Assembly: GCA_016839905.1 (NCBI GenBank)
Contig: JAEOTJ010000078.1
Coordinates: 1-29,755, forward strand
Direction of reading: 5' to 3'
DNA from: Promethearchaeota archaeon
GTDB taxonomy: Archaea; Asgardarchaeota; Lokiarchaeia; Sigynarchaeales; SOKP01
Length of the DNA: 29,755 nucleotides
Part shown: positions 1-29,755 of the stretch, piece by piece
How the letters are laid out: each line of letters begins with the position of its first letter
Numbering within the stretch: the stretch's first letter is position 1
Program-made: the position numbers and the translations under genes
The notes under the pieces: generated by a model
The model's input: the letters and a program-made list of their open reading frames with translations, nothing else
What the model was told of the DNA's origin: nothing
Database searches by the model: none

Positions 1-1445
1 CTATCAATAATAGACAAAATACTAAAATCAAATTTAAATAACGAAAGAAAAACAATATTAAAATTAAAATTTTTCATAATTAGATTGGTGCTGATATTTC
101 CTCCTTTAAGAGCAAAATTCTGAATTAACTCATTTAAATTTGATGATAATGTATTAAATGTAAAATATTGTGATGAAATGGGTATATATATCGTCTCAAC
201 TATGATTCCGTCGCTTATCTCATAAATTATATTAAATAAATCATAAGTAATTTTCTCTTTAAGTTGCTGGAAATCGATTTTATTAATAAATGAATCTGCC
301 GAAATTGGATAATCAACTTCTCCTAGTGCCACTAATGCATTTTTAAGGCTTTTATAAAAGAAATTTTCATAATTATTATTTGTAATATCAGCAATATTTA
401 AATTTAGAGAATACGTTATGATTTCCTTTAATACTTCTCTAACTTTTATCATATATTTTAGGTTATAAAATATATTTGTAATATTAAATAATGAGAGTAT
501 TTTTAAAGCAGGATCTTGGATTAAAGATGAAATATTTAAAGCTTTATCTGGATCACCCTCCATTATAATTATAATTATATCTTTTAAAAGTACTTCTCTA
601 ACTGTTGGATTTTCAATCATTAGAGCAATCTTACACGCTCGCTCAAGATCAAGATTTACAGTATCTAAAGCAATATTTTTTATTAACTCAAATACTTCTT
701 GTGATTTATTCAATTGATTTATATAATTTAAGGCCCCTTCTAAATCAAATGAACTATATGCCCTTATTAAATTATAATAAAATATCTTCATATCATTTTG
801 ATCTGAGATTTCTAATGTTAGCTTTAATGCCTTTGTTAAATCTCTATTATAAAGATATCCTCTGGCAATCATTTTAAGATCTTCATTAATTGCCTGAATA
901 TTTACATCTGAAGCCATTTCTGTAGAAGATAAAGCTGAAGAAGTCAATGTTGATGCAAATTTTTCTTTTTTTAATCTTATTTCTTTTTCAGCATTTTCTA
1001 ACTGTTCTATATTTATCGCATATAAATACTCATTTGGATTAAAAGGATAAATATTATTTGAGAGATTTATATTTAAACTTCCAAAAATTTTTTTTATTCT
1101 ACCTGAAGGAACCTTTTCTTTAACTTTATGTATTCTATCCTTTTTTTTTTTGAATTTTATTTTATTTATTGAAATTGTGACCTTTCCAATTCCATCTGCT
1201 ATTGGAGAAATGCTAAAATTAAATTTTTTTGTTTCCTTTGGTTTAAATTGGATTTCATTTTTTAGTTCGTCGGGAGTAATAATGATGAGATTTTCCCCAT
1301 CAATACTGATCTTAAAATTTCCTTTTTTATTAAGATTATTTATCGCGTTAAATTCAATAATATTTTCTATTGTTGTAATTACCAAATTTTGAGGTAGTCT
1401 GGTAATGTTTAATGAAATGGGACCATCATTATTAGAAGATGTCAT
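1..1445 (-). CDS. Partial unknown protein: beta-rich N-terminus plus helical repeats
   Basis: An open frame of about 481 codons begins at ATG (1443-1445, minus strand) and runs without a stop off the left edge, so the C-terminus is missing. The first ~110 residues look like a beta-sandwich (alternating hydrophobic strands, a run near residue 50 reading LIIITPDEL) and end in a Lys-rich stretch. From about residue 170 the protein is helical, with repeats resembling TPR or HEAT units (for example ALKLTLEISDQ, ALNYINQLNK, ALNISSLIQD). A third, beta/alpha-looking part with GEVDYPIS and GIIVETIYIPIS follows before the edge. No signal peptide or membrane segment is seen. I do not recognise the family. 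The beta-sandwich-plus-repeats layout suggests a scaffold, but this is inference. It is divergent in function from, but lies head-to-tail downstream of, the uppS-like gene on the same strand (157-base gap). Confidence 0.75.
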   Translation of the reverse strand, partial: MTSSNNDGPISLNITRLPQNLVITTIENIIEFNAINNLNKKGNFKISIDGENLIIITPDELKNEIQFKPKETKKFNFSISPIADGIGKVTISINKIKFKKKKDRIHKVKEKVPSGRIKKIFGSLNINLSNNIYPFNPNEYLYAINIEQLENAEKEIRLKKEKFASTLTSSALSSTEMASDVNIQAINEDLKMIARGYLYNRDLTKALKLTLEISDQNDMKIFYYNLIRAYSSFDLEGALNYINQLNKSQEVFELIKNIALDTVNLDLERACKIALMIENPTVREVLLKDIIIIIMEGDPDKALNISSLIQDPALKILSLFNITNIFYNLKYMIKVREVLKEIITYSLNLNIADITNNNYENFFYKSLKNALVALGEVDYPISADSFINKIDFQQLKEKITYDLFNIIYEISDGIIVETIYIPISSQYFTFNTLSSNLNELIQNFALKGGNISTNLIMKNFNFNIVFLSLFKFDFSILSIID

Positions 1446-1602
1446 TGTTATTAATAGAAAAATGAAATTTCATTCTAATAGTTTGAGATGTAATAATTAC
1501 TTAGAATAAATTTTAATACTTTTCTCTTTTTATCTAATTTTTGTTAAATTGAAAATTTTTAAATTACCTTAATCGACAAAAATATTTTTAGATTTAATAA
1601 AA

Positions 1603-2343
1603 TTATTTCCCTCTACGCCTCATTCTTTCCTTATACTCTAATAAATCCTCATTTAACATTTCTTCATTATAAAGGGGCCAATAGTCTTTTCTAAATTTAA
1701 ATTCTGCATATGAAGAATCCCAGAGTAGAAATCCTGAGACTCTTGCACCATCTTCCATTCCTGTTCTAATAATATAATCTAATTCGGGAAAACTTTTTGT
1801 ATACAAATGATTTTTTATAGTTTCACGATTAATTTTTTCAAGATTAATGTTTTTTTTAATTATTTTTTTTACAGCATCAACTATTTCTTCCTGACCATCA
1901 TACATTATACATACATTAATAAATGCTTTATCATGGTCTTTGGTAAAATCATTTATTTCTTCTAGTTTCTTTCTAACTTCTAGTGGTAATAAGTGTAGCC
2001 TTCCAATGACATTAATTTTTATTTTTTCTTTTTTAATGATATCTTCATTTTTTACTATCTCCACGGCTTTTACCATTAATTTATAGATATATTTAAGTTC
2101 TTCCTCACTTCTTTTCTTTACATTTTCAAGTGACAAGGCATATATACTTAAATATCTAATTCCGGCATTAAAAAAGTTATATAACATTTGCTTTAAAACT
2201 CTAAATCCTTCTAAATGTCCTAAACTTGGATTTATCCCTTTATCCATTGCCCAACGACGATTCCCATCTAATATCAATCCTATATGCTTAGGGAGGTTGT
2301 TTTTTTTCATGTTGTTTGGCATATCCAAGTTATTTCCCACCAT
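1603..2343 (-). CDS. uppS: cis-prenyltransferase (undecaprenyl/dolichyl diphosphate synthase family)
   Basis: Condenses IPP units in cis onto an allylic diphosphate to make the long polyprenyl carrier lipid used for glycan transfer. The family signature DGNRRWA lies at residues 26-32, with Asp26 as the expected Mg/diphosphate-binding residue. GHLEGF (42-47), the ALSLEN motif (69-74) and the C-terminal FLLWDSSYAEF region follow. The diphosphate-binding segment reads RTGMEDGARVSG, two residues longer between its Arg residues than the common RTSGExRxSN form. Length (246 aa) is normal. The annotated ATG starts MVGNN; Met8 or Met12 are alternatives and no clear ribosome site decides. The gene is divergent from HMG-CoA synthase across a 243-base AT-rich gap, so it sits beside the pathway that supplies its substrate. 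Confidence 0.9.
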   Translation of the reverse strand: MVGNNLDMPNNMKKNNLPKHIGLILDGNRRWAMDKGINPSLGHLEGFRVLKQMLYNFFNAGIRYLSIYALSLENVKKRSEEELKYIYKLMVKAVEIVKNEDIIKKEKIKINVIGRLHLLPLEVRKKLEEINDFTKDHDKAFINVCIMYDGQEEIVDAVKKIIKKNINLEKINRETIKNHLYTKSFPELDYIIRTGMEDGARVSGFLLWDSSYAEFKFRKDYWPLYNEEMLNEDLLEYKERMRRRGK

Positions 2344-2462
2344 AGATGTAAAAGATCAAAATTATAATAACACGATTAATAATATGATTAATTTAATACT
2401 CGTACTACGTACATAATTTTTAAATACGATTCGAATAACATAATAATTAAATTAAAAGATCG

Positions 2463-2472
2463 TTTATATAAA
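2463..2472 (+). promoter_or_regulatory. Candidate TATA box for the mevalonate gene series
   Basis: TTTATATAAA is a good archaeal TATA-like decamer, about 115 bases before the HMG-CoA synthase start in the divergent gap with uppS. Background AT content is high, so chance occurrence is possible. Confidence 0.3.
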
Positions 2473-2586
2473 TGTATATTTTAGGTTTTTAATTTTAAAT
2501 AAATGAATATTAAACTAAAAAATTAATGGAATTTAATAATATTTTGATTAAGTAGGTCCCAATTAAAATTTTCATTTACTAAAAAG

Positions 2587-4224
2587 GTGAATAATATAAC
2601 AAAATCGAATGGACATTTATTCAGTGATGTTGGCATTGATTCTATTGGATTTCATGCTCCTAGACATTATGTTGATATTGGAGAATTTGCTAAAAAAAGA
2701 AATGTTGATCCTAATAAATATAAAAAAGGATTATTATTAAAAGAAATGAGGATGCCCCAAACGGGGGAAGATATTGTGTCATTAGGGTTAAAAGCAGGGT
2801 ATAATGCTTTAATAAGAGGCAATATTAGTCCTAAGGATATTGATGCTGTCTTTGTAGGAACTGAAACAATGACTTATGCTGTAAAATCGGTCTCTAATAT
2901 TTTTGCAGAATGGTTAGGCATTTCAACAAATTCTATGACTCAAGATGTTTATAATGCATGTGCTGCAGGTACTTTAGCGATTCTTAATGCGATTGGTTTA
3001 ATAGAAAAAGAAGTATTAAAAAAGGTACTCGTGATAGGTGCTGATATATCTTCTTATAATATTGGGAGTCCAAGCGAATGTACTCAAGGCTCGGGGGCGG
3101 TAGCATTAGTAATCTCAAAAAATCCTCGTATAGCTACTTTTAGTAAAAGTTTTGGAAAAGTATCAGGTAATATTAATGATTTCTTTAGATTACCTGAAGA
3201 TAAAGATGCACAAGTTTTCGGGCATTATTCTGTAAATACTTATCTTAATTTTCAATTAAAAGCATATGATGATTTAATTAAAAAAATTGGAAATGTTTAT
3301 GCTGATTTTTACGCTTTTCACGCACCCTTTTCAAAATTACCTTTAAAATGTATTCAACACATTATTGAAAAGCGGTGGATTCATGATATGAACAATTTAC
3401 TACTCGTGGAAAAAGATCATATTAAATCTTCAATTATTAATAAAATTGACTCATTTTTAAAAAACCTTATTGTAGTACCAGAATATCTCTATTTAAAACT
3501 TAAAGAATTAGGTTTTGTCTCAGAAAAATTAGAAAAAATGTCACATTGGCTTGTTACTAATATTAAAAGGAGAGTTCTTCAATCAATTAAAGTACCAATG
3601 CATTTTGGAAACATGTATTCTGCCTCAGTCTGGGCTCAGATTATTCATATTTTGGAACAATATGCTAGAGTTCATGATACCCTATATTTTGGATCCTATG
3701 GATCTGGTGCCACATGCATCTCTGGTTTATTAAAAGTTCAACCAGAATTTAAAAGAGTTATTGAAATGGGTCCTAAAATCGATGATTTTATTAATAATAA
3801 AGTAAGAATGAGCGTTCATGATTATGAATTAATTAAAAAGGGGCTTGTAAAACCGATTACTTATATTGGAAAGATTGAGGAACATGAACAAAACGATAAT
3901 AGAGGTTTTAAGCTATACTACTGTGATAATGGATGCATCATACCAGGTGTTAAAGGACTTAATTATTGTCCTAAAGGACATCCCGGTTTTCATGAAAAGT
4001 TCTTTCCATACTATGCTACATTAAAAACTAATCCAAAAATGACTCATACACGGGATCTTAGTTTCTTAAATGATGATCTTGTTAGAATTGCGCCAGGAGC
4101 CCATAAAGGTAATATTTTAGAATATGAAATACGCAGAATAGAAGTTAAGAGCATAGAAATTAACACTGCTGTTGGATTATTAGATTGGTCACCAATGTAT
4201 GTTCCTGTTCAAGCGATATTTTAA
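2587..4224 (+). CDS. Hydroxymethylglutaryl-CoA synthase with C-terminal extension
   Basis: Condenses acetyl-CoA with acetoacetyl-CoA to HMG-CoA, entry to the mevalonate pathway. The thiolase-fold catalytic residues are visible: Glu93 in GTET, Cys125 in NACAAG, His245 in AFHAPF and the GNMYSAS segment at 341-347. Archaeal and bacterial enzymes are about 345-390 residues; this one has 545. The extra ~140 C-terminal residues include a Cys446/Cys450...Cys461/His465 zinc-ribbon-like cluster followed by a beta-rich tail, perhaps related to the DUF35 (zinc ribbon plus OB fold) partner of archaeal thiolase/HMGCS complexes; that link is inference. The start given is GTG 2587, but the GTG is part of AAAAAGGTGA, a strong ribosome site, and an in-frame ATA lies at 2596 (see findings). 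First gene of the plus-strand isoprenoid series; no acetoacetyl-CoA thiolase gene is in the window. Confidence 0.93.
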   Translation: MNNITKSNGHLFSDVGIDSIGFHAPRHYVDIGEFAKKRNVDPNKYKKGLLLKEMRMPQTGEDIVSLGLKAGYNALIRGNISPKDIDAVFVGTETMTYAVKSVSNIFAEWLGISTNSMTQDVYNACAAGTLAILNAIGLIEKEVLKKVLVIGADISSYNIGSPSECTQGSGAVALVISKNPRIATFSKSFGKVSGNINDFFRLPEDKDAQVFGHYSVNTYLNFQLKAYDDLIKKIGNVYADFYAFHAPFSKLPLKCIQHIIEKRWIHDMNNLLLVEKDHIKSSIINKIDSFLKNLIVVPEYLYLKLKELGFVSEKLEKMSHWLVTNIKRRVLQSIKVPMHFGNMYSASVWAQIIHILEQYARVHDTLYFGSYGSGATCISGLLKVQPEFKRVIEMGPKIDDFINNKVRMSVHDYELIKKGLVKPITYIGKIEEHEQNDNRGFKLYYCDNGCIIPGVKGLNYCPKGHPGFHEKFFPYYATLKTNPKMTHTRDLSFLNDDLVRIAPGAHKGNILEYEIRRIEVKSIEINTAVGLLDWSPMYVPVQAIF

Positions 4225-4303
4225 TTTTTTCTATTTTTCTTTTAATTTTCGTTTAAAATTATAATAATAAATTCTTATAAGATTTCAAAGACTAGTTGAA
4301 TAT

Positions 4304-5575
4304 ATGAAAGAGCTTCATTCAGACCTGTCTGGTTTTTATAAGTTATCTATAAAAGAACGTCAAAAAATATTAACAGGATTCTATGATTTCACCCCTGAAG
4401 AATTAAAAATTTTAGAAAATTTTGGTTATTTTACTAATGAAGAGATCAATACTCTCATCGAAAATGTCGTTGGGAGTTATCAATTACCAATGGGGATTGC
4501 TTGTAATTTTAAAATTAATGGGAAAGATTATTTAATTCCAATGGTAATTGAAGAGCCTTCAGTAGTAGCTGCTGCTTCTAATGCGGCTAGAATTGCCAGA
4601 AAGCATGGTGGTTTTATAACTAAAAAAGTGAAATCAATAATGATATCTCAAATTCAAATTACTCAATTAGATAACACGCTTGAAGCAATAATTAAATTAA
4701 TGGATAATAAGGAAGAAATTCTGAAAATTGCTAATGAACAAGATCCAATCTTGAATAAATTAGGCGGTGGAGCTATAGATTTTGAAATTAGGGAATTAAT
4801 TACGAAAAGAGGTAGAATGGTAATCCTCCACTTGTTAGTTGATGTGAAAGATGCGATGGGTGCTAATATTGTAAATACAATGGCGGAGGCAATTACTCCA
4901 TATATTGAAAATTTATGTGGTGGAAGAATTTATTTAAGAATCGTTTCAAATTTAGCAATGTATAGAATCGCCAAAGCAAGCGCCATTTTTGATAAGGATT
5001 TATTGGGCGGTTCTGAAATTGTTGAAGGCATAATGAATGCTTATGAATTTGCATTAGCCGACCCTTATAGAGCAACAACTCATAATAAGGGAATAATGAA
5101 TGGAATTATTGCATTAACATTAGCCACGGGAAATGATACTCGTGCAATTGAAGCAGGAGCTCATGCTTATGCTGCTTTAAGAGATATTTATTCCCCCTTA
5201 ACATCATATAATATTGATTCAAATGGAAATTTAAATGGAAATATCGAAATACCCCTATCCTTCGGGATTATTGGTGGAATGACAAAAATTCATCCAATGG
5301 CTCGTATAGCACTAAAGATTTTAAGGATTAAAAGTGCTGATGAACTTTCTCAAGTGGCCGCAGCTCTAGGTTTAGCTCAAAATGTCGCAGCTCTAAGAGC
5401 CTTAACTTCCGAAGGTATTCAAAAAGGACATATGAGACTCCACTCTCGAAATATCGCTAAATTAGCAGGAGTGCCCGATAATTTAATTGAAAAAGTTGCA
5501 GATATTATTGTAAAGGACGGGAAAGTGAGAATAGATCATGCTAAAGAAGTCTTAAAGAAAATATCAAATGACTAA
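4304..5575 (+). CDS. HMG-CoA reductase, class II type
   Basis: Reduces HMG-CoA to mevalonate, the committed step. It resembles the class II (Pseudomonas mevalonii/MvaA) form rather than the class I form common in archaea: FYKLSIKER near the N-terminus, ENVVGSYQLPMG (53-64), IEEPSVVAAAS (82-92), LGGGAIDF (153-160), DAMGANIVNTM (183-193), THNKGIMNG (259-267), ATGNDTRA (274-281) and KGHMRLHSRN (374-383). The expected catalytic set is Glu83, Lys262, Asp278 and His376. Length 423 is normal for class II. The ATG has only a weak ribosome-site-like TTGAA upstream. It follows HMG-CoA synthase after a 79-base AT-rich gap, so the two may be cotranscribed. Confidence 0.95.
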   Translation: MKELHSDLSGFYKLSIKERQKILTGFYDFTPEELKILENFGYFTNEEINTLIENVVGSYQLPMGIACNFKINGKDYLIPMVIEEPSVVAAASNAARIARKHGGFITKKVKSIMISQIQITQLDNTLEAIIKLMDNKEEILKIANEQDPILNKLGGGAIDFEIRELITKRGRMVILHLLVDVKDAMGANIVNTMAEAITPYIENLCGGRIYLRIVSNLAMYRIAKASAIFDKDLLGGSEIVEGIMNAYEFALADPYRATTHNKGIMNGIIALTLATGNDTRAIEAGAHAYAALRDIYSPLTSYNIDSNGNLNGNIEIPLSFGIIGGMTKIHPMARIALKILRIKSADELSQVAAALGLAQNVAALRALTSEGIQKGHMRLHSRNIAKLAGVPDNLIEKVADIIVKDGKVRIDHAKEVLKKISND

Positions 5576-5594
5576 AAACCTTTAGTTTTTTAAG
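5574..5594 (+). terminator. Weak hairpin / T-rich stretch after HMG-CoA reductase
   Basis: CTAAAAAC and GTTTTTTAAG can form an imperfect stem around a short CTTTA loop just at and after the HMG-CoA reductase stop. T-rich tracts terminate transcription in archaea, but the next gene continues in the same direction and base composition alone could give this. Confidence 0.2.
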
Positions 5595-5682
5595 GATTTG
5601 TTTCATTATCAAAAATTATAATAATTAAAATATATAGCGAATATTATATCCACATTTTATTAAATATTTAGATTTGGTTTTT

Positions 5683-6984
5683 ATGAAGCTTCGAGAGTAT
5701 TTAAACAAAATTGAGAATGAGGGAACTCTTAAAAAAGTAGACATGGAGGTTTCTACAAATTTAGAGATCTCTGGTATTTTAAAAGCAACTGAGCCTACGC
5801 CAGTGATTTTAAATAATGTAAAGGAATCTGAATTTCGCGTGGTTGGGAATTTATTTTGTACTAAGAATGCCATTGCTTCATATTTTGGTGTGACTCCTGC
5901 GGATTTAATTCCAATGCTTTCTAAAGCAATTGATAATCGCTCAGAACCTGAAGTAGTCTCCGATGCACCTTGTCAAGAAGTTGTTGAGTCTAATGTAGAT
6001 CTGGATAAATTGCCAATTTTATTTCATTGTGAAAAAGATGGGGGACCATATATTAGCTCTGCCGTGGTGGTTACGAGGGATCCTGAATATGGACAAAACT
6101 TAGATTTTCACCGAGCAATGAAATTTTCCAAAAACCAATTTGCAACTCGAGTTGTTAGAGGACGACATTTTCACAAATTCTTGGAAAGAAATGGTGAATT
6201 AGAAGTAGCATATTGTATTGGAAATACTCCTAATGTTCTTGTTGGAGCGGCCACTTCTGTAGATATTGGTGTTGATGAATTAAATATTGCCAATGCCCTA
6301 GAACCAATTAATCTTGTAAAAGCTAAATCAGTTGATCTATTAATCCCTGCTGATTCAGAATTTATTCTTGAAGGGCGAGTATATTTAGACCAAAAACACG
6401 CCGAAGGACCATTTGTAGATTTAACCGAAACATATGATGTAGTTAGAGAAGAACCTATTTTTGAAGTTAAAAAAATCACTCATAAAAAAGACGCAATTTG
6501 GCAAGCTCTACTACCTGGAGCACTTGAACATAAAATTTTAATGGGCATGCCAAGAGAACCTACAATCTTTAAAAAAGTAAATGAAGCGGGCGTTAAATGC
6601 TTGGATGTAAATATTAATCCCGGAGGATGTTCATGGCTTCATGCAATTGTTCAGATTGAGAAAAAATCTGAGGAAGATGGAAAAAAAGCAATTGAAGGAG
6701 CTTTTGCAGGACATAGAAGTTGTAAGCATGTCTATATCGTTGATAAAGATATTAATATTTATGACCCCTTATTTGTCGAATGGGCAATGGCAACACGCTT
6801 TCAAGGTGATAATAGAATGGTTATTAAAGATAAAGAACCTGGAAGTAGTTTAGATCCTAGCGCGGAACCAGGAACTAAATTGACGACTAAAATAGGGTTT
6901 GACTTAACAGCCCCACTAGTGGTTAAAGGGAAAAGTTTTGCCATAGCAGAGTTTCCAAAAGTAGATTTAAATAAATATTTTTAA
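5683..6984 (+). CDS. UbiD-family decarboxylase, likely anhydromevalonate phosphate decarboxylase
   Basis: Proposed to decarboxylate trans-anhydromevalonate 5-phosphate to isopentenyl phosphate with prenylated FMN, as described for Aeropyrum pernix. UbiD-family features: an N-terminal mixed domain (1-100), SAVVVTRDP (126-134), DFHRAMKF (141-148), a central flavin-binding barrel with CIGNTPNVLVGAA (178-190), FILEGRV (227-233), and the hallmark EGPFVDLTE (241-249), which carries a conserved acid. Length 433 is typical. Start chosen at ATG 5683 because MKLREYL matches usual UbiD N-termini; a TTG three codons earlier is less likely. The specific substrate is inferred from context: it sits directly before both dehydratase subunits, and a UbiX gene making its cofactor closes the cluster. 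A different UbiD role (such as ubiquinone-type decarboxylation) is unlikely here. Confidence 0.9.
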   Translation: MKLREYLNKIENEGTLKKVDMEVSTNLEISGILKATEPTPVILNNVKESEFRVVGNLFCTKNAIASYFGVTPADLIPMLSKAIDNRSEPEVVSDAPCQEVVESNVDLDKLPILFHCEKDGGPYISSAVVVTRDPEYGQNLDFHRAMKFSKNQFATRVVRGRHFHKFLERNGELEVAYCIGNTPNVLVGAATSVDIGVDELNIANALEPINLVKAKSVDLLIPADSEFILEGRVYLDQKHAEGPFVDLTETYDVVREEPIFEVKKITHKKDAIWQALLPGALEHKILMGMPREPTIFKKVNEAGVKCLDVNINPGGCSWLHAIVQIEKKSEEDGKKAIEGAFAGHRSCKHVYIVDKDINIYDPLFVEWAMATRFQGDNRMVIKDKEPGSSLDPSAEPGTKLTTKIGFDLTAPLVVKGKSFAIAEFPKVDLNKYF

Positions 6985-7001
6985 AAAAAGAGTTGGTATT
7001 A

Positions 7002-8195
7002 ATGAAATTAACATCTAAAGAACAAGAAATGCTTGATGGTAAGCATGGGAAAGCGGTCCAGAAATCAATGGAGATCTTAAATACTTTAGGAGAAATATTC
7101 GAGGCAGAACGGATGATCCCCGTATATAGTGTTCAAATAGCCGGAGTATCTTATGCAAATCTTGGAGAGGCGGGCCTTGAATTTCTATCTGAGATGGCAA
7201 TAGATGGGAAGGTTAGAGTTTTAACAACTTTAAATCCTGCAGGTATGGATCGTGAAAACTGGCAAGCTTTAGGTATAGAGGAAGTATTCGCAAAGAACCA
7301 GAATCGTGCCATAGATGCCTTTGCTAAAATGGGAATCATTACAACTTGTTCATGTACTCCTTATTTATATGGTAATGCGCCTCATTTTGGACAACACTTA
7401 GCTTGGGCAGAAAGTAGTGCAGTTTGTTATTCTAACTCCGTTATTGGGGCCCGTACTAATCGTGAAGGAGGTCCTAGCGCCTTGGCTGCAGCCTTAACAG
7501 GAGTGACACCTGAATATGGATATCATTTGAGTCAGAATCGCCAAGGAGAAGTATTGGTAAATGTTAATGCTCCAATAAGTGGAACTGATCAATTTGGCGT
7601 ATTAGGCAAGATTATTGGTGATAAATTAGTTGAATTGAAGAAAAAAATACCTTATATTACAGGAATAACTTCTGCGACTGTAGAAGAATTAAAATCCTTT
7701 TGTGCATCCGTTGCCACTTATGGAGGTACTGCACTTTTCCACATGGAAGACATCACTCCTGAGGCTATCATGTATCCCAAACCTGTTGAATTAACGTTTA
7801 ATATCGATCAAGAAATGCTTAATAAAACTCGCGCGGAATTGATTGATGATGATATTGAAATTGATTTTGTCAGCGTTGGATGTCCTCATGCTTCCATATA
7901 TGAATTAGCTCAAGTTGCTAATTTACTTAAAGATAAAAAAGTAAAGAAAGAATTTTGGATTACTACTGCGCGACCTACTAAAAGACTTGCGGATGATGTA
8001 GGTTATACAAAAACCATTGAAGAAGCTGGAGCGAAGTTTGCAGCGGATACTTGTTGTGTTGTTGCTCCTATTAAAGGGAGGTTTAAGGGAATAATGGTCG
8101 ACTCTGCTAAGGCATGTTATTATGGTAGGGCTAAGAATAAATTTAAAGTGAAAATTGGAAACGTAGAAGAATGTGTATTGGAGGCATTAAAATGA
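7002..8195 (+). CDS. Phosphomevalonate dehydratase large subunit (aconitase X catalytic domain)
   Basis: Dehydrates 5-phosphomevalonate to trans-anhydromevalonate 5-phosphate with an iron-sulfur cluster. It matches the aconitase X (AcnX) large-subunit family: MLDGKHG near the start (10-16), TCSCTPY (115-121), GNAPHFGQHLAWAESS (124-139), SVIGARTNREGGPSAL (146-161), GCPHAS (293-298) and DTCCVVAP (349-356). Cys116 or 118, Cys294 and Cys351 or 352 are candidate cluster ligands. Length 397 is normal. Start taken at ATG 7002 rather than TTG 6993, with GAGTTGG as a possible ribosome site. Only 17 bases separate it from the decarboxylase gene and its stop overlaps the small-subunit start (ATGA), a strong sign of a coupled two-subunit enzyme. 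Confidence 0.92.
   Translation: MKLTSKEQEMLDGKHGKAVQKSMEILNTLGEIFEAERMIPVYSVQIAGVSYANLGEAGLEFLSEMAIDGKVRVLTTLNPAGMDRENWQALGIEEVFAKNQNRAIDAFAKMGIITTCSCTPYLYGNAPHFGQHLAWAESSAVCYSNSVIGARTNREGGPSALAAALTGVTPEYGYHLSQNRQGEVLVNVNAPISGTDQFGVLGKIIGDKLVELKKKIPYITGITSATVEELKSFCASVATYGGTALFHMEDITPEAIMYPKPVELTFNIDQEMLNKTRAELIDDDIEIDFVSVGCPHASIYELAQVANLLKDKKVKKEFWITTARPTKRLADDVGYTKTIEEAGAKFAADTCCVVAPIKGRFKGIMVDSAKACYYGRAKNKFKVKIGNVEECVLEALK
8180..8184 (+). promoter_or_regulatory. Ribosome binding site of the dehydratase small subunit
   Basis: GGAGG seven bases before ATG 8192. It decides the start: the frame also has an ATG at 8171, but that lies before the site. Confidence 0.75.
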
Positions 8196-8581
8196 AGTTA
8201 GAGGGAAGAAAAATCTATAAAGGAACTGCTGAAGCCGAAGCAATCGTCACCAATGACGGGATTTCTTTTTATGGTGGAGTGGATCCAGATTCGGGCAAGG
8301 TTGTTGAAGTCGGGCATGAACTAGAGGGACAATCAATAACTAATAAGGTATTAGTCTTTCCAAGTGGTAAAGGGTCGACAGTAGGTTCTTATACAATGTA
8401 TAGGATGATGAAAAATAATACTGCTCCAGCAGCAATTGTTAATGAACAAATCGATACGATCATAGCTGTAGGTTGTATAATTAGTGAAATTCCTTGCGTA
8501 GATAAAATTGATATTAGTAAAATTGAAACAGGACAAAAATTATTTGTCAATGGTTCAGAGGGAACAGTGGAGGTGAAATAA
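8192..8581 (+). CDS. Phosphomevalonate dehydratase small subunit (aconitase X swivel domain, DUF126)
   Basis: The swivelling small subunit that closes over the active site of the aconitase X-type phosphomevalonate dehydratase. Its 129 residues match the DUF126 family: a beta-rich start with GTAEAEAIV, a central GGVDPDSG, the VFPSGKGSTVGSY motif (residues 51-63 approximately), APAAIVN and AVGCIISEIPCVD. The Ser in PSGKGS is the conserved substrate-phosphate/active-site contact of the family. Start is ATG 8192, four bases overlapping the large-subunit stop, with GGAGG upstream. Its last codons (GTG GAG GTG AAA TAA) also form the ribosome site of the mevalonate kinase gene, so translation of the three genes is likely coupled. 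Confidence 0.92.
   Translation: MKLEGRKIYKGTAEAEAIVTNDGISFYGGVDPDSGKVVEVGHELEGQSITNKVLVFPSGKGSTVGSYTMYRMMKNNTAPAAIVNEQIDTIIAVGCIISEIPCVDKIDISKIETGQKLFVNGSEGTVEVK
8569..8575 (+). promoter_or_regulatory. Ribosome binding site of mevalonate kinase (GGAGGTG, spacing 6)
   Basis: GGAGGTG followed by six bases and ATG 8582. It shows that in this genome GGTG is used as the ribosome-binding element rather than as a GTG start, which is relevant to the unusual starts listed in the findings. Confidence 0.75.
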
Positions 8582-9517
8582 ATGGGAACTGGGTATGGAT
8601 ATGGTAAAACAATCCTCTTTGGAGAACATTTTGTTGTTTATGGTCTTGCCGCTATCGCTTCAGCACTCGGTTCTAAGACAATTGCTACAGTTAAAACTGC
8701 TGAGGGAAATGGTTGGACGGTAAATGATGAAAGACCAGCCACGCCAGGTTATAAGAAGAAAAAATTTAATGAAGCTCAACAGTCAATTCAAAATGTTTTA
8801 GATTATTTAAAAATTGATACTGAAACTCAAAAGCTAGAAATTACATTTGCTGGGGACTTAACGGCAGCCAGTGGGGTTGGAGCTTCTGCAGCTCAATGTA
8901 CATCCCTCGCTCGATCTTTAAATGATGAATTTAAACTAAACTTGGATGATGAAAAAATAAATGAAGCAGCTTATGAGGGTGAAAAAGCATATCATGGAAC
9001 ACCATCTGGCATTGATAATACAGCTTCTACTTATGGTGGATTAATTTGGTTTGTAAAAAATTTAAAGGGCGGGAATAACACTATAGATCGAGTTCAGGCA
9101 GGCAAAAAAATGGCGCTAGTCATAGCTAACACGGGTATTACAGCATCTACGACCGAAGTTGTGGCTGATGTTCGTAAGCAAAAAGAAGAAAATCCTGAAG
9201 AATTCGATAAAATCTTTAAAGAATTTGAATCTCTTGCTGATGTTGCAAAAAAAGCCCTGATGGAAGGGGATATTGAAAAAGTCGGAGATTTAATGAATAA
9301 AAATCATAAATTACTACAAGATATTACTGTTTCAGGAGAATTAAATGATAAATTAGTTGATATTGCATTAAAAAATGGGGCTATTGGAGCTAAAATGACA
9401 GGTACTGGTCGGGGAGGATTGATAATTGCTTTAACTTCTGATGAGGATAAGCAAGAAAAAGTAACTGAAGCAATTGAAAAAGAAGGTTATACAGCGTGGA
9501 AAACTACTATAGGATAA
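8582..9517 (+). CDS. mvk: Mevalonate kinase (GHMP family)
   Basis: Phosphorylates mevalonate to 5-phosphomevalonate with ATP. GHMP-kinase features: N-terminal GKTILFGEHFVVYG (8-21), the ATP-binding loop SGVGASAAQ (97-105), E134, HGTPSGIDN (138-146) with Asp145 as the expected catalytic acid/base, and the C-terminal GTGRGGLIIAL loop. The typical mevalonate kinase loops read GLGSSAA and GAGGGG, so both are mildly variant (Ala for Ser101, Arg in the last loop). Length 311 is normal for archaea. It follows the dehydratase stop with no gap. A mevalonate 3-kinase function (Thermoplasma type) is not supported by context, since the dehydratase needs a 5-phosphate substrate. Confidence 0.9.
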   Translation: MGTGYGYGKTILFGEHFVVYGLAAIASALGSKTIATVKTAEGNGWTVNDERPATPGYKKKKFNEAQQSIQNVLDYLKIDTETQKLEITFAGDLTAASGVGASAAQCTSLARSLNDEFKLNLDDEKINEAAYEGEKAYHGTPSGIDNTASTYGGLIWFVKNLKGGNNTIDRVQAGKKMALVIANTGITASTTEVVADVRKQKEENPEEFDKIFKEFESLADVAKKALMEGDIEKVGDLMNKNHKLLQDITVSGELNDKLVDIALKNGAIGAKMTGTGRGGLIIALTSDEDKQEKVTEAIEKEGYTAWKTTIG

Positions 9518-9549
9518 AATTATATTTTTTATTTTCTATTTTAAAAATT

Positions 9550-9555
9550 AAGGAG
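9550..9555 (+). promoter_or_regulatory. Ribosome binding site of the IPK-IDI2 fusion gene
   Basis: AAGGAG seven bases before GTG 9563. It supports GTG as the true start there. Confidence 0.6.
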
Positions 9556-9562
9556 TAAAGAA

Positions 9563-11458
9563 GTGAAAAATAATAATATTGTTTATCTATTAAAGCTTGG
9601 TGGGAGTCTTTTAACAGATAAGAATAAACCATTTTCACTTCGAGAAGATATTATTGAGAACTCCATTAATCAAATCATTAAAAGTAAAGAAAAACTCATT
9701 ATTATTCATGGTGGAGGTTCATTTGGACATCCTGTTGCCAAGAAATATAATATTTCAAAAGGATTAGATCCCTCAATTGAAAATCAAATTCTTGGTGTTG
9801 CAGAAACACATGAATCAATGAATAAATTCAATACTTATATCATAAACAAGTTCCTTGAAAAATCTTGTCCAGCCATTTCAATCCAAAGTTCAAGCATTTT
9901 TTTAAAGAAATCTCGAGAAATTTTAACTCAATCAATTGAAACTATCGAGACTGCTCTTGATCTTGGAATAATTCCAGTATTATATGGTGATATTCTCCTT
10001 GAAAAGCAAGGTTCTTTCTCAATCATTTCTGGAGATCAAATTATTTTAGAATTATGCAATCACTTGGAAAAATATCAAGTTTTTAAAGTAATTTTTGCTA
10101 TTGAAGAAGATGGAATATATATTAAAGAAAATGAAAAAAATAAAAAATTGGCTTTAAATATTAAATGTAATGAATTGGATGATCTCCCTCTAGCTAATTT
10201 AGGACAAAAGATTGATGTTACGGGAGGTATTAGGGGAAAAATCAATTCAATTAAAGAAATTTGTAAATTAAGAATTCCTGTTCAAATTATTAATGGAATT
10301 AAGGAAAATTATATTTTTAAATCCTTAAAAAATCAAGATTTAGAATGTACATATATAAAATCAATATCTGATGAGGATGGTTTTAAGGAAATTTATGATA
10401 GGAAGATTGAACACCTTACAATTCCTTTAGATTATGATGTACGACATTTAAAAAACTATTTTAAATACATTAATTTAATACATCACGCACTTCCTGAAAT
10501 AGATCTTGAAGAGATCGATTTATCCGTCGATTTTTTTAATAAAAAAATCTCTGCCCCTATTTGTATTTCTGCAATTACTGGAGGGCATCCTGTTGCTAAA
10601 AAATTAAATGAGATTCTTGCTAAAGCGGCAGAAGAAGAAAACATCATAATGAGTGTTGGAAGCCAACGTGCTGGATTAACAAACCCTTCAGCTCAAGAAT
10701 CTTTTAGCATTGTTAGAGAAGTTGCCCCAAATATCCCAATAATTGGAAATATTGGCATTGGCCAAGTCTGTGATCCCAATTTCAATATACAAGACTTTCA
10801 TAAATGTGTCAAGATGATAAAGGCAGATGTAATGGCAATTCACATTAATTCATTACATGAATTGGTCCAAGATGGAGGAGATGTGTCTTATAAATTATTT
10901 CGTCAGAATTTTCAAAAAATTCGAGAATCGTCTAATGTCCCAATAATTGCTAAAGAAGTGGGCTCAGGTTTTAATAAAGAAGTCGCCTTAACCCTTGATA
11001 AGCTTGGTTTTGATGGTTTTGATGCAGGTGGTGCGGGAGGAACAAGTTTTGCTGCAATTGAGGCTTATCGAAATAAAAATCTAAATATTAAATACACTAG
11101 GAATCCTGGAACTACCTTTAGAGAATGGGGGATTCCTACTCTAGTAAGTGTAGCTAATATTAGAAGCCAGAGTAAAAAATCAATTATTGCGACAGGTGGC
11201 TTAAAAACGGGAATAGACATTGCTAAAAGCTTAATATTAGGTGCTAATGTTGGTGGTTTTGCTTTTAAATTTTTAAAAACTGCAATGGAAGATTACAAAA
11301 CTGGAATCCACACTAATACAATCAAAGAAATAAAAACTCTAAAAAATGAATTGCGTTCAAGCATGTGGTTATTAAATTTAAAAAATATTGAAGAGTTAAA
11401 AAATTCTAAGGATAAAATTGTAATTTATGGAAAATTATCTAAATGGCTAGAAATTTAA
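9563..11458 (+). CDS. Fusion: isopentenyl phosphate kinase - type 2 IPP isomerase
   Basis: One 631-residue protein carries the last two pathway steps. Residues ~5-265 are an amino-acid-kinase-fold isopentenyl phosphate kinase (isopentenyl phosphate to IPP): KLGGSLLTDK (11-20), HGGGSFGH (49-56, with the signature His56) and DVTGGIRGK. Residues ~275-631 are FMN-dependent type 2 isomerase (IPP to DMAPP): DRKIEHL, HHALPEIDLEEIDLS, ISAITGGHP, GSQRAGL, KEVGSGF and GGAGGTSF. There is no stop or shift between them. The loop that normally reads HxNxxQE is HINSLHE (427-433): His432 replaces the catalytic Gln, while Glu433 (metal ligand) is kept. The Phe in GGTSF is also seen in Bacillus-type enzymes. 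GTG start with AAGGAG before it. Last gene of the series, ending convergently on the UbiX gene with a 4-base overlap. Confidence 0.93.
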   Translation: MKNNNIVYLLKLGGSLLTDKNKPFSLREDIIENSINQIIKSKEKLIIIHGGGSFGHPVAKKYNISKGLDPSIENQILGVAETHESMNKFNTYIINKFLEKSCPAISIQSSSIFLKKSREILTQSIETIETALDLGIIPVLYGDILLEKQGSFSIISGDQIILELCNHLEKYQVFKVIFAIEEDGIYIKENEKNKKLALNIKCNELDDLPLANLGQKIDVTGGIRGKINSIKEICKLRIPVQIINGIKENYIFKSLKNQDLECTYIKSISDEDGFKEIYDRKIEHLTIPLDYDVRHLKNYFKYINLIHHALPEIDLEEIDLSVDFFNKKISAPICISAITGGHPVAKKLNEILAKAAEEENIIMSVGSQRAGLTNPSAQESFSIVREVAPNIPIIGNIGIGQVCDPNFNIQDFHKCVKMIKADVMAIHINSLHELVQDGGDVSYKLFRQNFQKIRESSNVPIIAKEVGSGFNKEVALTLDKLGFDGFDAGGAGGTSFAAIEAYRNKNLNIKYTRNPGTTFREWGIPTLVSVANIRSQSKKSIIATGGLKTGIDIAKSLILGANVGGFAFKFLKTAMEDYKTGIHTNTIKEIKTLKNELRSSMWLLNLKNIEELKNSKDKIVIYGKLSKWLEI

Positions 11459-12006
11459 TCATTTCCCCATCTTTTTATATCTGTTTCAATGCTAATTTGA
11501 TCCAAAATCCGCCCAACTAAGTATTTTATTAAATCATCAACACTTTTAGGTTTTATATAGAAAGAAGGTATGGGGGGGGCGATTATAACGCCTAATCTTG
11601 CTAACTTGAGCATGTTTTCAAGATGAATCGCGCTGAATGGACTTTCTCTCACGATTAAAACGAGTCTTCTATTTTCCTTAATCATTACATCTGCAGCTCT
11701 GGTTATTAGATTATCCGCAAATCCATGAGCTATAGCTGCTAAAGTTTTCATTGAACAAGGTATTATTATCATACTTTCTATAATAAAGGAACCACTCGCA
11801 GGTGCGGCTGCAAGATCCTTAGAATCATAAACTTCCGAAGCTAAATCAGTTATTTCAGTAATTTTATAATTACTTTCGAGCTCTATAACTTTCTTAGCAT
11901 TTTCCGAGATGATTAATTCTCGATTAAAATCATTTTCTTTTAAAACTTCTAGAATCCTCACTGCAATATCCACACCTGTTGCTCCAGTTATCGCAATTAA
12001 CACCAA
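11455..12006 (-). CDS. ubiX: UbiX-type flavin prenyltransferase
   Basis: Attaches a dimethylallyl group to FMN to make prenylated FMN, the cofactor of UbiD enzymes. Family features: ITGATGVDIA at the N-terminus (6-15), ASGSF, MIIIPCSMKTLAAIAHG, DNLITRAADVMIKE, RRLVLIVRESPFSAIHLENM and PPIPSFY. Length 183 is normal. The first codon is TTG; the next codon, GTG, would give the typical MLIAITGA start and is equally possible. It is the last gene of a minus-strand series and meets the isomerase fusion end-to-end. Its place here supports assigning the nearby UbiD protein to the mevalonate route. The dimethylallyl donor is itself a product of this pathway. Confidence 0.93.
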   Translation of the reverse strand: MVLIAITGATGVDIAVRILEVLKENDFNRELIISENAKKVIELESNYKITEITDLASEVYDSKDLAAAPASGSFIIESMIIIPCSMKTLAAIAHGFADNLITRAADVMIKENRRLVLIVRESPFSAIHLENMLKLARLGVIIAPPIPSFYIKPKSVDDLIKYLVGRILDQISIETDIKRWGND

Positions 12007-12085
12007 AACTCATCACAACACTCAATAAATAATAATTCATTAATTAATTGGTATTTTAATACTTAACTTAACACAAATAATTACA

Positions 12086-12124
12086 ACTTAATATAGTTAA
12101 TCATTATGACTTAATATAGTTAAT
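12086..12124. repeat. Two 16-base direct repeats before UbiX
   Basis: ACTTAATATAGTTAAT occurs at 12086-12101 and again at 12109-12124 (23-base period). The second copy overlaps the stop of the hydrolase gene. It lies 80-120 bases upstream of the UbiX start, so an operator is possible, but a local AT-rich duplication is equally likely. Confidence 0.6.
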
Positions 12125-13229
12125 ATCCTCTCTGCCAGAACCACAGAAGCATTTTACCAACTAATGCTGTTTCATTCCCCTTAAAAGCATGATTTCCTTT
12201 CTTGAAAGAGATGTAATTCTCAGGTTTCATGTGTAGAAAATCCTTAATCAAATCGAAATTAACGTAATCAATAACCTCATCATCCTCACAATGGGCAATC
12301 ATCACCCTATAATCATTATTTATATCCCACCATACGGGTTGGTCAAAAAATCCCTTTTTTTTATTAAAAGAATATGAAATAGGCGATATAAACCTGCTTT
12401 GAAGTTTGGTAGGCATGAGATTTACGCCTAGCATTTCATAACCTGCCCTAACAACGGCTTCAGCATAATTATCAGGCATCGAATCCGTGGTAACTTTATA
12501 ATCACCCCATGTACATACTGCCATGCAAAATTTAATTCTCCGATCCAAGTACCCTTCATTTAACACGACGCCACCTCCCATGCTAGCTCCCCAAGCCACG
12601 ATTTCTTTTGGATTTAAGTCCCCTTTAGTCTCTGCGCGTTTTTCAATATAATCTATTACTTTGCTCATATCTTTTATGATGTAATAAGCATCCCATACTT
12701 CGCCAAAATTCGTTTCACCATGCCCTCTGGCATCATAAAATAATATTGCAAATCCTAAGAAAGACATGGGGAGTCCAAACACGTAAAATCTCTTTCTCTG
12801 ACTTGCCAGACCATGACACACGATAAAAACAGGAGCATTCTTTTTTGGAGTTGATGGACCTTTTACAAGATCTCCAACCAAATGATTTCCTCCTCCGATT
12901 GGAATCTTGATATCTTCAAATGTAAGTTGGTCTGAACTGGTTTCATATGGCCACCTTTTAAACTTGAACTTAAAACATTTTACACTAAAGGCCGTGAATC
13001 CTAAACAAAATAAGATATATATAATAGTTAAAATAACGCTTGGAAGCCAAGTATTTCCAAATAATTCCCATCCCAATTTTAAATTCCAAGGAGGCATCTG
13101 TAACCAAAAAGGAATCCAAAATAGAAGATGGGGTACTGTCCAAAAGGTGATTAAACCAAGGAGAAACTTTATTAAAAAATTACTCCAATTTATGGCTTTC
13201 ATATTACCTTTAATATCAGGGATTATCAT
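12120..13229 (-). CDS. Membrane-anchored alpha/beta hydrolase
   Basis: Serine hydrolase of the alpha/beta fold; substrate unknown. Two hydrophobic segments at ~17-42 and ~62-83 would anchor it in the membrane, followed by the hydrolase domain (~100-369). Catalytic signs: VCHGLASQ (138-145) for the oxyanion hole, YDARGHGET (165-173), nucleophile Ser216 in GASMGG, an acid in HCEDDEVID near the C-terminus and His in KKGNHAFKG. Length 369 fits. AAAGGAGGTG lies directly against the annotated ATG, unusually close; Met10, or ATA/ATC codons 2-3, are possible true starts. It overlaps the preceding related gene by 14 bases, so the two are cotranscribed and probably work together. Its location before UbiX suggests, but does not prove, a lipid role. 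Confidence 0.85.
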   Translation of the reverse strand: MIIPDIKGNMKAINWSNFLIKFLLGLITFWTVPHLLFWIPFWLQMPPWNLKLGWELFGNTWLPSVILTIIYILFCLGFTAFSVKCFKFKFKRWPYETSSDQLTFEDIKIPIGGGNHLVGDLVKGPSTPKKNAPVFIVCHGLASQRKRFYVFGLPMSFLGFAILFYDARGHGETNFGEVWDAYYIIKDMSKVIDYIEKRAETKGDLNPKEIVAWGASMGGGVVLNEGYLDRRIKFCMAVCTWGDYKVTTDSMPDNYAEAVVRAGYEMLGVNLMPTKLQSRFISPISYSFNKKKGFFDQPVWWDINNDYRVMIAHCEDDEVIDYVNFDLIKDFLHMKPENYISFKKGNHAFKGNETALVGKMLLWFWQRGY

Positions 13230-14016
13230 CCACCTCCTTTGTAAATTGTTTATATACAGGATTTACATCCTTCTTTATTTTAATGCTAAAGAAAGCTGCC
13301 GTGGAAGGTTCTTGACTTATAATGTGATGTCCTCCATAATCATAGAGGATGTAATCAGTGTCGCCTAATCCAAATATTTCTTTATTATGATTAAAATCTT
13401 TAATTGGAACAATTTCATCATCCTTACAATGTACTAAATATATTTTCTGATTTCCACCTTTATTTTTTATTTCATTAACTTCTATCCTTGGTACGGAAAT
13501 CCCGCAAATGGATTTTACGTCTTCATCTAACAATCCCTCGAGAATGGCCACTTTTCCACTAAGTTCTGCTCCAAAATAAATTAGCTTGCTTTTATCAACC
13601 CTTTTAAATTGACTAAATCTCTTCTTGATGATTGGCATGATTTTTCTATATTTGGTAATAAATTCATCAATCCCTAATTTTTTTTCATAAACCTCAACAC
13701 ATAATGTCGGATATCCTTGCAAAGCAAAATGAGCACCCCAATGCTCAAAAAATGGGTATTTCTTATCTCTCCTTGGAATCACTATTACACCCGGCATTAT
13801 ATCAGAATCAGTAAAGTCCGTGGATGTATAATAATAGCCCTTGAGTTTTTGATTTTCAGGAGTAATGATTTGTATTTTATCAATAATTATATTGTCTGTA
13901 TATACCCGCCCCCATCTATTATGAATCTGATCATGACTCATTTTTTTAATTCGGATAATGAAATAGACAAAAAAACCAAGGAAAATCATGAATAATATCC
14001 AAAATAGCCAAATCAT
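13216..14016 (-). CDS. Membrane-anchored alpha/beta-hydrolase-like protein, nucleophile lost
   Basis: A shorter relative of the following hydrolase gene. An N-terminal membrane segment (2-22) precedes an alpha/beta-hydrolase-like domain. Aligned to its neighbour, the nucleophile elbow GASMGG becomes GAELSG (149-154), so Glu151 stands where the catalytic Ser should be. The acid region (HCKDDEIVP) and a His (YGGHH) are kept. It may be inactive and act as a partner or binding protein, or use other chemistry; this is inference. Start ATG 14016 lies 32 bases after the PaaK-like gene, with no strong ribosome site. The 14-base overlap with the next gene supports a heteromeric pair. Confidence 0.8.
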   Translation of the reverse strand: MIWLFWILFMIFLGFFVYFIIRIKKMSHDQIHNRWGRVYTDNIIIDKIQIITPENQKLKGYYYTSTDFTDSDIMPGVIVIPRRDKKYPFFEHWGAHFALQGYPTLCVEVYEKKLGIDEFITKYRKIMPIIKKRFSQFKRVDKSKLIYFGAELSGKVAILEGLLDEDVKSICGISVPRIEVNEIKNKGGNQKIYLVHCKDDEIVPIKDFNHNKEIFGLGDTDYILYDYGGHHIISQEPSTAAFFSIKIKKDVNPVYKQFTKEVDDNP

Positions 14017-14048
14017 ATAAAATCCTCACTTAATAATGGAAAATATTT

Positions 14049-15452
14049 TCATTTTTTTGGTCTTAAATCTAAAATTCTTTTTTCTTTCAATTGAGTTTCC
14101 ATTCCTAAAGAGCGAGATATTTCATCTGGACTCATTACATTTATCCTATTAGGGCTAATTTCCATTTTTTTCTTTATATACCCTGAGAGCAATTCTCGAA
14201 ATACTTCTTCATTGAACTTCTTTGTTTTCTTGGGGCTTACATTGACAATTAATTCATCTATTAATGATTCTCCCCGCTGAAGTATGAGTTGCCATTCATC
14301 TATCTCTTCAAATTCGGGCATTACAGTAAAGAATTGATTTAAATCTATTAACGTACCTTTTACTTTATCAAACCTTACATCTTTTACTTCTGAAACTCGG
14401 CTTATCATTGATGAGATTATCGGAACAGTTTTACCACAATAAGGACATTTTTCATATTTAATACCATCATCAGCTATATCTCCAGTTCTATAATTCATTA
14501 CAATTGTTCCATGCCCTCCAAGTGCCGTCCATACTAACTCACCCTTCTCTTCAGGACCTACTCGTTCTCCTGTCTTAGGATCAATACAATACCATAGTTC
14601 TAAATCAGGGTAGGTGTGATAACCTGTTAATTCACCATCTACTCCTTCTGGATGAGGACATTCTAGTGGAGCTATCCTACTCTCTGTAAATCCATATGCT
14701 GCACATATTTTAGGATCTTGTGCATTCATTTCATTTAATAATTCCGTTATTCTCTTTCTGAAAGATGGAGTGCATCGATCTCCTCCCGTAATGAGCAATC
14801 TTATATCTTCTAAGAATTTCTCAGAACCAAGTGCGGTTTTAAAGACATGATACATATATCCGGGTACACCTATGAAAATCGTACCTTTCATTGATTGAGT
14901 TAAACCGATTATTTTTTGAGTACCAAGGATCTTTCCTCCTCCTGTATGGATTGCTGCAAGACCTATCCCGGTCGTTGAATAATAAGTCAACCAGAAAGCC
15001 AAATGAGGTGAATAAGGGAAGGAATTAATCACAACATCCTTCTCTTTCATTCCTGTAATGTTATTCATTCTCCTAGCCACAGGCATCATAATATTTTCTA
15101 AATCCCAATCGGAATACCAAAATGGCGTGCTAAAAGCAGTTCTACCGGTTGTAGCAATCATAAATTTAGGAATGTAGTCTGGATCATCTTCCTTTTGCAT
15201 GATATAGTATGCAGGTAAGAATGGATCATCATCTACGGGAGCAATGTCCTTTTTCACTGTAAATGGAAATCTTTTTATAAAATCATCAACGGTATTAATA
15301 TTAGAAGGATCAATGTTTTGTTCCTTCATGATTTTTCTGTAAGCAGGATGGTATTTATAGATCTCTTGTACCATTATCTTGATCTTTTTATCCTGTAATC
15401 TTGCTTGTTCTTCATAGGACATTGTGTCCCAATTATCTTGTGCGTGTACCAT
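14049..15452 (-). CDS. PaaK/CapK-like adenylate-forming enzyme (acyl-CoA ligase-like)
   Basis: Belongs to the phenylacetate-CoA ligase-like branch of AMP-binding enzymes, which activate a carboxylate with ATP. Visible features: N-terminal helical part with HPAYRKIMKEQNIDP, the nucleotide loop ATTGRTAFSTP (~100-110), AYGFTESR, GELTGYHTYPDLELWY, GELVWTALGGHGTIVMNYRTGD (the Asp of the motif binds the ribose) and a C-terminal lid with RVSEVKDVRF. CPYCGK sits just before it, a short Cys-x2-Cys zinc-binding element also found in some family members. Length 467 is slightly above PaaK. The ATG has AGAGG eight bases upstream. Substrate unknown; the classical phenylacetate role is not implied. It lies in a close minus-strand series with the zinc protein and two hydrolases. 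Confidence 0.85.
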   Translation of the reverse strand: MVHAQDNWDTMSYEEQARLQDKKIKIMVQEIYKYHPAYRKIMKEQNIDPSNINTVDDFIKRFPFTVKKDIAPVDDDPFLPAYYIMQKEDDPDYIPKFMIATTGRTAFSTPFWYSDWDLENIMMPVARRMNNITGMKEKDVVINSFPYSPHLAFWLTYYSTTGIGLAAIHTGGGKILGTQKIIGLTQSMKGTIFIGVPGYMYHVFKTALGSEKFLEDIRLLITGGDRCTPSFRKRITELLNEMNAQDPKICAAYGFTESRIAPLECPHPEGVDGELTGYHTYPDLELWYCIDPKTGERVGPEEKGELVWTALGGHGTIVMNYRTGDIADDGIKYEKCPYCGKTVPIISSMISRVSEVKDVRFDKVKGTLIDLNQFFTVMPEFEEIDEWQLILQRGESLIDELIVNVSPKKTKKFNEEVFRELLSGYIKKKMEISPNRINVMSPDEISRSLGMETQLKEKRILDLRPKK

Positions 15453-15480
15453 TATATAAACCTCTCTTATTTAAAACTCA

Positions 15481-15678
15481 TTAATCTAATTCTTCTAATG
15501 TTAATTCTCGAAGTCTTTTAGACTTACATTTTTTGTTAGGGCAATGATTGCGCTTTTTCTTGGCGCATTTCTTACATATAATTCTCAAACAATCTTGACA
15601 TATTAATAAATAGTTATCACCAGAAATGGGTTCATAAGGTGATAAAAGAAATCCACATTGATTGCAGCTTTTCACCAT
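15481..15678 (-). CDS. Small Cys-rich zinc-binding protein
   Basis: A 65-residue protein with four Cys pairs: Cys5/Cys8, Cys27/Cys30, Cys35/Cys38 and Cys46/Cys51 (approximate), spaced like a two-zinc cross-brace as in FYVE or RING fingers, and then a basic tail. Twenty-eight bases before the PaaK-like gene, on the same strand, so it could be the first gene of that operon. A cross-brace fold in an Asgard genome is of interest, but a plain pair of zinc ribbons is possible. No target is evident. Confidence 0.75.
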   Translation of the reverse strand: MVKSCNQCGFLLSPYEPISGDNYLLICQDCLRIICKKCAKKKRNHCPNKKCKSKRLRELTLEELD

Positions 15679-15791
15679 GAGTTATAACATATAGGATTTA
15701 AATTAAAATTTTAGAAAAATGAATCCTATTAAATATTACTCATTAATGAGTTTGGTGTCTTCATTTATAATGAAGTTGAGAATAAAAATTT

Positions 15792-16175
15792 TTAATCATC
15801 TGAAAGATAATCAAATACATCATCGAAATCATGAATGTCAAAAGGTTTAGTGATAAAACCATCCGCATGCGTTTCCAACGCCTTAATAAAAACCTCAGAC
15901 TCGGGAACACCAGTTAAATAATAAACAAGTATATTTTGAAATTTCTTTTCTGACTTGATCATTTCACAAAATTTATATCCATTCAAGTCAGGCATATTTA
16001 CATCTAAAAATATTAACTTTGGTTTATAGCTATTTAATTCTTTCATTACGTTAGGAAAGTTATTAACAGCTTTACAAGAATATCCTTTAGACTTAATTAT
16101 TTCAGTTAATAATTCAGATATGTAATTGCAATCATCTATAATTAAAATATCATATTGAGAAATTTCCGCTTTCAT
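15792..16175 (-). CDS. Stand-alone response-regulator receiver domain
   Basis: A CheY-like receiver of 127 residues with no output domain. The acidic pair Asp14/Asp15 (IIDD), phosphoacceptor Asp58 in FLDVNMPD, Thr88 in YYLTG and Lys110 in ITKPF are all present, so it should be phosphorylated by a histidine kinase. None is in the window. The start is taken at ATG 16175, because translation from the upstream TTG 16208 would add eleven residues (MNKTIVIIAIK) absent from the fold; no ribosome site decides. It is separated from the zinc protein by 113 bases and probably forms its own unit. Confidence 0.9.
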   Translation of the reverse strand: MKAEISQYDILIIDDCNYISELLTEIIKSKGYSCKAVNNFPNVMKELNSYKPKLIFLDVNMPDLNGYKFCEMIKSEKKFQNILVYYLTGVPESEVFIKALETHADGFITKPFDIHDFDDVFDYLSDD

Positions 16176-16323
16176 TTTAATTGCTATTATCACTATAGTT
16201 TTATTCAATTATATTAAATATTTTAGGTCTAAATTAAATTCTTGAAATAAAACATAAGTTTAGTTATTTAAAATTAAGTTTTTAAGTAATTAAAATGGAC
16301 AAAAAGGAAAATGATTTTATTTA

Positions 16324-17391
16324 TTAGAATTTTCTTTCTGCGACAAATTTTAATAAATTTTCAAAGAACTCGTATTCGGATGGATTAATATTAGCCTTTA
16401 ATTCTTCAAGTGAGCTCTGTGCTTCTTCAAAATATTTTTTTGCCAAGTTTCTACAATTTTCTATAGCGTTAGCTTCTTTAAAAAGCCCTCTAACATCATC
16501 AACATCCTTTTCTGCCATTTCTGGATTTTCAATCAATTCAATAAGGCGATTTTTCTTTTCTAAACTTAAGTTACTAAGTGCTGTAATTAATAAACAAGTT
16601 TTCTTTCCTTCCCGGATATCTCCATCAGTAGGTTTTCCCAAGATTTTCTCATCACCAAAAGTTCCTAAGATGTCATCAATTATCTGGAAAATTATTCCTA
16701 AATTCATTCCATAAGTAGCAAGTAATTTTCTGTTTTTTTCATCAACTTTTGCATAATTAGCTCCTATTAAAATGGATTTTTGAATTAAGGCTCCCGTTTT
16801 TAATGATATCATATTAATGTATTCTTCAATCGTTAAGTCTGTTTGATTCACCATATCAACTTCAATCAATACCCCATCTGAAATCTCGATATATGCATTT
16901 TGGTAATATTCTATGGCTCGTAAATTTAATTCTTTCTCAAATTCATTAAAAAAATAAGCTTCAAGTCCCATAAAGAAGGCGGAATCTCCTCCAATTATAC
17001 CAATATTAGTTCCAAAATCCTCAGCAACCATTTTTTTTAAGTCATATTTCTCATGATATTGCCTGAACCTATAATGGAAAGCAGGTTTTCCCCTCCTAAA
17101 ATCATCTTTATCTATTATATCATCATGAACCAATGACGCATTATGTAAGAATTCCGTGCCAACAGAAGCCATAAAAATCTTATCATCGCCCCCATTCGTG
17201 AAGGCGTTATAAGTGGCGATACAAAGTAACGGTCGAATTCTTTTTCCTCCAGATAAGAAATAATCTTTTAATTCTGAATAGTAATCCTTAAGAAAACTAT
17301 TATCTACAGCATTTAATTTCCTATCATAGATCTTTTTAATAGCTTCATTAATTTTAGGAATAAATTTCGCGGCATATAGTTTAAAATCCAT
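16324..17391 (-). CDS. trans-prenyl diphosphate synthase (GGPP synthase-like)
   Basis: Adds IPP units to DMAPP in trans to make the C20 or longer chain of archaeal lipids. The two Asp motifs are clear: DDIID (90-94) and DDILG (in QIIDDILGTFG). GGKRIRP (48-54) binds IPP and KTGALIQ is present. Length 355 is normal. The fifth residue before the first Asp motif is Ala85 (HNASLVHDD), where archaeal C20 synthases usually have a bulky aromatic; a small residue there allows longer chains, so the product may exceed C20. GAGAGGT seven bases before the ATG is a good ribosome site. The reductase gene ends 12 bases upstream, so the two are one operon. Confidence 0.92.
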   Translation of the reverse strand: MDFKLYAAKFIPKINEAIKKIYDRKLNAVDNSFLKDYYSELKDYFLSGGKRIRPLLCIATYNAFTNGGDDKIFMASVGTEFLHNASLVHDDIIDKDDFRRGKPAFHYRFRQYHEKYDLKKMVAEDFGTNIGIIGGDSAFFMGLEAYFFNEFEKELNLRAIEYYQNAYIEISDGVLIEVDMVNQTDLTIEEYINMISLKTGALIQKSILIGANYAKVDEKNRKLLATYGMNLGIIFQIIDDILGTFGDEKILGKPTDGDIREGKKTCLLITALSNLSLEKKNRLIELIENPEMAEKDVDDVRGLFKEANAIENCRNLAKKYFEEAQSSLEELKANINPSEYEFFENLLKFVAERKF

Positions 17392-17403
17392 AATTTTTAC
17401 CTC

Positions 17404-18522
17404 TCACAATAATTTCTTCATTATAATTTCTGAACTTCTGTGATTTTCCCACAGCGAAAGGAATTTCTTTAAATTTTCATCACTTTGGAAGATTTTATCC
17501 CGGGCTTCTCGCTTTGCCTTTAACACCTTTAGAAATCTCCTTTCTAATACTTTTTCATATTCTGTGCCTAAATTTTCCAATTTATCTCTTTTTTCACACT
17601 TATTAATTGCTTCTATAGCAAATTGTCCTGACATCATAGCATAAGGGATACCTTTTCCACTTATCGGATCTACAATCCCTCCTGCATCACCTATAGCAAA
17701 TACTTTATCTTCATAAAGCTTGGGTCTTAGTCCAACTGGAATTAAATGAGGCTTGTTTATTTCCAAATTAGAATTCTTTAGTGCCTCTTTTACCATATCT
17801 AACGAAGTAAATTTTTTAAATTCTTCTCTTGAATTTTTAACCAAGTTGATTTGGTTACCCCAACCTACCGTGATCGTCTCTGTCTTAGGAAATAACCAAG
17901 CATATCCAACAGGAATGAGATCTTTTATACCAAAAAATAAATGAACCGTGTCAGGACCAAGAACTTTATCGATATACGCCTTGGTCGTTTTCATTTCTTG
18001 AGTGATTGTTAGGATTACATCTTCACTTCTGAAATAAGGCCAGTTTAAAATCTTTAAGGTTGGTGAAGCTGCTCCATCGGCAGCAATAACATAATTAGCA
18101 TTATACTTACCTTTTTTAGTAGTAATTTCATATTTATTTGCATTTTTTTCAATTTTAATAAAAAGTTCTTGCTCTTTTAAGATTGCTCCACTCTCTAATG
18201 CCATATCTGTTAAGAATTTATCGAAAGTACTACGCCATACCACGGCTCCTTTACCCTTCTTTGAGAAAGTTTGTCCATCGACGTGATGTAATTCTAATGA
18301 TTCAATCACGCGGGCAATCTTATCTTCAGGATAATCTATCTCTTCCACTAACTCCCAAGCTAATGCACCTCCACAAGCCTTATATCTTCCTTTCTCAGAG
18401 AGCTTCTCTTTATCAATAATACACGTAGAATATCCCTTTTCAGCAGCAACTTTAGCAGCCACTGATCCTCCTGGACCAGCACCAATTATCATAACATCAA
18501 AAGAGTTTTTACCATTTCCCAT
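17404..18522 (-). CDS. Geranylgeranyl reductase family flavoprotein
   Basis: FAD-dependent reductase that saturates the double bonds of geranylgeranyl chains in archaeal membrane lipids and quinones. An N-terminal Rossmann site GAGPGG (14-19), an acidic IIDKE end of strand 2, KACGGAL (the Cys conserved in this family), VIAADGAASP, YAWLFPKTETITVGWG, and the second FAD motif GDAGGIVDPISGKGIPYAM are present. Length 372 is normal; the C-terminal cap is helical. First gene of a two-gene unit with the prenyl synthase. Substrate might be lipid, quinone or polyprenol; context favours the isoprenoid lipid route. Confidence 0.9.
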   Translation of the reverse strand: MGNGKNSFDVMIIGAGPGGSVAAKVAAEKGYSTCIIDKEKLSEKGRYKACGGALAWELVEEIDYPEDKIARVIESLELHHVDGQTFSKKGKGAVVWRSTFDKFLTDMALESGAILKEQELFIKIEKNANKYEITTKKGKYNANYVIAADGAASPTLKILNWPYFRSEDVILTITQEMKTTKAYIDKVLGPDTVHLFFGIKDLIPVGYAWLFPKTETITVGWGNQINLVKNSREEFKKFTSLDMVKEALKNSNLEINKPHLIPVGLRPKLYEDKVFAIGDAGGIVDPISGKGIPYAMMSGQFAIEAINKCEKRDKLENLGTEYEKVLERRFLKVLKAKREARDKIFQSDENLKKFLSLWENHRSSEIIMKKLL

Positions 18523-18571
18523 TCTTGATCAATTTAATATTTTTATTCTTAATCAAAAAAAATCAAAATCT

Positions 18572-18590
18572 AATTAAAACTCTTTTAATT
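18572..18590. repeat. Inverted repeat upstream of geranylgeranyl reductase
   Basis: AATTAAAA-CTC-TTTTAATT, a perfect 8-base palindrome arm pair around a 3-base loop, about 50 bases before the reductase start. It could be an operator or a hairpin, but AT-rich sequence makes chance plausible. Confidence 0.35.
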
Positions 18591-18738
18591 TAAAATTGCT
18601 TAATTATAAAAAATTCTCATTTTTTTAAGATGGGATATAATATTTTTAATAAAAAAATATGGATCTTGCCTTTAGGTTTCACATTTTAATTGAAACGAAC
18701 CTTTGAAAATTCATTATCTCACTATTTACCTTTATGAA

Positions 18739-18746
18739 TTTAAATA
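18739..18746 (+). promoter_or_regulatory. Candidate TATA box for the beta-helix gene
   Basis: TTTAAATA about 75-85 bases before the open frame, on the coding strand of the beta-helix gene. Only a weak assignment in AT-rich DNA. Confidence 0.25.
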
Positions 18747-18808
18747 GTTCTGTAGAAATCTTATACTTAAAAAAACTCATATTTATAAAAAAAAATAATA
18801 TAAAAGAA

Positions 18809-18814
18809 GAGGTG
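18809..18814 (+). promoter_or_regulatory. Ribosome binding site of the beta-helix gene
   Basis: GAGGTG, then eight bases, then ATC 18823. The in-frame TGA at 18817-18819 follows directly after an in-frame GTG, so the GTG cannot start this frame. Confidence 0.5.
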
Positions 18815-18822
18815 TGTGAAAA

Positions 18823-20751
18823 ATCGATTATACATCATATAAGCAAAAATATAGGAAACAAGAAAAAAAAAATGAGATAATCGCATGTGTTTTCATTTTA
18901 TTTTTTTTTTTAATAATATTTTATTGTGTAATTACTGGTATTATTGATTTAAGATGTGGTTTTTCTGATGATTTGAGTTGTGGGGGTAATATATATTATG
19001 ATGAATTAGGGATTGTAATTGATGACAATGCAAAAGGGCAATATACTCATAATTGGGAATGGGCCTCTAATCAAGAATTGTGTTATGGGTCAGGTACCAT
19101 AAACGATCCTTACATCATTGAAGATATCACTATAGATGGAAGTAATTATGGAAGTTGTATTAGGATTAGGAATTCGAATGCACATTTTATAATAAGGAAT
19201 TGCACGTTTATTAATTCAGGAAATAGCTGGGATGATTCTGGAATTCAATTATGGAATACTGAGAATGGAAAAATAGTAAATAATTTTTGCTCCTTTAATA
19301 AATTCGGTATTAATCTTCAGTGGAATTGTAAAAATAATCTCATTATAAATAATACACTGAATTTCAATAGCAGGGATGGGATAAAAATTTATTGTAGTAA
19401 TAATAATACTATTTATGGAAATAAAGCCGAATATAATTATAACGGGATATCAATAATATGCAGCATTAATAACACCGTATCAGGTAATTTGATGAGAAAG
19501 TGTGGTCTAAGGATAACATCATCACAAAATCTTATTGATAATACGAATTTAGTTAATGATAAATATTTATATTATTATGAAAATCAAAATAATTTAGGTT
19601 CCAATAATTTTTCAAATGCTGGACAAATAATATTAATGAATTGTAGCGACTCAGTCATATCAAACTTGGATCTTTCTTACACTTCAGTTGGTATTTCTTT
19701 ACATTATTGTAGTAATAATAAAATTTCAGGAATTAATGCAAATTACAATAATTGGGTTGGTGTTTATTTAGGAGCCAGTCATAATAATAAACTTTCCCAA
19801 AACACGGTAAATCACAATGATCTGGGAATATATATATCCGCTAGTACTAATAATATGATTTCTGAGAATGAAGCATATTGGAATAAAAGGGCAGGATTAT
19901 ATTTAATCGGTTGTAAAGAGAATTATGTTTTTAAAAATAAAGCAAATGAGAATCATGGAAATGGTATGGAACTAATCAGTTGTAGTAATAATCTTATTGC
20001 TGAAAATATTGCGAATAAAAATAATAGAGATGGATTCAATCTTGGATATTATGGTTCTTTTGATAATAATATCTCTGGAAATATTGTAAATCAAAATGGC
20101 CAAAATGGTATAAAATTAATAGGAAGTCATTCTAATACAATAACAGGGAATATTGCGAACTTTAATAATATTGCGGGGATTCAGGTTTCCCAAGGTAAAT
20201 ATAATAACATTTCTGAAAATATAGTTATAATGAATGGTCATGGGATTTTCTTAAACGAGGGAAGTAAAAATATAATTTATAGAAATATAGCAAAATACAA
20301 TGATATTGGTATATATATTTTCCATAGTTATGATTATTATATTATAGAAAATATCTTACTTTACAATGATGAAAATATTAGATACGGGCCTGATTATCCA
20401 CTCCCTCGTGGTCCTGAACCACCAATAATGATAATAATACTTTTAATTATTATTACAGCATTTATTATTTTTTCAAGTTTATTGCTAGCAATCTCAAAAG
20501 AGAAAGGATTTTCAAAGAGTCCAAGCCCTAAAAAGAATAATGCTTCTTTACAATCAGAAATCCGAGAATATATAACTTCTAAAGTTGTCAAATGTTCTCG
20601 ATGTGATACAATGTTAAGAATGGATAGTTTATTTTGTCATAAATGTGGCAAACCTAAAAATACAAATGCCCGATTTTGTCCATTTTGTGGTATTACTAAG
20701 TCAAAAGATAATACCTCTTGTCATAACTGTGGAAACCTATTGAAAACCTAA
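18823..20751 (+). CDS. Membrane beta-helix (NosD/PbH1-like) protein with cytoplasmic double zinc ribbon
   Basis: An envelope protein of about 642 residues. From N to C: a basic stretch, a membrane segment (19-41), an ectodomain of right-handed beta-helix repeats (~60-520; repeated units like GIKIYCSNNNTIYGN, NNTVSGN and NKISGINAN), a second membrane segment (~533-558), and a C-terminal pair of Cys-x2-Cys zinc ribbons (~590-640; CSRCD, CHKCG, CPFCG, CHNCG) placed in the cytoplasm. Topology and the binding role of the ectodomain (likely a glycan) are inferred. Without the upstream region (TTG 18973) the first membrane segment would be missing. The open frame extends upstream but has no ATG/GTG/TTG start; ATC 18823 after GAGGTG is given here. 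A frameshift in the A-run at 18863-18872 is the other explanation. Confidence 0.8.
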   Translation: MDYTSYKQKYRKQEKKNEIIACVFILFFFLIIFYCVITGIIDLRCGFSDDLSCGGNIYYDELGIVIDDNAKGQYTHNWEWASNQELCYGSGTINDPYIIEDITIDGSNYGSCIRIRNSNAHFIIRNCTFINSGNSWDDSGIQLWNTENGKIVNNFCSFNKFGINLQWNCKNNLIINNTLNFNSRDGIKIYCSNNNTIYGNKAEYNYNGISIICSINNTVSGNLMRKCGLRITSSQNLIDNTNLVNDKYLYYYENQNNLGSNNFSNAGQIILMNCSDSVISNLDLSYTSVGISLHYCSNNKISGINANYNNWVGVYLGASHNNKLSQNTVNHNDLGIYISASTNNMISENEAYWNKRAGLYLIGCKENYVFKNKANENHGNGMELISCSNNLIAENIANKNNRDGFNLGYYGSFDNNISGNIVNQNGQNGIKLIGSHSNTITGNIANFNNIAGIQVSQGKYNNISENIVIMNGHGIFLNEGSKNIIYRNIAKYNDIGIYIFHSYDYYIIENILLYNDENIRYGPDYPLPRGPEPPIMIIILLIIITAFIIFSSLLLAISKEKGFSKSPSPKKNNASLQSEIREYITSKVVKCSRCDTMLRMDSLFCHKCGKPKNTNARFCPFCGITKSKDNTSCHNCGNLLKT

Positions 20752-20834
20752 AAATTTAATATTCAAGAAGATAATCATTATCGTAGATGAGAGACTAAAA
20801 ATTTATTGAAATAAAAAAAAAGAAGTATGGAATT

Positions 20835-21779
20835 ATGAAAGAAAAATCCAAGCAAAAAATTAGGATAACCGTTGTTTTCATTATTCTTATTATCATCTTT
20901 ATAAATATCCCAATCAATATTCTCCAATATAAATTTAAATTGAATGATAATGATTATAAGGATAAAAATTCTAATAATCTTAATTATCTTCCGATCGTAA
21001 CAGACTCTCCTGGTAATTTCACGTTATCTTATAATGAATATGAAGTAAAAAAATACAAATCATTTAATATATATTGGACAAATTCAAGTGGAGCTGATAA
21101 TTACTCCATTTATGAATCCGATGAATATATCACTGAAATAAATGGAAATACGGATTTAATAAAAAACGGCATTAAAGCTCTTTTTTATAAAATTTCTTAT
21201 AAGAATTATAGCACGAATTATTATATCGCTGTGGCATACAATGAAACTGGAAATATCACATCGAATTGTATTAGAATCAACTCCGATTGGGCGGAAAAAG
21301 CATTGTTGATGACCGAAATGGGAATTTCTATTTATTTTTTAGTAATCCTTATTATTATTTTTGGATTAATTTTTTCCCTTTCAACTATCCTATCAAGTCA
21401 TTTAAAGCAATCTAGATTAAAAGAATATCGTCCTAAGGAAAAAAGGAAACCAAAAAGTATTCAGAAAATAGAATCTTCAAATAGATATAAAAACAGCATC
21501 AAATCATCAAGAGAATTATTAGATGAAAATACCGATAATAGGGCTTTACTTGAACAATTAAAGACTCAAGAATCCCAAGAAAACATTGAATTAAAAAAGA
21601 AAATCGAACTCACGTCAATTTCAGAAGATTTTCTTAAAAGAGTAGATAAATTCAAGTGGAAAAATGAAGGAGGGAAGCTTCAATTCATTCGGGAGATGTT
21701 AACCTTAACTCCTGAGGAAAGAGAAGATATTTTAGATTATATGTTCCAAAAGGCTGAAAAAAAGGATTTTTCTTCTTAA
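20835..21779 (+). CDS. Two-pass membrane protein with fibronectin-III-like ectodomain
   Basis: An N-terminal membrane segment (~10-30), an ectodomain of about 130 residues with an FNIII-like beta pattern (FTLSYNEYEVKKYKSFNIYWTN, SGADNYSIYESD, YYIAVAYNETG), a second membrane segment (~163-185), and a long charged tail of about 125 residues (many Lys/Glu; SRELLDENTDNRALLEQLK and LTPEEREDILDYMF) that looks coiled-coil or disordered. No known family recognised. The ATG has no strong ribosome site. It lies 83 bases after the beta-helix gene and just upstream of a winged-helix regulator (3-base gap), which suggests a signal path from envelope to transcription, as an inference. Confidence 0.8.
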   Translation: MKEKSKQKIRITVVFIILIIIFINIPINILQYKFKLNDNDYKDKNSNNLNYLPIVTDSPGNFTLSYNEYEVKKYKSFNIYWTNSSGADNYSIYESDEYITEINGNTDLIKNGIKALFYKISYKNYSTNYYIAVAYNETGNITSNCIRINSDWAEKALLMTEMGISIYFLVILIIIFGLIFSLSTILSSHLKQSRLKEYRPKEKRKPKSIQKIESSNRYKNSIKSSRELLDENTDNRALLEQLKTQESQENIELKKKIELTSISEDFLKRVDKFKWKNEGGKLQFIREMLTLTPEEREDILDYMFQKAEKKDFSS

Positions 21780-21782
21780 TTA

Positions 21783-22469
21783 ATGGAGGTACAACTGAAC
21801 TTGGCTGAAAATATTTTGAAGCACGAGCAAAAAGTTCTTTTCATTGTTCAGGAGTATCTTAATAAGAATAGATTTTTTATGATCGATGATATTATTCCCT
21901 TTATCAATGTCCGGCTAAAAGAATTTTCAATAAATCTAAACCAAGTAGGAATAAGGAAAATTCTTAAATCACTAATAAAAAAGAAAATGATCTTAGAAAA
22001 ATCAAAATTTATTAGAGATGATGTTTTAAATAATGAAAATAGGAAAAAGATTTACAATTTCATTCAGCGAAGCCCTGGAATATACTTTAACGCTATAGCT
22101 AAAAATCTACATTTAAGTAATTACATTTTGGCATGGCATATTAAAACTCTAATCAATTTCATTTTCATAAGAAGCAAAAATATAGATAAACATGAAGTTT
22201 TTTTTGATTTCAATCTTAAATCAGATAATGATGAGATTTTAGCCTTCTTATCAAAAGAGAAATCCAAGAAAATCATAATGTATCTAATGAAACATCAAGA
22301 TGGTTTCTCGAAAACTCACCTTTCAAGAGAGCTGAAAATGCACTCAACCACAGTTTCAAATTACGTGGAAAAACTTGAAGAAAATGGAATCTTGTTAAAA
22401 AAAAAATTGTCTAATAAAACTCTCTACTTCTTGAATGAAAGATATTATTATGAAATTCTTAGAAAATAA
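21783..22469 (+). CDS. Multi-winged-helix transcription regulator
   Basis: 228 residues with two clear and one probable winged-helix units. Residues ~10-75 form a helical N-terminal unit; ~80-150 (NRKKIYNFIQRSPGIYFNAIAKNLHLSNYILAWHIKTL) and ~150-228 (KIIMYLMKHQDGFSKTHLSRELKMHSTTVSNYVEKLEENGIL) are winged-helix DNA-binding folds with helix-turn-helix cores. No effector domain is visible, so the ligand or signal is unknown. The annotated ATG sits inside ATGGAGGT, which is also a ribosome site; the TTG at 21801 (ten bases after it) may be the true start. It follows the two membrane proteins closely and probably regulates genes nearby. Confidence 0.8.
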   Translation: MEVQLNLAENILKHEQKVLFIVQEYLNKNRFFMIDDIIPFINVRLKEFSINLNQVGIRKILKSLIKKKMILEKSKFIRDDVLNNENRKKIYNFIQRSPGIYFNAIAKNLHLSNYILAWHIKTLINFIFIRSKNIDKHEVFFDFNLKSDNDEILAFLSKEKSKKIIMYLMKHQDGFSKTHLSRELKMHSTTVSNYVEKLEENGILLKKKLSNKTLYFLNERYYYEILRK

Positions 22470-22483
22470 AAAAAAGAATTATT

Positions 22484-22993
22484 TTATAACTTACAGCCAC
22501 AGAATATACAAAATGTACTATTCCATTCATTTTTAATCTTACAATTTACACAATTTTTATATTCTTTTACTTCTCTTCTTTCCTTTAAGTCATTATTTGT
22601 TTTTTTATAAATACTCTGGATTTCAATTACATTTCCGCATTTATGACAAAATATAACATCCTTTATCTTATTCATACCGCAATATTGACAATATCGAACG
22701 ATAGATTTTAATACTTTTTCTTTTTTTTGATGAACTGGTTTAATTTCTTTCGAATTACTAACCTCGGAGTTAATATTATAGAGCCTTGAATTTACAGTAT
22801 AATGCAATTTCTTTATTCTATGTTCTATATTACCAAGATAAATCCTATTTTGCTTAATGTCTTCCATTATTTGATTGAATTCTGCAGCTTTTTTTATTTT
22901 ATAGATAATATATGAGATTATAGAAATAAGAAAAAATAAAGGAAATATGAAAAGAATGGGATAAAATATTATAGATGTTATAGCTTCATTCAC
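22484..22993 (-). CDS. Membrane-anchored double zinc ribbon protein
   Basis: 169 residues: an N-terminal membrane segment (~7-32), a short basic coiled-coil-like linker, then two Cys-x2-Cys zinc ribbons, CQYCG...CHKCG and CVNCK...CIFCG. The ribbons resemble those at the C-terminus of the nearby beta-helix protein, hinting at a common adaptor role. Function unknown. The track-like start is GTG 22993, embedded in AAAAAAAGGTGA; an in-frame ATA follows at codon 5 (see finding on starts). The gene converges on the winged-helix gene with a 14-base gap. Confidence 0.75.
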   Translation of the reverse strand: MNEAITSIIFYPILFIFPLFFLISIISYIIYKIKKAAEFNQIMEDIKQNRIYLGNIEHRIKKLHYTVNSRLYNINSEVSNSKEIKPVHQKKEKVLKSIVRYCQYCGMNKIKDVIFCHKCGNVIEIQSIYKKTNNDLKERREVKEYKNCVNCKIKNEWNSTFCIFCGCKL

Positions 22994-23192
22994 CTTTTTT
23001 TATTTATTATTTTTCCTTAATTCATTAACGAATTATCACCTATTTAAAACCATGAGGGAAGAAAGTGAGGTGATATTATGATAAAAAAGAGAAAAATTCT
23101 ATAAAATTTCTAAAAATATCCAACTTGCACATCAAGTTTTTCATCAAATAATTTTCCAAAATGGGTTTTTTATTTGAATCATTAATATGGAT

Positions 23193-24065
23193 TTATTTTT
23201 CATCGCAGTCTTCAGATTTTTGAAGATTTAATTTTATGAAACCTGCTTCTTGTACATTTCTCTGGTCGGATTTAATCGATCTATGAACTTGTGCTAAATA
23301 TTTTATTGCTTCTCTTTTTCCATCGAGAATGTTATTGAATAATTCTTTCTTGTTATCTCCCCCCGATAAGGTCAAAGCTGTTTGAAAGGATTGTTCTGGT
23401 TCTAATGTTTTAAATTCAATCTGTTGAGCTGATAAGATTTCTCCTGAACCTTCGTATAATGTATTTGATAAATTAAATCTCTCTTTTCCTATTTTAAAAT
23501 CTCGGACTAAATTCGTTTCATGATGAGTTGATTTAGAAATTGTTGAAAATCCCGCATGCAATCCGCTTTTATCATATTGATAAATAATATCATTTTCTAC
23601 ATCATAACCAGATAAATCATTGTTAAATCCCTCAAGACCATTTAAGTCAAGGTCAAATATGAAAATCATTGAAAAATCAATTAGATCTAGGTCAGAATTA
23701 TTTTTTAAAGTAAAGTATGTATTTATATAATGTGCTTTTCCTCTACGTAAAAAATTATCAATATAAACTCGGATTTTATATTTCCCATTTCTAAATTTAA
23801 ACTTTTTTAATACATGCTCTTGAATATTTTTTTTTAAATATTCTCTAATATCAAAATCCAATGTTATTCTCTGAATATTAATTCCCTTTCGGCTATTAAC
23901 GAGCTGATATATCGGAGTTGGTTCAACATTTTTTAATACAACAGGTATTGTTTTAATATCTTTTCCTTTCAATTTAAAGCTAAACCAAGGCCCAGCTAAC
24001 TCTGGTTCTGTAAGATATAATAAGTACTTTCCTTTATACGTGATTTCTTTAATTGAAAATCCCAT
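23193..24065 (-). CDS. Unrecognised beta-rich soluble protein
   Basis: 290 residues, soluble, with no signal peptide or membrane segment. It has beta-strand patterning throughout, with YLLYLTEPELAGPWFSF near the start, INTYFTLKNNSDLDLIDFSMIFIFDLDLNG in the centre and a helical, charged C-terminus. No motif that I recognise. It could be a carbohydrate- or ligand-binding beta-sandwich. It follows the GTPase-Roadblock pair on the same strand with a 120-base gap and may be transcribed with it. ATG start without clear ribosome site. Confidence 0.7.
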   Translation of the reverse strand: MGFSIKEITYKGKYLLYLTEPELAGPWFSFKLKGKDIKTIPVVLKNVEPTPIYQLVNSRKGINIQRITLDFDIREYLKKNIQEHVLKKFKFRNGKYKIRVYIDNFLRRGKAHYINTYFTLKNNSDLDLIDFSMIFIFDLDLNGLEGFNNDLSGYDVENDIIYQYDKSGLHAGFSTISKSTHHETNLVRDFKIGKERFNLSNTLYEGSGEILSAQQIEFKTLEPEQSFQTALTLSGGDNKKELFNNILDGKREAIKYLAQVHRSIKSDQRNVQEAGFIKLNLQKSEDCDEK

Positions 24066-24185
24066 AAGATACCCAGCAGTGTTTCAAGTAGCAAAAATCT
24101 CATTAAAATTAACCTTTAACGTTTCTTTTATACCTCCTTATTATTTAATTTTAATTTATATTAATTAATAAAAATGGTTTAATTA

Positions 24186-25901
24186 CTAAAGTGTTTCTAA
24201 AAACTTGTAAGCAATATATAAAAATGCATCATTAACATTCTCTCCTGTCTTGGCAGAAGTAAGAATGTAATGAAATCCAAATTCCTGTGCTAATTTTTTA
24301 ATTTCTAATTCACTTACAAGCAAATTCTCTAAATCGGATTTATTTCCGACAATAACTATTGGAATTTCGACTTGTACGGATTTTTTTATATCATTATACC
24401 ACAATTTTATATCTTCAAATGTCTTAGGGCGAGATCTATCCAAAACTATAAATGCTGCAAGAGCACCATTATAAAATCGTGCTCTATATGGTGCCATTTG
24501 TGTCATTTGGCCTCCAATATCCCATAATATAAAATCTATAGTCGTTTCATCATTGATTTTAAGAATCTTTTGAGAGAGTTCTACTCCTATTGTAGATTGA
24601 TAACTCTCTTTAAATCTGTTTTCGACAAATCTTTTTATTAAAGAGGACTTTCCTACTTTAAAATCCCCAGTTATAATCAGCTTCGTAGTAAATTTCCCGG
24701 CAGGGATTTTTCCACTTTTAGTTTTAGATAATACTTTTATTATCTCAGGAATCTCAAGAGACACATTTTCTTCTCTATCTAATAATAATTCAATTTTTCC
24801 AGCAACATGCTCTGAATAAACTCTCAATTCGATATCTGAGGTCGATGGATCTGCTACTGTTGTTAAGATGGATTTTGCCCCTAGTGAGCAAAATGCGAAT
24901 TTTTTATCTGCTGTTGATGTTATGACAAAAAAATTACTCTTAGTTCCAAATTCGCGTTTTATTCTCTCCATAGAACCATCCATTATCGCTGAGATTGCTC
25001 CCATTACCATTTCATCTTCAATCCCTCCTCTGATTTCGGAGGCCAATATTAATCCTTCTCGGTCAGATATGGATATCCCATCTACACCTGGAACTTCATT
25101 AATAAAGTTTCTCAATAATGTTTTAAGTCGATTTTCTATTAGGGATAGATCTAATTTAGCAGGTTTCTGAATTTGTTTTACATCTGATGCTTGAAAATAT
25201 TTTAATACACCTAACTCTTTTAAATTTTTTTTTAATTCTTGTTCATTCTTTAAAATATCATCTAAAAAGGATTCATCTCCAATTTCTTGGCAAAGTTTTT
25301 TAAGTTGATCAAAAATTTGTTCTGCCTTATCAAAATCTTGAGATTTTAAAATAGAGATTAATTCATCTTTTAATTCTTCTTTTTTAGATAAAGAATCTAA
25401 TAAGGATTTAATTTCAAAACCTTTACCTAAAATATCTGCTATTATTTTTACCATATTATCTTTATTATCTGGATTTATAGCACTCATAGGAAAAGTTATT
25501 AAGCCTAAGCTTTCTTCTATTTCTGCAGGTTCCATTGCCCCCTCTAAGTCTTGTTTATTACCAATTATGGCAGTTCGGGCAATTGGAACTTCTTCTTTTA
25601 TTAATTTCACAAGTTCTTTACTACTATTAATGTTTCTCTCAGTAGAATCTGTTATTAAAAGAATTGCATCACTTCCTTTGATAAAACTCTGCCAGATGAA
25701 ACTAATTTGCTCTTCTCCGGTATAATCCCATATATAAAAATTTTCATTTCCGATTTTTAATGTTGCAATATCACCTGTTATTTCTGGAAAATGCTGAATG
25801 GGAATTTCCTCTGATCTAATTAATTCCGTGATTGTTGTTTTTCCAACACCATTCTCTCCTATTAAACATACTTTTGGTCTTAAATCTTGAATTTTTTGGA
25901 T
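24186..25901 (-). CDS. GTPase - Roadblock - Rab-like GTPase fusion protein (shorter paralogue)
   Basis: About 571 residues. N-terminal small GTPase (~5-165): GENGVGKT (15-22), WDYTGEE, NKQD (115-118), followed by a helical linker, then a Roadblock/LC7-like domain (~267-382; ISISDREGLILASE, FCSLGAKSILTTV), then a complete Rab-like GTPase (~402-571): GDFKVGKSS, WDIGGQ, NKSD, TSAKTG. No C-terminal lipidation Cys. Roadblock domains scaffold or regulate GTPases (MglB, Ragulator), so this looks like a regulator built together with its GTPases; inference. A start from GTG 25610 would lose the G1 loop. The frame is open to 25904, but a TAA (25905-25907) follows the only GTG (25908-25910), so ATC 25899-25901 is chosen. 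It follows the longer paralogue by 39 bases. Confidence 0.85.
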   Translation of the reverse strand: MQKIQDLRPKVCLIGENGVGKTTITELIRSEEIPIQHFPEITGDIATLKIGNENFYIWDYTGEEQISFIWQSFIKGSDAILLITDSTERNINSSKELVKLIKEEVPIARTAIIGNKQDLEGAMEPAEIEESLGLITFPMSAINPDNKDNMVKIIADILGKGFEIKSLLDSLSKKEELKDELISILKSQDFDKAEQIFDQLKKLCQEIGDESFLDDILKNEQELKKNLKELGVLKYFQASDVKQIQKPAKLDLSLIENRLKTLLRNFINEVPGVDGISISDREGLILASEIRGGIEDEMVMGAISAIMDGSMERIKREFGTKSNFFVITSTADKKFAFCSLGAKSILTTVADPSTSDIELRVYSEHVAGKIELLLDREENVSLEIPEIIKVLSKTKSGKIPAGKFTTKLIITGDFKVGKSSLIKRFVENRFKESYQSTIGVELSQKILKINDETTIDFILWDIGGQMTQMAPYRARFYNGALAAFIVLDRSRPKTFEDIKLWYNDIKKSVQVEIPIVIVGNKSDLENLLVSELEIKKLAQEFGFHYILTSAKTGENVNDAFLYIAYKFLETL

Positions 25902-25907
25902 TTTTTA

Positions 25908-25914
25908 CACCTTT
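25908..25914 (-). promoter_or_regulatory. Ribosome binding site of the shorter GTPase paralogue
   Basis: AAAGGTG, then six bases, then ATC. The in-frame TAA directly after this GTG rules it out as the start of the open frame. Confidence 0.5.
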
Positions 25915-25940
25915 AGATAAATTAAAAATATATAAATAAA

Positions 25941-27911
25941 TTAAAGAGTTTCTAAAAACTTATAAGCAATATATAAAAATGCATCATTAACATTCTCTCC
26001 TGTTTTAGCGGAAGTAAGAATGTAATGAAATCCAAACTCCTGCGCCAATTTTTTAATCTCTAATTCACTTACAAGCATATTTTCTAAATCTGATTTATTT
26101 CCGACTATAACTATTAGAATATCGCCCTGAACGGATTTTTTTATATCATTATACCACATTTTTACATCTTCAAATGTTTTAGGGCGAGATCTATCCAAAA
26201 CTATAAATGCCGCATGAGCACCATTATAAAATCGTGATCTATATGGTGTCATTTGCGTTATTTGACCTCCAATATCCCAAACAATGAAATCAAAAGTCGT
26301 TTCATCACTGATTTCAATAATTTTTTGAGAAAGTTCTACACCTACAGTAGCTTGATAATCTTCTTCAAAAGTATTGTCGATAAAACGTTTTATTAAAGAC
26401 GTCTTTCCTACATGATAGTCACCAGTTATTATTAATTTGGTTGAATAGTTCCCGGCAGGAATTTTTCCACTTTTGGTTTTAGATAATACTCTAACTATTT
26501 CAGGAATCTCAAGAGATATTCTTTCTTTTTCATTTAATAATAATTCAACCTTTCCCGCAATATGTTCTGAATAAACTCTTAATTCAATATCCGTGGTAGT
26601 TAATTCTGCAACTGTTGTTAAAATGGATTTAGGCCCTTGTGAACAATACACGTATTTTTTATCCTCGGATGTTATAATATTACAAAATTTACTTTTCATA
26701 CCAGATTCCTTAATAATTCTATCCATGTATCCTTCCTTTTTTTCATCAATTTCATAGTCTACTCTTTGGTATCCACGAATGGCAAAATTCTTATCTACAA
26801 ATACTTGAAAATGATGCTCACAGATTAATTCTTTTGGAATTGAAAGTGTTGTTACTCGAGATGATTCCTCAATAATGGATTTCGGAATAGGCATCCTCTT
26901 TTTTCCATGGCAAATTGGACATATTATATTTAAATACTTTTTTTCTGCTTGATCACTGAGTCCAGTGGTTTCCAGCGTTTTTGCAGTACTCGTACTAATT
27001 CCTAATTCAGAAATGTCTTCAACTTTACTCTCAAAAGTAATAATATTTCCACCTCGATCACTAACACTCACCGCTATTATGCTCTCAATGTCATTAATAT
27101 AATTTTTTAATAGTGTTTTCATATCATTTTCGATCGAAGGTGGTTTCTGAGGCAAAATTTGTTGAGATCCAATCGTTCCTGCTGGAGTTGGTGCTTTTTG
27201 GGCACGTTCTTCTTTTTCTAATATTTCTTTTAATATTTTCCCTCTTTCCTTATATTCATTACCAATAAAATTATCACCAAGTTGATAGCATAGATCTGTG
27301 ATCTTGTCATAATATTGAATTGCTTTTTTAAAATCTTCTACTTTTAATGCTTCTTCTAACTCAATTATTGAGGTCTCTCTCTCATTCAATGCTTTTAATA
27401 TAGAAGTGACTTCATCACTAATATTCAAGAGCTTTGCGATTATTTCAACGATTTTCTTTTGACTTTTTGGATTTAAGGCATTTATTGGATATGATTTACA
27501 ACCCAAGTATTCTTCTATTTCTGAAGATTTTACTGCACCTTCTAAATCTTGTTTATTACATAGAACTGCAATGCGGTCTGGTGAAATTTGTTGTTTTATT
27601 AATTCTAAAAGCTCTTTACTCTCATCTATATTACCTAAAGTAGAATCTGTAATTAATAATACAGCATCACTTCCTTTAAGAAAATCTTGCCATATAAAAC
27701 TGAATTGCTCTTGCTCCGTATAATCCCATATATAAAATTCTTTTTTTCCAATTTTTAAAGTTAAAATATCTCCTGTAATTTCGGGAACGTGTTGAACATG
27801 ATTTTCTTCTGATTTAAGTAATTCAATGATCGCTGTTCTTCCAACTCCAATATTTCCTATTAAACATATTTTCGGTCTCAAATCTTGAATCTTTTTTATT
27901 CTTACCCGCAC
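25941..27911 (-). CDS. GTPase - Roadblock (zinc insert) - Rab-like GTPase fusion protein (longer paralogue)
   Basis: 656 residues. An N-terminal GTPase-like domain (~12-165) has GNIGVGRT (19-26) with Arg25 replacing the invariant Lys, and DYTE with Glu66 replacing the G3 Gly, though NKQD (119-122) is kept. This domain is likely impaired. A helical linker (~170-240), then a Roadblock-like domain (~262-465) interrupted at ~325-390 by a zinc element CPICH...CEHH (Cys331, Cys334, Cys364, His366/367) and a VDKNF...GYQRVD segment. The C-terminal Rab-like GTPase (~485-656) is complete: GKTS (503-506), Thr522, DIGGQ (546-550), NKSD (605-608), SAK (634-636). No lipidation Cys. The last 43 residues are identical to those of the shorter paralogue. 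The first codon is GTG within AAAAGGTG, and the paralogue aligns from the following ATA, so the start is uncertain. Confidence 0.87.
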   Translation of the reverse strand: MRVRIKKIQDLRPKICLIGNIGVGRTAIIELLKSEENHVQHVPEITGDILTLKIGKKEFYIWDYTEQEQFSFIWQDFLKGSDAVLLITDSTLGNIDESKELLELIKQQISPDRIAVLCNKQDLEGAVKSSEIEEYLGCKSYPINALNPKSQKKIVEIIAKLLNISDEVTSILKALNERETSIIELEEALKVEDFKKAIQYYDKITDLCYQLGDNFIGNEYKERGKILKEILEKEERAQKAPTPAGTIGSQQILPQKPPSIENDMKTLLKNYINDIESIIAVSVSDRGGNIITFESKVEDISELGISTSTAKTLETTGLSDQAEKKYLNIICPICHGKKRMPIPKSIIEESSRVTTLSIPKELICEHHFQVFVDKNFAIRGYQRVDYEIDEKKEGYMDRIIKESGMKSKFCNIITSEDKKYVYCSQGPKSILTTVAELTTTDIELRVYSEHIAGKVELLLNEKERISLEIPEIVRVLSKTKSGKIPAGNYSTKLIITGDYHVGKTSLIKRFIDNTFEEDYQATVGVELSQKIIEISDETTFDFIVWDIGGQITQMTPYRSRFYNGAHAAFIVLDRSRPKTFEDVKMWYNDIKKSVQGDILIVIVGNKSDLENMLVSELEIKKLAQEFGFHYILTSAKTGENVNDAFLYIAYKFLETL

Positions 27912-28383
27912 CTTTTAATATTTTTCAGCAGAATTATTATTAAGCATTCCTTTTTTAATGATTAATCATGAATATATTTTTTGTATAATATTATTCTACA
28001 ATTTCTATTAGTTCTTAAATTTAATAAAACATTTCATATAATTTAATTTTTTTATGATCATTTGATTAATGCCTAAATCTTGTGTATATATAAATGATTT
28101 TTTCTTATCCATCTAATAATTTTACGTACTTCCCTCCAAGCTGTAATTCCATACGATTAACAATGCGATCGAGTACTTTTCTAATCTAATGACAATTAAA
28201 AACCTTATTTTAGGATGTGATATCTAGGTGATCCGAAGGAAAAGGAATAAAAGCTTGTGTAATTAAATATGTGGGTATTATCGTATAATGTAATTTTAAA
28301 TCATTTAGGAAAGTAAAGATATATATAATCATATTGAATCCTTTTATTTATAAGGAATAAGAGAAATGAAGGTACATTAAATA
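27912..28383. other. Intergenic region before the surface protein (472 bases)
   Basis: AT-rich gap between divergent genes. It holds a perfect 12-base palindrome at 27958-27969 and a possible ribosome site (GAAGGT) at 28369-28374. I see no RNA gene, no ORF and no clear terminator. Confidence 0.5.
27958..27969. promoter_or_regulatory. Perfect 12-base palindrome upstream of the GTPase operon
   Basis: ATGATTAATCAT reads the same on both strands, about 47 bases upstream of the longer GTPase gene. It may be an operator; chance is possible in AT-rich DNA. Confidence 0.3.
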
Positions 28384-29755
28384 ATGATAACAAATTATAA
28401 AGTTTTAAGAAAGAAAAAAAAAAAAATCAAATCTATTAGAATAATAATCTTCATGATTATACTCCCAATCTTCTTTAACTCCCTTTTTTTTACAATTTTA
28501 ACCAAAAATTCAAATCAAGATAATAGAGAAAAAGATCTAAAAGAGGATATTAAATTATATTATTCGGCATCTCATCCACCAAATGCGATTTATTTTAAGT
28601 ATTATAAATTTATCACGATTGATAATTCAAAAGTTTCCGGTTCTGGAAACCATGAAAACTTTCCTGTTCTCATTTCTATTCTTGATTCGGATTTATATGA
28701 CAATGTTCAATCAAATGGCAATGATATTGCCTTTTACAATGGTAGCATTTGGCTAGATCACGAGATAGAATATTTTAATATAAATTATAACGATACTCAC
28801 GCAAAATTGGTAGCTTGGGTTCGTATTCCAAGTTTATCGACATCTATTGATACAATCATTCGGATGTATTATGGAAACTCCACCATGGGTTCGCAGCAAA
28901 ATCCCGAAGGGGTGTGGAATTCGAATTATATGGGAGTCTGGCATTTATCCGAGGATCCTACAGGGATTATTTATGATTCCACTTCCAATGATAATGATGG
29001 GACTGCTCAAGGTACTTGGACCTCTGGTGATCAAGTCCCGGGACAAATTGATGGGAGTTTAGATTTTGATGGGAACGCCCAGTCTGATTTAATCAACCTC
29101 GGAACTGGTAGTAGTTTAGCAATCACGGGAGAACTCACTATTCAAATATGGGCAAAACCAAATGTCCTTAATGCTTACATGGGTATTGGTGGAAAATCAG
29201 GATCTACTGCAGGTAATTATTACGGTTATGCTCTTTCCAAATTGGCTAATAATTATTTTAGATTACAAGTCTGCGATAATGTTTTTTATTCTATTGAAAG
29301 TGACTCTGCATATGCTGATACTGATTGGCATCATATCGTAGGTGTTCGACGTGGTGGAACTATTTATCTCTATATTGATGGTATCCAACAAGAAGCGACA
29401 ATAGTACAAACTTTAGCCGCAGATCCAGATATAGCTTATATTGGAAGACAATATAATGATTTTGCTGATAGACATTGGAATGGGAATATAGATGAATTTA
29501 GAATTTCAAGCACGGGAAGAACTGCTGGTTGGATTAAAACAGATTATAATAATCAAAATGAGCCTGATGAATTTTATTCTGTTAGCGTTGCGTTCCAAGT
29601 AATACCTCCAAAGCCAGAAGACTTTCAGTATCATAAAGTTATTACGATTGATCCTTCAAAAGTCGCGGGTACTGGGAGTCATGAAGATTTTCCAGTTCTT
29701 ATTTCTTTATTTGATGAGGATTTACATGATAATACTCAACCAGATGGAGATGATA
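28384..29755 (+). CDS. Partial surface protein: DUF2341 and LamG-like domains
   Basis: A 457-codon open frame runs off the right edge, so the C-terminus is missing. A Lys-rich start and a membrane segment (~18-40) suggest an exported, anchored protein. Then comes a DUF2341-like domain (~75-180; FITIDNSKVSG, ENFPVLISI, IPSLSTSIDTIIRMYYG), a LamG/concanavalin-like lectin domain (~190-385; LEDPTGIIYDSTSNDNDG, GELTIQIWAKP, TDWHHIVGVRRGG, GNIDEFRIS) and the start of a second DUF2341 copy (~418 on; VITIDPSKVAG, EDFPVLISL). The DUF2341-lectin repeat is common in archaeal surface proteins. Start ATG 28384 has AAGGT ten bases before it. Adhesive role inferred. Confidence 0.85.
   Translation, partial: MITNYKVLRKKKKKIKSIRIIIFMIILPIFFNSLFFTILTKNSNQDNREKDLKEDIKLYYSASHPPNAIYFKYYKFITIDNSKVSGSGNHENFPVLISILDSDLYDNVQSNGNDIAFYNGSIWLDHEIEYFNINYNDTHAKLVAWVRIPSLSTSIDTIIRMYYGNSTMGSQQNPEGVWNSNYMGVWHLSEDPTGIIYDSTSNDNDGTAQGTWTSGDQVPGQIDGSLDFDGNAQSDLINLGTGSSLAITGELTIQIWAKPNVLNAYMGIGGKSGSTAGNYYGYALSKLANNYFRLQVCDNVFYSIESDSAYADTDWHHIVGVRRGGTIYLYIDGIQQEATIVQTLAADPDIAYIGRQYNDFADRHWNGNIDEFRISSTGRTAGWIKTDYNNQNEPDEFYSVSVAFQVIPPKPEDFQYHKVITIDPSKVAGTGSHEDFPVLISLFDEDLHDNTQPDGDD

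Follow-up and report, generated by a model that had tools for sequence, protein, structure and literature searches.

A roadblock domain between an Arf-like and a Rab-like GTPase domain in a family of lokiarchaeal proteins

Asgard archaea have dozens of small GTPases whose partners are, to our knowledge, not known. Miro, a eukaryotic mitochondrial GTPase, is a single chain in which two GTPases of unequal kind flank a regulatory region with EF hands, and it has a C-terminal membrane anchor. In Rag/Gtr with Ragulator/EGO, the same chain has a GTPase and, behind it, a roadblock, and the proteins form a paralogue pair, while MglA-MglB of Myxococcus combines a Ras-type GTPase with roadblock dimers, as separate proteins and with one GTPase. 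Single-chain GTPase-roadblock and longin-GTPase fusions have already been published from Lokiarchaea, in those parts of PMC10933270 and PMC4917890 on which we draw; the joining of GTPase and roadblock in a single chain is not new in principle. They include the GTPase-roadblock and longin-GTPase-roadblock proteins of the Lokiarchaeon MKD1, where a heterodimer linked by roadblocks was modelled for the products of an operon pair (Tran et al. 2024, same parts of PMC10933270), an arrangement comparable to the two adjacent genes described here.

We analysed a stretch of 29,755 nucleotides (the window) from a Promethearchaeota archaeon (GCA_016839905.1, contig JAEOTJ010000078.1), in which genes 1 and 2 lie about 40 bp apart. 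Pfam places an Arf-type GTPase stretch first and a Ras/Rab-type one last in both chains (residues 10-143 and 408-567 in gene 2). The GTPase-Roadblock-GTPase layout that an earlier note had read in each paralogue is borne out by Pfam, the Robl_LC7 profile and the AlphaFold2 model of gene 2 (Table 1). Unlike in Rag/Gtr, the front GTPase is nearest to Arf and a second, Rab-type GTPase follows; in close relatives of the fusion, moreover, the roadblock occurs with the rear GTPase and not with the front one. As in Miro, two unequal GTPases flank a middle part, which here is a roadblock instead of EF hands; EF-hand families are absent from the 20 Pfam matches listed for gene 1 and from the best 25 of 39 for gene 2. 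Our literature search found no description of a two-GTPase roadblock fusion. The text of PMC10933270, a source used in part, has no roadblock between two GTPases in one chain, a layout that the architectures of its Fig. 1f could show, and does not describe a zinc-split roadblock or loss of front-domain residues.

Table 1. Positions of the features in the window
Feature	Position	Strand	Remark
F2	23193..24065	-	conserved partner-gene candidate, 290 aa
Gene 2	24186..25904	-	Arf-like GTPase, helical linker, roadblock, Rab-like GTPase; frame open for 572 codons
Gene 2 rear Rab-like GTPase	24189..24698	-	canonical
Gene 2 roadblock domain	24780..25148	-	AlphaFold2 model and profiles
Gene 2 three-helix linker	25215..25421	-	AlphaFold2 model
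Gene 2 front Arf-like GTPase	25431..25877	-	
AAAGGTG ahead of gene 2	25908..25914	-	ribosome-binding-like site; then in-frame TAA, then AAA ATC
Gene 1	25941..27911	-	degenerate Arf-like GTPase, helical linker, zinc-split roadblock, Rab-like GTPase; open frame
Gene 1 rear Rab-like GTPase	25944..26450	-	nine of nine motif positions canonical
Gene 1 roadblock domain	26535..27140	-	including zinc insert
Gene 1 CPxC...CxH...RGYQ insert	26739..26939	-	zinc-ribbon-like; between roadblock strand 2 and helix 2
Gene 1 three-helix linker	27192..27419	-	AlphaFold2 helices 165-190, 194-211, 214-239
Gene 1 front Arf-like GTPase	27417..27878	-	
AAAGGTG ahead of gene 1	27909..27915	-	ribosome-binding-like site; sequence
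F1	28384..29754	+	LamG/DUF2341 surface protein start, hydrophobic stretch at the N-terminus; divergent from gene 1

Gene 2 was program-listed as 24186-25610 (474 aa only), because ATG, GTG and TTG are absent upstream of 25610. Its frame stays open to 25904, the added part encodes a complete first GTPase, and the start codon is likely the ATC at 25901. Gene 1 is 656 aa long when counted from a GTG at 27911; as this GTG sits within the ribosome-binding-like AAAGGTG, the true start is probably some four codons further on, at the ATA at 27899. The front domain starts about a dozen residues or fewer after the likely start codon.

For the middle of the chain the AlphaFold2 model of gene 2 shows a-b-b-a-b-b-b-a, the order of a Roadblock fold, over residues 253-375 (mean pLDDT 81.6). 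Against a cut-off of 23 bits, Robl_LC7 scores 21.1 with the whole of gene 2 and 24.5 with the isolated region; 29 of the 31 members in the roadblock alignment of the family match this profile at E<=0.1, and among solved structures the best relative is 7f8m, itself a Robl_LC7 protein (E 1.6e-4). The pTM values of the models, 0.51 for gene 2 and 0.42 for gene 1, do not allow domain packing to be read. Since a fold search with both whole-chain models gave matches that span the rear domain only, we turned to sequence profiles for the roadblock and the front domain. In gene 1 the AlphaFold2 model and the alignment show the roadblock interrupted by a 65-residue zinc-ribbon-like insert, and Robl_LC7 is not among the Pfam matches listed for gene 1. 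In at least 11 zinc-split relatives (40-51% identity) the CPxC...CxH pattern is invariant at its three C and its H. The insert does not mark a general zinc-roadblock family, the roadblock profile having no match in 29 zinc-module proteins. It might mark a separate old lineage, but a single zinc clade is rejected for the rear half (p-AU 0.0013) and a codon comparison of genes 1 and 2 suggests partial gene conversion.

Across the phylum, where the earlier note had proposed to look for it, the domain order recurs in at least 127 fusion entries, at least 93 of them non-redundant, and in 6 of 227 genomes (every protein set comprises the best 120 matches listed). A scan of genome contigs with alignment A1 gave 79 loci; with gene 1 alone it gave none. 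Given that the trees of the domains are congruent and both halves also occur alone, we infer that the chain is a fusion of a longin-like-Arf GTPase with a roadblock-Rab GTPase. The free-standing roadblock-Rab GTPase of Lokiarchaea (about 330 aa), present in 65 of 227 genomes, is homologous to the rear half end to end but, unlike the fusion, has no Arf-like front half. The free-standing longin-like-Arf GTPase, an Arf-family relative in frames of mostly 600-780 aa, is homologous to the front half; in contrast to the fusion, it keeps all switch residues and has no roadblock or second GTPase. The roadblock belongs with the rear GTPase, and the Rag-like look is secondary; the occurrence of the roadblock-Rab unit on its own speaks against the proposal that the front GTPase is what the roadblock regulates.

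The trees are quick ones, computed without bootstrap. In the front tree a branch with SH-aLRT 99 separates the 14 sampled free-standing rows from 55 fusion rows, and for the rear tree the data allow a single clade that comprises every fusion together with three N-less rows (p-AU 0.53). One rear-half tree, with 111 of 116 rows kept (the second gene 1 copy and four contained, containing or too-short rows were left out), was rooted at the midpoint, because the distant L064-L074 group lay below the roadblock cut and was not included. The longin-like domain is retained in 92 of 127 fusion entries (best-120 lists) and is absent from genes 1 and 2; its name rests on the pattern and on published longin-Arf fusions, the N-terminal extension having only weak, unrelated matches (PDB E 0.27; Pfam E 0.086). 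As a separate observation, AUU, AUA or AUC stands at the aligned start in 23 of 24 readable longin-like-Arf genes, a pattern of which our literature search found no description.

The top Pfam profile in the front domain is PF00025, and Arf chains lead its PDB matches (up to 72.6 bits); the best 60 of the 432 include no Rag. Gene 1 has there the P-loop GNIGVGRT, which has lost the Lys, and WDYTEQE, which has lost the DxxG Gly; its switch-I Thr is replaced by Glu, and Gln is present at the catalytic position. Gene 2 has an intact P-loop, GENGVGKT, with Glu in place of both the switch-I Thr and the catalytic Gln. The magnesium-coordinating Thr was assigned by alignment to Arf, and a second Thr, two residues further on, is retained in both genes. 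All nine motif positions are intact in only 2 of 84 fusion front domains (non-redundant), compared with 50 of 50 free-standing longin-like-Arf proteins; the switch-I Thr is present in 15 and the Gln in 22 of the 84 (best-120 lists throughout; rows missing a motif column were left out, 6 of 50 in an earlier set and 9 of 93 in the final one). Within one set of 44 fusion proteins, pairwise identity averages 0.52 in the front and 0.65 in the rear domain. The rear domain has the Ras/Rab fold and motifs; 89 of 91 fusions have these intact, and the free-standing roadblock-Rab proteins are fully canonical in 68 of 68 cases (best-120 lists). PF04670 (Gtr1_RagA, cut-off 22) scores 29.9 bits with gene 2, where its best stretch is the rear GTPase without a roadblock behind it, and 19.7 bits with gene 1. 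Both chains terminate in KFLETL, and the prenylated C-terminal cysteines of eukaryotic Rabs are absent.

These motifs point to the rear Rab-like domain as the working GTP switch. The front domain mostly retains the nucleotide-holding residues and is most likely a nucleotide-locked scaffold; that of gene 1 is probably a true pseudo-GTPase. Loss of residues does not prove loss of switching, because some GTPases rely on other residues or on a partner in trans. The explanation that we favour, with belief slightly outweighing doubt, is that this lokiarchaeal family arose when a longin-like-Arf and a roadblock-Rab GTPase were joined. The Rab-like domain would switch, the roadblock would serve as an attached dimerisation and regulatory platform, as the known families suggest, and the Arf-like domain, deprived of the switch-I Thr and usually of the catalytic Gln, would be a nucleotide-locked scaffold. 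The roadblocks of genes 1 and 2 probably pair, giving an asymmetric dimer in which the zinc ribbon sets one half apart; this dimer would most likely act at the cell membrane with F2 and the neighbouring giant surface protein. An Arf-type GTPase would apparently have become a fixed component and a Rab-type one in the same chain have stayed a switch, a step akin to the split of active from structural GTPases in eukaryotic complexes.

That the domain order merely reflects faulty annotation or assembly, as the missing ordinary start codon of gene 2 before 25610 might hint, is refuted by the counts of fusion entries and genomes given above; we consider it next to impossible and the order genuine. 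The earlier note had seen in the chain a possible self-contained switch, and its uniting of Arf-like GTPase, roadblock and Rab-like GTPase stands, whereas switching by both GTPases is not supported. The zinc insert, the degenerate P-loop and DxxG of gene 1 and the start of gene 2 that the listing lacks go beyond that note. A double switch, with both GTPases cycling and at least one of them having the roadblock as its GAP or GEF, would agree with the completeness of both folds, with the P-loop Lys in 83 of 84 fusion front domains (best-120 lists; gene 1 is the sole loss) and with two complete front motif sets (P0034 and P0278). It is nonetheless unlikely, as the front Thr is missing from 69 and the Gln from 62 of these 84, both of which the 50 free-standing relatives keep, and gene 1 lacks the P-loop Lys and DxxG Gly as well.

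The other two alternatives concern the pair. Genes 1 and 2 cluster together with SH-aLRT 99 in the rear half and 91 in the front, where the long branches that meet exactly at these two genes call for caution, and the view that they are paralogues holds in both trees. Third-position identity between them climbs along the chain, being 46% for the linker, 75% for the rear GTPase and 93% for codons 560-589; this codon comparison suggests partial gene conversion, which may be pulling the two together in the rear half. A gene 1-gene 2 heterodimer is plausible. If it were Rag-like, paired through roadblocks as in Gtr1-Gtr2, opposite nucleotide states would carry the signal. Adjacency of the paralogues, their unequal front domains and the MKD1 operon pair (PMC10933270, in part) fit such a reading, as do three cases (19907, 29443, 60036) of two different fusion paralogues on equal-sized contigs, which suggest co-location. 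We regard it as possible but doubtful: the front domain is nearest to Arf, with the absence of Rag noted above, the roadblock-Rab unit stands alone in 65 of 227 genomes, and none of the six fusion genomes showed two fusions (five showed one fusion with one close roadblock-Rab gene, and G006 a fusion with two). Even less probable is that gene 1 is a decaying or recent, roleless copy of which gene conversion preserves the rear half only. Its degenerate front domain, the rise in third-position identity and the rejected zinc clade would agree, but its frame is open across 656 codons and the zinc-split relatives keep the four residues of the CPxC...CxH pattern. The modest size of the pair would allow direct expression and assay.

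F2 and the surface protein are tied to the fusion by gene position only. F1 runs off the window end; in all five regions read, the gene divergent to the fusion encodes a giant surface protein, and its tail (from L100 and L101) has no Pfam match. We entertain, tentatively and as rather improbable, a surface-to-cytoplasm signalling or anchoring module in which the LamG protein is read by the GTPase pair, with F2 as effector or regulator. The surface protein would then have one membrane span followed by a conserved cytoplasmic tail of about 450 residues, and fixed anchoring would fall to the locked Arf-like domain, switching to the Rab-like one. The window copy of F2 has no Pfam match, and 35 members have only scattered weak ones among them; F2 has no NCBIfam match and none in the PDB below E 0.36. 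It lies directly behind the fusion gene in only one of five fusion loci outside the window. Although gene layout in MKD1 makes it difficult to match GTPases to GAPs and GEFs (PMC10933270, in part), layout helps here: F2 is found within 400 bp behind the roadblock-Rab gene in 50 of 56 cases, which makes it a concrete candidate partner.

The minus strand of the window carries two paralogues in head-to-tail arrangement, gene 1 and gene 2. As the earlier note had claimed, domain scanning and models gave the order GTPase-Roadblock-GTPase in both, and this order recurs in Asgard proteins and genomes. Each chain (a fusion, hereafter) runs from an Arf-like GTPase through a three-helix linker and a roadblock to a Rab-like GTPase. 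Gene 2 is listed short because there is no ATG, GTG or TTG further upstream; the 98 codons missing from its listing code for the beginning of a complete GTPase.

Features and sites
Feature	Position	Strand	Length	Remarks
Gene 1	25941-27911	-	656 codons	
Gene 2	listed from 25610; frame open to 25904	-		reading-frame analysis
F2	23193-24065	-	290 residues	near-constant downstream neighbour of roadblock-Rab GTPase genes
Giant LamG/DUF2341 surface protein (start)	28384-29754	+		window copy cut much earlier than the L105 copy
Start-codon pattern	window 25899-25914 and 27897-27915; loci L130-L149, L095-L099, L018, L028, L040, L082			
Isoprenoid cluster	1603-12006 and 16324-17391			
Fused isoprenoid chain	9563-11458		631 residues	

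Nine nucleotide-binding and switch positions were scored per GTPase domain, on a non-redundant set of rows with no motif column empty. All nine were intact in the front domain of 2 of 84 fusions, versus 50 of 50 free-standing relatives; in the rear domain, 89 of the 91 fusions and all 68 free-standing relatives kept them; these rows share ancestry, and the counts are not of independent events. An earlier, smaller count gave 1/44 fusions and 50/50 free-standing relatives for the front domain, and 46/47 and 55/55 for the rear. The front domain most often lost the switch-I threonine (present in 15/84) and the catalytic glutamine (22/84), both absent from gene 2; gene 1 lacks the threonine and the DxxG glycine. 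The P-loop lysine is retained in 83 of the 84 fusions, gene 1 alone missing it. This pattern suggests that the front domain likely holds nucleotide without cycling, and that the front domain of gene 1 perhaps holds none.

Each half also occurs on its own: the front one in longin-like-Arf proteins, most of them 600-780 codons long, the rear one in roadblock-Rab proteins of ~330 codons. In the front-domain tree, a branch with SH-aLRT 99 parts the 14 sampled free-standing rows from 55 fusion rows; in the rear tree, grouping all fusions with three rows lacking the N-terminal half came at no cost (p-AU 0.53). The simplest reading of these trees is a single fusion event. Three roadblock-Rab rows (the second copy in locus L006, L016 and L017) nest within the fusions in the rear tree, and look like fusions stripped of their front half; L016, which lies at a contig edge, may instead be cut. 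Gene 1 pairs with gene 2 in the rear tree (SH-aLRT 99) and in the front tree (SH-aLRT 91, with a program warning that long branches meet there). Their third-position identity is uneven: the front GTPase has 61%, the linker 46% and the rear GTPase 75%, with 93% in codons 560-589. This suggests gene conversion between the two genes in the rear half, which makes the rear tree weaker evidence of recent duplication.

Domain scanning of the best 120 proteins listed for each gene, together with fetched loci, yielded 127 fusion entries including the window's two, of which 93 (again with those two) are non-redundant in the front domain; 92 of the 127 carry an N-terminal longin-like domain. Among 227 genomes of the phylum, at least 69 matched at E<=1e-100, at least 6 have the fusion (5 of them with the longin-like part included in the frame) and at least 65, counted from listed rows, have a roadblock-Rab gene without the front half (in one, G128, only as contig-edge pieces); these are lower bounds because scoring stopped at five candidates for each genome and many of the genomes are fragmented. 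The window belongs to an Asgard archaeon, most likely a Lokiarchaeon, since those relatives of gene 1 and F2 that carry a name come mostly from Promethearchaeota or Lokiarchaeota assemblies, a few bearing the labels Thor-, Hermod-, Hod-, Heimdall- or Helarchaeota.

An insert of ~65 residues with the pattern CPxC...CxH, ending in RGYQxVDYE, splits the gene 1 roadblock between strand 2 and helix 2; 11 of the 127 entries have it. At E<=1e-6, 88 of the 227 genomes have matches to the same zinc-ribbon-like CPxC...CxH...RGYQ module, with up to 16 per genome. It was readable in 29 of the 30 best-scoring loci; in all 29 it lies no further than 55 residues into the frame, and in three it precedes a GTPase in the same protein. 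A roadblock profile matched none of these 29 proteins. The module is a movable, Lokiarchaeal one, not confined to the fusion family. Its cysteines and histidine predict zinc binding.

Among loci L001-L063, 50 of 56 roadblock-Rab genes without the front half have F2 as a same-strand downstream neighbour no more than 400 bp away. Of the six exceptions, L044 is a contig end, L054 the first gene of a tandem pair, L057 a plain exception, and three are the fusion-grouped rows named above. Of five fusion genes in these loci, one (L009) has F2 behind it, as does gene 2 in the window. Identity to the window F2 is 63-75% among the 119 other proteins listed (of 390), and 38-40% for the copies in two divergent loci; family searches with F2 matched no known family. 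On the other side, a giant surface-protein gene is divergent to the fusion gene in all five regions read (L100, L101, L102, L104 and L105; the contig of the sixth fusion genome was too short), as its start is to gene 1. The first four copies are 2095-2675 codons long, with two hydrophobic segments and, past the second, ~450 conserved residues; the fetched L105 region ends just after that second segment. Of the copies scanned, LamG and DUF2341 domains were clear in L104 and the window and weak in L100; the tails of L100 and L101 matched no Pfam family. The giant gene and F2 are tied to the GTPases by position only.

Most likely, two chains would be joined through the roadblock, with each rear GTPase acting as the switch and each front domain as a fixed scaffold, and the zinc ribbon would set gene 1's half apart. 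A gene 1-gene 2 dimer is a plausible prediction for this genome. No second fusion gene was found in the six fusion-bearing genomes, with five candidates scored in each, so the partner elsewhere may be a roadblock-Rab protein. Three sets of paralogues (P0019/P0044, P0020/P0046 and P0241/P0042), each two on equally long contigs, which is not proof of the same contig, hint that fusion pairs occur in other genomes too.

Lokiarchaeal roadblock-GTPase and longin-Arf fusions are already described in the consulted parts of PMC4917890 and PMC10933270, the latter modelling a roadblock-linked pair. In the parts of the literature consulted, and the architecture figure of PMC10933270 aside, we found no published account of a chain that has two GTPases and a residue-poor front domain, of a zinc-split roadblock or of the F2 link. 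A chain with one apparently live and one apparently locked GTPase, with its F2 operon, would be useful and testable for specialists, and is not a new class. Nine of the eleven loci L064-L074 (L064, L066-L069, L071-L074) have two adjoining genes of ~520-538 codons, each encoding a region that weakly matches the roadblock, a Rab-like GTPase and ~190 more residues; a single gene of this kind is present in L065, and one of 338 codons in L070. These pairs may belong to the operon-pair type known from MKD1.

A near-cognate codon stands at the aligned start of 23 of 24 readable longin-like-Arf genes. In 19 readable of 20 fetched loci the codons were ATT (13), ATC (3) and ATA (3), never ATG, preceded by GGTGA (17) or GGTTGA (2) and by an in-frame stop two codons (once three) upstream. 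L095-L098 are also near-cognate, L099 has ATG, and four fusion genes have ATT at this position. An in-frame GTG lies three codons upstream in L148, and 4-6 codons downstream in L140, L141, L146, L147 and L095; the other 17 of the 23 have no ATG, GTG or TTG before codon 12. As a control, the aligned F2 start was ATG in 49 of 54 and Phe in five. Proteins with such near-cognate starts come out truncated in gene lists.

Elsewhere, the window holds an isoprenoid cluster with polyprenyl synthase, HMG-CoA synthase and reductase, mevalonate kinase, geranylgeranyl synthase, UbiD-type and UbiX-type proteins, and two proteins matching the cis-3-hydroxy-L-proline dehydratase model (aconitase-X type); the set is consistent with the archaeal mevalonate route. 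Isopentenyl phosphate kinase and type 2 isopentenyl diphosphate isomerase are fused there in a single chain.
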